This document shows, in pieces, positions 1 to 42,184 of a DNA stretch of 42,184 nt. Location: positions 1-42,184 of the IMG/VR virus record IMGVR_UViG_3300043631_000001. One strand, written 5' to 3'. The DNA is from a virus. A model generated the notes under the pieces. It was not told where the DNA came from, ran no database searches, and was given only the letters and a program-made list of their open reading frames with translations. How positions within the stretch are numbered: position 1 is the first letter of the stretch; each line of letters begins with the position of its first letter. Made by a program: the position numbers and the translations under genes.

Positions 1-102
1 CCCCCAGAGCTGCCCCCAGAGCTGCCCCCTGAGCTGCTCCCCGAGCTGCTCCCCGAGCTGCTCCCCGAGCTGCCCCCTGAGCTGCCCCCTGAGCTGCCCC
101 CC
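1..102. repeat. 12-bp coding tandem repeat, left part
   Basis: Eight full units and a 6-base partial of GAGCTGCCCCCN or GAGCTGCTCCCN, perfect period 12. On minus they read as tetrapeptides RGQL, GEQL, WGQL and GGQL, and most base differences fall in codon positions consistent with coding. The array resumes at the right end of the window, so it straddles the cut of the circle. Confidence 0.97.
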
Positions 103-366
103 CGGCGGTACCGCCGGGGGGGCCATCTCCAACAGCACCGCAGCGGCGTAGCAACCGCCGAGCGGCGAGTCCATCCAGATCCGCAGCCGGGGCGGCTCCC
201 TGCCAATCGAGCGGTAGACGAGCTCCATGCCGCGCTCGACCTCGGCCCGGTCCGCCGGCTCCGTGCAGAGGCCACGCTGCAGCCACTCCTCCCGGAACCG
301 GGGAAGATCGGCCTCCTCCTCCGCCGTCAACGCCTCGAGCTTGCCGCCCCGGCCCACGATGGCCAT
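1..366 (-). CDS. DUF6745-family protein, N-terminal part (gene split by the window ends)
   Basis: Read from ATG at 366 on minus, this gives a protein opening MAIVGRGGKLEALTAEEEA, with REEWLQRGLCTEPADR and WMDSPLGGCYAAA, then tetrapeptide repeats GQLR/GQLG/EQLG. These are hallmarks of the DUF6745 family, whose members carry a QL-rich repeat before a second conserved half. The reading frame is still open at base 1. The second half is at the right end of the window (41340-42184) in the frame expected once one base is added between 42184 and 1. The start lies 2 bases after the stop of the 369-689 gene, its usual partner. The function of the family is unknown; this assignment is by remembered sequence pattern. 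Confidence 0.8.
   Translation of the reverse strand, partial: MAIVGRGGKLEALTAEEEADLPRFREEWLQRGLCTEPADRAEVERGMELVYRSIGREPPRLRIWMDSPLGGCYAAAVLLEMAPPAVPPGGQLRGQLRGQLGEQLGEQLGEQLRGQLWGQLWG
96..123. other. Perfect 28-bp palindrome at the edge of the tandem array
   Basis: Bases 96-123 form a perfect inverted repeat with no loop, centred on GGTACC (107-112) with C7/G7 flanks. It sits where the 12-bp array meets the unique N-terminal coding sequence and is itself coding (APPAVPPGG on minus). It could extrude as a DNA cruciform or form a very stable mRNA hairpin. It might instead be an assembly or evolutionary scar. Confidence 0.9.
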
Positions 367-368
367 CG

Positions 369-689
369 TCAGTCGGCGACCCGGCGCAGCTCGCCCGGCA
401 GGTACTCGACCTGGATGAGGACCTCGTAGCGCCCGGGCGCTACGGCGATCCCGGCGTGCTCCTCGTGGCTGATGGTGGCCCCATCCGGGCCCACCTTGAG
501 GAACCGCCGTTCCATCTCGCCGATCACGAGCGCCACGTCGGCATCGCTGATCGCGTGGTGGTGCCCCGTGACCTCGCCTTCGGCCAGGATGACCCGGCCC
601 CCGACCCGTCGGACCGGCTTGCAGCCCTCCGGCACTTCCTCGATCGGCACCAGGAGAACGTCTCCCTGGCGCACCGGCAACCTCTTCAT
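369..689 (-). CDS. Small QGD-type protein paired with the DUF6745 gene
   Basis: 106 aa from ATG at 689, beginning MKRLPVRQGDVLLVPIEEVP, followed by GRVILAEGEVTGHHHAI and a C-terminal VAPGRYEVLIQ segment. I recognise this as the small protein commonly found beside DUF6745 genes (QGDVLL... LAEGE.TGH.HAI). The His-rich GHHHAI stretch could bind metal, which is inference. The start has GGGAG about 8 bases upstream, and a longer upstream extension is low-complexity and unlikely to be translated. The gene ends 2 bases before the DUF6745 start, so the pair is probably translationally coupled. Biochemical function is unknown. Confidence 0.75.
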   Translation of the reverse strand: MKRLPVRQGDVLLVPIEEVPEGCKPVRRVGGRVILAEGEVTGHHHAISDADVALVIGEMERRFLKVGPDGATISHEEHAGIAVAPGRYEVLIQVEYLPGELRRVAD

Positions 690-922
690 GCATGACTCCC
701 ATCTCCGGGTTCTCCCGGCTTGGTTACTGCTCCCTTTGGCGTCCAGATAGCCCAGTAGCCGCAGGTGGGGCACTGGCCCTGGCGGTGCGTTTTCAGCATC
801 CGGTCGGCCCAGTCCGAGTGCTGGAGGTAGCCCTTCGGGTGCGGGGTGTGCGAGGCGACGTCGGGACACTGGTCGGCCGACGGGTAGGCAGGTCGGGTGC
901 CGACGAATTTGGGGATTGTCAC
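686..922 (-). CDS. Small Cys-containing hypothetical protein
   Basis: 78 aa from GTG at 922, which overlaps the recT stop as GTGA. Sequence features are QCPDVASHTPHPKGY, KTHRQGQCPTCGYWAIW and an otherwise polar tail. The Cys-x2-Cys knuckle with a further Cys and His upstream suggests a single zinc site. Proteins with CPxxxxHTPxPxGY...CPxCGxWxIW recur in actinophage early regions, but no function is known to me. Its position directly after recT in the early operon suggests a nucleic-acid-linked or host-takeover role; that is inference only. Confidence 0.7.
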   Translation of the reverse strand: MTIPKFVGTRPAYPSADQCPDVASHTPHPKGYLQHSDWADRMLKTHRQGQCPTCGYWAIWTPKGAVTKPGEPGDGSHA

Positions 923-2109
923 TCGGCCCGCTCCGGGTCGGCCCACGGCCGGACCCGCTCGAGGCGGGCGAACAGCTCATTCATCTGGGCGACGTTGAAG
1001 CTCCTCGGCCAGCTGTTCCCGGAGCCGCTTCCCTCCCAGGCCCCCGGCTTGATCTCCTCGACGTTGTTGCGGAACCACGGCCGCCACTCGGCGGGCAGCT
1101 TGGCCGAGAGGGTCCGGAACTCGTCGACGCCCTTCTTCCGCAGCTCTGCCAGCTCCTGGGGGTCGTCAGGCTCAGATACTGCGGCGGGGGGGTGAGCGGG
1201 GCTACTCGTACCGCTCTGCTCGCCGACGGCCACCTGAGCGGCGTCGGAAGGTGGCTGGCGATCCCCCCCCACCACATCTGCGTCTACGTCCGGCGTCATC
1301 TCGGGGAGGTCCTCGTCGCCGAAGACGTCGTCCGGTAGGACCTCGCCAAGCTCCTCAGCCAGCGTCTCGTAGACCTCGGAGGCCTCCGCCACCGAGAGGT
1401 CCGTGAAACTGTCCACAGCCCGGCCCACGATCTCGGAGACCTCTGCAAGCCGCTCCGGACGCTTCTCCGGCCCTCCCATCCCCTTCATGGCCGCCAGGGT
1501 GTGCAGCGCCTTGAGCTGGCCCTTCGAGAGCCCCCTGTCGGCCTCCTTAGGGAACGCTCGCCGCAGCGCGATCCGCAGCGTCTGCTTGCCGAGTTGCTCC
1601 TCAGGGTTGCTCTCCCATTGCGGCGTCAACCGGCGCTGGCCATTCTTCGTGTAGTAGCGGGCCCACCGCTTGAACTTCAGGACCACCGTCGTCGGCTCGT
1701 GGTCCCGGCGCAGCACCGTCACCATGCAGAACGGCGGCGGGTCGTCGGGCAGCCAGGCCCTCGACCACTGCTTGCCGTCGGCGCTGTACCACGGCCCCCG
1801 GTGTCCCAGGTACTCCCCGGTCTCCTCGGCGATCTTGACGAGGCCCGACCAGTGCGGGAAGCACTCCCAGGCCCCCGCAGGCCCGTCGTCGAAACGGATG
1901 AAATAGCACTGCCTCGCAAAGACGTCGAGCCCCATGTGCAACGCCTCGCCGACCACCAGGGCGAGTTCCTCCCGGGTGGGCGGCTGCTGGCCCTGCCGCA
2001 CTTTCACCAGCCGGTTGATGAGTACCTGCTCGGCTGTAGTGAGCGTTCCGCCGGCGACCCGGGCAACCATGTCCGATGGATCGATCGTGGCAATGTCGGT
2101 GCTGCCCAT
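919..2109 (-). CDS. recT: RecT-type single-strand annealing protein
   Basis: 396 aa from ATG at 2109. The core (about residues 30-230) carries RecT/Bet-family signatures: LVVGEALHMGLDVFARQCYFI, then FPHWSGLVKIAEETGEY and LRIALRRAFPKEA near the end. RecT proteins anneal complementary single strands during phage recombination and replication of circular or concatemeric DNA. The C-terminal 150 residues are acidic and then form a separate DEFRTLSAKLPAEW-type tail. The start overlaps the preceding stop (TGATG) with an AGAGAGG ribosome site. No partner exonuclease (RecE, YqaJ or lambda Exo type) is recognisable next to it. Confidence 0.88.
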   Translation of the reverse strand: MGSTDIATIDPSDMVARVAGGTLTTAEQVLINRLVKVRQGQQPPTREELALVVGEALHMGLDVFARQCYFIRFDDGPAGAWECFPHWSGLVKIAEETGEYLGHRGPWYSADGKQWSRAWLPDDPPPFCMVTVLRRDHEPTTVVLKFKRWARYYTKNGQRRLTPQWESNPEEQLGKQTLRIALRRAFPKEADRGLSKGQLKALHTLAAMKGMGGPEKRPERLAEVSEIVGRAVDSFTDLSVAEASEVYETLAEELGEVLPDDVFGDEDLPEMTPDVDADVVGGDRQPPSDAAQVAVGEQSGTSSPAHPPAAVSEPDDPQELAELRKKGVDEFRTLSAKLPAEWRPWFRNNVEEIKPGAWEGSGSGNSWPRSFNVAQMNELFARLERVRPWADPERAE

Positions 2110-2357
2110 CAGGAACCTCTCTTTCGTTCGGATACAGGCGGGAGCGGGACCGCGCTGCGAAGCGCGATGACCTCCCGGATTGGCCGGCAGTAGCGGCCCC
2201 CGACCCGGAGCTTGTTGTGCTCGGCGGGGCACGAGCAGACCCATTGCCCGTCGAACAGGCAGGCCACGAGGTAGGGCCTCGCCCCGTGCTGGCTTGGAAC
2301 CGCGTAGGTGTCGGCGAGGCCGAGGGCTGCGCAGGCAGGAAGGTTCTCAGCGGTCAT
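2109..2357 (-). CDS. Small SWIM-like Cys/His protein
   Basis: 82 aa from ATG at 2357, chosen because a GGGGGG ribosome site lies 9 bases upstream; an in-frame ATG at 2366 is the alternative. It contains WVCSCPAEHNKLRVGGRYCRP, a C-x-C-x(n)-H-x(n)-C arrangement like a compact zinc or SWIM-type motif. It is coupled to recT by TGATG and may be a DNA-binding accessory, which is inference. I do not recognise a named family. Confidence 0.65.
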   Translation of the reverse strand: MTAENLPACAALGLADTYAVPSQHGARPYLVACLFDGQWVCSCPAEHNKLRVGGRYCRPIREVIALRSAVPLPPVSERKRGS

Positions 2358-2547
2358 CGCTGGCATCCCCCCAACAGACGTCCATGCGCCTGAGCCGTGG
2401 AATCGGGTGCCACGTCCAGTCCCAGTACCTGCTGCCTATCCACGCCTTGTGAGACCCGGCGTGCCCGAGGCGACGATGGCACCGCACCCGCTTGCGCCAC
2501 CAGACGAGGAACGTCGGGAGTCCGACGGTGGTTTCGGGGCACCTCAG
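2347..2547 (-). CDS. Small basic Cys/Trp-rich protein, probable CTG start
   Basis: 66 aa in a frame with no ATG or GTG near its beginning. The most likely start is CTG at 2547, which overlaps the preceding stop as CTGA. The product reads RCPETTVGLPTFLVWWRKR, then RCHRRLGHAGSHKAWIGSR, with WDWTWHPIPR after it. This looks like folded protein and contains a C...C-H...H pattern. The competing frame over the same bases (2354-2587) is low-complexity Arg/Ser/Pro and was rejected. It ends just inside the next gene. No function is known. Confidence 0.5.
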   Translation of the reverse strand: MRCPETTVGLPTFLVWWRKRVRCHRRLGHAGSHKAWIGSRYWDWTWHPIPRLRRMDVCWGDASDDR

Positions 2548-2909
2548 CGCTCACCCCCGCCGAGGACGATTGCGCCCAGGTCTTCACCCAGGATGGCGGA
2601 TGCCGTCACGCTGGCGATAGCCATCCAGAGCGTCGGCACCGGGACCTCGTAGCCGTTGGCGTCTGCGAATACCTGCAGCGCCTTCACCATCCGAACGAAG
2701 AGGTCCCCGTCGTCGGTCTCAGGGTCCTGCTCCGGCCAGGCCAGGCCCCCGGTGGGCGGAAGGCTGTGGACGCGCCCGAGTGCCAGCCAGGGGGCCTCAG
2801 CAGCTGCGGCATCGACGTGAGCCAGGCGCCGCTTGAAGTTCCAGTGGGCTCGAACGGCATACCCAAAGGCCAGCAGCACGACAAGGAAGCAGCAGACGGC
2901 GAGAATCAC
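2544..2909 (-). CDS. Small single-pass membrane protein
   Basis: 121 aa from GTG at 2909, overlapping the previous stop (GTGA). Residues 1-19 (ILAVCCFLVVLLAFGYAV) form one N-terminal transmembrane segment or signal anchor. The rest is soluble, with an acidic stretch PEQDPETDDGD and a hydrophobic C-terminal third. It could be an early membrane protein altering the host envelope or phage exclusion; no family is recognised. Confidence 0.6.
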   Translation of the reverse strand: MILAVCCFLVVLLAFGYAVRAHWNFKRRLAHVDAAAAEAPWLALGRVHSLPPTGGLAWPEQDPETDDGDLFVRMVKALQVFADANGYEVPVPTLWMAIASVTASAILGEDLGAIVLGGGER

Positions 2910-3187
2910 CGCTTGCCTCCCCCATTCGCCATGCCGAGCGAGAGCGGCCCCCCGCCTACGCCGACAAACGGATCGTCAACGACCGGGTCTGGCAGGGCGG
3001 CGATGCGCTGCTGCAGGTCGTAGGCCCTCGCTGCCCGCTCCCGGAATGCCCTGCGCTCGTCCTCCGTCCAGACGTGGGAGACGATGGGCTCGGACAGCGG
3101 TGGCAGCTCGTGGCTCTCCCGGCATGGCCCGCAGAAGCCGCTGCCGTCCTCGAGCGGAGCGCCGCAGGCGCAGAGCATCCGGCTCAT
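2906..3187 (-). CDS. Small zinc-ribbon-like protein
   Basis: 93 aa from ATG at 3187 (ATGA overlap with the upstream stop). The N-terminus MLCACGAPLEDGSGFCGPC gives C-x-C...C-x2-C, a probable zinc ribbon. The middle (TEDERRAFRERAARAYDLQQR) is a likely helix and the tail is Gly-rich. Part of the run of tiny early genes; function unknown. Confidence 0.65.
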   Translation of the reverse strand: MSRMLCACGAPLEDGSGFCGPCRESHELPPLSEPIVSHVWTEDERRAFRERAARAYDLQQRIAALPDPVVDDPFVGVGGGPLSLGMANGGGKR

Positions 3188-3450
3188 AGCGCCCCCGCGG
3201 CGACCCTGGTATCGACCTCGTGGTGACATGCGGCAAGGCCCTCGGCGAACCGCTCCCGGCTGACGCCGAGGAAGTCGGCCATGAAGCGGAGCTCGAACGT
3301 CTTCTCCGCAGCGTGCCGCTCGGCGAGCATGGGGGCCAGGTCCCCGTCGGCCCTCGGGCCGAAGTAAGCGACCTGGAGGCCCGAGGGGTCGAACACGAGC
3401 CAAGCTCCGCCCTCGTCGGGACGCGCGGTGTATTCGGGAATGCGTGCCAT
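3184..3450 (-). CDS. Small hypothetical early protein
   Basis: 88 aa from ATG at 3450, chosen over the in-frame start at 3459 because AGGAG lies 8 bases upstream. The sequence has IPEYTARPDEGGAWLVFDP followed by a helical half with FMADFLGVSRERFAEGLAAC. No motif is recognised. It lies between two coupled small genes, so it is very likely expressed with them. Confidence 0.6.
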   Translation of the reverse strand: MARIPEYTARPDEGGAWLVFDPSGLQVAYFGPRADGDLAPMLAERHAAEKTFELRFMADFLGVSRERFAEGLAACHHEVDTRVAAGAL

Positions 3451-3451
3451 T

Positions 3452-3694
3452 TCAGGCACTCCTTTCTTGACGTAGGCAACAGGGATCGCCGTTGGCGTGG
3501 TGCGGGCAGCGGACCGGCTCCCGCTTCTGCGCCGCGGGCCTGGCCTTGACGGCGACCCGCAGCAGCGGCCTGCCGCACCCCTTCCGCTCGCAGAGCGTGG
3601 CGTTGAGTCGCCGGGCGGCGTCCTCGGTGAGGCCCTCGATCCGGTGGCCCCCGGTGCAGCCCATCGTGACGGCGAACTCGAGGCCCTTGGTCAC
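3452..3694 (-). CDS. Small Cys-rich hypothetical protein
   Basis: 80 aa from GTG at 3694 (GTGA overlap with the previous stop; AAGG 9 bases upstream). It has Cys in FAVTMGCTGGH, CERKGCGRPLL and RCPHHANGDPCCL, giving paired cysteines and histidines that could form one or two zinc sites. A start at 3703 is possible but has a worse ribosome site. Function unknown. Confidence 0.6.
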   Translation of the reverse strand: MTKGLEFAVTMGCTGGHRIEGLTEDAARRLNATLCERKGCGRPLLRVAVKARPAAQKREPVRCPHHANGDPCCLRQERSA

Positions 3695-4158
3695 TCCGCC
3701 CACCCTTCGAGCAGCTTCGCCTCGAGCCCATCAGCCGCCTCGTTCAGGGCCAGAGCCAGCGCCCGGCAGACGAACAGCGTCGAGGCGGCGCATTCGGTGC
3801 CGGCGAGCCGTAGGGGCACCATGGGCACGCCCTCAGGGGCAGCCTTGTGGCAGTAGGCGCAGGCCAGCCCGTCGAGCTGCGCTGCCGACAGGCCCCCCAG
3901 GAACGTATCCACGAGGCCAGCCTTGATCCGCTCGGCCCTCGACAGCGCCTTGGCCGCCCGCTCCCCCAGCTCGATGACGTCGAACTCAGAGGGGGGCTCG
4001 ATGATGAAGTCCGTGGGCCGGCAGTTGGCGAGCCCGGCCGCCCACTCCAACGCCTCCCGGGCGGCGACGAGGCTGGCTGTGACACCTTCCCGCTGCGGCT
4101 CCCGGATCTGCGCCGTCAGCGACGCGACCTCTGCCTGAATCTCGGCGGGCGTCCTCAT
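3691..4158 (-). CDS. Hypothetical helical early protein
   Basis: 155 aa from ATG at 4158 (ATGA overlap with the HTH gene). The N-terminal helix PAEIQAEVASLTAQIREPQR is coiled-coil-like. A middle CAYCHKAAPEG knuckle and FVCRALALALNEAADGLEAK follow. C-x2-C-H plus the later Cys may bind zinc. It follows an excisionase-like gene, but no family is recognised. Confidence 0.65.
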   Translation of the reverse strand: MRTPAEIQAEVASLTAQIREPQREGVTASLVAAREALEWAAGLANCRPTDFIIEPPSEFDVIELGERAAKALSRAERIKAGLVDTFLGGLSAAQLDGLACAYCHKAAPEGVPMVPLRLAGTECAASTLFVCRALALALNEAADGLEAKLLEGWAE

Positions 4159-4358
4159 GCGACACCGTCCGACCGGCCAAGCCGGGCGATAACCGCTGCG
4201 ACCACGGCGGGGTCGAAGCGACGGTGCCCCCCGATGGTCCGGACGAAGGGCAGCTTCTTCTCGTTCGCCCACCGGCTGATCGTTTTCGGCGAGACGTGCA
4301 GCAGCTCTGCGACCTCGCCCGCTGCGAGGAACCTCGGTGGTGCTTCGAACTTAGCCAT
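4155..4358 (-). CDS. Excisionase-like winged HTH protein (MerR/BldC type)
   Basis: 67 aa: LAAGEVAELLHVSPKTISRW then a wing GGHRRFDPAVV. This is the classic small DNA-binding fold of excisionases and BldC-like regulators, with FVRTIGGHRRF typical of the family. Excisionases direct a tyrosine integrase toward excision. It is read from the early promoter facing the integrase at 5608, which fits that role, but a transcription-regulator role is equally compatible. A good ribosome site (GGGAGATCTGG) precedes ATG at 4358. Confidence 0.82.
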   Translation of the reverse strand: MAKFEAPPRFLAAGEVAELLHVSPKTISRWANEKKLPFVRTIGGHRRFDPAVVAAVIARLGRSDGVA

Positions 4359-4408
4359 TCCAGATCTCCCTGCTTGGTAAGCTGTCCGAAGCCATTCCGG
4401 CCTCGGTG

Positions 4409-4431
4409 CCCCGTCGTTCTCAGCGGCGGGG
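4409..4431. other. 8-bp stem hairpin between HNH and HTH genes
   Basis: CCCCGTCG / CGGCGGGG with a 7-base loop and one G-T pair. A T run follows on plus (4440-4444), so as a classical terminator it would stop plus-strand (antisense) transcription. On minus it lacks a U tract and could act as an mRNA processing or attenuation hairpin in the early operon. Confidence 0.4.
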
Positions 4432-4442
4432 TGCCACTGTTT

Positions 4443-4862
4443 TTAGGCGCTCTTCTTGAGCCGGTATCTCTGCTGGGCATGAGTGCGACAGATGCGGCAC
4501 CCCCGCCAGCCCTTGGAGGTGAAGTAGGTGTTGGCCGCGTCGTACGGATGGCCGCTCGGGCAGTGGGTCTTACGGGAGTTGATCCCCGTCGGCCCCACAC
4601 CCCGTCGGTAGTTCTCGGCCGGTGTCACCGCTTCCAGGTGGGCAGGGTTCACGCATGCCCGGTTGCGGCAGAGGTGATCGATCTGGAGCCCTTCGAGGAT
4701 TGGGCCGTAGGCGAGTTCGTAGGCAAACCGGTGCGCCGCCACCGCGGTATTGCGATCTAGCGAAAAGCTCCCATACCCCCAGCTGTTGATAGTCCCTAGC
4801 CAGCTCCAACAGCCGTCGTCTTTGACGAACTTCGTGGCGAACCGCTCCGCTGGCATGGCCAT
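4443..4862 (-). CDS. HNH homing-type endonuclease
   Basis: 139 aa from ATG at 4862 (TGATG overlap). Core: LQIDHLCRNRACVNPAHLEA with NYRRG following, the HNH_3 pattern in which the first His, the Asn and the last His bind metal and cut DNA. The C-terminal CPSGHPYDAANTYF...CRICR is the zinc-binding tail seen in free-standing phage HNH enzymes. It sits in the early operon and may be a selfish homing nuclease or assist phage DNA processing. Confidence 0.9.
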   Translation of the reverse strand: MAMPAERFATKFVKDDGCWSWLGTINSWGYGSFSLDRNTAVAAHRFAYELAYGPILEGLQIDHLCRNRACVNPAHLEAVTPAENYRRGVGPTGINSRKTHCPSGHPYDAANTYFTSKGWRGCRICRTHAQQRYRLKKSA

Positions 4863-5062
4863 CAGGCGCTCTTCGCTTCGGCCTGCGCTTGCTCCGCCCG
4901 ATACTTCCGGAGCTGGCGGTAGACGTAGGACTCGGTCAGCCCAAGTTCGGGAGCGATGTCCCTGGGCCTCCAACCGTCCCGAACCAGTTCACCGATCCGC
5001 TGCCGGTTGGCTGCCCCTGATGCGTAACTACGGGGCCTTGGCTGCTCTGTCTGAGTGGTCAT
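4862..5062 (-). CDS. Small HTH DNA-binding protein, first gene of the early operon
   Basis: 66 aa from ATG at 5062. The HTH is IGELVRDGWRPRDIAPELGL with TESYVYRQLRKY as recognition helix, a homeodomain-like or resolvase-type HTH. Predicted transcription from the promoter at 5071-5099 starts about 2 bases before this ATG, so translation is probably leaderless; no ribosome site is visible. A TTG start at 5092 would overlap the promoter and is unlikely. A Cro-like switch role is inferred from position only. Confidence 0.72.
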   Translation of the reverse strand: MTTQTEQPRPRSYASGAANRQRIGELVRDGWRPRDIAPELGLTESYVYRQLRKYRAEQAQAEAKSA

Positions 5063-5070
5063 GGCAATGG

Positions 5071-5099
5071 ACAGTACACTGCTCGCACTCAACTGTCAA
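5071..5099 (-). promoter_or_regulatory. Early promoter with consensus -35, leaderless start
   Basis: Minus strand: TTGACA (5099-5094), 17-base spacer, TACTGT (5076-5071). The start point is expected near 5064, and the first gene's ATG is at 5062. It is the best sigma-70-type promoter seen in the window and drives the early operon away from the XRE/integrase side. Confidence 0.8.
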
Positions 5100-5103
5100 C
5101 AGT
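5072..5103. promoter_or_regulatory. Twin operator-like inverted repeats over the early promoter
   Basis: ACTGT-CA-ACAGT (5092-5103) covers the -35 box, and CAGT-AC-ACTG (5072-5081) covers the -10 box. Both share the CAGT/ACTG half-site. Two such sites on one promoter are what a dimeric repressor would use; the XRE protein at 5201 is the obvious candidate. A third, related palindrome GTGTA-CGC-TACAC lies at 5145-5157. Confidence 0.65.
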
Positions 5104-5123
5104 CCAGAGGCGGACATCTGGCG

Positions 5124-5157
5124 TTGTGGGCAGTACAGAGTGTGGTGTACGCTACAC
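5124..5157 (+). promoter_or_regulatory. Possible promoter of the XRE regulator with palindrome
   Basis: TTGTGG (5124-5129), 18-base spacer, TACGCT (5148-5153) on plus, overlapped by the palindrome GTGTA-CGC-TACAC (5145-5157). Matches are moderate. The palindrome on the -10 box would allow autoregulation. Confidence 0.4.
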
Positions 5158-5200
5158 ATAGGACAGACACGGGCCGGGGGGCCAGAAAGGGAGGCGCTGA

Positions 5201-5512
5201 GTGCCTATCGGAGACATGCTGCGGCAGGCTCGTGGCAAGCGCTCGAAGCGAGCGGTAGCTCTGGAGCTCGGGGTACAGCCCAGCGCCTACCGGGCCTGGG
5301 AGGAAGGTTTCAGCGTGCCCGACGGAACCCGGGCGGAGATTCTCGCCAAGTTCCTCGGCATCAGCAAAGCCGAAGTCCTCCGCTTGCTGCGGATCCTCGG
5401 CCCGGAGGAAGAGATCACGCGGATTCAGATCGCAGCCGCTACGCTCTCCAGACCTTCGGGCGCATACCTCAGCGGCCCGATCTCTGTGCCATTTCTTGCC
5501 CTAGTTGCGTAA
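5201..5512 (+). CDS. XRE-family regulator, probable lysogeny repressor
   Basis: 103 aa from GTG at 5201, with AAAGGGAGG upstream. Residues 5-60 form an XRE helix-turn-helix: LRQARGKRSKRAVALELGV, QPSAYRAWEEG, AEILAKFLGISK. There is no peptidase or long dimerisation domain, so it is Cro/immunity-repressor sized. It is divergent from the early operon, whose promoter carries two palindromes, so repression of lytic genes is the simplest role. The tail after residue 75 is not recognisable. Confidence 0.82.
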   Translation: MPIGDMLRQARGKRSKRAVALELGVQPSAYRAWEEGFSVPDGTRAEILAKFLGISKAEVLRLLRILGPEEEITRIQIAAATLSRPSGAYLSGPISVPFLALVA

Positions 5513-5523
5513 GTGTAGTTACG
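5508..5523. repeat. CGTAA / TTACG inverted repeat before the integrase
   Basis: CGTAA (5508-5512), 6-base loop, TTACG (5519-5523), overlapping the regulator stop. The half GTAGTTACG is an exact complement of CGTAACTAC at about 5024-5032, and a similar CGTAAG/CTTACG pair follows the integrase (6586-6608). It may be a recombinase arm site or a weak hairpin. Confidence 0.45.
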
Positions 5524-5558
5524 GGCGAGACGGCTGGCTGTAACCTCTCCCGCACTCT

Positions 5559-5600
5559 GGACATTCCGGGTTGGGCACGCTAACTTGTCCTGGAATGTCC
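5559..5600. repeat. 9-bp inverted repeat upstream of the integrase
   Basis: GGACATTCC (5559-5567) and GGAATGTCC (5592-5600), perfect, 24 bases apart, ending 8 bases before the TTG start of the integrase. This is the likely attP neighbourhood or an integrase operator. The spacing is larger than in a simple tyrosine-recombinase core. Confidence 0.55.
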
Positions 5601-5607
5601 TACTTAC

Positions 5608-6492
5608 TTGTTCTATGCGAGGCGTGCCTACGTGGATGCCTTTGAGCTCTACCGGAGATGGTGGGCGGACGTCCCGAGCAGGCTCGGACCGGCGACGGTC
5701 AAGCGGTACCGGCGCGAGGTGTTCGCAGCCTGCGCCGACCTCGGCAAGCACCCCCTGGACGTCACCGTGCGGGATATCGATCACCACCTTGGCGAGCTGC
5801 GCCCCCAGCACGCCTCGCTACGCCGGGCGGCCCTCGCCGATTTCTTCGGCTTCCTGGAGCGCCGTGGGCACCGCCCCGACAACCCCCTGAAGGAGGCGAA
5901 AAAGGCGCGGGTCGGCCGCCAGAAGGTGAAGCGCGGGTGGACCGAGGAAGAGCTGTTCCGGGTATTCCAGGCCGCCATCTGGATCGGCCACTACGGCCGC
6001 CGGGGGACCGGCCACGACGTCGCCTGGGCGATCCTGGCGCAGTACGGGCTTTGCCTCAGGCCGGGCGAGATCTGCCGCTTAGCTAAGTCCCAGATCAACC
6101 TCAACGGCGCCAGCTCGTGCGTCTACATCACCGATACGAAGACTGGCAACGACCGCATCGTCCCCGTAGTGGGCCCGGCCCGCGTCGCCCTGGAGAACCT
6201 CCTCGAGCTGACGCCGGCGACCTCGGCCTATCTCATCACCGTGGGCACCACCCGCTACTGGGAGCTGGTCAGCGCCGCCACCAGATTGGCCGGCCTGCCC
6301 CCGGAGAAGTGCCGGCCCTACGCGCTGCGCCACACGGGAGCGACCCACCTGGCCGAGCGCGGCGTGCACCCCCGTCTTATCGCTGAGATCCTTGGCCACG
6401 TCGACCTGCGCCACGTCATGACCTACACCCAGCCCAACGACGCAGCGCTGCGGGAGGCGCTCATGAAGCTCGACGGGCCTGCCTCAGAATGA
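5608..6492 (+). CDS. int: Tyrosine recombinase / integrase 1
   Basis: 294 aa from TTG at 5608; GTG at 5632 with AGG 9 bases upstream is an equally good start. SAM-like N-terminal domain to about residue 100, catalytic domain after. Catalytic set: R151 in CLRPGEICRL, K178 in DTKTGNDR, R241 in YALRHTGATHL (the usual first His of H-x-L-R is Tyr here), H264 in ILGHVDLRHV and Tyr273 in MTYTQ. Small size and place beside an XRE regulator and opposite an excisionase-like gene fit a phage integrase. It is unlike the recombinase at 28223. Confidence 0.9.
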   Translation: MFYARRAYVDAFELYRRWWADVPSRLGPATVKRYRREVFAACADLGKHPLDVTVRDIDHHLGELRPQHASLRRAALADFFGFLERRGHRPDNPLKEAKKARVGRQKVKRGWTEEELFRVFQAAIWIGHYGRRGTGHDVAWAILAQYGLCLRPGEICRLAKSQINLNGASSCVYITDTKTGNDRIVPVVGPARVALENLLELTPATSAYLITVGTTRYWELVSAATRLAGLPPEKCRPYALRHTGATHLAERGVHPRLIAEILGHVDLRHVMTYTQPNDAALREALMKLDGPASE

Positions 6493-6503
6493 CGGACCCA
6501 GGA

Positions 6504-6563
6504 TTGTGGATTCGGAGGCGTATCCCCTTATCTACTTTGTGCCTAGCTTGTGGATTCGGAGGC
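6504..6563. repeat. Two 16-bp direct repeats upstream of the RHH gene
   Basis: TTGTGGATTCGGAGGC occurs exactly at 6504-6519 and 6548-6563, each followed by (G/A)TATC, 44 bases apart. The region to 6662 is AT-richer than its surroundings, carries CTAG three times, and holds the inverted repeat CGTAAG/CTTACG (6586-6608). It is a likely binding site for the RHH protein that follows, or a centromere-like site. Confidence 0.7.
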
Positions 6564-6662
6564 ATATCTACTAGTCCCCATTGTGCGTAAGTTGTTGGGA
6601 GCCTTACGAGACCCACTTATCCGAACAGGTGTTCTATCGACTAGTAAGGACAGGAGGCCCGA

Positions 6663-6908
6663 ATGGCAAGCTCGAAGCGTGATGAGAAGTTCACTGTCTA
6701 CTGCTCGAACGACGAGGCAATCGAGATCGACCAGGCGTTGCTGGAACTTCGCAAGCACGGGATCAAAACCGACCGCGGCGCCCTCGTCCGGGAAGCCCTC
6801 AGCCTGGCCGTACCCGAGCTCCTGTCCGACGGCAGCGGCTCCCGTCTCTACCGCAGTCTCGCCGCCAAGCGAGCCGACAGCGGCATCCCCGAGCCAGCTC
6901 TTCGCTAA
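6663..6908 (+). CDS. Ribbon-helix-helix DNA-binding protein
   Basis: 81 aa from ATG at 6663 with a strong AGGAGG site. KFTVYCSNDEAIEIDQALLE gives a beta strand then a helix, followed by KTDRGALVREALSLAVPELL, the two-helix body of an RHH/CopG or ParG-like dimer. Such proteins repress their own promoter through direct repeats or serve plasmid partition. No ParA ATPase is visible nearby, so autoregulator, copy control or antitoxin-like roles are equally open. Confidence 0.72.
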   Translation: MASSKRDEKFTVYCSNDEAIEIDQALLELRKHGIKTDRGALVREALSLAVPELLSDGSGSRLYRSLAAKRADSGIPEPALR

Positions 6909-6984
6909 GCACTGAGGTCGATCAGCAGCAGCCACGGCCCCCAGCGGGACGAAGATCCCTCCGAAGACGAGCTTGGGGAGCTGA

Positions 6985-6996
6985 GAATCATGATTC
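6985..6996. other. 12-bp perfect palindrome between convergent genes
   Basis: GAATCATGATTC lies in the roughly 110-base space between the RHH gene (plus) and the end of the late operon (minus). It is weak as a terminator because there is no T run; it could be an operator. Nothing else is evident in 6909-7016. Confidence 0.4.
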
Positions 6997-7016
6997 GTGA
7001 CACATCCAACAAGGGC

Positions 7017-7208
7017 TCACGAGAGCATCTCCCGCACCTTGACCGTCCGTCCCTCCGGCTCGTCGTAGAAGACGGTGAGGTCGTCCACGTCGCCCGCCTC
7101 GCCCAGCGCGCTTACCACCGCTCGCTGGACCCACGTTGCAGCATCCCGGCTCGAGGCGAAGCGGATCGGCACCACGACCGTGATCGGGTAGCCCTCCGTC
7201 CACTCCAT
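7017..7208 (-). CDS. Small hypothetical protein, last gene of the late operon
   Basis: 63 aa from ATG at 7208 (TGATG overlap). PITVVVPIRFASSRDAATWV and LTVFYDEPEGRTVKVREML suggest a small alpha/beta domain. It lies after the holin-like gene at the operon end. Function unknown. Confidence 0.65.
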   Translation of the reverse strand: MEWTEGYPITVVVPIRFASSRDAATWVQRAVVSALGEAGDVDDLTVFYDEPEGRTVKVREMLS

Positions 7209-7402
7209 CAGCTCGACTTCAGGTACCCGCCGGCCACGGCGAGCAACGGCCCCGTCACGGTGAGGATGGCGGCCTTGAGCGTGAGGCCCCCCGTAGCCCA
7301 CAGGGCCAGCAGGCTACCGACGATGAACACCCCGCCAGCCAGAGCTGCCGCCTTGATCTTCGGGACCGGCCCCAGCGACCGAACCGGCGGGGGAATGCTC
7401 AC
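7208..7402 (-). CDS. Holin-like two-TM protein
   Basis: 64 aa from GTG at 7402 (GTGA overlap). Two hydrophobic segments, KIKAAALAGGVFIVGSLLAL and LKAAILTVTGPLLAVAGGYL, joined by a short turn and ended by KSS. Size, topology and the AAALAGG...LAVAGGYLKSS pattern match small actinophage holins, which form membrane lesions to release the endolysin. The amidase lies upstream at 9265 in the same operon. Confidence 0.75.
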   Translation of the reverse strand: MSIPPPVRSLGPVPKIKAAALAGGVFIVGSLLALWATGGLTLKAAILTVTGPLLAVAGGYLKSS

Positions 7403-7746
7403 GGAGCGCCGGGAAGGCGGACGCCCGCCAGCGGATTGACCTTGGCGACATCCGCCTTGAGCTCCGCTTGCAACGTGGGAGCGGCAGTACCCGAACTCGG
7501 CAACGTCGTGCCCGGAGTGGGAGGTGGGACCACCAACACGGAAGTGGGCACGGCGGCCTGAGCGGCCAGCGCGACGACCGTGGCCGTGTGCCCCGTCAAC
7601 TCGTGTACCCGTGCCAGCGTCGCCTTCCCATCGTTGACGTCCTTGCTCACGATCGCCATCGTCGCCTTCAAGTCCCCGATCAGTGCCGGCAGGAGCCTGA
7701 GAATCGCCAGCACCTCGTCAATCTTGGCGTGCAGCTTCTTGAACAT
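7399..7746 (-). CDS. Hypothetical protein of the lysis region
   Basis: 115 aa with an AAAGGAG ribosome site. The N-terminal half is helical (KLHAKIDEVLAILRLLPALI, then TMAIVSKDVNDG) and probably a short coiled coil. The second half is a Pro/Thr/Ala-rich linker (PPPTPGTTLPSSG) ending in NPLAGVRLPGAP. No family is recognised. Confidence 0.65.
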   Translation of the reverse strand: MFKKLHAKIDEVLAILRLLPALIGDLKATMAIVSKDVNDGKATLARVHELTGHTATVVALAAQAAVPTSVLVVPPPTPGTTLPSSGTAAPTLQAELKADVAKVNPLAGVRLPGAP

Positions 7747-7757
7747 GACGGCTCCTT

Positions 7758-7892
7758 TCAGCCGAGCGTGCCCCGGGCAACGACCTGCACGATGGCGGCC
7801 ACCGTGTCAGCGGCCCCCCCGAGGAACGGGCCGATGACCGGGACGAAGTGGGTGAAGAACGAACCGATAACGGTGAAGATCCCAGCGACCAT
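7758..7892 (-). CDS. 44-aa hydrophobic protein
   Basis: ATG at 7892 with a near-perfect GAAAGGAGG ribosome site gives a 44-aa product: MVAGIFTVIGSFFTHFVPVI, a Gly-rich turn PFLGGAAD, then TVAAIVQVVARGTLG. It is mostly hydrophobic, so probably membrane-bound or amphipathic. It could be a second holin, antiholin or pinholin-like helper. The strong ribosome site is the main support. Confidence 0.72.
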   Translation of the reverse strand: MVAGIFTVIGSFFTHFVPVIGPFLGGAADTVAAIVQVVARGTLG

Positions 7893-7904
7893 GGCTACCT
7901 CCTT

Positions 7905-8546
7905 TCAGGGACATATGAGACCGCCCACAGTGACGGCCGTAGAGGAAACGGTGAGCAGGCACGGACTGGGCGAGGGGGTCGGTCCAGCTGTGGCCGTGGG
8001 AGTGACCGGGCTGGGAGTAGGTTCGGGTGTCGGGCTGGGTGACGGCTCCGGTGGCGGGGTGATCGTCAACGTCGGCCCGGGAACCGGAAACGGAACGAAA
8101 ACGGTATCCCCCTTGTCCCCCTTGGCACCTGTCGCGCCCGTCGCGCCGGTAGCTCCCGTGGCACCAGTTGACCCTCTCGGCCCTGGGACTGTACTTACCG
8201 GCCCCGTTTGTCCCGTAGCACCGGTCTCTCCTTTGACCGTCAGCCCAGGCACGCCGGCCCCCATCACCACGTGGTGAAGCTCCCCGAGGATCCGTGGCCG
8301 TTCTTCGGGTGGAGCGGCGGCGAGCTGACGCTCGAGCTGGCCGATCCTCACGAGGGCGTGGGCATAGCGGTAGACGCCAAAGGCGAGGACGACACTCAGC
8401 AGGAGCATGACTCCAAGGCAGGCGTAGATCGGTCGTGCGCTGGGGAGCTTCTCCGTGGGGACGTGGGCGAGCTTCGTTTCCAGCGCGGCGGACTCGTTCG
8501 TCAGCTCGGCTTGGTGCTTCTTCACCCCCGGCGACGCTGTACTCAT
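7905..8546 (-). CDS. Membrane-anchored collagen-like protein
   Basis: 213 aa, ATGA overlap with the upstream gene. Residues about 1-40 are polar helix, 43-65 one transmembrane segment (ACLGVMLLLSVVLAFGVYRY), 66-105 helix, then a collagen-type G-x-y run (GETGATGQTGP..., GATGATGATGATGAKGDKGD) at about 106-150, a Pro/Ser/Thr-rich stalk (PEPSPSPTPEPTPSP) and a C-terminal knob with two cysteines. Collagen-like repeats are common in phage fibres, but a TM anchor within the lysis cassette is unusual. It might span the cell wall like a spanin; this is inference. Confidence 0.75.
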   Translation of the reverse strand: MSTASPGVKKHQAELTNESAALETKLAHVPTEKLPSARPIYACLGVMLLLSVVLAFGVYRYAHALVRIGQLERQLAAAPPEERPRILGELHHVVMGAGVPGLTVKGETGATGQTGPVSTVPGPRGSTGATGATGATGATGAKGDKGDTVFVPFPVPGPTLTITPPPEPSPSPTPEPTPSPVTPTATAGPTPSPSPCLLTVSSTAVTVGGLICP

Positions 8547-8881
8547 GCCACAGCCCCTTCCAGGCCCCCGCGCAGCGCCCGCACCGAAACCTCCAGGGCG
8601 TCGATCAGGCCGTGGAGCCGGACGATCTCGGTAGCCTTCAGCGCGCCAGACTCCTCGGCGGATGCGAGCGCAGGGCGCAGGACGTCGATCACCGCCTGCA
8701 TCCGGTCCATCTCGGCTCGTTGTCCGATCTGTAACTTATCGAACGCATTGAGCACGTCGGAAGCCGTAGCCGTCGCCACGTTGCCCTTCGTGGTCCGCCG
8801 GTTGACGAGCACCCCCGTGAAACCCACGATTCCAGCAGCGAGTACTGCTGCTGCGAAAGCCATGATGGCCGGTACATTCAC
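8543..8881 (-). CDS. Membrane protein with coiled-coil tail
   Basis: 112 aa from GTG at 8881 (GTGA overlap); an ATG at 8863 is an alternative. One N-terminal TM segment (MAFAAAVLAAGIVGFTGVLV), then NRRTTKGNVATATASDVLNA and a long helix with QRAEMDRMQAVIDVLRPAL. The architecture, one TM plus coiled coil, resembles small lysis accessory or spanin-like proteins. No family is named. Confidence 0.65.
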   Translation of the reverse strand: MNVPAIMAFAAAVLAAGIVGFTGVLVNRRTTKGNVATATASDVLNAFDKLQIGQRAEMDRMQAVIDVLRPALASAEESGALKATEIVRLHGLIDALEVSVRALRGGLEGAVA

Positions 8882-8967
8882 CGCCTCAGCTCGAGAACCA
8901 ATCCCACCCACGCCCCCGCCACGATGAGTACTGTCATGAGGGCCAGGAACCGCTCTCCCGTCCTCAT
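8878..8967 (-). CDS. 29-aa single-TM peptide
   Basis: ATG at 8967 (ATGA overlap) to TGA at 8878 (GTGA overlap with the next gene). RFLALMTVLIVAGAWVGLVL forms one transmembrane helix with a basic or charged end on each side. Both junctions are stop-start overlaps, which strongly favours real translation despite the size. Confidence 0.6.
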   Translation of the reverse strand: MRTGERFLALMTVLIVAGAWVGLVLELRR

Positions 8968-9143
8968 CGGGTGACTCGCAGGGCGTAGGTGAGTCCCCAC
9001 CCGAGCGCAACCGCATAGATCACGCCTTCGATGGTCAGCGCCCACCCCAGGCCCCGGCTCACCCGGACCTCACTAGATCGGCCCGGGCGCCGATCGGCAG
9101 GGCGCCGCCGTTCCTCGTACAGGCTGAGGGCCGGCCCGGTCAC
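8964..9143 (-). CDS. 59-aa membrane protein
   Basis: GTG at 9143 (GTGA overlap) to TGA at 8964 (ATGA overlap). Basic N-terminal half (EERRRPADRRPGRSSEVR), then one TM segment LTIEGVIYAVALGWGLTYAL. Longer upstream starts would run through the previous gene in a low-complexity frame. Part of the chain of tiny lysis-region genes. Confidence 0.6.
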   Translation of the reverse strand: MTGPALSLYEERRRPADRRPGRSSEVRVSRGLGWALTIEGVIYAVALGWGLTYALRVTR

Positions 9144-9241
9144 AGCAGCAGACTCCGGACGGCTCGCACCAAGAGCACCACGGCAAGGGCGGCGAGCTCC
9201 CCGATGACCGCGCACCAGAAGGCGAACCAGAATGGGCTCAC
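9140..9241 (-). CDS. 33-aa membrane peptide after the amidase
   Basis: GTG at 9241, 24 bases after the amidase stop, to TGA at 9140, overlapping the next start. SPFWFAFWCAVIGELAALAV plus VLLVRAVRSLLL makes one or two short TM helices. The position directly after the endolysin suits a holin-class protein. The start codon lacks a clear ribosome site. Confidence 0.55.
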   Translation of the reverse strand: MSPFWFAFWCAVIGELAALAVVLLVRAVRSLLL

Positions 9242-9264
9242 GCGAACACCCGGAGGGCAGCCAC

Positions 9265-10119
9265 TCAGTAGGCCGGTCCGTAGCGCTTGCCATCGGTGGT
9301 GACCGTGACGTGGCAGTCGAGCGGCCCCCAGCCCTTCGAGGCGGCGTCCTTGAGTTCCTGGGGGGTCGTGGGGAACTCCAAATGGTCAGCGGTCATCCCG
9401 TCGAAGTAGGGCTTGCCGTGGGCATTGCCGCGGTCCGGCGCGCCCATCCCGGCGATACCGGCATCGGGGAAGAGGCCCCAAACTCCTCCGCCAAGGTTCG
9501 CCGGACGGACGAGGAAGGCTCGGATCTGAAGCGGCGGATCGAACACGGCCAGTCCTTTCGGGCGAGGGGTGGACGGTGGGACGGCGGAAGGCGTGCCCTG
9601 GACGAGGGAGATGAAGTAGGCGATGGGGAACCCGGGGCCCGGGTCCCAGTGGTCTCCCCCGAACGCCTTGGAGCACTCAAAGTGCGTCGTGATCCCCGGC
9701 AGCCCAGCTTTGAGGTCGGCGGCAGGGCGGAAGACGAGGGGGATCTGGCGAGCGTCGGCCATCGACCGTACCCGCTGAGCGGCGAGCTGCAGCATGGCAT
9801 GGCCGTAGTCGTCCAGCCATTCGTTCGTGGCCTGGCTGGCGTACCCGGTCATCTCGAAGTGGTAGCCGAGCGCGTTAGCGTCCGGGGCCGCCCACGCAAC
9901 GTCGCCCTCATGAACGCACCCGATGACAGCTCCGTCGTCGATGCACTCGTGCGCCGAGGCGCCGTTGGCCCGGGGCACGTCCATCGTCGCGAAGTAGTTC
10001 GCGACCGCGGCGGCCGTGCCACCCTTGTTCGGTGCCTGCATGTCGTGGAGTACGAGCCATTTGATCTGTCGGCTCCCGACCGGTGTGTAGAACTTCGCCG
10101 GCACGAAGGGGATGGCCAT
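9265..10119 (-). CDS. Endolysin, N-acetylmuramoyl-L-alanine amidase
   Basis: 284 aa from ATG at 10119 (TGATG overlap). The N-terminal two-thirds is an Amidase_2 (PGRP-like) domain: LVLHDMQAP with H25, GASAHECID, the THFECSK region with H146, and DHWDPGPGFP with H157 and D159, the zinc ligands and active-site set. It cleaves the bond between N-acetylmuramic acid and L-alanine in peptidoglycan. The C-terminal about 100 residues (PPSTPRPKGLAVFDPPL onward) look like a linker plus an unassigned, possibly wall-binding domain. It is followed by several small membrane genes. Confidence 0.88.
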   Translation of the reverse strand: MAIPFVPAKFYTPVGSRQIKWLVLHDMQAPNKGGTAAAVANYFATMDVPRANGASAHECIDDGAVIGCVHEGDVAWAAPDANALGYHFEMTGYASQATNEWLDDYGHAMLQLAAQRVRSMADARQIPLVFRPAADLKAGLPGITTHFECSKAFGGDHWDPGPGFPIAYFISLVQGTPSAVPPSTPRPKGLAVFDPPLQIRAFLVRPANLGGGVWGLFPDAGIAGMGAPDRGNAHGKPYFDGMTADHLEFPTTPQELKDAASKGWGPLDCHVTVTTDGKRYGPAY

Positions 10120-10571
10120 CAGGCCCCCGCCGTCGAGTCGAGGAGCTTCAGGTCTCGGCGGATGAGGGCGGAGCACTCCTTGGTCAGCAGCGCCACCTGG
10201 GCCATGACGTCCTTGGTTGCCGGCGCTGGCAGGGCGAGATACACGGCGTTGTCGGCAAGGGCAGCCTGCAAGCGCTGCCGGAGCGCCACGCCGTTAGCCG
10301 TTGCGGCGGCCCAGGCCGCCGCAACGCCCGGAGCGGCCGACACGCTGGTTGCAACCGCTGCGTCAAGGGCCGCTTGGGCAACGTTGGCCAGCACCACGGT
10401 CGTGCCGTCATCTCCCTGGCTGGTGTAGACGTCCGCACCGCCGAGGGCCTGTTTGAGCTGCACGGGATCGACGGCCACCGTGACGCCTCGCACGACAGCG
10501 GTGAAGTCGGTGCGGATCCCTGCGCGCCGATCAATGCCGCTGGTGTCGGGAGGGTTGGCTGCTGTGCTCAA
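10119..10571 (-). CDS. Hypothetical protein between tail and endolysin genes
   Basis: 150 aa from TTG at 10571, chosen for the GGAGG just upstream; an upstream in-frame ATG at 10607 would overlap the previous gene by 25 bases. Ala-rich and helical (LANVAQAALDAAVATSVSAA; LRQRLQAALADNAVYLALP) with PDTSGIDRRAGIRTDF at the start. May be a small tail or virion protein; not recognised. Confidence 0.6.
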   Translation of the reverse strand: MSTAANPPDTSGIDRRAGIRTDFTAVVRGVTVAVDPVQLKQALGGADVYTSQGDDGTTVVLANVAQAALDAAVATSVSAAPGVAAAWAAATANGVALRQRLQAALADNAVYLALPAPATKDVMAQVALLTKECSALIRRDLKLLDSTAGA

Positions 10572-10582
10572 GGGACCTCCGA

Positions 10583-11071
10583 TCAAGAGAGCTTGTTGGC
10601 TGGCCACACGGTGATCCCGCGGTTCAGGAAGGTCCCGGTGCCGCTGCCCACCCTGTACTTGGCGGTGAAGATGTTCGTTCCCGGCGTGAGGTTTTGAACC
10701 AGGACCGCAAAGGACAGCTGAAGGAGCGCCGCGGCGCCAGCGTCAACCTTGATCCCCCAGAGATCCGTCGCTGCCACGGTCGAGGCGCCGGAGATGGCAA
10801 ACCCCATGCGAGGCGTCACGCCCGCCCCGGTGGTGTCCACTTCGGCCGTCACGATCACGAGGGCCGCGGTGCCCGTGAGCAACGTCACGGCGGGACCTAT
10901 TGTCGCCAGGTCGGTGTAGGAGGTCGTGGTCGTGGTTTGGGAAGTGGCCACGCCCCCGCTGGCGGGCCGGGTGCGGGCATCCAGATCCACGATGTCGTTG
11001 CCCAGGATCGTGAGCGAGGCCGCCGGCAGGGCTACTCCGGCGGAAAAGCCCGGAGGGACGGTGTAGCCCAT
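10583..11071 (-). CDS. Putative distal tail or fibre protein
   Basis: 162 aa from ATG at 11071 (TGATGG overlap). The N-terminus has VALPAASLTILGNDIVDLDA; the rest is Thr/Ala/Gly-rich beta sequence (TTTTTSYTDLATIGPAVTLL, NRGITVWPANK). The composition and the place after the minor tail protein suggest a small fibre or receptor-binding component. No enzymatic motif is visible. Confidence 0.6.
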   Translation of the reverse strand: MGYTVPPGFSAGVALPAASLTILGNDIVDLDARTRPASGGVATSQTTTTTSYTDLATIGPAVTLLTGTAALVIVTAEVDTTGAGVTPRMGFAISGASTVAATDLWGIKVDAGAAALLQLSFAVLVQNLTPGTNIFTAKYRVGSGTGTFLNRGITVWPANKLS

Positions 11072-12918
11072 CAGAACACCATCACGTCAGAGCCGTTGAG
11101 CAGGCTCGCGTTGAGGATGAACGGCGAAAGCTGAAGGTCGGTCCCCGTGGTGTGGAAGGTCACGTCCCAGTGACCCGACTTCACGTCGTGATCAATGCCG
11201 ACGATCAGCACGTCCTGCACGATGCGGGCACCCGCGACAGGAGGCGTGAAGGCGACGGTGACGCGGTCCCAGATCTCCCGGCCGAGAACGGCATCCTGAT
11301 TGGTGTTGGTGAGGGGAACTACGACCTTCTCGAAGCGCCACCGGTTCGGGTTCTTGAGCAGCGCCAGTAACCATTGCGCTTGGGCCGTGGCGTCAATGTC
11401 GGAGTTGCTGATGGAGTTCTGAGCATGGTCCTGCGGCATGCCGGAGGCAGTGATCTGGGCCTGGTCGAAGACCACAGCGATGATCCCGTTGCGCCGTGTG
11501 ACCGTGACCCGGTTGGCGAGCTCGACGTCGTCGAAGGCAAGCCCCAGATCGGTCCAACCGATCTCCGCTCCGCCCTGGTCACCGAAGGTCGCCTGCGAGA
11601 CGGTATTGCGGGCGGGCCCGGTCTGGATCGATTGCCGGTTGCGCATCATCACCTTGCCGTCTCGGCTCATGGTCAGACAGCCGCCCTCGGTTGCGTCGTC
11701 CAGGCGAAGGTGGTCGAGCGCTTTCTGGCTGGCCAGGTCCCCCGCATCAGTGAGGACGGCAACCCCGGCGTCGAGATCCCTGTCGCCAGCGGGCCAGCCG
11801 AGCTGGTCCAGGACATGGGTGACCCGGCCATCGGACGTGTCACTGAGCCAGGCCTTGGCTGAAGCGTAGTGAGCAGCGACCCGCGTCGGCGAGAGGACGG
11901 TCGAATAGATTGCGACCTCATCCACCACGTAGAGATCGTTGAGCCCGCCGATCGCGATTCCCTGCCCGATCGTAGGTGGCTGAATCGTGCTGTCGATCGG
12001 GCCAGTGGCGCCAGCCATCGTGCCAATAAGGACGTTGTCTACGTAGAACGCGATGGCTCCCGCAGCAGAGTGCGTGAGGGCGTAGTGGTGTGGCAGGCCG
12101 TCGTTCAACGCCGATGGGGTGATGATGTTGCCGGCGGCGCCCTGCACGAAGGCGAAGGCCTTAGTGGGCGCGACGCCCCCGATGGCGACGACAATCTGCG
12201 CTCCCGAAACGCCCTGCTGAAACAGCCACTGGGTGTTGGTGCCGATGCTGGTTGACAGGATGCCCTCGACGGTCCAGTCGGCCGTCCCCGAGAGGGCGAC
12301 CGATGGCGGGAGGGCGACGTAGCCGTTGTCCCCCGTGATGGTGACGGCCTTGTCCGCCGCATCTAAGACGAGCGAGGCCGCTCCCAGCGCCACTAAGTTG
12401 CGATAGGTGCCATTGTTGCCGTTGCCGCTGGAGTCGAAGGCCGTTGAGCCACTCGATTCAGCCAGCCTGTAATAGGCGACGGGGGCATCAGCCAACACCG
12501 CGGCCTGGTAGGGGTTCACCAACTGGGCGCCCGCGAAGAATCGAAAGGCATCCGAGGCCGTGAGGGTGCAGATGGCGTCCTTCCAATCCTTGGGATAGGT
12601 CGGCACCGTCTTCTCGATGAAGCCCACTGCGATCGGGTATGTCGTTCCGGCCCCCCCGTTGGCGACGGCCCGGAACCGGACCCGCTTGCGGATCTTCACG
12701 TTCGGGTAGTTCGCTCCCGCTGCGAAGAGAGGTTCCAGGGAACGGTCCTTGTTTGTGAACGTGGCGGTGATCACTCCGGCCTCGAAGCGTCCCAGGGCGG
12801 CGGAGCGGTGGTTGCCGACGATCTTGAGTAGCCGGCATTTCGGGATCGTCGTCCACGCTGGAGCGGCGAGCGGGTCCGTGGTCCATGCCGCCTCGGCGAG
12901 AATCGTCGGCAGGGCCAT
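11071..12918 (-). CDS. Minor tail protein with inserted LamG-like domain
   Basis: 615 aa from ATG at 12918 (TGATGG overlap with the tape measure). Residues about 1-140 match phage baseplate-hub/minor tail openings (KDRSLEPLFAAGANYPNVK). Residues about 145-350 form a concanavalin/LamG-3 fold: APVAYYRLAESSGSTAFDSS, GNNGTYRN, DGLPHHYALTHS, AIAFYVDNVLIGTM, YVVDEVAIYSTVLSP. The C-terminal part returns to tail-hub sequence (GWTDLGLAFDDVELANRVTV). The LamG insert probably binds host surface glycans. Confidence 0.85.
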   Translation of the reverse strand: MALPTILAEAAWTTDPLAAPAWTTIPKCRLLKIVGNHRSAALGRFEAGVITATFTNKDRSLEPLFAAGANYPNVKIRKRVRFRAVANGGAGTTYPIAVGFIEKTVPTYPKDWKDAICTLTASDAFRFFAGAQLVNPYQAAVLADAPVAYYRLAESSGSTAFDSSGNGNNGTYRNLVALGAASLVLDAADKAVTITGDNGYVALPPSVALSGTADWTVEGILSTSIGTNTQWLFQQGVSGAQIVVAIGGVAPTKAFAFVQGAAGNIITPSALNDGLPHHYALTHSAAGAIAFYVDNVLIGTMAGATGPIDSTIQPPTIGQGIAIGGLNDLYVVDEVAIYSTVLSPTRVAAHYASAKAWLSDTSDGRVTHVLDQLGWPAGDRDLDAGVAVLTDAGDLASQKALDHLRLDDATEGGCLTMSRDGKVMMRNRQSIQTGPARNTVSQATFGDQGGAEIGWTDLGLAFDDVELANRVTVTRRNGIIAVVFDQAQITASGMPQDHAQNSISNSDIDATAQAQWLLALLKNPNRWRFEKVVVPLTNTNQDAVLGREIWDRVTVAFTPPVAGARIVQDVLIVGIDHDVKSGHWDVTFHTTGTDLQLSPFILNASLLNGSDVMVF

Positions 12919-15545
12919 CAGATCAGCCCCCTCGATGTGGTCACGTTGCGCCGGGCACCTGCGAGCTGGTGCGTCGTGACGTTGTCGGCGATCTCCTGGC
13001 CGTCGAGATAGAGATGGGTGTGGACCTCCATCATTGCGAACGTGCCCGATGAGGCGACGTTCGCAGTCCCGGCAGTGCGCATGCTTCGCACGCCGGACAG
13101 GAGGTCACTGAACTGGCCGGGCGTGAACACGGTTTCACCGCCGTGGACAATGGCCCACTGGGGCAGGCCTATTGGGCCAGGGACCGGGCCCCCGAGGTCG
13201 AAGGTCTTGATCTTGGGCGCTCCGACGGCTCCTCCGATGGCCCCGCTGATGGCGGAGAGGGACGAGCTGTCAAGCGTGAGGTTGAGCTTGGCCTGGATGT
13301 CGAGCGGGTTGGCCGTCCAGAAGGCCTGGGCGTCGGTCAGCGTCTGGTTCATGTTGTCGGTAGCCGTCTGGAGGTGGGCGCCGAGGTCGTTGACTGCCCC
13401 GGTGCCATGCTTGACCACTTCGTCCCGGAGGGCCTGCAGCATGGGTCCGGCCTTCGGTCCCAGCTGGGCCAGGGGCTGGAGGATGGCCTGGGAGACCTTG
13501 TTGTCCATCAGGAACTGGAGGTTCGTCGCCCACGAGTTCATGTCAGCGATGTTCTGGATGAGCTGGGCCTTGAACTCGGCGAACGAGGTGGCCACCTTGG
13601 CCGAGGTGGTGCCGACGGTGCTGACGTCGGTGGCGAGCTGGCGCTGGGCGTCTGCGATCCCCTTGACCAGGGCCTCGTCCGGGGCCTGCGCCACCTGGAG
13701 GGCCTTGTCCGCATCGGCCTGGGCAAGCTGCGCGTCGGCAAGCGCCCGCTCCTGGTCCACCCGTGCCCGGATGGCGTCGGTCGTCGCCTCCTGCGCCACC
13801 CGGTAGTTGTCCTCAGCGGTGAGCCGTATCGGTGAGCTCGCATCCGCCTCGTGCTGCAGGTCGAAGAGGGCCTTCTCGGCGAGTGCCTGCGCGGCGGCGG
13901 CATCGACGGACCCGTAGCGAGCTGATTGGGTGGCCAGCTCGGCGTCGAGGAGCTGGCGGTTCGTGGCCGTGCCACTGGCCTTCAACGCCTGCTCAGTGGA
14001 GATGGCGTCACCCAGGGACAGGGACGCCTGAGTGTTGGCGATCTTGGCCTTGCCGATGTCCTCCTCGGCCTTGGCCTGGTCGGCCGGGCTCGGCCCCCCC
14101 ATCACGGCCTGGAGGGCCTTGAGCATATCCAGCTCTTTTTTCTGCGCAGCCGCAACGTTCTCCGTCGCCTTGTCGAGTGAGACCTGGGCCGACTCCTCAC
14201 CCCGGGCTGCCGTCTCAACCCCTTTGGTGGCCGAAGCAAGGGCTGTCAGGTTGATGACCCCATCAGCGCGCAGCTCATTGAGCTTCTGCTGATCCTGGGC
14301 GGCTTTGTCGTCGGCCTTGGAGGCGGCCGAGGTGGCCGTCGCCATGACACCCAGTCCGTCGGCAGCGTTCCCGACGAGGTTAAAGCCCTTGACCACCGAG
14401 TCGGCGAAGGCCTGAGCCTTCTTGGCGGCCGCATCCATGGCAGCGGCGTTGTCCTGGATGGTGGCGTTCTCGGCCTCCAGCGCGGTGCGAGAGTCCTGCA
14501 CAGCCTTCGTGCTGTCGCCAAAGGCCAGGTGCCAGGCCTTCATGCCCCAGGCGATGGGGCCGCCGAGGATCGTGCCCAGGCCCCCGAGCCCGTGGTCCGT
14601 CTTCTCGATCCAGCCGTTGATGCTCCGCAGGTCCTCGATGCCGGTGGTGATCCAGTGGAGGAAGTCCGTGATGGCAGGAATCGCCGCCCGGCCGAGCGTG
14701 ACCTCGATGCCCTTGAAGGCCTCGCCCATGTCCCGCTGGGCCATCGTGTAGGCCTTCGCCTGCGCGAGGCCCTGCTGGCCGAAGGTCAGCCCTAGCTTGT
14801 CCGCTTCCTTGCCCACCCGGACGATCTCATCCGCCGTAGCCGACAGCATGGGCCGCAACGCCGTGCCGCCCTTGCCAAAGGTGTCGAGCAGGAAGGTGTT
14901 GCGCTCGACGGCGGTGCCGAGTGACTGGTACTTCTCAGCCAGCAGGGGCAGGTCCTTGGTCAGGTCCTGGCCCTTCAGGCGGGCCAGCTCCGCCTGGGTG
15001 AACCACGCCCTGAACTTGGGCGGTCCCTCGTCGAGGTTCTTGGAGAAGCGCACCAGGGCTGTACCGCCAGCGTCGACGTCGACGCCGAAGTGGACAAACT
15101 CGGCCCTCAGCCGGGAGGCGTCCTCGGCACTGGCCCCCGTGATGGCCTGGAGCTTGCGGATCTCCCCGGCCATCGAGGCAGCGACGCCGGCAGCCTGGTT
15201 GAGGCCCACGGCCAGGCCCACGGCCGCTGCGATCCCGATCCCGATCGGCCCGGCAATACCGGCGATTCCCGCCCCCGCCGATTCGGCGCCGGCCGCTGCC
15301 TCTCCGCCGGCACCGGCCAGGCCCTTGAGCGCGGTCTCACCCTCCCCGACGATGCTCTTGACGCCTCCAAGGTTCACGTTGAAGGCGCCGCCCAGCTTGG
15401 AGAGCTGGGCCTGCATGAAGGTGCCGACCTGGCCGAGGTTGGCACCCATCTGGTTGTGGGCGCCCTCGATCTCTTTGGCCGTCGCCTTGAGCGCGGTCGC
15501 ATCGCCCGCGTAGCGCAGCAGCAGCGCCCGCACCCCGCCGGCCAC
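12918..15545 (-). CDS. Tape measure protein
   Basis: 875 aa from GTG at 15545, which overlaps the previous TAG stop by one base. Long Ala/Gln-rich helical body, a hydrophobic stretch near residues 75-120 (GPIGIGIAAAVGLAVGLNQA), and the tape-measure end signature FDLGGPVPGPIGLPQWAIVH then GGETVFTP. It sets tail length and is ejected with the DNA. By the usual rule of about 0.15 nm per residue the tail would be roughly 130 nm. It is the longest gene and lies between the tail chaperone region and the minor tail protein. Confidence 0.93.
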   Translation of the reverse strand: MAGGVRALLLRYAGDATALKATAKEIEGAHNQMGANLGQVGTFMQAQLSKLGGAFNVNLGGVKSIVGEGETALKGLAGAGGEAAAGAESAGAGIAGIAGPIGIGIAAAVGLAVGLNQAAGVAASMAGEIRKLQAITGASAEDASRLRAEFVHFGVDVDAGGTALVRFSKNLDEGPPKFRAWFTQAELARLKGQDLTKDLPLLAEKYQSLGTAVERNTFLLDTFGKGGTALRPMLSATADEIVRVGKEADKLGLTFGQQGLAQAKAYTMAQRDMGEAFKGIEVTLGRAAIPAITDFLHWITTGIEDLRSINGWIEKTDHGLGGLGTILGGPIAWGMKAWHLAFGDSTKAVQDSRTALEAENATIQDNAAAMDAAAKKAQAFADSVVKGFNLVGNAADGLGVMATATSAASKADDKAAQDQQKLNELRADGVINLTALASATKGVETAARGEESAQVSLDKATENVAAAQKKELDMLKALQAVMGGPSPADQAKAEEDIGKAKIANTQASLSLGDAISTEQALKASGTATNRQLLDAELATQSARYGSVDAAAAQALAEKALFDLQHEADASSPIRLTAEDNYRVAQEATTDAIRARVDQERALADAQLAQADADKALQVAQAPDEALVKGIADAQRQLATDVSTVGTTSAKVATSFAEFKAQLIQNIADMNSWATNLQFLMDNKVSQAILQPLAQLGPKAGPMLQALRDEVVKHGTGAVNDLGAHLQTATDNMNQTLTDAQAFWTANPLDIQAKLNLTLDSSSLSAISGAIGGAVGAPKIKTFDLGGPVPGPIGLPQWAIVHGGETVFTPGQFSDLLSGVRSMRTAGTANVASSGTFAMMEVHTHLYLDGQEIADNVTTHQLAGARRNVTTSRGLI

Positions 15546-15922
15546 TAGCCGAACCACCCGTACATGGTCACGATGTCCGCCATCTGTTGGTCGACGATCT
15601 TGTCCACCTCGGCCCCCTTCTCGTGCAGCGCCCGGTGTCCGTAGCGCCCAGGTGCCCCGTGGGCCATCCAGCCGGGCTTGCGGGACCACTCCGCCGCCTC
15701 GGCCCAGTCCTTCTCGAAGATGATCTGGCCCTCGACGCCGGCGACCTCCAGCCGGCCGGCGGCGGCCACCCTGGAGCTTGGTGAAAGCTCCCGAGCGCGA
15801 TCGAGCACGGGCTTGCCGGCCGCCTCCAGGCCCTTGTGCAGAGCGGCATCCACGCCGTCGATGGACTTGCGGACGGCGGCCGTGAACTCCCCGAGGTTGA
15901 CGATCTCGATCATCGGTGCCAT
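15545..15922 (-). CDS. HK97 gp10-like tail-completion protein
   Basis: 125 aa from ATG at 15922 (TGATG overlap). VNLGEFTAAVRKSIDGVDAA followed by GLEAAGKPVLDRARELSP is the opening of HK97-gp10-like proteins, and the C-terminus has ALHEKGAEVDKIVDQQMADI. Such proteins act in head-tail or tail-end joining and are normally encoded upstream of the major tail gene. Here the gene lies between the chaperone and the tape measure. The family call is by pattern. Confidence 0.65.
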   Translation of the reverse strand: MAPMIEIVNLGEFTAAVRKSIDGVDAALHKGLEAAGKPVLDRARELSPSSRVAAAGRLEVAGVEGQIIFEKDWAEAAEWSRKPGWMAHGAPGRYGHRALHEKGAEVDKIVDQQMADIVTMYGWFG

Positions 15923-16475
15923 CAGCCGGTCATCTCCTTGAGCCTGCGTTGAAGATCCAGGCGCTTTCGCTCAGCAGCAGCCGCAGCCGCCCGTTCCATG
16001 TCGGCCTCGTAAAAGTTGCGCAGCGCCTCGAGCACCCCTGCCGGCGGGCCGCCGTCGACGGGGTCCGGGGTCCAGGCCTCGATCTGGTACAGCGCCGAGA
16101 TGCCGGCTACGAGGCCCTCAGCTTGGCTCCAGGAGGGTCCACCGTGGCCTCACCCTCTTCGGCCGCCTGTTCATCGTCGGGGTAGGTCGTCAGGTCCCTG
16201 AAGTCGGTGAGGCGCTCGCAGAAGGCCACGTAGTCCCGCCCCGCCAGCGCTGGCTGCTGGCGCTGCAGCTCCCGCCAGACGAAGAACAGCCAGAAGCTGG
16301 CCGGCACCTTCAGGAAGTCGTCGAACGGCTCCAGGAACACCGCCGGAGACTTGTGGAACTCCCGCTCGTAGGCCAGGGCGTCCTTCAGCGGGATCCTGCT
16401 GCCCACCGGCCAGAGCTTGTTGTCGAACTCGAGCTCCTGGCCGTCCTCGAACTTCAGGTAGTAGCGGCGTCCCAT
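15922..16475 (-). CDS. Tail assembly chaperone, long (-1 frameshift) product
   Basis: The 16107-16475 frame must shift -1 to read on to TGA at 15922-15924. The second frame has no start of its own: it is closed by TGA at 16152-16150, then reads SWSQAEGLVAGISALYQIEA, WTPDPVDGGPPAGVLEALRN, FYEADMERAAAAAAERKRLD to the end. This is the G/GT arrangement of lambda, conserved across long-tailed phages and placed as expected between the major tail and tape measure genes. The longer product binds the tape measure during assembly. Confidence 0.82.
16107..16149 (-). other. Programmed -1 frameshift window
   Basis: The shift must fall between the second frame's last stop (16152-16150) and the first frame's TAG (16109-16107). 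Within it, CCCTCCT at 16137-16131 (codons CCT CCT) allows a CCT-to-CCC slip of a proline tRNA and is the best candidate. No canonical XXXYYYZ heptamer is present. The exact slip codon is inferred. Confidence 0.5.
16107..16475 (-). CDS. Tail assembly chaperone, short product (G-type)
   Basis: 122 aa from ATG at 16475 (TGATGG overlap with the major tail stop). YYLKFEDGQELEFDNKLWP and AYEREFHKSPAVFLEPFDDF, with WLFFVWRELQRQ after it, resemble actinophage tail-chaperone N-domains. It ends at TAG 16109-16107 with VDPPGAKLRAS. Most ribosomes would make this form and a minority shift into the longer one. Confidence 0.82.
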   Translation of the reverse strand: MGRRYYLKFEDGQELEFDNKLWPVGSRIPLKDALAYEREFHKSPAVFLEPFDDFLKVPASFWLFFVWRELQRQQPALAGRDYVAFCERLTDFRDLTTYPDDEQAAEEGEATVDPPGAKLRAS

Positions 16476-17698
16476 CAGTAGGCCGCGACGCTGTTCTTCA
16501 CCACGGCGCTGACAATGTTGCCGCCTGTCGGGCGGAACGCCGTGCCGGCGAAGGTGACGATCGCCGACCCGCCCTTGGGCTTGGCGTCGGGCATGTCGGC
16601 GAGGAAGGTCACCCGGTTCGAGAAGATCCGCAGCGACGTGTTCACGTCGTAGGCGAAGGTGACGTCCGCGCTGCCGATCGGTGGTGTCCCGGACGGCGTG
16701 AGGCCGGTGCCGCTGCCCGTCTCCACCTTGTACCACTGGGTCAGGTCGTTGGGCACCAGCGTGAGGGAGTAGAGCACCTCGAGCTGGCCGGTGACGATGT
16801 CGTCGGGCATCTGCGAGGCGGCCAGGATGACCGAGTCGGCGTTGCGCTTGAGGATGATGCTGCCCGCTTGGCACTTGGCTGCGACGGGGACGGTGCTGGC
16901 GGCGTCCATCAGGAACGTGGCGCCGGCCCCCGAGAAGTACGGCTGCCCGGCCTCGTCGTTGAAGGCCGCCAGGGAACCCAGGGTGAGGGTGACACCGGAG
17001 GCGGTCGCCGTGGCGTTGACCGGTACGCCCGCCGTGGTGGCGAGCGTTGCGGCGGAGTTGGTCGCCGGCGACACGGCCGGGGTCACGGTTCCCAGCACTG
17101 TGCTGGCGGGGATGCCTGCACCTGTGATCGGGCGCCCGACGTCCGCCTGGGTCAGTAGCCCGAGGGCAGGGCTGGTGATGTTGGGGCTGCCGCTGGTGGT
17201 CGCCCCGTCGGCGAAGACCCGGGAGCCCTGGTTGGTCCAGATCGTCTTCCCGGCCAGGGTGGCGGTCATGTCGACCTTGCCCGGGCCCGCCCACTTGAAC
17301 TCGAGCTGGTCGACCTTCAGGTCCAGGAGGGCGGCGTACTCGGCGCCATACCGGGCCGCAGCGCCGACCCAGGGCAGCGGCTCGTTCGCCGGGGTGAGGG
17401 TGTGGGTGTAGTTCGGGCCAGCTCCTGTCACAACGTCCGCCCCCAGGAGCTGATACAGGAATAGCCCGGCCAGGCGAGCGTAGGCGAGCGTAGGGATGAT
17501 GAGGCCGGGCTTGACGCTGCGGCGCTCGACCTCGCTGAACCCCGGGAAGGCCGAGGTGAGCGGGATCTCTCCCTGATCGATCTTCTCGTCCCAGGGCTTC
17601 CCGCTCTCGAGGCCCACGCCGTACGTTGGCGGTGCGCCCACGCCAGCGGCGCTCTGGCGGCCGAAGGCAACGGCGACGTTACTGCTGGGGATCCCCAT
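16475..17698 (-). CDS. Major tail protein
   Basis: 407 aa from ATG at 17698, with a GAGGTGAGCCAGG ribosome region. The N-terminus SSNVAVAFGRQSAAGVGAPP and GEIPLTSAFPGFSEVERRSV are typical of tube proteins of actinophage siphoviruses. Residues about 160-240 hold an extra Ala/Thr/Gly-rich domain (VFADGATTSGSPNITSPALG; DVGRPITGAGIPASTVLGTV), like modules repeated on actinophage surfaces. It is upstream of the frameshifted chaperone, as expected. It polymerises as hexameric rings of the tail tube. Confidence 0.85.
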   Translation of the reverse strand: MGIPSSNVAVAFGRQSAAGVGAPPTYGVGLESGKPWDEKIDQGEIPLTSAFPGFSEVERRSVKPGLIIPTLAYARLAGLFLYQLLGADVVTGAGPNYTHTLTPANEPLPWVGAAARYGAEYAALLDLKVDQLEFKWAGPGKVDMTATLAGKTIWTNQGSRVFADGATTSGSPNITSPALGLLTQADVGRPITGAGIPASTVLGTVTPAVSPATNSAATLATTAGVPVNATATASGVTLTLGSLAAFNDEAGQPYFSGAGATFLMDAASTVPVAAKCQAGSIILKRNADSVILAASQMPDDIVTGQLEVLYSLTLVPNDLTQWYKVETGSGTGLTPSGTPPIGSADVTFAYDVNTSLRIFSNRVTFLADMPDAKPKGGSAIVTFAGTAFRPTGGNIVSAVVKNSVAAY

Positions 17699-17954
17699 CC
17701 TGGCTCACCTCCTCGGTTGGCTCGACCACGCCTGCGGGGATGGGAGTGCCTGTGGTGCGTTCCAGCTCGGCGACCTCGCCCGGCTCGTCTTCGGTCACCG
17801 TGGCGAAGCCCTGCGTTACGAGGTGACGAAGTGCGGCCGCACTTCCCGGCGAGGCTGTTCCCAGGTCGTACGTTCCCGCCTCCAACGAGGCCTCGTGACG
17901 CTCCCCGTCCGCGGCGATGTCGACCGTGCAGGGCTCGGGTACCTGGATCTGCAA
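17679..17954 (-). CDS. Small hypothetical structural-region protein
   Basis: 91 aa from TTG at 17954, with AGGAGG 7 bases upstream. IQVPEPCTVDIAADGERHEA and EAGTYDLGTASPGSAAALRH, then an acidic Pro-rich tail. Its end overlaps the major tail gene by 20 bases. The place between tail terminator and major tail gene suggests a head-tail interface or decoration role, but it is not recognised. Confidence 0.65.
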   Translation of the reverse strand: MQIQVPEPCTVDIAADGERHEASLEAGTYDLGTASPGSAAALRHLVTQGFATVTEDEPGEVAELERTTGTPIPAGVVEPTEEVSQDGDPQQ

Positions 17955-17963
17955 GCTTTCCTC

Positions 17964-18413
17964 CTATCTCGATCGCTGGCAGGCCACTGCCACGGTCTTC
18001 CTGCAACCCCGGCCGCTGTTCACCGTCTGGAAGTCCCAGATCGGTCCGCCGGTCGCTGATGCGTTCTGCACTACACCGCCGAGCGTGCGGTCTGCCACGA
18101 TGGCGGCCTCCACCTCGGCGATGTAGCTCTCGGCGATGTCACGGGCCTCCTGCCAGGCGTTGCTCCCGGCCCGCTCGACCTGGATGTGCACGTCGATCGT
18201 GTAGGTCTCTTCCACGGACCTGGCCCCCATGCCAGTGGTGAGGTCTTCCGTCTTGTGGTCGAGAACGATGCCCGTGACCCAGATCGCCTCCGGCCGGGGC
18301 GGGTGCGGCATGACGAAGCCGACGTCGACCGGGACGGCGTTGGCCACGATCAGCGCCCGTGCGGAGATTGCCGCTGCCAGTCCGTCCTGCGCGGCCCCCA
18401 CCGAGCTGGGCAT
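17964..18413 (-). CDS. Tail terminator-like protein
   Basis: 149 aa from ATG at 18413 (TGATG overlap). DGLAAAISARALIVANAVPV, then IWVTGIVLDHKTEDL and YTIDVHIQVERAGSNAWQEA with RDIAESYIAEVEAAI. The alternation of a beta core with a final helix and the gene position fit tail-terminator/tail-completion proteins that cap the tube at the neck. Family assignment is by context and fold pattern. Confidence 0.65.
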   Translation of the reverse strand: MPSSVGAAQDGLAAAISARALIVANAVPVDVGFVMPHPPRPEAIWVTGIVLDHKTEDLTTGMGARSVEETYTIDVHIQVERAGSNAWQEARDIAESYIAEVEAAIVADRTLGGVVQNASATGGPIWDFQTVNSGRGCRKTVAVACQRSR

Positions 18414-18892
18414 CAGAAGCCGTCCGGTCCTGCCCACTCGATGGGCTCACCCTCGAGGAAGCCCTCCCCGGCGATCGCCGTGGGCAGGAAGATGTCCTCC
18501 CAGGGCCACATGGAAGTCTCCACCCGGCCCCTCGTCGTGGGCTTGGTCCACAGGCCCGTATTGCCGGCCGCCCGGCGCACGAGGCGCAGCTCCGCCTTCG
18601 TGAGGTAGACGTCGGCCGAGACGTTGCTCTGCACGTACCCGGTGCCGATGCCCTCCTGCGTCATGCGCTCGGGATTCTGGTAGGCCCGCAGCGCCGCCTG
18701 GAGGCAGACCGCCACGACGATGTCCGGGAGGTCCGCCACCAGGACGTTCGAGTCGTCCACCCAGGTCTTCACCGCCTCGGCGCGGATGCGCGCCGAGGCG
18801 TCATCCAGCACCGCCTGGGCGCGTGCGTCGTTCACCTGGCCCCCGGCGACCCGCGCCGTCAGTTGGTCCAGGGTGGCGAAGGCTGGCAGCAT
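18413..18892 (-). CDS. Head-tail connector (adaptor) protein
   Basis: 159 aa from ATG at 18892. FATLDQLTARVAGGQVNDAR, AQAVLDDASARIRAEA and VCLQAALRAYQNPERMTQEG match the all-helical gp6/gp15-like adaptors that sit under the portal ring. It lies directly after the capsid gene, as usual. The C-terminus is extended (TSMWPWEDIFLPTAIAGEGF). Confidence 0.78.
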   Translation of the reverse strand: MLPAFATLDQLTARVAGGQVNDARAQAVLDDASARIRAEAVKTWVDDSNVLVADLPDIVVAVCLQAALRAYQNPERMTQEGIGTGYVQSNVSADVYLTKAELRLVRRAAGNTGLWTKPTTRGRVETSMWPWEDIFLPTAIAGEGFLEGEPIEWAGPDGF

Positions 18893-18901
18893 CTGGGGGT
18901 C

Positions 18902-19855
18902 TTAGCTGGCGCCTTCGGGCGGCTGGGTGAGCTTCACGGCCCGGACGAAGATCGGGGCGTCGTCCCCCGTCACGGAAGGTACGAACCGGCCGTGCGCATC
19001 GAGGGTGCCCGTGTCCATCACGGGACTGCAGCCGGCGAACATGTTCACCAGGAGGCGGTCCCGGGTGTTGGCGAAGTCGTAGTCACGGATGGCTCGCATG
19101 GAGAGGCCGGCCCACGACTCGGAGGCCCCCCACGGCACGCCGTTCGGCACAAGGGGTGCCCTCATGGGCAAGGCGAAGGCCGTCTTGTGGCCGGCGATCG
19201 CCACATCTGGATCGAGGGCCGCATGCGTGACGATCGTAAAGCCGGCCATGCGCCCGATGGTGGCCTCGGCCAGCGCCGTCTCGGCGATCTGGCCGGCCCC
19301 GTCGTACTTGGAGAGCCGGTCGCTCGTGAGCAGGTTCGCCTCGATGTTGGTCCCCACGGCCATGAACCGCTGCCCCATGGGCACGTTCGCCTTGGACAGG
19401 GCCTTGCGGGCCTCGACGAAGGCCGGGTAGGGATCGGCGGGGTTGACGGTGACGTCGGTCTCGTAGGTCGCCGACTCCATGGCGGCCGCCAGGACGTCTT
19501 CGAGGCCCCGGGCCACGGCGTGGGTGGCTGGCTCCAGGACCTGCATGCCGAAGTCGGCGATGTCGAGGGTCATCTCGGCGTCGGTCACGCCGACCGCCTT
19601 GTAGATGTCGGTGTTCAGGGTCACGTCGACCGAGGTCTCGTCGAGGTCGTCGATGACGATCGGCGCTCCGCCACGCAGGGTCCGGGTGCGGGCCGTCGTG
19701 TAGGCCGGGATCCGGAGCGTGATGGTGTCGTTGCGGTTGCCTTGGAAGTTCGCAAAGGCGTCCGACCAGACCAGGGCAGGAAGGGTGATCTCACGCTCGA
19801 GCAGACCGAGCGCGGCGAAAACCACCTTCGCCGGGAGGATGAATTCGTTTGCCAC
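18902..19855 (-). CDS. Major capsid protein (HK97 fold, P22-coat-like)
   Basis: 317 aa from GTG at 19855, with an AAAGGAGG ribosome site, the strongest in the structural block. LLEREITLPALVWSDAFANF and NDTITLRIPAYTTARTRTLR are typical of the P22-coat-type actinophage capsids; then TLNTDIYKAVGVTDAEMTLD, ARGLEDVLAAAMESATY and GQRFMAVGTNIEANLL. No N-terminal scaffold or protease domain is fused; a separate scaffold lies upstream. It forms the icosahedral shell. Confidence 0.87.
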   Translation of the reverse strand: MANEFILPAKVVFAALGLLEREITLPALVWSDAFANFQGNRNDTITLRIPAYTTARTRTLRGGAPIVIDDLDETSVDVTLNTDIYKAVGVTDAEMTLDIADFGMQVLEPATHAVARGLEDVLAAAMESATYETDVTVNPADPYPAFVEARKALSKANVPMGQRFMAVGTNIEANLLTSDRLSKYDGAGQIAETALAEATIGRMAGFTIVTHAALDPDVAIAGHKTAFALPMRAPLVPNGVPWGASESWAGLSMRAIRDYDFANTRDRLLVNMFAGCSPVMDTGTLDAHGRFVPSVTGDDAPIFVRAVKLTQPPEGAS

Positions 19856-19922
19856 TGTACTGCCTCCTTTGGTCAGGGACCGCTATGGGCGAGCCCGTGA
19901 CCGGGGGCCTATGCGGTGACTG

Positions 19923-20456
19923 TCAGCGCCGGGGGATCTTGGCCGCCAGCTTGCGCGGGTCGAGCTCCTCGGCCTGCTTCGATGGATCTCCGCCACCGGA
20001 GAGACGCTCGCGGGGAGTGGTCCGGGGAGCCCGGCCGTTGCCGGAGCCCTTGGACCCTTCCTCGCCGTCACCCTTCGTGGACTTCATGCTCTCGAGAAGC
20101 TCGTCGGCATCCTCCTCCAGCTCCTCTCGGGTGCTGCCCTGTAGCCGCTTTGCCAGCTTGGCCGGGAGCTGCTTGTCGCTGGCCACCTCGGCTCGGAGCG
20201 CCCGTGCCTCCGACTCGGCGAGTTTGCCCTCGAGGGTTGCCTGACGGGCTGCCAGCTTCTCCGTTTCGGACTTGCTCGCATCGCCGGCTTCCTTGAGGGC
20301 CTTCAGCTCCTCGGCCGCCTTCTTGGCCGCTGCCTCGTTCTGGCGGGACAGGGCCTTCCACTTCTCCGCCTCGGCCTTGTGGTCAGGCTCATTGGTCGGA
20401 GCGGGCGGGTCGCCCTCCTTGGGCGGGTCCCCAGACTTCGGGGGATCGTCTGCCAT
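19923..20456 (-). CDS. Scaffolding protein
   Basis: 177 aa, highly charged and helical: a disordered N-terminus (PPKSGDPPKEGDPP), then a coiled coil KAEAEKWKALSRQNEAAAKK through LEGKLAESEARALRAEVASD, and a basic C-terminus. Composition and place between the MuF-like gene and the capsid gene are those of phage scaffolds (DUF4355-like). It guides capsid assembly and then leaves. Confidence 0.82.
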   Translation of the reverse strand: MADDPPKSGDPPKEGDPPAPTNEPDHKAEAEKWKALSRQNEAAAKKAAEELKALKEAGDASKSETEKLAARQATLEGKLAESEARALRAEVASDKQLPAKLAKRLQGSTREELEEDADELLESMKSTKGDGEEGSKGSGNGRAPRTTPRERLSGGGDPSKQAEELDPRKLAAKIPRR

Positions 20457-20537
20457 CAGTGCCTCCCATTTCGGGAATGGACCGGTGCCCTTCCGGCTCC
20501 GGGTGCTGCGGCGATCCAGGCCCCTTGCGGCCCCGGA

Positions 20538-21149
20538 TCAGGCTGCGACGTCGTAGACCGGCTCTGCCGAGCAGGCACAGCCGTCGTGGCTCTGGAACGA
20601 TGCTGCGTCCTCGGACATCACCTCCCCATCGAGGCCGGCGCAGAATTCGCAGGAAGCCCCGCCAGCGACCCGCTCCCAGCCCACGGCCCGGCGGTCGGCC
20701 CTGGTCGACTCGACGATCGTCTCCCGGCCCCCGTCCAGCGCGTAGCGCATGGCGGAGGCGGCGGTGCGGGCGTCGGCGATCTCCATGGCACGGTCCACTG
20801 CCACGCCCCTGCCGAGGTTGCCCCGGGCGGAGTAGAGACCGGTGACGAGCATCGAGATGGTGAAGGCGGACACGTCCAGCCCGCCCGCCTGCACCGGCGT
20901 GAAGTCGTCGGAGCCCGTCTCGATCTGGCGGTGCGCCCGCACGTAGGCGGCGGCCAGGAGCGCTGAATGGGCCTTGCCTGCTGCGGCGATCGGGGTCACC
21001 AGCGGCATCCAGTCGCTGTAGGAGCCCTCGATGTCTCCGGGGTCCACCACCTGCCAGGCGTTATGCATCTGGGCCACGACGGCGATTCCCAGGCGGAGCT
21101 GGGCGAGGCGGTGCGCCTCCGTCAACTGCCGGCCAGTAGGCGACGACAT
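20538..21149 (-). CDS. MuF-like minor head protein
   Basis: 203 aa from ATG at 21149 (TGATG overlap with the portal stop). The end carries WERVAGGASCEFCAGLDGEV and FQSHDGCACSAEP, with C167, C170, H188, C191 and C193, the zinc-type motif of MuF/VG15 capsid morphogenesis proteins. The N-terminal half is helical. It follows the portal gene, the usual position. No fused toxin or other effector domain is present. A far longer upstream start would lie inside the portal gene and is rejected. Confidence 0.82.
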   Translation of the reverse strand: MSSPTGRQLTEAHRLAQLRLGIAVVAQMHNAWQVVDPGDIEGSYSDWMPLVTPIAAAGKAHSALLAAAYVRAHRQIETGSDDFTPVQAGGLDVSAFTISMLVTGLYSARGNLGRGVAVDRAMEIADARTAASAMRYALDGGRETIVESTRADRRAVGWERVAGGASCEFCAGLDGEVMSEDAASFQSHDGCACSAEPVYDVAA

Positions 21150-22615
21150 CAGCCACCTGCCCCGCTCGGCGCGGGAGCGGGTGCAGGGGGAGTCGGGGCC
21201 GGGGGGCCGGGAGGAGCTGTCGAAGCGGTCAGCGCGTTCATCAGCGCGTTCATGCCGCCGTTCTCCTTGGCAAGGTCCTTGGCCCGCTGGACGTCCTGGT
21301 CGGTCCATCCCGGGATCTGCTCCCAGAGCATCTCGACGGGCACGCCGAGCATCTGGGCGAGCTTGCCGAGGGCATCGGCTGCCTGAGCGAGCGACCGGGA
21401 GCCCATGTCCTTCCAGCGCACCTGTGCCGCCACATCCCGGGAGCCGACATCGTCGCCAGCGACCGAGCACGCCAAGCGGAGCGTCTGCTCGTGGGACTCG
21501 CCGAAACCGTGCTGACGCTCGATGATCTTGTTGTTCAGCCCGGCCGCCGCTGCTGCGAGGGCATCGGCGCTCAGGTTGGCCATCTTCCCGGTGAGGAGGG
21601 CATAGGGCGGGATCTGGGTCACGGCGGCCAGGTCGTGGATGTCGGCGTCCCGGGCCTCGACGAAGCCTTGAAGGCCGGTCTCGGGCAGCGTGCCGAACCT
21701 CGTATCGGGGTCCTCGGCGATCAGGATGTCCTCGATCTTCAGGCGCATCTTGGCCTGGTCAGCCTCGGAGAGGTCGTCCGGCTTCGCCATGCCGGTGATC
21801 GTCCTGACCTTCCAGCTGGCGAAGCGCTGCACGATGAGGCGGTCGGCGACGGTCTGGTTGATCCGGCCGGCGACGGCGATGTAGGGGTCCACCTCACCAT
21901 CCGCCCTGGCCTCGAGGTCGATCATGTTGGAGTACCGCACCACTGGGCACACGCCGATGGCGTGCACCCGGATGCCCTGGTGGGTAAGCGAGCTGCCTCC
22001 GCTATCGGCGGAGAAGAGGTGCACCTCCTGGTCGGTGTAGAGACGCACCTTCCACTTCGAGGCGGCCACCGGGTCGACCTGCAGGAAGAACTCCGGCCAT
22101 TCGTCATAGGCCGGGTCTTCGTAGAACGCCATCCCCCGCCGAGGCGAACAACCACGGATGATCGGCACGGGCTCCCCGGTGAGCGGGTCCTCGCCGGGCA
22201 GCACCGTGGCGTACGAGAGACCGTAGGCGAGGGCCGCGCGGTGGATGCCCATCTGCCGGCCGTCCATGCGGTTGGCCTGCCAGTACTGCCAGCCAGCGGC
22301 GTTGTCGGGGTCCTTCGCCCGGCGGTAGCCCTCGACGAAGAGGCCCTGCGCCAGCTCCGTCACCACGAGGCCGAGCCAGGGGGTGGGTGCCAGCTTGATC
22401 AGCTCCCGGTACTCGGGTGTGGCCTGCCGGGGCCGGTGGGCCAAGTCGTGGTCCCAGCGCCACCAGCGGTCGATGCGGTCGAGGTTGCGGCGCTCCATGA
22501 CGTACTTCGGCATGAGGTCCTTGCCGACGAGGTCTAGGGCATCGGGCGGCGTCAGCCCGGTGTCGAGCTCGGCGACCTCCTCGAGGATCTCCGGGGGCAG
22601 CGTGGTAACCAGCAC
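21149..22615 (-). CDS. Portal protein
   Basis: 488 aa from GTG at 22615, immediately after the terminase TAG. RNLDRIDRWWRWDHDLAHRP, YRELIKLAPTPWLGLVVTEL, WQANRMDGRQMGIHRAALAY, then RINQTVADRLIVQRFASWK and LTGKMANLSADALAAAAAGL are typical of the SPP1-gp6-like portal family in actinophages. It makes the dodecameric ring through which DNA is packed. The Pro/Ala-rich C-terminus is common in this group. Confidence 0.9.
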   Translation of the reverse strand: MLVTTLPPEILEEVAELDTGLTPPDALDLVGKDLMPKYVMERRNLDRIDRWWRWDHDLAHRPRQATPEYRELIKLAPTPWLGLVVTELAQGLFVEGYRRAKDPDNAAGWQYWQANRMDGRQMGIHRAALAYGLSYATVLPGEDPLTGEPVPIIRGCSPRRGMAFYEDPAYDEWPEFFLQVDPVAASKWKVRLYTDQEVHLFSADSGGSSLTHQGIRVHAIGVCPVVRYSNMIDLEARADGEVDPYIAVAGRINQTVADRLIVQRFASWKVRTITGMAKPDDLSEADQAKMRLKIEDILIAEDPDTRFGTLPETGLQGFVEARDADIHDLAAVTQIPPYALLTGKMANLSADALAAAAAGLNNKIIERQHGFGESHEQTLRLACSVAGDDVGSRDVAAQVRWKDMGSRSLAQAADALGKLAQMLGVPVEMLWEQIPGWTDQDVQRAKDLAKENGGMNALMNALTASTAPPGPPAPTPPAPAPAPSGAGG

Positions 22616-24244
22616 CTACCAGATCACCCCCGAGCGGGCCTTCTCCCGGGTCTTCCCGCTGTTGAGCACCAGGCGCCGGCCGAGGCGTGCCCCCACCATG
22701 GCCACGGCGTAGTCCACGAGGCGCTTGGAGTCCCGGGACTGCTTGCCGAGCGTCACGCCCCACTGGTTGGGCCGTCGGCGGGCGTTGTGCGTGTGAAGGC
22801 GCAGCATCGGGTCCCCGTCGTGGGTCAGGGTGCCGTGTTCATCGATGTCAGCCGCCGTCATCTCGGCGGCCTCGGTGAACAGGTGGTTGCGCTCAAGGCC
22901 CCCGTGGGCCGACAGCCGCATATCGAAGAGGACGGCGTTGCCCCGCTCCCGGCCTGGCGTCGACCAGACCATGACCTTCTCCCTGAAGTCCCGGTGCCAC
23001 TCGTCGATCAGGGGAGCCCAATAGAGGGCCTCGGTCTCGTCATCGCGCGCCGGCGATGGGTCCACGCCGAACCACTGGATGTCCCAGGTCTCGAAGGCCG
23101 CCCGCACGGCGGCGTCGACCTCGGCCTTGGGGGCCAGCCAGCCGGTGCCTCGGTCCCCGTGCGGGCGCTGCCAGCCCCCCAGGGCGAGCACGTGGCCATC
23201 GGTGATGCGGCATCCACAAAGGACAGTGGCATCGGTCGACTTCGAGCAGTCGAGGAACATTGCCAGCGGGTCCTTGTCGGCCACCACGACGTCCGCCCGG
23301 GCGCCGGCGTCGAAGCGGCGTGGGTCCACCCAGGCCGTCTCGTTCGTGGGCAGGGCGTTGAAGTAGTACCGGACGCTGTCGGCCACGGTGATGCGGGGAT
23401 CCTGCGCCTCGTCCCGAATGCGGTCCTGGTCGGTCCAGGGGCTGTCGGCATAGGCCGCCCGGATTCCCTCCTCGAGCTCGGTCTCGACGTGCAGCGAGAG
23501 CGCCGGCGGTGCTTCCCGGGAGTCGTACAGGATGTCGACCCGCCGTGTCCTGCCGCCAGCCTGCAGCTGCCACGCCTCGAACGAGTCTTCGGCCACGGAC
23601 CCCTCCCCGGGGAGGTGGGCGTTCGTGAGCTCGAGGACCCGGGCCTGGCCGCCGGGGGACTTGCCGACGTTGCGCCTGGCCACCGCGGCAAGGGCCTGGC
23701 CCCCGGACGTGTGGGTCATGTGATGGCTCTCGTTCAGGATGATGGCCGTGGCGGGATCGCCCTCCGAGGACCGCTCGGAACGGGTGAGCAACTCGATGCG
23801 GGACCCGTCGTGGCACTGCGATCGCAGCACGCCCGGATCCCAGCCGATCTCCTCGGCGAGGGCGGGGCTCACCATGGCGTTCGCCACCCGGAGCAGGTCG
23901 GCGGCCTGCGCCTCGCTATTGGCCCCGATCTGCACGAGGGCCAGGCGGTGCCCGGCGCCGATGGGACGGCCGTCCTCCCACGCGCTGAAGCGGGACGGTC
24001 CCTTGAGCTCGACCAGAGCGATCGCTGCTCCGAACGGATCTTTCCCGACACCCTTCGCTCCTCGCTTGACGCCGGAACGCCAGATCCATCGGCCGTCCGG
24101 CCGGACGGCGTACCAGAGATGCAGGAACCGCAGCTGGCCCCGGGTGAACTCCCAGGCCTCGCCGCTCAGGTGGTGCACGAGCCGGGGCTCGCCGATGTCA
24201 GCGCCAGCGCACCAGGCGACGATCCCGGGGGCCAGGCTCGGCAC
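22616..24244 (-). CDS. terL: Terminase large subunit
   Basis: 542 aa from GTG at 24244. ATPase: Walker A-like GAKGVGKD (residues 62-69), IILNESHH (168-175) in the Walker B position. Nuclease: AMFLDCSKSTDATVL with the first Asp, then FGVDPSPARDDE and DYAVAMVGARLG. The frame is open for 30 more codons upstream, to just after a TAG at 24337-24335. That stretch (LPWPPDPLGVPSLAPGIVAW across the GTG) looks conserved with other actinophage terminases, so the true start may be an AUC at 24334 behind AGGGAG. Packages DNA with the small subunit at 24663. Confidence 0.9.
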   Translation of the reverse strand: MPSLAPGIVAWCAGADIGEPRLVHHLSGEAWEFTRGQLRFLHLWYAVRPDGRWIWRSGVKRGAKGVGKDPFGAAIALVELKGPSRFSAWEDGRPIGAGHRLALVQIGANSEAQAADLLRVANAMVSPALAEEIGWDPGVLRSQCHDGSRIELLTRSERSSEGDPATAIILNESHHMTHTSGGQALAAVARRNVGKSPGGQARVLELTNAHLPGEGSVAEDSFEAWQLQAGGRTRRVDILYDSREAPPALSLHVETELEEGIRAAYADSPWTDQDRIRDEAQDPRITVADSVRYYFNALPTNETAWVDPRRFDAGARADVVVADKDPLAMFLDCSKSTDATVLCGCRITDGHVLALGGWQRPHGDRGTGWLAPKAEVDAAVRAAFETWDIQWFGVDPSPARDDETEALYWAPLIDEWHRDFREKVMVWSTPGRERGNAVLFDMRLSAHGGLERNHLFTEAAEMTAADIDEHGTLTHDGDPMLRLHTHNARRRPNQWGVTLGKQSRDSKRLVDYAVAMVGARLGRRLVLNSGKTREKARSGVIW

Positions 24245-24345
24245 CCCCAGTGGGTCCGGGGGCCAGGGCAGCGTCAGCCAGGCCCCCGTGTCCGGCTCGA
24301 CGTAGTAGCCGGGCGGGAGGTCGGCCTGGTCGATCTACTTGCTCC

Positions 24346-24663
24346 CTATGCGGGAGGTGCAGGAACATCTCCGGGGAGGATGGGAGCCGCGTCGGGGTGC
24401 ATGGCCGCCAGAGTGGCTGCGTCGGTTTTCATCGCCGCGATGGCATCGACGAGGTCCGGCGACGGCACGAGGCCTGCGGCGGCAATCTCCGCCTCCAACT
24501 TGGCGAGTCCGGCGTCGAAGCGGGCGCCCACTGCTGCAACCTGCACGCCGAGAGCGTCTCGGGCGTCTGACTCTTCACTCATCCGTTCCTCCAGTCGGTT
24601 GATCCTGCGGGCGTGTTCGGGGACCTGCTCCAGAAGCGATTCGAGCCAGCGGAAGGGATGCAT
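24346..24663 (-). CDS. Small coiled-coil protein between the terminase genes
   Basis: 105 aa from ATG at 24663 (TGATG overlap). RWLESLLEQVPEHARRINRL plus EERMSEESDARDALGVQVAA form a long helix; the rest is Ala-rich with APILPGDVPAPPA at the end. Such small coiled-coil genes occur between terS and terL in actinophages. Function unknown. Confidence 0.65.
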   Translation of the reverse strand: MHPFRWLESLLEQVPEHARRINRLEERMSEESDARDALGVQVAAVGARFDAGLAKLEAEIAAAGLVPSPDLVDAIAAMKTDAATLAAMHPDAAPILPGDVPAPPA

Positions 24664-25073
24664 CAGCCGAGCTTGTCGCGGTAGTCGTCGAGGCTCGCAA
24701 CGTCCGACGGCACGGCATCAGTCGTCGGCGTCCCCTCGATCTCCCACATCAGCCGGCGCATGGCCATGGGGTTCAGGCCCAGGCGGTCCTCGAGCTGGCG
24801 GACCTCGGCCAGCAGGTAGCCGGGGGCCTTCGGGCGCTCCGCTGCCAGCACCAGCTTCGTGTAGCGGGCGACAGTGCGGACCCATCCGAGGGCTTCCCAG
24901 GCCGTCGCCTGCGGCGTTGCCCACAGCTGCGCCCACAGGGCCGCCGCCGCCTTCGTAGGCCTGCCGATCGGGAATGCGGGAGGCTCTCCGGTGCGCCCTG
25001 CGGACGGCAGGCGGCGCCAGTCCGGCCGTGCATTCCGCCGCCTGGGGTTGCGGGTCGGCGGGGGGCCGGGCAT
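24663..25073 (-). CDS. terS: Terminase small subunit
   Basis: 136 aa from ATG at 25073. MPGPPPTRNPRRRNARPDWR, then TKAAAALWAQLWATPQATAW, YTKLVLAAERPKAPGYLLAE and VRQLEDRLGLNPMAMRRLMW are the familiar pattern of actinophage small terminases. It recognises the packaging site and recruits TerL. A basic, disordered N-terminus probably contacts DNA. Frames starting further upstream are low-complexity and overlap another gene. Confidence 0.85.
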   Translation of the reverse strand: MPGPPPTRNPRRRNARPDWRRLPSAGRTGEPPAFPIGRPTKAAAALWAQLWATPQATAWEALGWVRTVARYTKLVLAAERPKAPGYLLAEVRQLEDRLGLNPMAMRRLMWEIEGTPTTDAVPSDVASLDDYRDKLG

Positions 25074-25078
25074 CGGGC

Positions 25079-25420
25079 TTACGGCAGATCCAGGCGCTGC
25101 ATGAGCTGCGAGATGACGTCGTTCCGGTCGCTCACCATCCCCGCCAGCTCGACCAGCTCGTCGCCCAGGGGGGACCGTGATGAGACATCGCTGAGCTTCT
25201 TGGGATTCTCTTCGGGACAGTCCGGCCGGAGGGCCATGCTCAGGTGGTCCCGTAGCTGAGCGAGGAGGGCGCCCTGCTTGTCGAGAAGCTCCCGGATGCT
25301 GCCCAGGTGCTCCTTGATCGCCCCGGGCGCACGATCCGGAGTGCCGTAGCTGATGGTGGTCGTGAGACTGCCTCTCTCGTCCAATCTTTCCTCGACTCGC
25401 ATGTACGTGTTCCGCTGCAC
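25079..25420 (-). CDS. Small helical protein upstream of terS
   Basis: Up to 113 aa. Starts at GTG 25420, ATG 25402 or TTG 25384 (the last has GAGGA just upstream) cannot be separated. GAIKEHLGSIRELLDKQGAL and LAQLRDHLSMALRPD form amphipathic helices, and LVELAGMVSDRNDVISQLMQ is a second one. Probably a small oligomeric late protein. Not recognised. Confidence 0.6.
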   Translation of the reverse strand: MQRNTYMRVEERLDERGSLTTTISYGTPDRAPGAIKEHLGSIRELLDKQGALLAQLRDHLSMALRPDCPEENPKKLSDVSSRSPLGDELVELAGMVSDRNDVISQLMQRLDLP

Positions 25421-25492
25421 CTTCCGAGGCCTCGACCCGTACGCACAGACAGGCGCTAGGCCTGCCGGTCGCCAGCGCCCATGGCCGAGGGG

Positions 25493-25810
25493 TCACCCCC
25501 CACCCCCCATGGCGTCGAGCGGCGTCACTCCGGGATGCAGCGCCCGCGGCCTGGCCGCGGGCAGCCGCCTCAGCGACGACGCCTCATACCCTTCTTTTGC
25601 GCTCTTGCGCCTGTGGCACGGGGGGCAGGTCGCTCCCAGGTTTTCCTCGGAATTGTCGTCGCCCCGCCGCTTGTGGTCCACGTCGTTCGCCGGATCACCG
25701 CAGAGGTAGCAGATCCACCGGTCCCGCTCGAGGACACGGAGACGGCGCTGCTTCCAGTCAGGCGGTAGCCGCTGCCTTCGACCGCTTCCGGCCCACTGGC
25801 CTGACGTTCG
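25493..25810 (-). CDS. HNH endonuclease without an ordinary start codon
   Basis: The frame reads RLPPDWKQRRLRVLERDRWI, CYLCGDPANDVDHKRRGDD, NSEENLGATCPPCHRRKSAK, an unmistakable HNH fold with two C-x2-C zinc pairs and the DVDH active-site His. HNH proteins beside terminases (HK97 gp74 type) assist packaging. No ATG, GTG, TTG or CTG is in frame between the upstream stop (TGA, first base 25813) and the conserved part; the only in-frame GTG is inside the motif. Expression could use a rare start, a frameshift from the glycosyltransferase, or the gene may be broken. Confidence 0.75.
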   Translation of the reverse strand, partial: RTSGQWAGSGRRQRLPPDWKQRRLRVLERDRWICYLCGDPANDVDHKRRGDDNSEENLGATCPPCHRRKSAKEGYEASSLRRLPAARPRALHPGVTPLDAMGGGG

Positions 25811-26780
25811 TCACCTCCCGAAGAACACCCTCCAAAACCTCGATGGAATCTTCGAGCCACAGTTCGGCCATCGCCGCCCGGGCGGCCTCGCCCATGCGCC
25901 TGCGCAGATCGTGGTCCCTGACAAGTTCCTGGACGTAGTCGGCCAGCTCGGCCGGGCTGTCTGCCAGGAACCCAGAAATACCTTGGGCGATCAGGGCCTC
26001 CTGCGCGGGCAGCCTGGTAGCCACGACGGGCTTGCCGAGGGCCATGAACTCCATGGCCTTGAGTGCCGACTTCGCCTCGTTGAAGGGACAGGGCAGCAGG
26101 GGCACGATGCCGATGTCCGCCCGGGCCATACCCTCGTAGTAGGTCCGCTCGTCGTAGGTGAAGCCGAGCAGCTTGTCGATGCGCCCCGGGAGGCGCAGCT
26201 CCTTCTGCGTGCGGTGATCGCCGATCGATGTGAAGAGCGCTCCGCTCACCATGCGTTTGGCCTCCGGGGCCAGCCAGCGCAGGTCGTGGGCGTGGGTGCT
26301 GACGATGCCTGCCCATCCGATCCGCACCCGCGTGTCTCCTGGGGGGTGCTGCCAGCGGTACTGGCCGATGCGTGCGGGCAGGCGGTTGGGAACCACCCAG
26401 GTCCGGTGCGCAAGGGGGCCGTAGATCTCGGCCAGCCGCTGGGTGCTGACGATCAGGCCGGTGGCTTCCTGGATGGCCTCGTCGTGCCAGGCCAGCGCGC
26501 CCGGGGGCGGCGTCCAGCCGTGGCCGGGGGGTAGAAGGCCGAGGGCGTCGTCGGCTTCGACCAGGACCACGACGCCAGCCTTGCGGTGAGCCGCTACCTG
26601 CGAGACGTCCCGGTTGGTCAGGGGCCGGTGCACCACGACGACGTCAGCGTCGCCCGGTTGCGGCCAGCGGCGCTCGGCGCATCCTGTATTCCAGCCCCGT
26701 GCGGCCAGGGCCTCGGCCGGCCACCAGGTGCGCAGGCGGCTGCCGACCCGATCGCAGGCAACGAAGCGCACTCTGGGCAC
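25758..26780 (-). CDS. GT-B glycosyltransferase (GT4-like)
   Basis: 340 aa from GTG at 26780 (AGGACATCT upstream); an ATG at 26864 would add 28 atypical residues. The N-terminal Rossmann half has VRFVACDRVGSRLRTWWPAE and DVVVVHRPLTNRDVSQVAAH. The C-terminal half has IGWAGIVSTHAHDL and NEAKSALKAMEFMALGKPVV, the E-x7-E sugar-nucleotide motif of GT4 enzymes. It may glycosylate virion proteins, phage DNA or the host surface; the acceptor cannot be read from sequence. It lies beside a second glycosyltransferase in the late operon. Confidence 0.85.
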   Translation of the reverse strand: MPRVRFVACDRVGSRLRTWWPAEALAARGWNTGCAERRWPQPGDADVVVVHRPLTNRDVSQVAAHRKAGVVVLVEADDALGLLPPGHGWTPPPGALAWHDEAIQEATGLIVSTQRLAEIYGPLAHRTWVVPNRLPARIGQYRWQHPPGDTRVRIGWAGIVSTHAHDLRWLAPEAKRMVSGALFTSIGDHRTQKELRLPGRIDKLLGFTYDERTYYEGMARADIGIVPLLPCPFNEAKSALKAMEFMALGKPVVATRLPAQEALIAQGISGFLADSPAELADYVQELVRDHDLRRRMGEAARAAMAELWLEDSIEVLEGVLREVTNVRPVGRKRSKAAATA

Positions 26781-26913
26781 AGATGTCCTGGGGTCGAGAG
26801 GAAAGGGGCGGCGACGGACCTCGAGGCTCCGGGCGGGTTGGTCAAGGCACACGTCGCCACGCATGAGTCAAAACCCACGCGTGTGATTTGTCAATTACCG
26901 GGCTCTACGGCGC

Positions 26914-27609
26914 TCAACGCACGCTCATGTCCCGGCCCGGGAAGCGGGTCTCGATGGGGCCGATGCTCTCGGGGTAGTGGCGACCGATCACGTCCTTGCG
27001 CACCCGGGCCCGGATGCCCAGGAGCTGCTCGGCGTCGCGGTGGTAGCAGGCGTCATCGTGCATTCCCATGGCCAGATCCGAGCGCCAGCGCAGGCGCTTG
27101 AAGATCTCCCGACGCACGAGTAGGAAAGCCGCCACGGGCATGTGCTCCTCGACGGGGATAAGTCCGGGAAGTGGCTCTCCATGAAGGCAGTAGGTGGGGA
27201 CCTCGCCGCCCACGTAGGGCCAGTCCAGCTCGAGGAGCTTCGGCAGGGTATCGGCCGGGGGGCAGCAGTCGGCGTCGAGGTACAGCACATGGGAGGCGTC
27301 GAGGGCCGTGGCGCGCTCTGCGATCAGGTTGCGGCCGGCGCAGATGTGGGGAAGTCGGGCGGCAGCGGTGGATGCCTCGGTGCGGCCGTCGTCGAGGCGG
27401 AAGATCCACCAGTCACTGTCCAGCTCCTGGAGCCTGCTGATCAGGGGGGCGAAAGGCGCTTCGCCTCGGCCGTCGACCTCGATGGCAGCGAAGAACTTCA
27501 GGGGCTCAGGGGAGTGCTTCTGGAGGCCTTCGGCGGTATCAAGCCACGAGGCCCACGTCGCGCGGTGCGCCATGGCGTAGTGGGTCAGGGTGGCGCCGAC
27601 GACAATCAC
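26914..27609 (-). CDS. GT-A glycosyltransferase
   Basis: 231 aa from GTG at 27609 (GTGA overlap). IVVGATLTHYAMAHRATWAS at the N-terminus, GRNLIAERATALDASHVLYL leading into DADCCPPADT (a D-x-D nucleotide-sugar/metal site), then PYVGGEVPTYCLHG and FLLVRREIFKRLRW. This is a single-domain GT2-like fold. A much longer upstream frame is low-complexity and rejected. Together with the GT-B gene downstream it may form a two-step pathway. Confidence 0.8.
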   Translation of the reverse strand: MIVVGATLTHYAMAHRATWASWLDTAEGLQKHSPEPLKFFAAIEVDGRGEAPFAPLISRLQELDSDWWIFRLDDGRTEASTAAARLPHICAGRNLIAERATALDASHVLYLDADCCPPADTLPKLLELDWPYVGGEVPTYCLHGEPLPGLIPVEEHMPVAAFLLVRREIFKRLRWRSDLAMGMHDDACYHRDAEQLLGIRARVRKDVIGRHYPESIGPIETRFPGRDMSVR

Positions 27610-27911
27610 CGCGTTACCCGCCGAAGCGAGAGGCATTCTTGGTTCGCCCGCTGCTTGAGGTTCGCTGCGTACCACTCCCATTGGACTTCGACCTTGCCGG
27701 ACAGCGGCTCGGGAGCGAACCCCTCCACTCCCAACATCGCCATGACGTGGGGGCCGGGGTACATCAGCGAGTGAGCTTCCCCCTGGCATCCGCTGTCCGG
27801 GATCGCTCGGCACCCGAGGAACATCGGCGTTGTCCCGACGTCGGCGTGCCGGACGAAGGTAAGAGCACGGCATTCCGGGCAAAACCAGGCGTTGACGTCG
27901 CCAATCTGCAT
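27606..27911 (-). CDS. Small zinc-finger-like actinophage protein
   Basis: 101 aa from ATG at 27911. NAWFCPECRALTFVRHADVG, then TTPMFLGCRAIPDSGCQGEA and a VQWEWYAAN end resemble a recurring actinophage family with CPxC...TP..LxCR...C.G.A and a WEWY ending. Four cysteines fit one zinc site. Role unknown. Confidence 0.72.
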   Translation of the reverse strand: MQIGDVNAWFCPECRALTFVRHADVGTTPMFLGCRAIPDSGCQGEAHSLMYPGPHVMAMLGVEGFAPEPLSGKVEVQWEWYAANLKQRANQECLSLRRVTR

Positions 27912-28163
27912 CTACGGCGCCTCGTCGGCGAGCTTGTTCGTAGCTTGACGGACCTCGTCGAGCCAGGCGATCGCCTCCGTGAAGTCCCGGGGGCCGCTGC
28001 CGTTCGTGGCCTTGCCGGTCTGCATCACAGAGGCCGAGGGGACGGTGCTCGCCATTCGGGAGACCCGCTCGATCGCCGCTCGGAGCCGGCGGATGCCGGC
28101 GTGGGCCTCGCCCTCGAGCGCAAGGATCCGCTCCTCAGTGGGCGTAGGGGCGTTCCGAGCCAT
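27912..28163 (-). CDS. Small helical protein, first gene of the late block
   Basis: 83 aa from ATG at 28163. TEERILALEGEAHAGIRRLR and DFTEAIAWLDEVRQATNKLA form two helices linked by a Ser/Thr-rich loop. The far longer frame above it belongs to the shadow of the recombinase gene and is rejected. Function unknown. Confidence 0.65.
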   Translation of the reverse strand: MARNAPTPTEERILALEGEAHAGIRRLRAAIERVSRMASTVPSASVMQTGKATNGSGPRDFTEAIAWLDEVRQATNKLADEAP

Positions 28164-28187
28164 GGGCCTAATCGTACAGACGTTCGG

Positions 28188-28228
28188 GTGTGACTTTCCT
28201 GCGAATAACATTTCCGGGTTTGTCACAC
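28188..28228. promoter_or_regulatory. Inverted repeat in the gap ahead of the late block
   Basis: GTGTGAC (28188-28194) and GTCACAC (28222-28228), perfect, 27 bases apart, in the short AT-richer gap between recombinase 2 and the first late-block gene. TACGAT (28177-28172, minus) could be a -10 box. It may be an operator or a recombinase site. Confidence 0.45.
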
Positions 28229-29290
28229 GGTCCAGATGGCGGCTGAGGAGTTCCCCTCGCTGCGGGAGGCGTCCTCGGTGTAGGCGTCGACCATGCGGTC
28301 GCTGTGGTGGCCAGTCTGCGCCTTGATCTTCTGGCGGGACGCTCCCGCCTTCGCTGCGCTGGTGACGTGGCCGCGCCGCAGGGAGTGACCGGCGAACTTG
28401 GCCGGGTCCCGGCCCGCGGCCTTCGCCCGGGCCTTCACGACGTCGGCGACGGCCTGGCCGCTGAGGGGCCTGGCGCCGACGTGGCCGTGGCGATCGATCT
28501 TGCGGAAGACCGGGCCTTCGGTGATCCCGCCGGCGGCGAGCCAGGCGCTCAGAGCGCGCACGGGGCAGTCCTTCGCCTCCGGGGCGTAGCAGACGAGCAC
28601 CGTTCGGCCCTTGCCCGCCTGGTCGGTCTTCGATCGCCGGATCCGGATGTCCATGCCTTCGTCGACGTCCTCGAGGTCTTCGACGGCCAGGGCGGCGAGC
28701 TCGCTGCGGCGGAAGCCGCCGGCGAAGCCCATGAGGACGAGTGCCCGGTCCCGCAGGCCGGCGAGCTGGAGACGGTCGGGGGCGCCGGGCAGGGGGGCCA
28801 CCGGATCGGGGAGGCCAGCGACCATGCTGCGGATGATCGTCGTCGTGGCGGCCGCCTTCGGGCGCTGGGCGGACCCGACGCTGCGGCGGATGCCCTCCCA
28901 GCACTCCTGGACGGCCGGGTGCTTGATCGGGTTGTCGGTGTGGGCGAAACCGGCCCGGGTGTGGGCGACGCTGATGCTGACCATGAACCGGCTGAGGGTC
29001 GAGGCGCTGTAGGCCCGGCGCTCCCCGTTGCGGGTGAGGTAGCCCTCGACGACGAGGTGGTCGAGGAAGCGGCAGATGGCGGCCGGGGTGGCCGGCAACG
29101 CTGACAGGCCCTCAGCGGCGCACCATGCCTCGAAGCGTCGCCAGTCGTCGCGGTAGGCCCGCCGGGTGCTGTCCGCCTTCGCACCCGCCATGAAGGCCCG
29201 GATCCGGGATTCCGCCGCGTCCACCTCCCCGACCGCCTCGAGGGGGCGGATGACCAAGGCTACAGGCTGACCGGGGAGAGGATCGTTCAT
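28223..29290 (-). CDS. Tyrosine recombinase 2 (XerC/D-like)
   Basis: 355 aa from ATG at 29290, chosen because a promoter lies just upstream; an in-frame ATG at 29332 would place translation across the -10 box. The N-terminal core-binding domain has SRIRAFMAGAKADSTRRAYR and WRRFEAWCAAEGLSALPATP. Catalytic set: Arg in GFRRSELAAL (about R195), Lys in RRSKTDQ (about K221), H-x-L-R in GHSLRRGHVTSAA (about 302-305), His in TGHHSDRM (about 328) and Tyr in VDAYTE (about 337). It differs from integrase 1 in length and motifs. It may resolve dimers, integrate, or invert DNA. Confidence 0.9.
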   Translation of the reverse strand: MNDPLPGQPVALVIRPLEAVGEVDAAESRIRAFMAGAKADSTRRAYRDDWRRFEAWCAAEGLSALPATPAAICRFLDHLVVEGYLTRNGERRAYSASTLSRFMVSISVAHTRAGFAHTDNPIKHPAVQECWEGIRRSVGSAQRPKAAATTTIIRSMVAGLPDPVAPLPGAPDRLQLAGLRDRALVLMGFAGGFRRSELAALAVEDLEDVDEGMDIRIRRSKTDQAGKGRTVLVCYAPEAKDCPVRALSAWLAAGGITEGPVFRKIDRHGHVGARPLSGQAVADVVKARAKAAGRDPAKFAGHSLRRGHVTSAAKAGASRQKIKAQTGHHSDRMVDAYTEDASRSEGNSSAAIWTV

Positions 29291-29302
29291 CGGCTCATCT
29301 TG

Positions 29303-29343
29303 TGATAACTCTGCATTATCAAAAGTGAGCATCAGCCTGTCAG
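29303..29343 (-). promoter_or_regulatory. Promoter of recombinase 2 with operator on the -10 box
   Basis: Minus strand CTGACA (29343-29338), 17-base spacer, GATAAT (29320-29315). An inverted repeat TGATAA-N7-TTATCA (29303-29321) covers the -10 box and start point. A regulator bound there would block transcription. The gene's ATG at 29290 is about 18 bases from the predicted start. Confidence 0.7.
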
Positions 29344-29603
29344 GACCGGTCCAGCAGCCGCGTGATGCGGCGCTCGCGGTGGTCGGCCTCGATCTGCGGG
29401 GTGAGGTAGTGGACGTTGCTGGGACCGACCTCGGCCTCGGTCACGTCCCGGTCGGCACGCTTCTCCTCGTGGGTGAACATCCGGTCGAACAGGAGCAAGG
29501 CGCCGACCATCCCTATCACGACGCCCAGCGCTATCGCAGCGATCCCGGCCACGGGGCGCAACGTGTAGAACAGCACCTCGCCCACGAGGTAGAGGAAACC
29601 CAT
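29340..29603 (-). CDS. Two-TM membrane protein
   Basis: 87 aa from ATG at 29603. MGFLYLVGEVLFYTLRPVAG and IAAIALGVVIGMVGALLLFD are hydrophobic; the C-terminal half is charged (FTHEEKRADRDVTEAEVGPS...) and cytoplasmic by the positive-inside rule. It lies between recombinase 2 and a secreted protein, in the accessory block. Could be a Spd-like spread protein; family not certain. Confidence 0.65.
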   Translation of the reverse strand: MGFLYLVGEVLFYTLRPVAGIAAIALGVVIGMVGALLLFDRMFTHEEKRADRDVTEAEVGPSNVHYLTPQIEADHRERRITRLLDRS

Positions 29604-29667
29604 CAGATGCACCTCTGCGCGCGGCAAGGCGCTGAACCGGTCTTGCCGCGCACACAGAGCACCGTCT

Positions 29668-30111
29668 TCACGCCGACGGGTAGCCCACTCGGGCAACGAG
29701 GACGTGGTTGTTGTTGTCGAACGTGGCGCCCCACCAGATCGTGAGCTGCATGGCGAGCGGATCGTCGGTGTGCCACTCGACGTAGCAGTTGCTGATGGCG
29801 ATGCACCAGGGGGCCTGCGCCACGAGGTACGGCACCCATATGCCGGTGTCGGGGTCCCGCACCAGGTGGAAGATCAGGATCGCCCGGCGGAAGGCGCTCT
29901 GGCCGAAGGTCGGGGTTGAGTCGTCGGTGTTGGCTCGGATGACGCCCCCAGGGCCGGGGGTCGAGGCGTACTCGCCGAAGCAGACTCGGATGTCGGCCGT
30001 GCAGGTGGACTGCTGCGAAGCCGGGGGCAGCGCCGACGGTTGAGCTCCGGCCGTGCCGGGCAGGGCCAGCAGGCCTGCCAAGACGACTCCCGCGGCCAGG
30101 CGGCGGATCAT
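29668..30111 (-). CDS. Secreted protein with signal peptide
   Basis: 147 aa from ATG at 30111 (TGATG overlap). RRLAAGVVLAGLLALPGTAG is a signal peptide with cleavage likely near AGA-QP. The mature part has four cysteines (STCTADIRVCFGEY; APWCIAISNCYVEWH) that could form disulfides outside the membrane, and a final TIWWGATFDNNNHVLVARVG. Not recognised. Its coupling to the 50-aa gene upstream suggests a joint extracellular role. Confidence 0.7.
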   Translation of the reverse strand: MIRRLAAGVVLAGLLALPGTAGAQPSALPPASQQSTCTADIRVCFGEYASTPGPGGVIRANTDDSTPTFGQSAFRRAILIFHLVRDPDTGIWVPYLVAQAPWCIAISNCYVEWHTDDPLAMQLTIWWGATFDNNNHVLVARVGYPSA

Positions 30112-30263
30112 CAGCGGTATCCGTTGGCGGCGGTACACGCCTTGTGGAAAGAGCTGCCGGGGATCGGGTGGCTCGTTGCCCAGGTGTAGCAGCGGCCGAT
30201 CTCGTGAGCATTGACTGCCAGGAAGTGGCCTATCCAGGCCAAGTCGTGAGGGGAGAACCACAT
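30111..30263 (-). CDS. 50-aa protein coupled to the secreted protein
   Basis: ATG at 30263 with GGAGGTCTGGCA upstream, TGA at 30111 overlapping the next ATG. Sequence: WFSPHDLAWIGHFLAVNAHE, IGRCYTWATSHPIPGSSFHK, ACTAANGYR. Two cysteines and many aromatic residues. The strong ribosome site and overlap support it. No family is recognised. Confidence 0.65.
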   Translation of the reverse strand: MWFSPHDLAWIGHFLAVNAHEIGRCYTWATSHPIPGSSFHKACTAANGYR

Positions 30264-30346
30264 TGCCAGACCTCCAGTCGTTTGGTCTCAGGGTGGGGGG
30301 TGGTGAATTGCTCCCGGGGTCGGTTCCTCCATGCCTGGCCCGGGCT

Positions 30347-30513
30347 CTAGCGGCTGCGGGGGACAGAACTGCGGGGTGGGTCTCTAGGCACAATGGACAG
30401 TGGGCGTCGTGGGCGGTGATAGGGGGCTAGAACGCAGGTCAGAGGGCCTTTTGGCGGGGTTCAGGGGGTCTAGGCCTAGCCTTGAGGGGGTCTAGGCCTA
30501 GACCCCCTTCTAG
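30347..30513. promoter_or_regulatory. CTAG-rich cluster with 22-bp palindrome, candidate clt or operator
   Basis: Eight CTAG tetramers start at 30347, 30384, 30427, 30470, 30476, 30492, 30498 and 30510. AGGGGGTCTAGGCCTAG occurs twice (30463-30479, 30485-30501), and 30486-30507 is a perfect 22-bp palindrome centred on CTAGGCCTAG. TCTAGCGGCT also occurs twice (30346, 30509). CTAG is normally scarce in such genomes. In Streptomyces plasmids, TraB binds short repeats (clt) near traB; the location here fits, but the motif differs from known ones. Confidence 0.6.
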
Positions 30514-30853
30514 CGGCTCTGAACGGATGGTCGGGGGAGCTGGGGCGGCGTTCCCTGCCCCCCTGGCGGCCCTGGCGGCGGTTCATCTCTTCGACCTGGT
30601 CCCGGAGCATTTCCACCGTGGCCCGCATCACGGCCGTGCGCACGCCGGACCGGTACCAGTGGGCGACGCCCTGGAACGGCCCCCAGGCGTTGTCGCCCTT
30701 GAGGTTCGCCACGATGATCGACACGTGGCCCTCGGACTGCTGCGTGCTGAGGGCCTTGTCGCCACGGGCCTGGCGGCCGGGATAGTAGGGCTGGCCATCA
30801 GCCCCCCGGCGTATCCGGATCCTGCGCCCGTGGTCATAGAAGTAGCCGCTCAT
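30476..30853 (-). CDS. Chimeric small protein containing a copied piece of TraB
   Basis: 125 aa from ATG at 30853 (ATGA overlap with the traB stop, so probably coupled). Residues 1-30 (YFYDHGRRIRIRRGADGQPY) are novel. About 31-43 (GDKALSTQQSEGH) are antisense of a gntR fragment. Residues 44-94 repeat TraB residues 363-413 in frame (SIIVANLKGDNAW...MRATVEMLRDQVEEMNRRQ) with one change, Lys to Gly. The tail is Arg/Pro-rich. It ends in the CTAG palindrome. It may be a recombination product; if made, it carries part of the TraB ATPase core between Walker A and B. Confidence 0.6.
   Translation of the reverse strand: MSGYFYDHGRRIRIRRGADGQPYYPGRQARGDKALSTQQSEGHVSIIVANLKGDNAWGPFQGVAHWYRSGVRTAVMRATVEMLRDQVEEMNRRQGRQGGRERRPSSPDHPFRAARRGSRPRPPQG
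30571..30726. repeat. 156-bp direct repeat, copy 1 (inside the chimeric gene)
   Basis: Matches 31737-31892 at 154 of 156 positions; the only differences are CC for TT at the PFQ codon region. Same orientation, offset 1166 bases, reading frame kept. Confidence 0.97.
30726..30770 (+). pseudogene. 45-bp fragment of a gntR-type HTH gene
   Basis: Plus-strand reading VALGLLRAEGLVATG matches LALGLLRSEGLVYTG of the GntR gene; at DNA level 40 of 45 bases equal 34383-34427, including 20 identical in a row (TGGCCCTCGGACTGCTGCGT). It abuts the end of the copied traB segment exactly. Confidence 0.85.
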
Positions 30854-32976
30854 CTGGCGCCCTGCAGCTCGGTGTCGGCGAGAGACTCGAGAGTGACGCC
30901 TTTGCGGTTGGCATTGGTGCCTTCGGGGGTTTCGCCCCAGACCTGGACGGTCTTGACGTTGTGGCGGCCGAGCTGGGTGCCGAGGTCGCTGGCGTCCCAC
31001 CCGTCGTACGTCTCGGGCCAGCGCTCGGCCAGGCGGGAGGCGATCTGCTCGGACCACAGCCTGGTCTCGCCGATGCCGAAGACGGCTCGGACGTCGTCGA
31101 GGAACGGGCGGGCGGGGGTCTCGACGACGAGGGCCTCGCCGGCTGCCTCGCCGGTCAGGGTGCCCGCCTTGATGCGCAGCTCCCGGCCCCGGTCGCAGAT
31201 CGCCTGCAAGGTGGGGAGGTCCATGAAGTGGGTGCGGACGATCTGGGCGTCGGAGTCGGAGAGCTCCGAGTCGTCGTTGCCGAGCAGCCAGCCGACGCCC
31301 TTGTGGCGGTCCTCGAGCTTGGAGGCGTCCCAGCCCTTGGAGGAGCAGCCGGTGCCGAGGATGCAGTTGCTTGCCTGGTAGTCGCGGACCTTGAGGGCGA
31401 AGCGCTTGCCGAGCTGGCCCCGGATCCCGGTGGGCAGGATGTCGCTGTTGGGGTCCTGGGTTGCGAGGTCGAGCATGATGCCGGACGAGGATCCGACCTT
31501 GGCGAGGTCGGTGAGGTAGAGGCGGGCCATGTCGGCGACGGTCGGGATCTTCTTGGAGCGGCCACGGCCGGTCGGCACGTCGTCCTCGTCCCACGCCGGG
31601 GTTTCGCACTCGAGAAGGCGCTGGACCTCGTCGATGGCGATGACCCGGAGGCCCATGTTGAGGCGCTTGTCGCGGGCGAGGGCCGGGGTGAGCTTCGACT
31701 CGGGGCAGCGGTCGTGCGGGAGGGTCTCGATCAGCTCCTGGCGGCGGTTCATCTCTTCGACCTGGTCCCGGAGCATTTCCACCGTGGCCCGCATCACGGC
31801 CGTGCGCACGCCGGACCGGTACCAGTGGGCGACGCCCTGGAACGGCTTCCAGGCGTTGTCGCCCTTGAGGTTCGCCACGATGATCGACACGTACGGGTCG
31901 AGGGCGGCTGCGGCCACGGGGATGCGGGCGGCGAAGGTCTTGCCCATGCGGGTCTGGGCACCGGTCAGCATGCCGGAGAACACGAGAGACCAGGAGACCA
32001 GGGCGCTCTTGGCGTCGATGCCGAAGGGGAAGCCCTTCCAGAAGTCGAGGCGGTCCATCTTGGCGAGCGGGGTGATCGGGGACTTCGAGGCGTAGGGGTC
32101 GGTGTCGGCGACCCAGAGCATCACGCGGCGCTCGGAGCGCTCGGAGGCGACGGGCATCTGGCTCAGGAAGACCTGAACCTTCTGGACGTCGAGGCCGGAG
32201 GCGATGACCTCGAGCTTCTCCACGGCCTTGGCCACGGTCACGCCGATCGGCAGAACGATGCGGGCGGCGAAGCCCTTGCCGTCGCGGTGGACGCCGGGGG
32301 CCTGGAAGGTGATCGGCTCCTTCTCGCTGCCGAGGCTCGCTGCGTGGAAAGCGGCTACGACCATGTCGGGGGTGATGGTCCGCACGCCGGGGGCCTCGAT
32401 GACGCCGGAGTCGACGATGGGGCGGTCCTTGCGGCGTCCGTGCCAGCCGAGCAGGCCGATACCGACCAGGACGCCGAGAAGAGGTAGCCGGGGGTAGCTG
32501 GCCAGCATGGGGAGGCCGAAGACGCCGGCGATGGCGACGACGATCAGGCGGCCACGGACGCGGTGACCGTGCTCTTTGGAGAGCGAGCGGTACTGGCTCA
32601 CGTGGCCGCTGCGCTCGTGGCCCATGACGGAGCTGGCGAGCGACGTGATGGCGTGGCGCTGGACGGTGAGGCCGTCGGCGTCGAACAGCCAGCGGGTGCC
32701 GGAGGCGAAGGCCCGCCATGCGCCGCGGGGGGAGTAGATCAGCAGGCGGCCGCCGTACAGGGGGAGGCGGACGGCGTGGAGTGCCCCCAGGTGAGCGACG
32801 TGGCGGACCGCCCAGTGCGCAGTGTTCCGCAGCTCGGCGCGGTGGCGGAGCCAGGGGGGCAGGATCGGGCGGAGCGAGGGCCGGGGCTTGGGAGGCTCCG
32901 GCGGGGCCAGGGGGGCGGGGGCATCGGTGTGGGTCGTGATGCCACGGCCTCGGAAGGTGAGCAGGCGGGAGGCCAT
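30850..32976 (-). CDS. traB: TraB/FtsK-like DNA translocase
   Basis: 708 aa from ATG at 32976. A Pro-rich N-terminus, membrane segment(s) at about 143-175 (RLIVVAIAGVFGLPMLASYP; LLGVLVGIGLLGW), then a RecA-like motor: Walker A GAQTRMGKT (339-347), Walker B RVIAIDE (444-450), LDLATQDPNSDILPTGIRGQ as sensor region. The C-terminus is a likely winged helix (RLWSEQIASRLAERWP). This matches the TraB/TraSA translocases that move double-stranded plasmid DNA between actinomycete hyphae. Small Spd-like genes upstream and a GntR regulator support it. FtsK-type phage or chromosome motors are the alternative. Confidence 0.82.
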   Translation of the reverse strand: MASRLLTFRGRGITTHTDAPAPLAPPEPPKPRPSLRPILPPWLRHRAELRNTAHWAVRHVAHLGALHAVRLPLYGGRLLIYSPRGAWRAFASGTRWLFDADGLTVQRHAITSLASSVMGHERSGHVSQYRSLSKEHGHRVRGRLIVVAIAGVFGLPMLASYPRLPLLGVLVGIGLLGWHGRRKDRPIVDSGVIEAPGVRTITPDMVVAAFHAASLGSEKEPITFQAPGVHRDGKGFAARIVLPIGVTVAKAVEKLEVIASGLDVQKVQVFLSQMPVASERSERRVMLWVADTDPYASKSPITPLAKMDRLDFWKGFPFGIDAKSALVSWSLVFSGMLTGAQTRMGKTFAARIPVAAAALDPYVSIIVANLKGDNAWKPFQGVAHWYRSGVRTAVMRATVEMLRDQVEEMNRRQELIETLPHDRCPESKLTPALARDKRLNMGLRVIAIDEVQRLLECETPAWDEDDVPTGRGRSKKIPTVADMARLYLTDLAKVGSSSGIMLDLATQDPNSDILPTGIRGQLGKRFALKVRDYQASNCILGTGCSSKGWDASKLEDRHKGVGWLLGNDDSELSDSDAQIVRTHFMDLPTLQAICDRGRELRIKAGTLTGEAAGEALVVETPARPFLDDVRAVFGIGETRLWSEQIASRLAERWPETYDGWDASDLGTQLGRHNVKTVQVWGETPEGTNANRKGVTLESLADTELQGAR
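31737..31892. repeat. 156-bp direct repeat, copy 2 (inside traB)
   Basis: The parent copy of 30571-30726, coding TraB residues about 363-413 between Walker A and Walker B. Confidence 0.97.
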
Positions 32977-32977
32977 G

Positions 32978-33208
32978 TCAGGGGGCCGTGGTGGGAGCGG
33001 GAGCGGCGGGCTGTGTAGGGGCTGCGGGGGTGATGCCGGAGCCGCTGGTCACGCCGGAGAAGGTCGAGCCTGCGGCGTTCATGCCGGAGCTGATGAGGGA
33101 CTGGCCGGCGGTCATGACCCGGCCCATGTCGGCGGAGACCTGGCCGGGGTTGTGGCCTGCCCAGCCGACGAAACAGAGAATTGCGAGCCACTTCACGAGC
33201 GTTTTCAC
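32978..33208 (-). CDS. Spd-like small exported or membrane protein
   Basis: 76 aa from GTG at 33208 (AAGGACCCCAAG upstream), ending 1 base before traB. LVKWLAILCFVGWAGHNPGQ is a TM or signal segment, the rest Ser/Gly/Thr-rich with PAAPTQPAAPAPTTAP at the end. Small hydrophobic proteins beside traB are called Spd (spread) in Streptomyces plasmids. Sequence alone does not prove membership. Confidence 0.65.
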   Translation of the reverse strand: MKTLVKWLAILCFVGWAGHNPGQVSADMGRVMTAGQSLISSGMNAAGSTFSGVTSGSGITPAAPTQPAAPAPTTAP

Positions 33209-33453
33209 CTTGGGGTCCTTTCCTTGGGGCCAGCGATGAGGAGCAGGACGAAACCGAGAACCTTGGAGAGCAGCCAGAGCACGAGGAGGAGGGCCAGCCA
33301 ATAGCCCGGCCCGCCGTCGAGGAAGGCGCCGATCATGTGGGCCGCGGCGTGAGGGATATCCGCTCCGTACTGGGCGAGGATGGGGGTGGTCGGGGCGTTC
33401 AGGCACTCGGCCACGGTTTGGGCGACGGTGCATGCGTCGGCGAGGGGACTCAC
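33205..33453 (-). CDS. Spd-like two-helix membrane protein
   Basis: 82 aa from GTG at 33453 (GTGA overlap). The N-terminal half is soluble (ACTVAQTVAECLNAPTTPIL), then GYWLALLLVLWLLSKVLGFV, a strong TM helix running into LLLIAGPKERTPR. Paired with the preceding and following small membrane genes upstream of traB. Confidence 0.65.
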   Translation of the reverse strand: MSPLADACTVAQTVAECLNAPTTPILAQYGADIPHAAAHMIGAFLDGGPGYWLALLLVLWLLSKVLGFVLLLIAGPKERTPR

Positions 33454-33872
33454 GGCGTGTCCAGTCCGTCGAAGGCACCCAGGCCGAGAGCGAACTCCTG
33501 CAGGATCGCCCCGGCCAGCGCCCGCCGTGAGGCTTTCTCTTCGTCCGAGCAGTCGCACCAACGCTGATAGTCCCGCTCATGCTCCAGGTCCCGGAAGATC
33601 TGACAGCCACACGGGCAGGCCAGCGCCAGCGTGAAGGGCTTGCCGTCCCAGGGGTAGGCCTTCTTCTCGTGTCGATCCTTGTGACAGCCGCAGACGCAGA
33701 TGTCACCCCGGCACCACCACGGGTGAACTTGGCCCGGGCAGGTAGCGCAGCCATCGCAATGGACCACGACAGAGCGTTCGCAGGTGAGGCACTCACCTCT
33801 CGCCCTGATCTGATTCCGGACCTCGGCGGCTGCTCCGCGACCCTCTGTCTCGAGTAGTTCTAACTCCTCCAT
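33450..33872 (-). CDS. Cys-rich zinc-binding protein in the transfer block
   Basis: 140 aa from ATG at 33872 (AAAGGAG upstream). Many cysteines: ECLTCERSVVVHCDGCATCP, WWCRGDICVCGCHKDRH and ACPCGCQIFRD, with a final CDCSDEEKASRRA. Enough for three or four zinc sites, so probably a compact zinc protein acting on nucleic acid or protein. Not a known Spd family to me. Confidence 0.7.
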   Translation of the reverse strand: MEELELLETEGRGAAAEVRNQIRARGECLTCERSVVVHCDGCATCPGQVHPWWCRGDICVCGCHKDRHEKKAYPWDGKPFTLALACPCGCQIFRDLEHERDYQRWCDCSDEEKASRRALAGAILQEFALGLGAFDGLDTP

Positions 33873-33890
33873 CCGACTTGCTCCTTTCGG

Positions 33891-34088
33891 CTAGCGGCGG
33901 CGTCTGGACCAGTGCCAGAGCAGCCAGGCGACGAACAGGGGACGACGGCGGGCCTCGGACTCGGCGATGCGGAGGATCCGGGAGCAGGCCCACCAGACCA
34001 GCGCGACGACGAGGACCGCGACGGGCAGGGGGCCGTGGGCGAAGAGGGCCGAAACGAACCCAGCTGCAGCGTGGAGCGTTGCCACCAC
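33891..34088 (-). CDS. Small membrane protein, first gene of the tra operon
   Basis: 65 aa from GTG at 34088 (a second GTG follows at once; GAGGAG adjacent). AAGFVSALFAHGPLPVAVLV and VALVWWACSRIL give one or two TM segments, then a basic tail (ESEARRRPLFVAWLLWHWSR). Topology matches small Spd proteins. It is the gene nearest the divergent promoter region shared with the GntR regulator. Confidence 0.65.
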   Translation of the reverse strand: MVATLHAAAGFVSALFAHGPLPVAVLVVALVWWACSRILRIAESEARRRPLFVAWLLWHWSRRRR

Positions 34089-34111
34089 CTCCTCATCACC
34101 CGTAAGCTGGG

Positions 34112-34160
34112 ACTTGTTCCTTGAAGTTCAGGCCGATGCCATATACAGCATAGAACAAGT
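34112..34160. promoter_or_regulatory. Divergent control region with 8-bp inverted repeat
   Basis: ACTTGTTC (34112-34119) and GAACAAGT (34153-34160), perfect and 33 bases apart, flank an AT-rich core (CATATACAGCATAG). TTGAAG (34121-34126) could be a -35 box for plus. The gap separates the tra operon from the GntR gene, so it is the likely KorSA-type operator. Confidence 0.55.
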
Positions 34161-34213
34161 TAGCAGGGACAACCCAGGATGTCTAGAGTGAGAATCGTGC
34201 GAACTAGGAACAG

Positions 34214-35005
34214 GTGGGTACAGGCGTGAAGCTCGACCCGTCCGGCGAGGAGCCGCTTTACCAGCAGCTGGCGAACGAGCTGCGCAGACAGGTCTTTGCG
34301 AAGGAGCTCCCGCCGGGGCAACGGCTACCTAGCGAGCCGGAGCTGGCTGAGCAGTACGAGGTCGCCCGCAACACCGTGCGCCTGGCCCTCGGACTGCTGC
34401 GTAGCGAGGGCCTTGTCTACACGGGCCGCGGCCGAGGGACCTTCGTAGCGGAGAACCCGGCGGCGGCTCCCCTGCGGCAGATGGCCTCCCGCACGCACGC
34501 CCGGAGCCGGCGGGAGGACACGACGCAGGACACGTTCGTCACGGACCTGGCGGAGATGGGCCGCGACGGCCGAATGGAGATCCGGGTCGAGCGGATGCCC
34601 GCCCCTGACGAGATCGCCTCCCGGCTCGGCTTGGCCGACGACGAGGAGGCTATCTGCCGACATCGGGTGCAGTACGTCGACGATCGCCCCAGCGCTCTCG
34701 CCGACACCTGGTATCCCGAACGCCTCGTGAGGGGCAGTGAGATCGTCGACGCCGAGGACGTAGCTCGAGGGACGAACCGGGTGCTCGCCGAGCTCGGTCA
34801 CGAGGTCGTCCGGCGGACCGATGAGATCAGCGGCCGGATGCCGACACCCGTCGAAGCGCAGGCGCTTCAGATCGCCGGCGGCGTCCCCGTCCTGACGGCA
34901 CTCCGGACGGGGTTCGACGCGGCCGACCAACCCGTAGCGGTCTATGTGTCGATCCTCCCCACAGACCGCCACGTGGTGGTCTACGACGTCCGCTGTGACG
35001 TCTGA
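34214..35005 (+). CDS. GntR-family (HutC/UTRA) regulator, KorSA-like
   Basis: 263 aa from GTG at 34214; GTG at 34226 is the alternative. N-terminal winged HTH: LYQQLANELRRQVFAKELPP, GQRLPSEPELAEQYEVARNT, VRLALGLLRSEGLVYTGRGR with GTFVAE. The C-terminal UTRA ligand domain runs from about residue 100 to 260 (AICRHRVQYVDDRPSALADT; VLTALRTGFDAADQPVAVYV). In pSAM2-type elements a GntR protein (KorSA) represses transfer and replication genes. Divergent placement from the tra operon fits this. Confidence 0.9.
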   Translation: MGTGVKLDPSGEEPLYQQLANELRRQVFAKELPPGQRLPSEPELAEQYEVARNTVRLALGLLRSEGLVYTGRGRGTFVAENPAAAPLRQMASRTHARSRREDTTQDTFVTDLAEMGRDGRMEIRVERMPAPDEIASRLGLADDEEAICRHRVQYVDDRPSALADTWYPERLVRGSEIVDAEDVARGTNRVLAELGHEVVRRTDEISGRMPTPVEAQALQIAGGVPVLTALRTGFDAADQPVAVYVSILPTDRHVVVYDVRCDV

Positions 35006-35513
35006 GGAGTGCTGGCGGGCAGGCGCTCTGAAGATCCGCCAGGCGTCCAGCCGGGACCTGGCGACGGTGCAGAGCATCCTGTCGGAAGCCTCAGCCTGGC
35101 TGGCCTCCAAGGGGATCGAGCAGTGGCCGGACGGAGGCTTCCCCGAAGAACAGACTGCCAGGCGTATTTGGCAGGGGAGCGTGTTCCTGGCACTCGTCGA
35201 CGGTGAGCCCGTGGCGACGATCACCCTCGACGCATGGGCTGATCCCGAATTCTGGGATGCCCCTGATGATGCCGGTTACGTGCACCGCCTCGCGGTCAGG
35301 CGCCGTTGGGCTGGCCGGGGGATCGGCGAAGCGCTGCTCGACTGGGCGGGACGCCGCATCGCTAAGTCTGGCGGCCATTGGCTTCGCCTTGACTGTATGA
35401 GGGAGAATCGCTCGCTGCATGACTATTACCGGCGCCTGGGGTTTGAGCACGTCCGAGACATCGAACTCGGGCACAGGATATCCGGGAGCCTGTTTCAGCG
35501 GCCGGTTCGGTAG
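34995..35513 (+). CDS. GNAT-family acetyltransferase
   Basis: 172 aa from GTG at 34995, overlapping the GntR stop by 11 bases. LKIRQASSRDLATVQSILSE is a GNAT opening, then VATITLDAWADPEFW, YVHRLAVRRRWAGRGIGEAL with the acetyl-CoA loop R-x2-G-x-G/A, and LRLDCMRENRSLHDYYRRLG, GFEHV. It transfers acetyl groups to an unknown amine. Linked GntR-GNAT pairs occur in actinomycete mobile elements. Confidence 0.88.
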   Translation: MTSEECWRAGALKIRQASSRDLATVQSILSEASAWLASKGIEQWPDGGFPEEQTARRIWQGSVFLALVDGEPVATITLDAWADPEFWDAPDDAGYVHRLAVRRRWAGRGIGEALLDWAGRRIAKSGGHWLRLDCMRENRSLHDYYRRLGFEHVRDIELGHRISGSLFQRPVR

Positions 35514-35522
35514 GGTTCACGT

Positions 35523-35885
35523 ATGAAGAACTGCCGCTCACCTAGAGCGTCGATCCTCCTCCAAGCACTGGCGGCAGTAGCCCTCAGCGCCTGCGGCCAT
35601 CCGCAACCGGCAGCCTCGTCATCGCCTGCCATCTCGGCCGACTTTGCCAACCGCTCGATCTGCCTGGCCTACCGGGGAGACCCCAAGCCGACCAGTCAGA
35701 CTCTGATCCGGGCGCAGGGCGACTACGGAGCATTCGCCTCGCCTACTCTTGAGGACGCCGTCCGGGCCTTCCTGGCGGCCCACGAGCCGAACTACGTGGA
35801 CATGAACAAACCAGGCGTCTTCGGGTCTTATTCGGCCGCCGTGGGGAGGATGGTCAGCACCTGCACCGCCCTCACCGGCTCCTGA
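35523..35885 (+). CDS. DUF732-like secreted lipoprotein
   Basis: 120 aa. Signal peptide with lipobox LSAC (residues 21-24, Cys24 lipidated): ASILLQALAAVALSAC. After a Pro/Ser linker, ADFANRSICLAYRGDPKPTS and SYSAAVGRMVSTCTALTGS carry two cysteines as in DUF732 proteins of mycobacteria and relatives. It is last in the GntR-GNAT operon. May alter the lysogen's envelope or entry exclusion; inference. Confidence 0.75.
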   Translation: MKNCRSPRASILLQALAAVALSACGHPQPAASSSPAISADFANRSICLAYRGDPKPTSQTLIRAQGDYGAFASPTLEDAVRAFLAAHEPNYVDMNKPGVFGSYSAAVGRMVSTCTALTGS

Positions 35886-35899
35886 CCCGGGAGGTCAGG
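35881..35899. terminator. Hairpin spanning two convergent stop codons
   Basis: CCTGACC-CGGGA-GGTCAGG, a 7-bp perfect stem. It contains the plus TGA of the lipoprotein gene (35883-35885) and the minus TGA of the next gene (35897-35895). Likely a two-way terminator, though without U tracts. Confidence 0.55.
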
Positions 35900-36188
35900 G
35901 CTGAAGGATCTTGTTGAGGGCGGTGTCGAGGCGGGCACGGCGGCCCTCTTCGGACCAGTATCCTCCGCCGTCCTCGAGCATCGAGCCTGTGGGCCGCTGG
36001 GGCGGCTGTACGGCCGGGACAAGGTCTTTCCCGGCGTGATCGGGGCAGTGGTCCCGGGACGGGTGCTGATGTACCCAGCCATGATCTGCCGCCCAGCGCC
36101 GGGCCTCCAGGCGATCGACGTGATCCGGCGTCCTCGTTCCACAGGTCGGGTGGTCGCAGCAGATCCAGACGTGTTCCTCGACGCTCAC
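35895..36188 (-). CDS. Small Cys/His hypothetical protein, end of the early operon
   Basis: 97 aa from ATG at 36188 (ATGA overlap). VWICCDHPTCGTRTPDHVDR and DHGWVHQHPSRDHCPDHAGK provide Cys/His ligands for a zinc site; the C-terminal 40 residues are a linker and a helix. Several actinophage early proteins have this layout. Function unknown. Confidence 0.65.
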   Translation of the reverse strand: MSVEEHVWICCDHPTCGTRTPDHVDRLEARRWAADHGWVHQHPSRDHCPDHAGKDLVPAVQPPQRPTGSMLEDGGGYWSEEGRRARLDTALNKILQP

Positions 36189-36544
36189 TGGCCGAACGCC
36201 TCGCAGATCCGGCTCGTGTTCGGCCAGAGCAGGTGGCGCACCGCCGGCCCCCGGTCGAAGTCCTCAGTAGCCTTGGCATCCTGGATGGCTGGGGGCGCAA
36301 GCTCGGCCCTCGCGTAGCCGTCGTAGCCGGCCCACGTGGCGGGCTGGTACTGGTAGGCGCCGCCGTCGCCGTAGGGGCTCACGGCCCGGTAGTCGCCGTT
36401 GCTCTCCATGGGGCGACCCTGCCAGGGGCCTCGGATGCACTGGGGGCCGGGGGCGATTGCCGGCGCTGGGGGCGGGGGCGGGGATACGACCGGCGCGGTC
36501 AGGACGGCGATCGCGGTCGTGATGAGGGCCACGATGTTCGCCAT
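36185..36544 (-). CDS. Secreted Rpf/transglycosylase-like protein
   Basis: 119 aa from ATG at 36544. N-terminal signal or anchor NIVALITTAIAVLTAPVV, Pro-rich linker, then CIRGPWQGRPMESNGDYRAV, SPYGDGGAYQYQPATWAGYD. This is the compact lysozyme-like fold of resuscitation-promoting-factor/transglycosylase proteins: catalytic Glu47 (ME-SNGDY) and GGAYQ-x-x-P-x-TW. It would cleave peptidoglycan glycan strands. Finding it in the early operon rather than with lysis or tail genes is unusual. Confidence 0.72.
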   Translation of the reverse strand: MANIVALITTAIAVLTAPVVSPPPPPAPAIAPGPQCIRGPWQGRPMESNGDYRAVSPYGDGGAYQYQPATWAGYDGYARAELAPPAIQDAKATEDFDRGPAVRHLLWPNTSRICEAFGQ

Positions 36545-36747
36545 CAGGCGGGCCGGTCGATGGGCTTGAGGTCGGCCATCAGGCCGCGGCAGCGGGTGCA
36601 GAGCTGGTACGTGAGGCGGCCGACCTGCATCGGTTCCAGGCGCTCGGGGAGCACCTTGTTGCGGCTTCGGGAGCCTTCCTGGATGCCGCAGCGATCGCAG
36701 GTCGGGGGCTTTGGCTTGGGGGTGCGTGTCTTCGCCTTGGCACTCAT
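36544..36747 (-). CDS. Small zinc-ribbon protein
   Basis: 67 aa from ATG at 36747 (ATGA overlap with the helicase-methyltransferase gene). Basic N-terminus, then CDRCGIQEGSRSRNKV and LCTRCRGLM, a clear C-x2-C...C-x2-C ribbon. Coupled on both sides. May bind DNA or RNA. Confidence 0.72.
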   Translation of the reverse strand: MSAKAKTRTPKPKPPTCDRCGIQEGSRSRNKVLPERLEPMQVGRLTYQLCTRCRGLMADLKPIDRPA

Positions 36748-39059
36748 GCCGGCACCTCTTCCGGGCCGAAGAGCGAGCCCTGGGCTTTGGCGAGGACAGC
36801 CCGCTCGAGGTGCTTCACGGCCTGCTCAGCGTAGGCCCGTTTGAGTTCCACGCCGAGGAATCGCCGGCCGGTCTCGATGGCCACGGCTCCCGTCGAGCCG
36901 ATACCGGCGAAGGGGTCGAAGACGAAATCCCCGGGGTTGCTCCATAGGTAGATGCAGCGCTCGATGACGTCGAGCTGGAGGGGGCAGATGTGCTTTTCGT
37001 CCTGCTCGCTGCGGGCGTCGCGGAAGGCCAGGACCCGGGGCTGCCTCACGTCAAACCACACGGGTGAGGCGTAGCGCTGCCAGAGCTGAATCGACCAGTC
37101 CCTGTCGCTGTCCCAGGCCTCGGGCGGGTTCTCACCGATGTACTGGCCGGGCACGGGAGGGTGCTGGATCTGGCGATCGGGGAAGCCCTCCTTCCAGGCG
37201 CCGAACACGAGGACGAAGTCCGCCATGCCCTGGCGGCAGACCTCTCCGCGCTCGGCGAAATTCTTGTGCAGGAGGCCGTGGTTCTTCGTCCGCTGCATCT
37301 CCGTGACGGGGTCCTTCCAGATCGTGATGCGGCTGTGGAACGTCCAGCCGGCGTCGGTGAAGGTCCGCACGAGGTCCCCGGGGAAGTCATAGAGGCCCGC
37401 GGCGCCGTCCCGGTTGCGGTAAAGCGGCAGGTCCTTGCAGTGGACGCAGCAGAGGCGGCCGGGCTGGGTGATGCGGTAGAGCTCGGGGGCCAGCCAGGCG
37501 AGGTGCTGAAAGAACTCATCGTGGTCGGCGCTGTTGCCCATGTCGGCAACCGAATCGGAGTAGATGTAGAGGTTCGAGAAAGGTGGGGAGAAGACGCTGA
37601 GGCCGACCGAGTTGTCCGGGATATCCCTGGTGACGGCGACGCAATCGCCGAGGTGGAGCTGCCAGTCCTCACCCTGAAAGAAGTCCTCGTCGACGTCGCT
37701 GAGCAAGCGGCCGTCCTTGCGGGTGGCCAGGCCGAACTCCCGGGTGGCCTTGACCATCGCAGCCACCATCACGTCGAACTCGACTTGCTTGGCCTCGACG
37801 GCGGAGACGATGCCCTGGTCGGACTCGGCGCTGATGAGATGCACCGTGACGGGCTTGGTCTGCCCGTAGCGCCACGAGCGGCGGATGGCCTGGTAGAGCT
37901 TCTCGAACGAATAGGTGAGCCCGACGAACACCACGTCCGAGCAGTGCTGCCAGTTGAGTCCGAAGCCGGCGATGCTGGGCTTGGTCACGATGACCCGGGC
38001 GTCGCCGTCGCTGAAGGCATCGAGCTTGCGCTCCTTCGCCTCGATCGACTCGCTGCCCCGGACCTCGACGGCGTAGGGCATCATCTTGGCGAGCATGTCA
38101 GCCTCGTGGTTCGTCTCGCACCACACGGTCCACGTGTCGGGCTTAGTCGCCACGATCTCCACGGCCCTGGTGCAGCGATCCTTGGCTGTTTCCTTCTTGT
38201 CAGCCCACATCTGCGTGGCGGAGGGCGCCGCGTCGCCGAGGAAGAGCTGGCCCCGCTCGTGGGCCCGGTTGGGATCTGCGATCAGGTGCCCCTCGATGCG
38301 CAGGGGGGGCAGGGCGAATCCGCCGTCCTCGTAGTCGCCGAGGTCCGAGGGCTTCTCAGCACACACTGCCCAGCTCGAGACCCAGCGCCAGAAGTCCCGC
38401 TCACCATGGGCCTTGAGGCGGTAGTTCCCGGCCTTCATGGAGTCGTTGATGAACCACCGGGCAAGCATCTCGTTCGAGGCCATGACCCCCAGGAAGTCGG
38501 CGTGGTTGCCCAACTCCATGTGATCGTTGGGGGCCGGCGTGGCGGTGCAGGCGAGGCGGTAAGGCGTCCCGGCGAAGGCCTCCAACAGCGCCCGCTTCGT
38601 CTTCCCGGTGAACGACTTGAGGATGCTCGACTCGTCCAGCACGACGCCGGTCCAGGCGGCCGGGTCGAAGTCGGCGAGGCACTCGTAGTTCGTAATGACG
38701 ATCGGCGCTCCGCCAGCGGCTTCGTAGTCGGCCTGGCTCCGGTGATACTCGACCTCGATGCCGAGCTTGGCTGCCTCCCGGATCGTCTGGTGAGCGACGG
38801 CGAGGGGGGCCAGGATCAGAACCCGCTCGCCAGTTTCCTCCACGATGCGGTGCGCCCACTCGACCTGGATCCAGGTCTTCCCCATGCCGCATGCGAGGAA
38901 TACAGCAGCCCGGCCGCGCTGCAGCGCCCAGGCGGTGACCTCCCGCTGCCAGTCGAAAAGCAGGGGATTCAGATCGTCCGCCGTGGCCTGGATACCGAAG
39001 GTGTCGGCCGCTACCAGCTTGGCGGCCAGGAAGTCCTCGTAGCTCGGGTCACTCCCCAC
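36744..39059 (-). CDS. SF2 helicase - DNA methyltransferase fusion
   Basis: 771 aa from GTG at 39059. Residues 30-450 are an SF2 helicase: CGMGKTW (motif I, 57-63), LDESS (141-145), TATP (172-175), QAIRRSWRYGQ (motif VI, 390-400). Residues about 465-760 are an N6/N4 amino-methyltransferase: SPPF (491-494) as catalytic motif IV and DPFAGIGST (715-723) as AdoMet motif I, in that order, the beta class. The fusion may protect phage DNA like P1 DarB or modify DNA while tracking; no target-recognition domain is obvious. Confidence 0.9.
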   Translation of the reverse strand: MGSDPSYEDFLAAKLVAADTFGIQATADDLNPLLFDWQREVTAWALQRGRAAVFLACGMGKTWIQVEWAHRIVEETGERVLILAPLAVAHQTIREAAKLGIEVEYHRSQADYEAAGGAPIVITNYECLADFDPAAWTGVVLDESSILKSFTGKTKRALLEAFAGTPYRLACTATPAPNDHMELGNHADFLGVMASNEMLARWFINDSMKAGNYRLKAHGERDFWRWVSSWAVCAEKPSDLGDYEDGGFALPPLRIEGHLIADPNRAHERGQLFLGDAAPSATQMWADKKETAKDRCTRAVEIVATKPDTWTVWCETNHEADMLAKMMPYAVEVRGSESIEAKERKLDAFSDGDARVIVTKPSIAGFGLNWQHCSDVVFVGLTYSFEKLYQAIRRSWRYGQTKPVTVHLISAESDQGIVSAVEAKQVEFDVMVAAMVKATREFGLATRKDGRLLSDVDEDFFQGEDWQLHLGDCVAVTRDIPDNSVGLSVFSPPFSNLYIYSDSVADMGNSADHDEFFQHLAWLAPELYRITQPGRLCCVHCKDLPLYRNRDGAAGLYDFPGDLVRTFTDAGWTFHSRITIWKDPVTEMQRTKNHGLLHKNFAERGEVCRQGMADFVLVFGAWKEGFPDRQIQHPPVPGQYIGENPPEAWDSDRDWSIQLWQRYASPVWFDVRQPRVLAFRDARSEQDEKHICPLQLDVIERCIYLWSNPGDFVFDPFAGIGSTGAVAIETGRRFLGVELKRAYAEQAVKHLERAVLAKAQGSLFGPEEVPA

Positions 39060-39477
39060 TGGCCAGCCTCCTATCCTCGACGTCGACCTTGCGGCGTGAC
39101 GAGCCTCGTCCGTAGCGCAGGCCCTCGGCTGCGGTGATGCGTTCGATCGTTCGCTTGGAACAGTTCGCTGCCTCGGCCATGTCGTCGAGGGTGGCGCCGA
39201 CCTGCCACATGGCGAGCACCAGTCGCCGTCTGGCTTCTCCGCGGTCGAATCCGCTGGACTGCGGTTGTGGGCTCAGGCAGAGTTGCCTCGGCTCGTCCAG
39301 CGTTGTCACCGAAGGCGTCCTGGTAGAACGTTCCAGGCGCCGCTGCCAGGCCCTGGTGTGCGCTCGCTCTTCGGCCACCAGAGCGTCGAACCGCTCCCGG
39401 TTCTCTTCGATCAGGCGGGAGATAGCCCGACCTCGGGTTCGGGTCCGCATCTGGTGGGCCGCGCCGGAGGGGGTCAT
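39049..39477 (-). CDS. HTH protein, resolvase-like DNA-binding domain
   Basis: 142 aa from ATG at 39477 (ATGA overlap). Middle: ARRRLVLAMWQVGATLDDMA, EAANCSKRTIERITAAEGLR, a homeodomain/resolvase-type helix-turn-helix of the kind seen in sigma-70 region 4. N-terminal part is a helix with many Arg/Glu. It overlaps the methyltransferase start by 11 bases. Probable early regulator or WhiB-like partner; not a named family. Confidence 0.7.
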   Translation of the reverse strand: MTPSGAAHQMRTRTRGRAISRLIEENRERFDALVAEERAHTRAWQRRLERSTRTPSVTTLDEPRQLCLSPQPQSSGFDRGEARRRLVLAMWQVGATLDDMAEAANCSKRTIERITAAEGLRYGRGSSRRKVDVEDRRLASGE

Positions 39478-39734
39478 GAAGCACCGTCGCAATCCCCGTG
39501 GCAGTTCCGGTAGGTGCCGTCCTCGATGTCTTCCAGGAGCTCGGCCCAGTGCCGGACGACGTTCGACGGGAGAGGGCCGCTCCAACCCCAGAGGGCCTGC
39601 GTCAGTTGCTCGACCAGCTCGAGGGCCGACGGTGCGTCGGGGTCTTCTTTCGACCAGCGGGCCGGGATCGTCCGCTCGGGGATGCTCACGCCGTCCGACC
39701 ACCATGCCGGGATGCTCTGCTCTGGCGCGCTCAT
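39474..39734 (-). CDS. Small hypothetical early protein
   Basis: 86 aa from ATG at 39734 (ATGA overlap). PEQSIPAWWSDGVSIPERTI and ALELVEQLTQALWGWSGPLP, ending YRNCHGDCDGAS with two cysteines and a His. Two similar WWSDG/RWSKE segments near the N-terminus suggest an internal duplication. Function unknown. Confidence 0.65.
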   Translation of the reverse strand: MSAPEQSIPAWWSDGVSIPERTIPARWSKEDPDAPSALELVEQLTQALWGWSGPLPSNVVRHWAELLEDIEDGTYRNCHGDCDGAS

Positions 39735-40003
39735 GCCGAGGCCTCGAAGAGTGAGTCCTGCGCTGTGGCCGGGGGTGCCACGAGCGAGGGCAGGGAGACG
39801 CCTGCGGCGAGGGCCAACGGCAGGCAGAGCAGGTGCACCCGACGGAGACGAGGGCGGCGGCGGCCGTGGAGCACGACAACGGTCAGCGAGTCGGCCCTGA
39901 ATGCGTTGTTGAACCCGGCGTGGTGGCCGTTCTGCGGCTGAGTGTCGTCGGGGCAGAAGGCACAGCCGTGCCACCAGACGGGATCCCTCCTGGGGGCGGT
40001 CAC
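39731..40003 (-). CDS. Small hypothetical early protein
   Basis: 90 aa from GTG at 40003 (GTGA overlap). RDPVWWHGCAFCPDDTQPQN followed by GHHAGFNNAFRADSLTVVVL; C-x2-C plus His-His may bind zinc. The second half RRVHLLCLPLALAAGVSLPS is hydrophobic. No family is recognised. Confidence 0.6.
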   Translation of the reverse strand: MTAPRRDPVWWHGCAFCPDDTQPQNGHHAGFNNAFRADSLTVVVLHGRRRPRLRRVHLLCLPLALAAGVSLPSLVAPPATAQDSLFEASA

Positions 40004-40239
40004 AGCCGGCCGCCCTCACCCGGAAACGGGCCGACAGGTAGCCGCTGCTCCCACCAGGTCTCGCATCCGCAGGCCGGGCAGGGTCCGAGTTTGGGCACCT
40101 CGGATTTGGCCTTGGGTACGGCTGCCAGCGTGCCGCACCAGGAGCACTGGTGGACCTGGGAGTGGTCAGCCAGGATCGCCGGAGTGGGCGTGAGCACCCC
40201 AGCAGCGAAGAGAGACCCCGTGGCCTCCGGACCCTTCAC
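40000..40239 (-). CDS. Small zinc-ribbon protein
   Basis: 79 aa from GTG at 40239 (GTGA overlap). HQCSWCGTLAAVPKAKSEV and GPCPACGCETWWEQRL form a clear C-x2-C...C-x2-C ribbon. One of many tiny zinc proteins in the early operon; role unknown. Confidence 0.68.
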   Translation of the reverse strand: MKGPEATGSLFAAGVLTPTPAILADHSQVHQCSWCGTLAAVPKAKSEVPKLGPCPACGCETWWEQRLPVGPFPGEGGRL

Positions 40240-40631
40240 GGCGCTACCAGCCGTTCCTGGGTGCGCTGCTGGCCCTCGACCTGGCGCCGGTGGGCGATGC
40301 GCCACCAGGCGATCGTGGCGTCGTTCGCGGCGAGGAAGTCTGCCAGGAGCTTCTGGTCATCGACGGCCCAGTAGTGCGCCCGGTCCACGAGGTGCTCCCG
40401 CAGCTCCTCGTCGTTGACGAAGTCCCGGAGGTAGTGCTCGTAGCGCCGGAGGTTGTAGACCTCCCGGACCTCCGAGTCACTGAGCCGGGTGTGGCCGTCC
40501 TCGGCGACGGTGGGTAGGCCCGGGCACTCCTTCGGCCGCTTGCAGGCCGGGCAGTCGAACGTCATGCCCCGGGCTCGCTCGGCATCGCGGGGGCCGCCGC
40601 GCTGCATCTCCTGGTCACGCTGGCTCGGCAT
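40236..40631 (-). CDS. Small hypothetical protein with Cys motif
   Basis: 131 aa from ATG at 40631, chosen for GGAAGGAG 7 bases upstream. MTFDCPACKRPKECPGLPTV near residue 23 is a short Cys-rich knuckle; SDSEVREVYNLRRYEHYLRD then ELREHLVDRAHYWAVDDQKL is helical. It overlaps the replication-protein stop by 17 bases. Not recognised. Confidence 0.65.
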   Translation of the reverse strand: MPSQRDQEMQRGGPRDAERARGMTFDCPACKRPKECPGLPTVAEDGHTRLSDSEVREVYNLRRYEHYLRDFVNDEELREHLVDRAHYWAVDDQKLLADFLAANDATIAWWRIAHRRQVEGQQRTQERLVAP

Positions 40632-41325
40632 TGGCACTCCTTCCCGCCTCGATGTCGGCGATGACGTGGGCGAGGGTGGCCGGCTGTTTTTTCTCGTCGG
40701 CGATCACCCGTATCCCGGCCTCAACTAGCTCCAACGGTTTCTCGGCTAGCAGACGCTTTGCTTGATTTCCAAGCTGGCCACGCCACGCCTGCGTAGGTTC
40801 GTAGCCGCAGGATTTGCATTGGTTGAAGTAATAGGTAACTAAAGCTTTTGAAGGGTCAGCCGACGACGAAGGAGGAGTGCTGCCCCCGGAGGGGCTTCCG
40901 GAACTTTCTCGAACACTCTCGACGCTCCCCTCGGAGAGCTTCCCTTCCCTTCCCTTCCCTTCCACATCGAATCCTCTCGACGCCTCTCGAAAGCTCTCGA
41001 CGGATCGCGCTATATCGCTTGCCTTTGGCTTATCAACGCGCTGGTGCACATCCCACTTGCGGACGTGCAGAGCGTCCCTTCCTGCGCCCGTTGGGAAAGT
41101 CTCCAAAAGCCCCGACATGAGCAGTCGGGCTATGCCGGACGGCACGTCGATGTTCGGATCGGCCGGAAACACGTCTCGGTGGATCTGCTCGGTGTCATCC
41201 CAGAGCCACCCGAAGTCGTCGGCAAAGTTCCATATCCCGATGAAGAGAAGCCTCGTTTCCACCGGCAATTTCACCACCTTGGCGTCGTTCCAAAAGGAGG
41301 GCTTGATCGTGCGAATGCGGGACAT
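40615..41325 (-). CDS. DnaD-like phage replication protein
   Basis: 236 aa from ATG at 41325. MSRIRTIKPSFWNDAKVVKL, PVETRLLFIGIWNFADDFGW, LWDDTEQIHRDVFP and ALHVRKWDVHQRVDKP is the recurrent actinophage winged-helix replication or loader protein. The low-complexity Ser/Glu middle (about 105-155, coded by purine-rich repeats) is a linker to a C-terminal helical domain (KALVTYYFNQCKSCGYEPTQ). It is the best candidate initiator or helicase loader; no polymerase or replicative helicase is present, so the element leans on the host. Confidence 0.78.
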   Translation of the reverse strand: MSRIRTIKPSFWNDAKVVKLPVETRLLFIGIWNFADDFGWLWDDTEQIHRDVFPADPNIDVPSGIARLLMSGLLETFPTGAGRDALHVRKWDVHQRVDKPKASDIARSVESFREASRGFDVEGKGREGKLSEGSVESVRESSGSPSGGSTPPSSSADPSKALVTYYFNQCKSCGYEPTQAWRGQLGNQAKRLLAEKPLELVEAGIRVIADEKKQPATLAHVIADIEAGRSANAEPA

Positions 41326-41339
41326 AAAGCGGTGAGGAC

Positions 41340-42184
41340 CTACGACTCTGCTGCGAGCTGGTAGTCACGGCCCTCGGCGAACACCCGGGAGCCGTCGGGG
41401 TAGCGCCAGGTCGAGGCGATCGCCCCTTGGCAGGTCCGCAGGGCCGGGGCCACGCGGAGCATGTAGCTCTTGCGGTGGCCGTCGGGCTCCGGGGTCGAGT
41501 TCGTCACCTCGACCATCACCAGGTCCTCGTCGCCGGGGATCACCACTCGGTGCAGCCGGCGAGGGAAGCCAAGGGCGTCTGTGTCCTCGTCGACCAGAGC
41601 GGCGCCAGCCGCTCGCAGGAACCTCTCCTGTCCGTGCCGCTCGATCATCACCCGCCGGACCTCGGCGTTTGGCTCGCCCAGGATCCGCTCCGCCGTCAGC
41701 GTCTCGGGGGCCTCCACGACCTCCTGCGGCAGACGTACGCCATGGATAGCCCAGAGCCCGTATCCGTCCCGGTAGGCCACCGCCGGGCCATCTGTGCGGT
41801 GCAGCCGCCCCTGCACGTCCCTGGCCACCACAGAGGGCCGATCCGTGAGGATGACGAAGCCCTCGTAGGGCCACCACCATCCGCCGCCGGCCAGCATCCG
41901 CAATCCGCCGAGCCCCGACTCCTGCTGAGGCTGGTACTTCACCCCGATCCGACGGCCGAACTCGAGCCAAGCAACCCAGTTGATGTCGTGCTGCCCGTAA
42001 AGTCCTGCATAGAGCTGCCCCCTGAGCTGCCCCCCGAGCTGCCCCCTGAGCTGCCCCCCGAGCTGCCCCCCGAGCTGCCCCCAGAGCTGCTCCCTGAGCT
42101 GCTCCCTGAGCTGCCCCCCGAGCTGCCCTCAGAGCTGCTCCCCGAGCTGCCCCCCGAGCTGCCCCCTGAGCTGCCCCCTGAGCT
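41340..42184 (-). CDS. DUF6745-family protein, C-terminal part (gene split by the window ends)
   Basis: Frame open from the window edge through the QL array to YAGLYGQHDINWVAWLEF, then GLGGLRMLAGGGWWWPYEGF, VILTDRPSVVARDVQGRLHR, TDGPAVAYRDGYGLWAIHGV, PNAEVRRVMIERHGQERFLR. These are the conserved half of DUF6745 proteins. It completes the 1-366 gene to about 400 aa. One repeat unit (42120-42131) reads TGA GGG CAG CTC, an in-frame stop, where related units have TGG. With the one-base deficit at the join, either the sequence has errors in the array or the gene is broken here. Confidence 0.8.
42012..42184. repeat. 12-bp coding tandem repeat, right part
   Basis: Fourteen full 12-bp units from 42012 to 42179 plus five bases of the next. 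Units vary only at two positions (T/C and last base), plus one C-to-T change in the unit 42120-42131 that creates the in-frame TGA on minus. Joined to the left part, the array would hold about 23 units. Confidence 0.97.

Follow-up and report, generated by a model that had tools for sequence, protein, structure and literature searches.

The window, by which we mean the whole 42,184-nt stretch of viral DNA analysed here, maps as a siphophage of ~42 kb, on which a 708-aa FtsK-like translocase is encoded as well. The explanation we prefer, and consider probable, is that a temperate siphophage took up an AICE-type conjugation module and that its DNA is transferred by TraB via a docking site, clt. 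What we observed is the gene set, the AICE-type ancestry of the translocase, an array that is both conserved and suitably spaced, and the recurrence of these features on another contig. Feature coordinates are collected in Table 1.

Table 1 Features of the window, with the basis for each name
Feature	Position	Strand	Basis or remark
Tyrosine integrase 2	5608..6492	+	
Endolysin	9265..10176	-	PHROGs
Tape measure protein	12918..15689	-	PHROGs
Major head protein	18902..19855	-	PHROGs
Portal	21149..22615	-	PHROGs
Terminase large subunit (TerL)	22616..24244	-	PHROGs; 94% identity to G001
Terminase small subunit	24663..25496	-	Pfam PF25673; PHROG name is minor tail protein
Tyrosine integrase 1	28223..29332	-	
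Candidate clt (CTAG array)	30347..30513	.	eight CTAG sites
Stretch between traB stop and CTAG array	30520..30853	-	~190 nt longer than in G001
traB, TraB/FtsK-like dsDNA translocase, 708 aa	30850..32976	-	motifs, profile, tree, model
Small ORF upstream of traB	32978..33208	-	N-terminus weakly hydrophobic; called Spd-like for its position only
Small single-span membrane protein, about 82 aa	33205..33453	-	start set by comparison with G001
Cys-rich ORF, 140 aa	33450..33872	-	
Small single-span membrane protein, 65 aa	33891..34088	-	
GntR/HutC regulator	34214..35005	+	GntR and UTRA domains; divergent from traB operon
GNAT acetyltransferase beside regulator	34944..35513	+	
Phage-type replication initiation protein	40615..41325	-	phrog_2149

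Phage genes and contig integrity

Judged by gene content, the window is a temperate siphophage, known here from its genes alone, with terminase, portal, capsid, tape measure, lysin and integrase genes. The complete siphovirus morphogenesis set that a first-pass annotation had read from the letters was confirmed: PHROGs named TerL through endolysin and Pfam the small terminase, and protease, scaffold, adaptor and minor tail genes were also named by PHROGs. As regards phage-plasmid replication genes, the window has a phage-type initiator, and a profile search for ParA-type AAA_31 matched 0/1 in the window and 14/14 in the control. Positions 15000-36000 have no DNA near-match among GenBank phages, and the major head protein, used as query against viral contigs, retrieved 3 loci only.

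A search for relatives carrying both modules yielded G001, a second, differently permuted phage contig from another IMG/VR data set, which has the same transfer module and is colinear with the window around the map and across both contigs' ends. The first-pass annotation had named a chimeric assembly as an outcome that would undo its reading; this is very unlikely, because an independent permuted contig keeps the same order and ends elsewhere. Some features would suit a chimera, or an AICE integrated beside a prophage: the contig is metagenomic, its ends fall within a 12-nt tandem repeat of a DUF6745 gene, and it contains a 156-nt near-exact internal repeat. Against G001, and against the circular plasmid record pPaSha2 (Pseudonocardia), which also unites TraB, DUF2637 and phage genes, we find either version hardly credible. 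For the proposed circle, no exact terminal repeat was found at the window ends; circularity is read from the colinearity with G001 around the map, and it may stand for circularly permuted ends as well as for a molecule that is itself circular. Another contig, G002, carries TraB and terminase genes ~31 kb apart on 87 kb; a prophage lying next to an AICE may account for this, and we gave the contig no weight.

TraB and its neighbouring genes

The Walker A (339-347) and Walker B (444-450) motifs on which the translocase had been proposed are sound, with columns G339, G345, K346, D449 and E450 invariant across 39 aligned sequences. The protein matches the FtsK-like PHROG_1358 (E 6e-23). Its sequence alone found no match among solved structures, the TraB profile matches FtsK, TcpA and EccC, and structure comparison of the predicted motor returned FtsK (2ius, Z 29.6) and TcpA (6o1z, Z 29.5), the latter a coupling protein of conjugation. 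N-terminal hydropathy gives one strong segment (144-162), and the structure model predicts membrane helices at 125-159 and 164-180. At the other end, residues 642-695 are modelled with good confidence as helix-helix-strand-strand, within a region of about 635-706 that may be a winged helix. Against the NCBIfam equivalog NF041214 (plasmid_TraB), the protein scores 16.3 bits, below the curated cut-off of 800 bits, and it has 0 matches in 50,697 phage records, pZL12 included.

In a quick tree of 101 rows, chosen from 146 TraB rows and 8 references, with 17 named rows left out and, of the genome loci numbered L100 or higher, roughly two thirds, the window TraB nests among TraBs of four genome-borne, AICE-like Pseudonocardiales loci (support 98), apart from four chromosomal FtsK sequences (support 100); long-branch warnings concern some distant viral rows. 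The grouping with TraB rather than FtsK, on which the first-pass annotation had staked its reading, is thus the one recovered. An AICE-type TraB ancestry of the translocase is supported, and the tree and gene context disfavour a chromosomal FtsK or virion motor.

For comparison we used the best 80 of 360 TraB loci in genomes, and the absence of TerL within reach of TraB (0/80) is consequently no population estimate. Since 42/80 of these best loci match a prim-pol or YfjI query, the term AICE-like is established for only part of them. Identity to the window TraB reaches 47-48% in L074 and L075, again among the best 80 of 360. The four nearest loci include L077, with Prim-Pol and DUF3631 genes directly past TraB, L075, with an integrase, and L074, with a DUF2637 gene and no replication gene among the 4 ORFs scanned. 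The window itself has two tyrosine integrases, as AICEs have an integrase. We rejected it as an AICE proper because no AICE replication protein was found: prim-pol and YfjI queries have no match in the window, the Prim-Pol profile matched 0/1 there (its control matched), and the DUF3631 profile matched 0/1 with no control genome matching either, though it does match L077.

Three Spd-like membrane genes had been placed upstream of traB. Three short ORFs are there, all kept in G001 (66-80%), but a hydrophobic segment is clear in only two of them; Pfam families gave no match to any of the three, and DUF2637/SpdB2 queries have no match in the window. No convincing homologues appeared in AICE-like loci, only in G001, so "Spd-like" is here a label of position and size. 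The Cys-rich gene exists as an ORF and was not found in G001; the same holds for the GNAT gene. The divergent GntR-HutC regulator was verified by its two domains and is KorSA-like by domain and position. GntR stands upstream of traB on the opposite strand in 16/80 genome loci (best 80 of 360), and the GntR-GNAT pair recurs in L104 and L137. The palindrome proposed for the shared promoter has 8-nt arms (34112-34119 and 34153-34160, 33-nt gap) but is weak and only partly kept in G001; we set it aside as an operator for its poor conservation.

A CTAG array downstream of traB

The window's CTAG sites lie at 30347, 30384, 30427, 30470, 30476, 30492, 30498 and 30510, with CTAGGCCTAG-N12-CTAGGCCTAG at 30470-30501 and CTGACCTGC on the minus strand at 30434-30442. 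The core, CTAGNNCTAG-N12-CTAGNNCTAG, has one exact match in the window and 0 in 100 shuffles, and also stands just after traB in AICE-like loci. In 79 of the best 80 of 360 genome loci (one lacks 200 nt of downstream sequence), the first 200 nt after traB hold a mean of 6.6 CTAG sites against 0.14 expected, with at least four in 69/79. A search starting from the pattern found 50 places in 35 genomes; when 30 loci were examined, one per genome, 25 sat 15-28 nt past a traB stop, and the other five, among them the plain tandem repeat L295, had no TraB within reach. The number of genomes is no proof by itself, because the reversed, GATC-rich control pattern matched more of them (48/150 versus 35), CTAG and GATC differing in commonness; the weight lies in the position beside traB. 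On viral contigs, among the matches listed, 4/119 checked pattern loci adjoin TraB and 111/119 have a GC content of 60% or less.

TraB of pSVH1 binds 8-bp repeats. The published clt of pWTY27 is given in PMC3583192 as 16 bp of traA plus the adjoining 159 bp. With its AICE spacing next to traB, the CTAG array looks like a docking site and is our candidate clt. The AICE-type interpretation gains support from this spacing, from GntR upstream and from the GntR-GNAT pair in two loci. The motif CTGACCWGC occurs in 18/79 genome loci (from the best 80 of 360; 2.7 expected) and in 9/35 loci of a viral clade described below (0.8 expected); given this partial presence, we rejected it as a universal mark.

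Some 330 nt separate the array from the traB stop, and a traB fragment is inserted there: 30571-30726 is a 156-nt copy of traB codons (99%), adjoined by a 45-nt match to gntR (30726-30770, 89%). This insertion, which separates traB from the array, would fit a decaying relic or a passenger without present function, as would the decay of several CTAG sites to ATAG/CTAT in G001 and a window-versus-G001 dN/dS of 0.59 for TraB. The small gene at 33891 reaches 0.71, and since genes outside the module range from 0.04 to 0.42 (TerL 0.08), constraint on these two may be relaxed, or selection may be diversifying. However, both traB frames are intact (708 aa in the window, 689 aa in G001), the catalytic residues are invariant, and neither contig has lost the regulator or the small genes, which makes a relic or passenger unlikely.

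Proposed transfer and related systems

Under the conjugation reading, the host would be a mycelial actinomycete in which the phage is possibly kept as a plasmid, and the module taken up would comprise traB, the small membrane genes, the divergent KorSA-like regulator and a cis-acting clt. Once GntR repression is lifted, TraB would bind the CTAG array via its C-terminal winged helix, form a hexameric membrane pore and pump the excised phage genome, as double-stranded DNA, through the walls of hyphae to reach adjacent mycelium, with the small membrane proteins aiding spread across septa. The phage could then travel by two routes, as virions by lysis and by mycelial conjugation without lysis. Conjugative spread, rather than another use of TraB, is what we infer. 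Against it count the dN/dS values of TraB and of the gene at 33891, the displacement of the array from traB, the decayed CTAG sites of G001 and the failure of our searches to detect any known Spd family. Alternatively, a functional TraB could serve a purpose other than mating, moving phage or prophage DNA across the septa of one mycelium or into spores; reaching every compartment would benefit a phage, the predicted fold is FtsK-like, and PMC12857230 and PMC4170104 describe plasmid Spd proteins serving intramycelial spread together with TraB. We think this rather unlikely as the sole role, as the closest relatives (among the best 80 of 360 loci) belong to AICE-like loci, whose class is known to pass from cell to cell, and the cis array is conserved here in the manner of such elements. 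Intramycelial and mating uses are not exclusive.

TraB and a phage terminase share a contig in 42/56 viral loci, near-duplicates (L038/L040, L069/L070) counted. TerL was found on 38/50 contigs by PHROG_9 and on 13/50 by Pfam PF03354 (7 above the cut-off), these searches omitting six contigs below 8 kb, four of which do have TerL. In a separate clade of 34 viral loci, TraB precedes TerL by 1.5-4.1 kb and shares its strand in 34/34; this arrangement would suit a motor of the virion or of packaging, or a protein that helps DNA to enter. Such a role is nevertheless highly improbable for the window TraB: TerL, portal and small terminase are already present, AICE-like loci have the same protein with terminase in reach in 0/80 (best 80 of 360), and the clade's TraBs are 67-100% identical beside unrelated TerLs, unlike a packaging-machine partner. 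Indeed, TerL identity is below 40% in 363/452 clade pairs whose TraBs exceed 80%. Clade traB has a dN/dS of 0.12-0.22 (nine pairs) and its own repeat motif past the gene (35/35 loci scanned, one without TerL in the locus); used as query against phage records, a clade TraB gave 7 with distant FtsK-like matches.

The broader proposition, to which we give an even chance, is that actinophages repeatedly captured TraB with its docking site, making phage DNA a conjugation substrate; the CTAG array would be an AICE-type clt, and TraB-clt phages a widespread hidden group in which one clade pairs a traB cassette that hardly varies with packaging modules of many unrelated kinds. We found no paper in the open-licence literature searched uniting TraB, terminase and AICE. 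If the proposal is true, a virus can spread quietly, its double-stranded DNA being pumped from cell to cell, as well as by lysis, and this dual spread recurs among actinophages that culture collections miss. Because TraB is reported to move the host chromosome too (PMC12857230), TraB phages could be a driving force in the exchange of genes among antibiotic producers. The CTAG array, as candidate docking site of AICE transfer, is directly testable.

Among known systems, AICE-type TraB/TraSA modules (pSAM2-like elements; PMC3218068, PMC9513070) share the CTAG array after traB and, in part of them, GntR upstream on the opposite strand; the window differs in having no AICE replication protein found and in carrying the module on a phage genome with virion genes. 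Its kind is known in outline from pZL12, a conjugative Streptomyces plasmid-phage (cited in PMC3583192 and PMC7157519), which is likewise an actinomycete phage genome with conjugal transfer genes. That element has 90 kb, ParA/ParB and a different type of tra genes; in the phage collection searched, its record gave no match to the window TraB, and the TraB profile found nothing in its first 50 kb, the region with a gene annotated Tra3-like. Like the window, pPaSha2 (Pseudonocardia alni, CP052773.1) combines TraB with genes for terminase, portal and capsid, all within a single circle of 41.9 kb; it carries a DUF2637 gene, and its TraB is 33% identical to ours. Unlike the window, it has no CTAG array and its TraB falls in another tree branch, and only TraB and RecT match among 31 window ORFs tested. 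At 12.7 kb, with a rep gene and, among its genes shown, none from a phage, the Streptomyces venezuelae plasmid pSVH1 is unlike the window, but resembles it downstream of the translocase, where short repeats (GACCCGGA, versus CTAG in the window) and CTGACCTGC follow.

Phage and transfer genes, very probably on one molecule

The window, a virus record of 42,184 bases, encodes small and large terminase, portal, protease, scaffold and major head protein, together with adaptor, tape measure, minor tail proteins and endolysin; this siphophage set stands beside an FtsK-like translocase (TraB), as the first-pass annotation had claimed. Upstream of traB are one Cys-rich ORF and three small ORFs, for which a Pfam search matched no family, and divergent from it lie a GntR-UTRA regulator and then a GNAT acetyltransferase. 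Other genes encode a RecT-like protein and a phage-type replication initiator.

Features of the window and their counterparts in G001, a second, independent viral contig
Feature	Position	Strand	Remark
Glycosyltransferase-like gene, between terminase and integrase	25758-26864		~89% identity in G001
Two tyrosine integrases, one phage	5608-6492, 28223-29332		both 93-95% identical in G001
TraB, 708 aa	30850-32976	minus	
Helicase-methyltransferase	36744-39059		~35% identity to G001 counterpart
DUF6745-like gene with 12-nt tandem repeats	1-366 + 41340-42184		divided across contig ends

No exact terminal repeat was found at the window ends, which fall within the 12-nt tandem repeats of the DUF6745-like gene. 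G001 (41,204 bases) comes from a separate IMG/VR data set and, over the whole map, shows colinearity with the window; it spans the window's ends and is spanned at its own. The molecule may be a circle or a linear, permuted genome. Identity between the two amounts to 94% for TerL, 96% each for portal and head protein, 63% for TraB and 58% for GntR. The transfer module occupies the same map position in both, making G001 a relative with both modules, of the kind that the first-pass annotation proposed to look for. Because colinearity runs around the map and through both contigs' ends, with the module likewise placed, a chimeric assembly is very unlikely. The genes flanking the helicase-methyltransferase (35895 and 39049) are 90% and 82% identical, and its divergence amid conserved neighbours likely reflects module exchange.

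Identity and relatives of the translocase

With the window translocase alone, a Pfam search returned zero family matches; FtsK_SpoIIIE was matched by 14 of 39 relatives. The NCBIfam plasmid TraB model, which has a cut-off of 800 bits, scored the protein at 16, and it was therefore not placed in that family. In a tree of 101 rows, built by a quick method and with long-branch warnings on some distant viral rows, it joins G001 TraB (node value 100), and the pair next joins four genome-borne TraBs (98) from Pseudonocardia eucalypti (L074), a Pseudonocardiales MAG (L075) and two Lentzea (L076, L077). Given the choice the first-pass annotation had posed between TraB and chromosomal FtsK, the protein falls with TraB, far from four chromosomal FtsKs on this quick tree. 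An AlphaFold2 model (mean pLDDT 84.9) predicts helices at 125-159 and 164-180, a motor and a helix-helix-strand-strand C-terminal end; FtsK (Z 29.6) is a structural match for the modelled motor, and so is TcpA (Z 29.5), a conjugation coupling protein. Elsewhere, a viral contig of 102 kb encodes both a terminase and a TraB-like protein with a C-terminal FtsK_gamma domain (L066:9473-11869).

Directly past TraB, L077 has Prim-Pol and DUF3631 genes; L075 has a tyrosine integrase and L074 a DUF2637 gene, with no replication gene seen among the ORFs scanned at L074. Among the best 80 of 360 genome loci, a prim-pol or YfjI-type query matched in 42, and a GntR match of at least 150 aa lay upstream on the opposite strand in 16; the GntR-GNAT pair was found again at L104 and L137. 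An assignment of the window element to the AICEs was rejected, since Prim-Pol, DUF3631 and YfjI-type queries found no AICE replication protein in the window; the DUF3631 search matched no control genome either, but its profile does match L077.

CTAG arrays past traB as a putative clt

Genome TraB loci carry a dense CTAG array immediately 3' of traB. Among those of the best 80 of 360 with enough downstream sequence, 69 of 79 have at least four CTAG within the first 200 nt (mean 6.6, against an expectation of 0.14 taken from the remainder of each locus). The array core is a CTAGNNCTAG palindrome, present twice at 12-nt spacing, with the symmetric variants CTATCGATAG and CTAACGTTAG at some loci. 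In the reverse test, the core pattern alone occurred at 50 places in 35 of 150 Streptomycetaceae genomes; because the reversed pattern, as control, matched 48 of 150, this count by itself is no proof, and the weight rests on position. At 25 of 30 pattern-first loci (one per genome), the pattern lies 15-28 nt past the traB stop. TraB was absent within reach at the other five. One of these, L295, is merely a simple tandem repeat, L297 and L304 have the fuller CTAG array, and L282 and L284 have it in part; such arrays with no TraB close by are possibly docking sites of elements borrowing another element's TraB.

In the window, the pattern occurs once (30470-30501, spacing 12 nt) and in 0 of 100 shuffles; eight of 26 CTAG fall within 30347-30513. 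The control pSVH1 has GACCCGGA, which we take to be the octamer its TraB recognises, five times immediately past traB. Beyond their repeats, pSVH1, pSG5, pFP11, the window and G001 have the 9-mer CTGACCTGC, which is conserved only in part at other loci. According to PMC3583192, pSVH1 TraB recognises repeated 8-bp motifs via a C-terminal winged helix, and the pWTY27 clt comprises 16 bp of traA and the adjoining 159 bp. The array may instead be an origin, terminator or operator; its position past traB, the pSVH1 repeats, the published clt parallels and CTGACCTGC lead us to read it as a putative clt, the cis-acting docking site of TraB.

From the sequence, we infer that TraB could transfer phage DNA: GntR would repress the module and, once repression is lifted, TraB would assemble at the CTAG array and form a pore passing double-stranded phage DNA into neighbouring hyphae, with spread aided by the small membrane proteins. 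Against this mechanism, comparison of the window with G001 gives a dN/dS of 0.59 for TraB and 0.71 for small gene 33891 (TerL, 0.08), several CTAG sites have decayed in G001, and an insert separates traB from the array in the window. The region 30571-30770 repeats 156 nt of traB codons (31737-31892, with two mismatches and the reading frame kept), and adjoining these are 45 nt that match a piece of gntR (34383-34427) at 89%. This partial copy is absent from G001 and may be an assembly error.

Recurrence of TraB among phage genomes

A TraB profile search of viral contigs gave 56 loci. TraB shares its contig with a large terminase in 38 of 50 by PHROG_9 (13 of 50 by the narrower PF03354) and in four of six short contigs outside these 50, hence in 42 of 56, near-duplicates included. 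On the quick tree, phage-borne TraB involves at least five changes, viral rows without terminase being uncounted. One conjugative Streptomyces plasmid-phage, pZL12, is already known, as cited in PMC3583192 and PMC7157519. Window TraB had no match in a collection of 50,697 phage records, pZL12 included, and the TraB profile found nothing in the first 50 kb of pZL12, a span with a gene annotated as Tra3-like; a TraB query from one viral clade matched seven phage records, all distant FtsK-like.

That clade comprises 34 viral loci with TraB 67-100% identical; in every one, TraB and TerL share a strand and TraB precedes TerL by 1.5-4.1 kb. Among 452 pairs with TraB above 80% identity, TerL is below 40% in 363, and DNA conservation peaks over traB and ~400 nt past it. 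All 35 loci scanned (including L029, without TerL in its own locus) have 4-7 GTTTC/GAAAC motifs in the first 250 nt past traB, versus ~0.2 expected. Together with dN/dS of 0.12-0.22 (nine pairs), the TerL mismatch indicates that selection maintains the TraB of this clade, with a repeat motif of its own, alongside packaging genes that are unrelated. Likewise, the circular plasmid record pPaSha2 carries TraB, DUF2637 and phage genes on one molecule. Across L022-L070, the traB cassette with its downstream GTTTCG palindromes is near-constant, and the phage packaging modules joined to it are many and unrelated to one another.

Follow-up and report, generated by a model that had tools for sequence, protein, structure and literature searches.

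We consider it probable that the spacer between the traB gene and a clt-like palindrome array of a temperate actinophage carries a templated insertion of 198 bp, joined from copies of two neighboring genes, and that this insertion most probably does not represent a functional gene. The window, i.e., the whole stretch of DNA analyzed here, is the entire virus record IMGVR_UViG_3300043631_000001 (42,184 bp). It encodes a large terminase, a portal, a capsid, and a tape-measure protein and is the genome of a temperate actinophage.

The copied patch and its genomic context

The relevant features of the window are as follows.

28223–29332, minus strand: tyrosine integrase of the phage
30340–30520, minus strand: clt-like array, non-coding, approximately 180 bp, 83% conserved in the nearest relative (G001)
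30470–30501, minus strand: array core, tandem palindromes CTAGGCCTAG-N12-CTAGGCCTAG in a 22-bp register
30476–30853, minus strand: 125-codon open frame overlapping the traB stop (ATGA), judged an unlikely gene
30562–30571, plus strand: left direct repeat CCTGGCGGCC
30571–30768, minus strand: templated insert, traB piece and gntR piece, 198 bp (66 codons)
30571–30726, minus strand: copy of traB codons from between Walker A and Walker B, in the traB frame (154/156)
30726–30770, plus strand: copy of 45 bp of the helix-turn-helix coding region of gntR (40/45)
30769–30778, plus strand: right direct repeat CCTGGCGGCC
30850–32976, minus strand: TraB-like translocase of the FtsK/SpoIIIE type, 708 aa, from which the first piece was copied (31737–31892)
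34214–35005, plus strand: GntR-UTRA regulator (gntR), source of the second piece at 34383–34427

Both copies named in the original prediction were confirmed at the positions given there. The in-frame traB copy aligns to its source without gaps (E 9e-76), the gntR piece matches with E 8e-13 if a short extension is included, and the two are joined without a gap and with an overlap of a single base. A chance match is excluded for the copied pieces. No other non-tandem self-repeat of comparable strength occurs in the window, and none was observed in G001. The predicted copying from two neighbors and its recency are likewise real, as the traB copy is 98.7% identical to its source, whereas traB itself is only about 74–77% identical to that of G001. 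Due to the fact that the gntR gene of G001 differs from that of the window at most synonymous sites of the copied stretch, the gntR piece is derived from the window phage's own lineage. The description of one sense and one antisense copy holds relative to the transcripts of the two genes only; on the DNA, both pieces keep the parental + orientation and the genomic order (traB, then gntR).

The seven mismatches between copies and sources fall into three clusters. The two in the traB piece are adjacent and alter one traB codon (AAG to GGG), and the five in the gntR piece are confined to two gntR codons (AGC to GCT and TAC to GCC). Since none of 200,000 random placements put seven changes into three codons, multi-base events rather than drift are indicated, and the clustering fits error-prone or patchy repair synthesis. 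The codon phase of the clusters is given no meaning, because three clusters with 2, 3, and 2 bases would each fall inside a codon by chance in approximately 15% of cases. A diversity-generating retroelement was also discarded, given that the changes in the gntR piece are not confined to A.

The insert is bounded by direct repeats of 9–10 bp, with CCTGGCGGC(C) at both ends. The 10-bp sequence CCTGGCGGCC occurs six times in 42 kb (both strands) and is located exactly at both insert ends; the traB source likewise begins with CCTGGCGGC, the first nine bases of CCTGGCGGCC. No trace of the insert was found in G001. Joining the flanks without the insert results in a 59-codon frame on the traB stop, equal in length to a frame of G001, which starts on the traB stop as well (GTGA) and ends with ...RAARDGDRPRPPQG, compared to ...RAARRGSRPRPPQG in the window. 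The final 96 nt of the insert-free window frame and the G001 frame align ungapped (61/96). In case of the first 84 nt (28 codons), similarity to G001, the only close relative, is at random level (27/84, P 0.27), and due to this unalignable part the exact empty site is not visible in G001.

As to the presence and spread of the copy, raised in the original prediction, the copy is absent from G001, the exact traB-gntR joined sequence has no match in other virus contigs, and at other TraB loci (33 loci, 221 kb) no comparable copy was found, only one weak 72% match.

The nearest relative, G001 (IMGVR_UViG_3300049455_000029, 41,204 bp), possesses a portal protein 97% identical to that of the window. 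Outside the tra module, DNA identity is mostly 83–92%, except for one long tail-region block with 77%. A second relative, G002 (87,045 bp), contains a terminase, and its TraB and portal proteins are 46% and 47% identical to those of the window, respectively. The tra module (30521–35005), at the left edge of which the insert is located, is the most diverged long part compared to G001 (67–77%, with the exception of one 180-bp block at 83%). As most of the genome is closer to G001, the module has probably been exchanged, and this pattern suggests exchange between phages. Both contig ends (window 1–102 and 42012–42184) lie inside one 12-bp tandem repeat, a coding repeat of the QLxG type, and positions 24244–24794 of G001 span both of them; thus, the record represents a circular or circularly permuted genome opened within the 12-bp repeat.

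The TraB protein is an FtsK/SpoIIIE-type motor (PHROG 1358, E 6e-23; FtsK structures, E 1e-9) with Walker motifs A and B present (AQTRMGKT and VIAIDE). It is approximately 30% identical to TraB-like proteins of actinobacterial plasmids, and no match was found in the INPHARED phage collection. With 16 bits, it stays below the equivalog cut-off of 800 bits of NCBIfam plasmid_TraB; judged by its sequence, it is TraB-like and not a member of this equivalog. An AlphaFold model (pLDDT 44) was too poor for use. Upstream of gntR (34110–34225), inverted ACTTGTTCC / GAACAAGT and GGAACAGG repeats were observed, which possibly represent an operator of the GntR repressor. In its single FtsK-like transfer protein, GntR-family regulator, and integrase, the phage resembles the transfer module of AICEs (pSAM2: TraSA, KorSA), but in contrast to AICEs such as pSAM2 its module belongs to a phage genome that also encodes a terminase, a portal, a capsid, and a tape-measure protein.

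The open frame across the insert

The original prediction regarded the 125-codon frame as a chimeric gene. The frame itself, starting as ATGA on the traB stop (minus strand, 30853–30476), was confirmed. Its length is not notable, as open stretches of 125 codons are common at the G+C content of the window (8% of Markov-simulated and 24% of actual window stretches). The insert neither interrupts the frame nor shifts its phase, which for 198 bp is expected fairly often. Third-position G+C is coding-like (0.86, 0.96) only as far as the copied part extends and then drops to 0.67, the final third lacking coding G+C periodicity; codons 1–28 show coding-like third-position G+C in the window and G001 alike. 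Furthermore, the TAG stop codon of the frame is part of an CTAGGCCTAG palindrome of the array. No homologue was found in plasmids or phages, and a comparison with 395 actinomycete genomes gave weak scattered matches only (best E 0.0015). In the region, neither a sigma-70 promoter nor a terminator was found, and the RNA fold of the frame, which includes the array palindrome, gives a weak signal (z −2.1).

Frames coupled to the traB stop occur in G001 (GTGA) and G002 (ATGA) as well. Due to the fact that these are unlike in sequence, and that more distant TraB loci are devoid of such a frame, a conserved gene after traB was rejected. In 33 loci the array begins 12–19 nt (in one case −4 nt) after the traB stop, which leaves no room for a gene at this position.

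On account of the cheap open length, the lack of homologues, the drop in third-position G+C behind the copied part, the stop within a palindrome, and the missing Walker motifs, we take the 125-codon frame to be most likely a templated insertion and not a gene. The chimeric gene thus found no support: besides having no homologue, the frame ends inside the non-coding palindrome array even if the insert is removed. The same applies to the proposed interference of its product with TraB, since the 50 copied residues represent a stretch that lies between the two Walker motifs and includes neither, and a single-sequence AlphaFold prediction of the product (pLDDT 46) gave no confident fold.

Origin of the insert

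The structure of the insert would be explained by a new strand that switches templates while DNA close to the palindromic array is repaired or replicated. Such a strand would have copied 156 nt of traB and then 45 nt of gntR, and would have returned via the repeat CCTGGCGGC(C) to the site from which it started. A reasonable candidate cause is stalling at a palindrome, followed by template switching at CCTGGCGGC; a long palindrome, GGGGGTCTAGGCCTAGACCCCC, is located approximately 65 bp from the insert. We infer template switching as the process and the array as its presumable trigger. The short two-template insert, the short homologies at the joints, and the clustered mismatches resemble templated insertions formed by microhomology-mediated template switching, which are best described in eukaryotes (e.g., PMC5120786). 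In contrast to the eukaryotic cases (PMC5120786), a single case in a phage genome, known from sequence alone, is considered here.

Alternatively, the insert may be left over from a tra module that had been duplicated or exchanged, with a second traB-gntR region deleted down to two fragments. The conserved genomic order and orientation of the pieces would be in agreement with this, as would the location of the insert at the left edge of the probably exchanged module (67–77% identity to G001 compared to mostly 84–92%). However, all synonymous sites of both pieces equal those of the resident genes, and two large deletions ending within a 9-bp repeat would be required, so that we consider this origin unlikely. 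An assembly or chimeric-read artefact in the metagenome contig is less probable still. It would account for a joined sequence that is known from a single virus record and from no other virus contig, but there are seven base differences between the copy and its sources, reads that truly span the joints would be needed, and repeats flank the insert.

Two functional explanations are less probable than these. A real small protein interfering with TraB could refer to the ATGA coupling to traB and to the similar coupled starts in G001 and G002, but the missing homologue, the absence of a Walker motif in the copied part, the lack of a confident fold, the end of the frame in the array, and the absence of a gene at the same place in most TraB loci make it highly improbable. 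The lowest probability is given to a traB read-through RNA with 45 nt antisense to the gntR mRNA, which would reduce the repressor during expression of the tra genes. Although the predicted duplex (−115 kcal/mol) is stronger than those of random 60-mers of the genome (mean −61, minimum −82), pairing would involve the coding region instead of the start site, 5 of the 45 bases of the piece are mismatched, and it occurs in a single genome. Template switching thus remains the explanation we prefer.

The CTAG palindrome array as a candidate clt

Among 26 CTAG sites in the whole genome, 8 are located within 30340–30520 (Poisson P 2e-13), so that the array is strongly enriched in this motif. The array comprises two 10-bp palindromes (CTAGRYCTAG) with a spacing of 22 bp and, behind them, additional CTAG half-sites. 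Four parts are common to the aligned arrays: the two palindromes 22 bp apart, a half-site approximately 40 bp further on, and a CTAG pair approximately 70 bp further on. The same layout was observed downstream of TraB-like genes in distant relatives with 33–36% identity.

A search with the pattern CTAGRYCTAG-N12-CTAGRYCTAG, run without reference to TraB, identified 20 IMG/VR stretches and, in actinomycete genomes, 23 sites in 19 of 395 genomes, while a reversed control pattern gave no match. A TraB-like HMM detected a TraB frame in 33 of the 39 retrieved loci, and for two further loci the TraB C-terminus is cut by the contig end. Arrays of this kind were noted at window 30340–30520, L056–L094, L103, and L105. 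The distance between stop codon and array given above applies to 33 out of 33, with the independent set being slightly smaller than 33, since G021 and G092 were among the loci that first suggested the pattern. In the window, the gap between traB and array amounts to 348 nt, of which 198 nt are the insert, compared to approximately 160 nt in G001 and 12–19 nt in most loci.

Within a locus the palindromes vary in concert, with GCTACCGGTAGC occurring twice in L047 and L103, GCTATCGATAGC twice in L095, and GCTACGCGTAGC twice in L105. The outer palindrome base was compared to a C-terminal TraB residue (alignment column 136), which is R or K for the G-type (32 proteins) and I or K for the T-type (6 proteins). 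As this count includes related proteins, it gives only a hint at column 136 as a candidate DNA-recognition residue. Other TraB genes carry different repeats at the same place (L097, L098), and the TraB loci L043 and L048 have no such CTAG array. L043 belongs to CP052773.1 (pPaSha2), a 41.9-kb Pseudonocardia plasmid with genes for an FtsK-like protein, phage Bet, and holin; it is likely a phage-plasmid, and the region downstream of its FtsK-like gene differs in sequence.

A large terminase subunit gene is also present in 15 of 23 TraB-bearing virus contigs checked (L005, L006, L058, L059, L061, L062, L064, L066–L071, L073, and L103). Thus, TraB and array form a recurrent phage module, and AICE-like transfer modules are not uncommon in phages.

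Among the known transfer loci, the clt of pWTY27, which is required for transfer, comprises 16 bp of traA and 159 bp of adjacent repeat-rich non-coding DNA and is bound by TraA (PMC3583192). It shares with the array the position of a non-coding repeat array directly adjoining a tra gene, but its repeats are TGACACC and CCCGCCC (PMC3583192) instead of CTAGRYCTAG palindromes in a 22-bp spacing. Given this common layout, the array is proposed as a candidate clt, i.e., the TraB loading site, of the AICE/phage type of TraB. For the archetype pSAM2, no clt is described according to a 2022 paper. The clt of Streptomyces plasmids with its 8-bp TRS repeats (PMC4170104) is similar in that an FtsK-like TraB and repeats at the transfer locus are involved, but its motif is different, and so is the protein, as the low plasmid_TraB score of the window TraB indicates. 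The sps of pIJ101, CGTCACGTGACG, likewise represents a short conserved palindrome repeated on Streptomyces plasmids, but it is bound by SpdA2 and, unlike the window array, located in or near spdA genes (PMC4170104); due to the different motif, an assignment of the array to sps was rejected. In the open-access literature, none of the papers with CTAGGCCTAG concerns transfer loci, and for the other forms nothing relevant was found among the papers listed.

Taken by itself, the patch is a curious finding, a clear example of a phage insertion copied from two templates. The neighboring array is of greater importance and is the part worth following, since a motif recognized from sequence alone recurs in actinomycete genomes and in many phage contigs with a fixed spacing to TraB-like genes. 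We lean slightly towards the array being the clt of the AICE/phage TraB, in which case actinophages of a broad group could be transferred by single-protein conjugation in addition to traveling in virions, and the patch would have pushed the array 198 bp further away from traB. This raises the question of whether phages with TraB and array conjugate, and the motif family provides an exact site on which binding and transfer could be tested.
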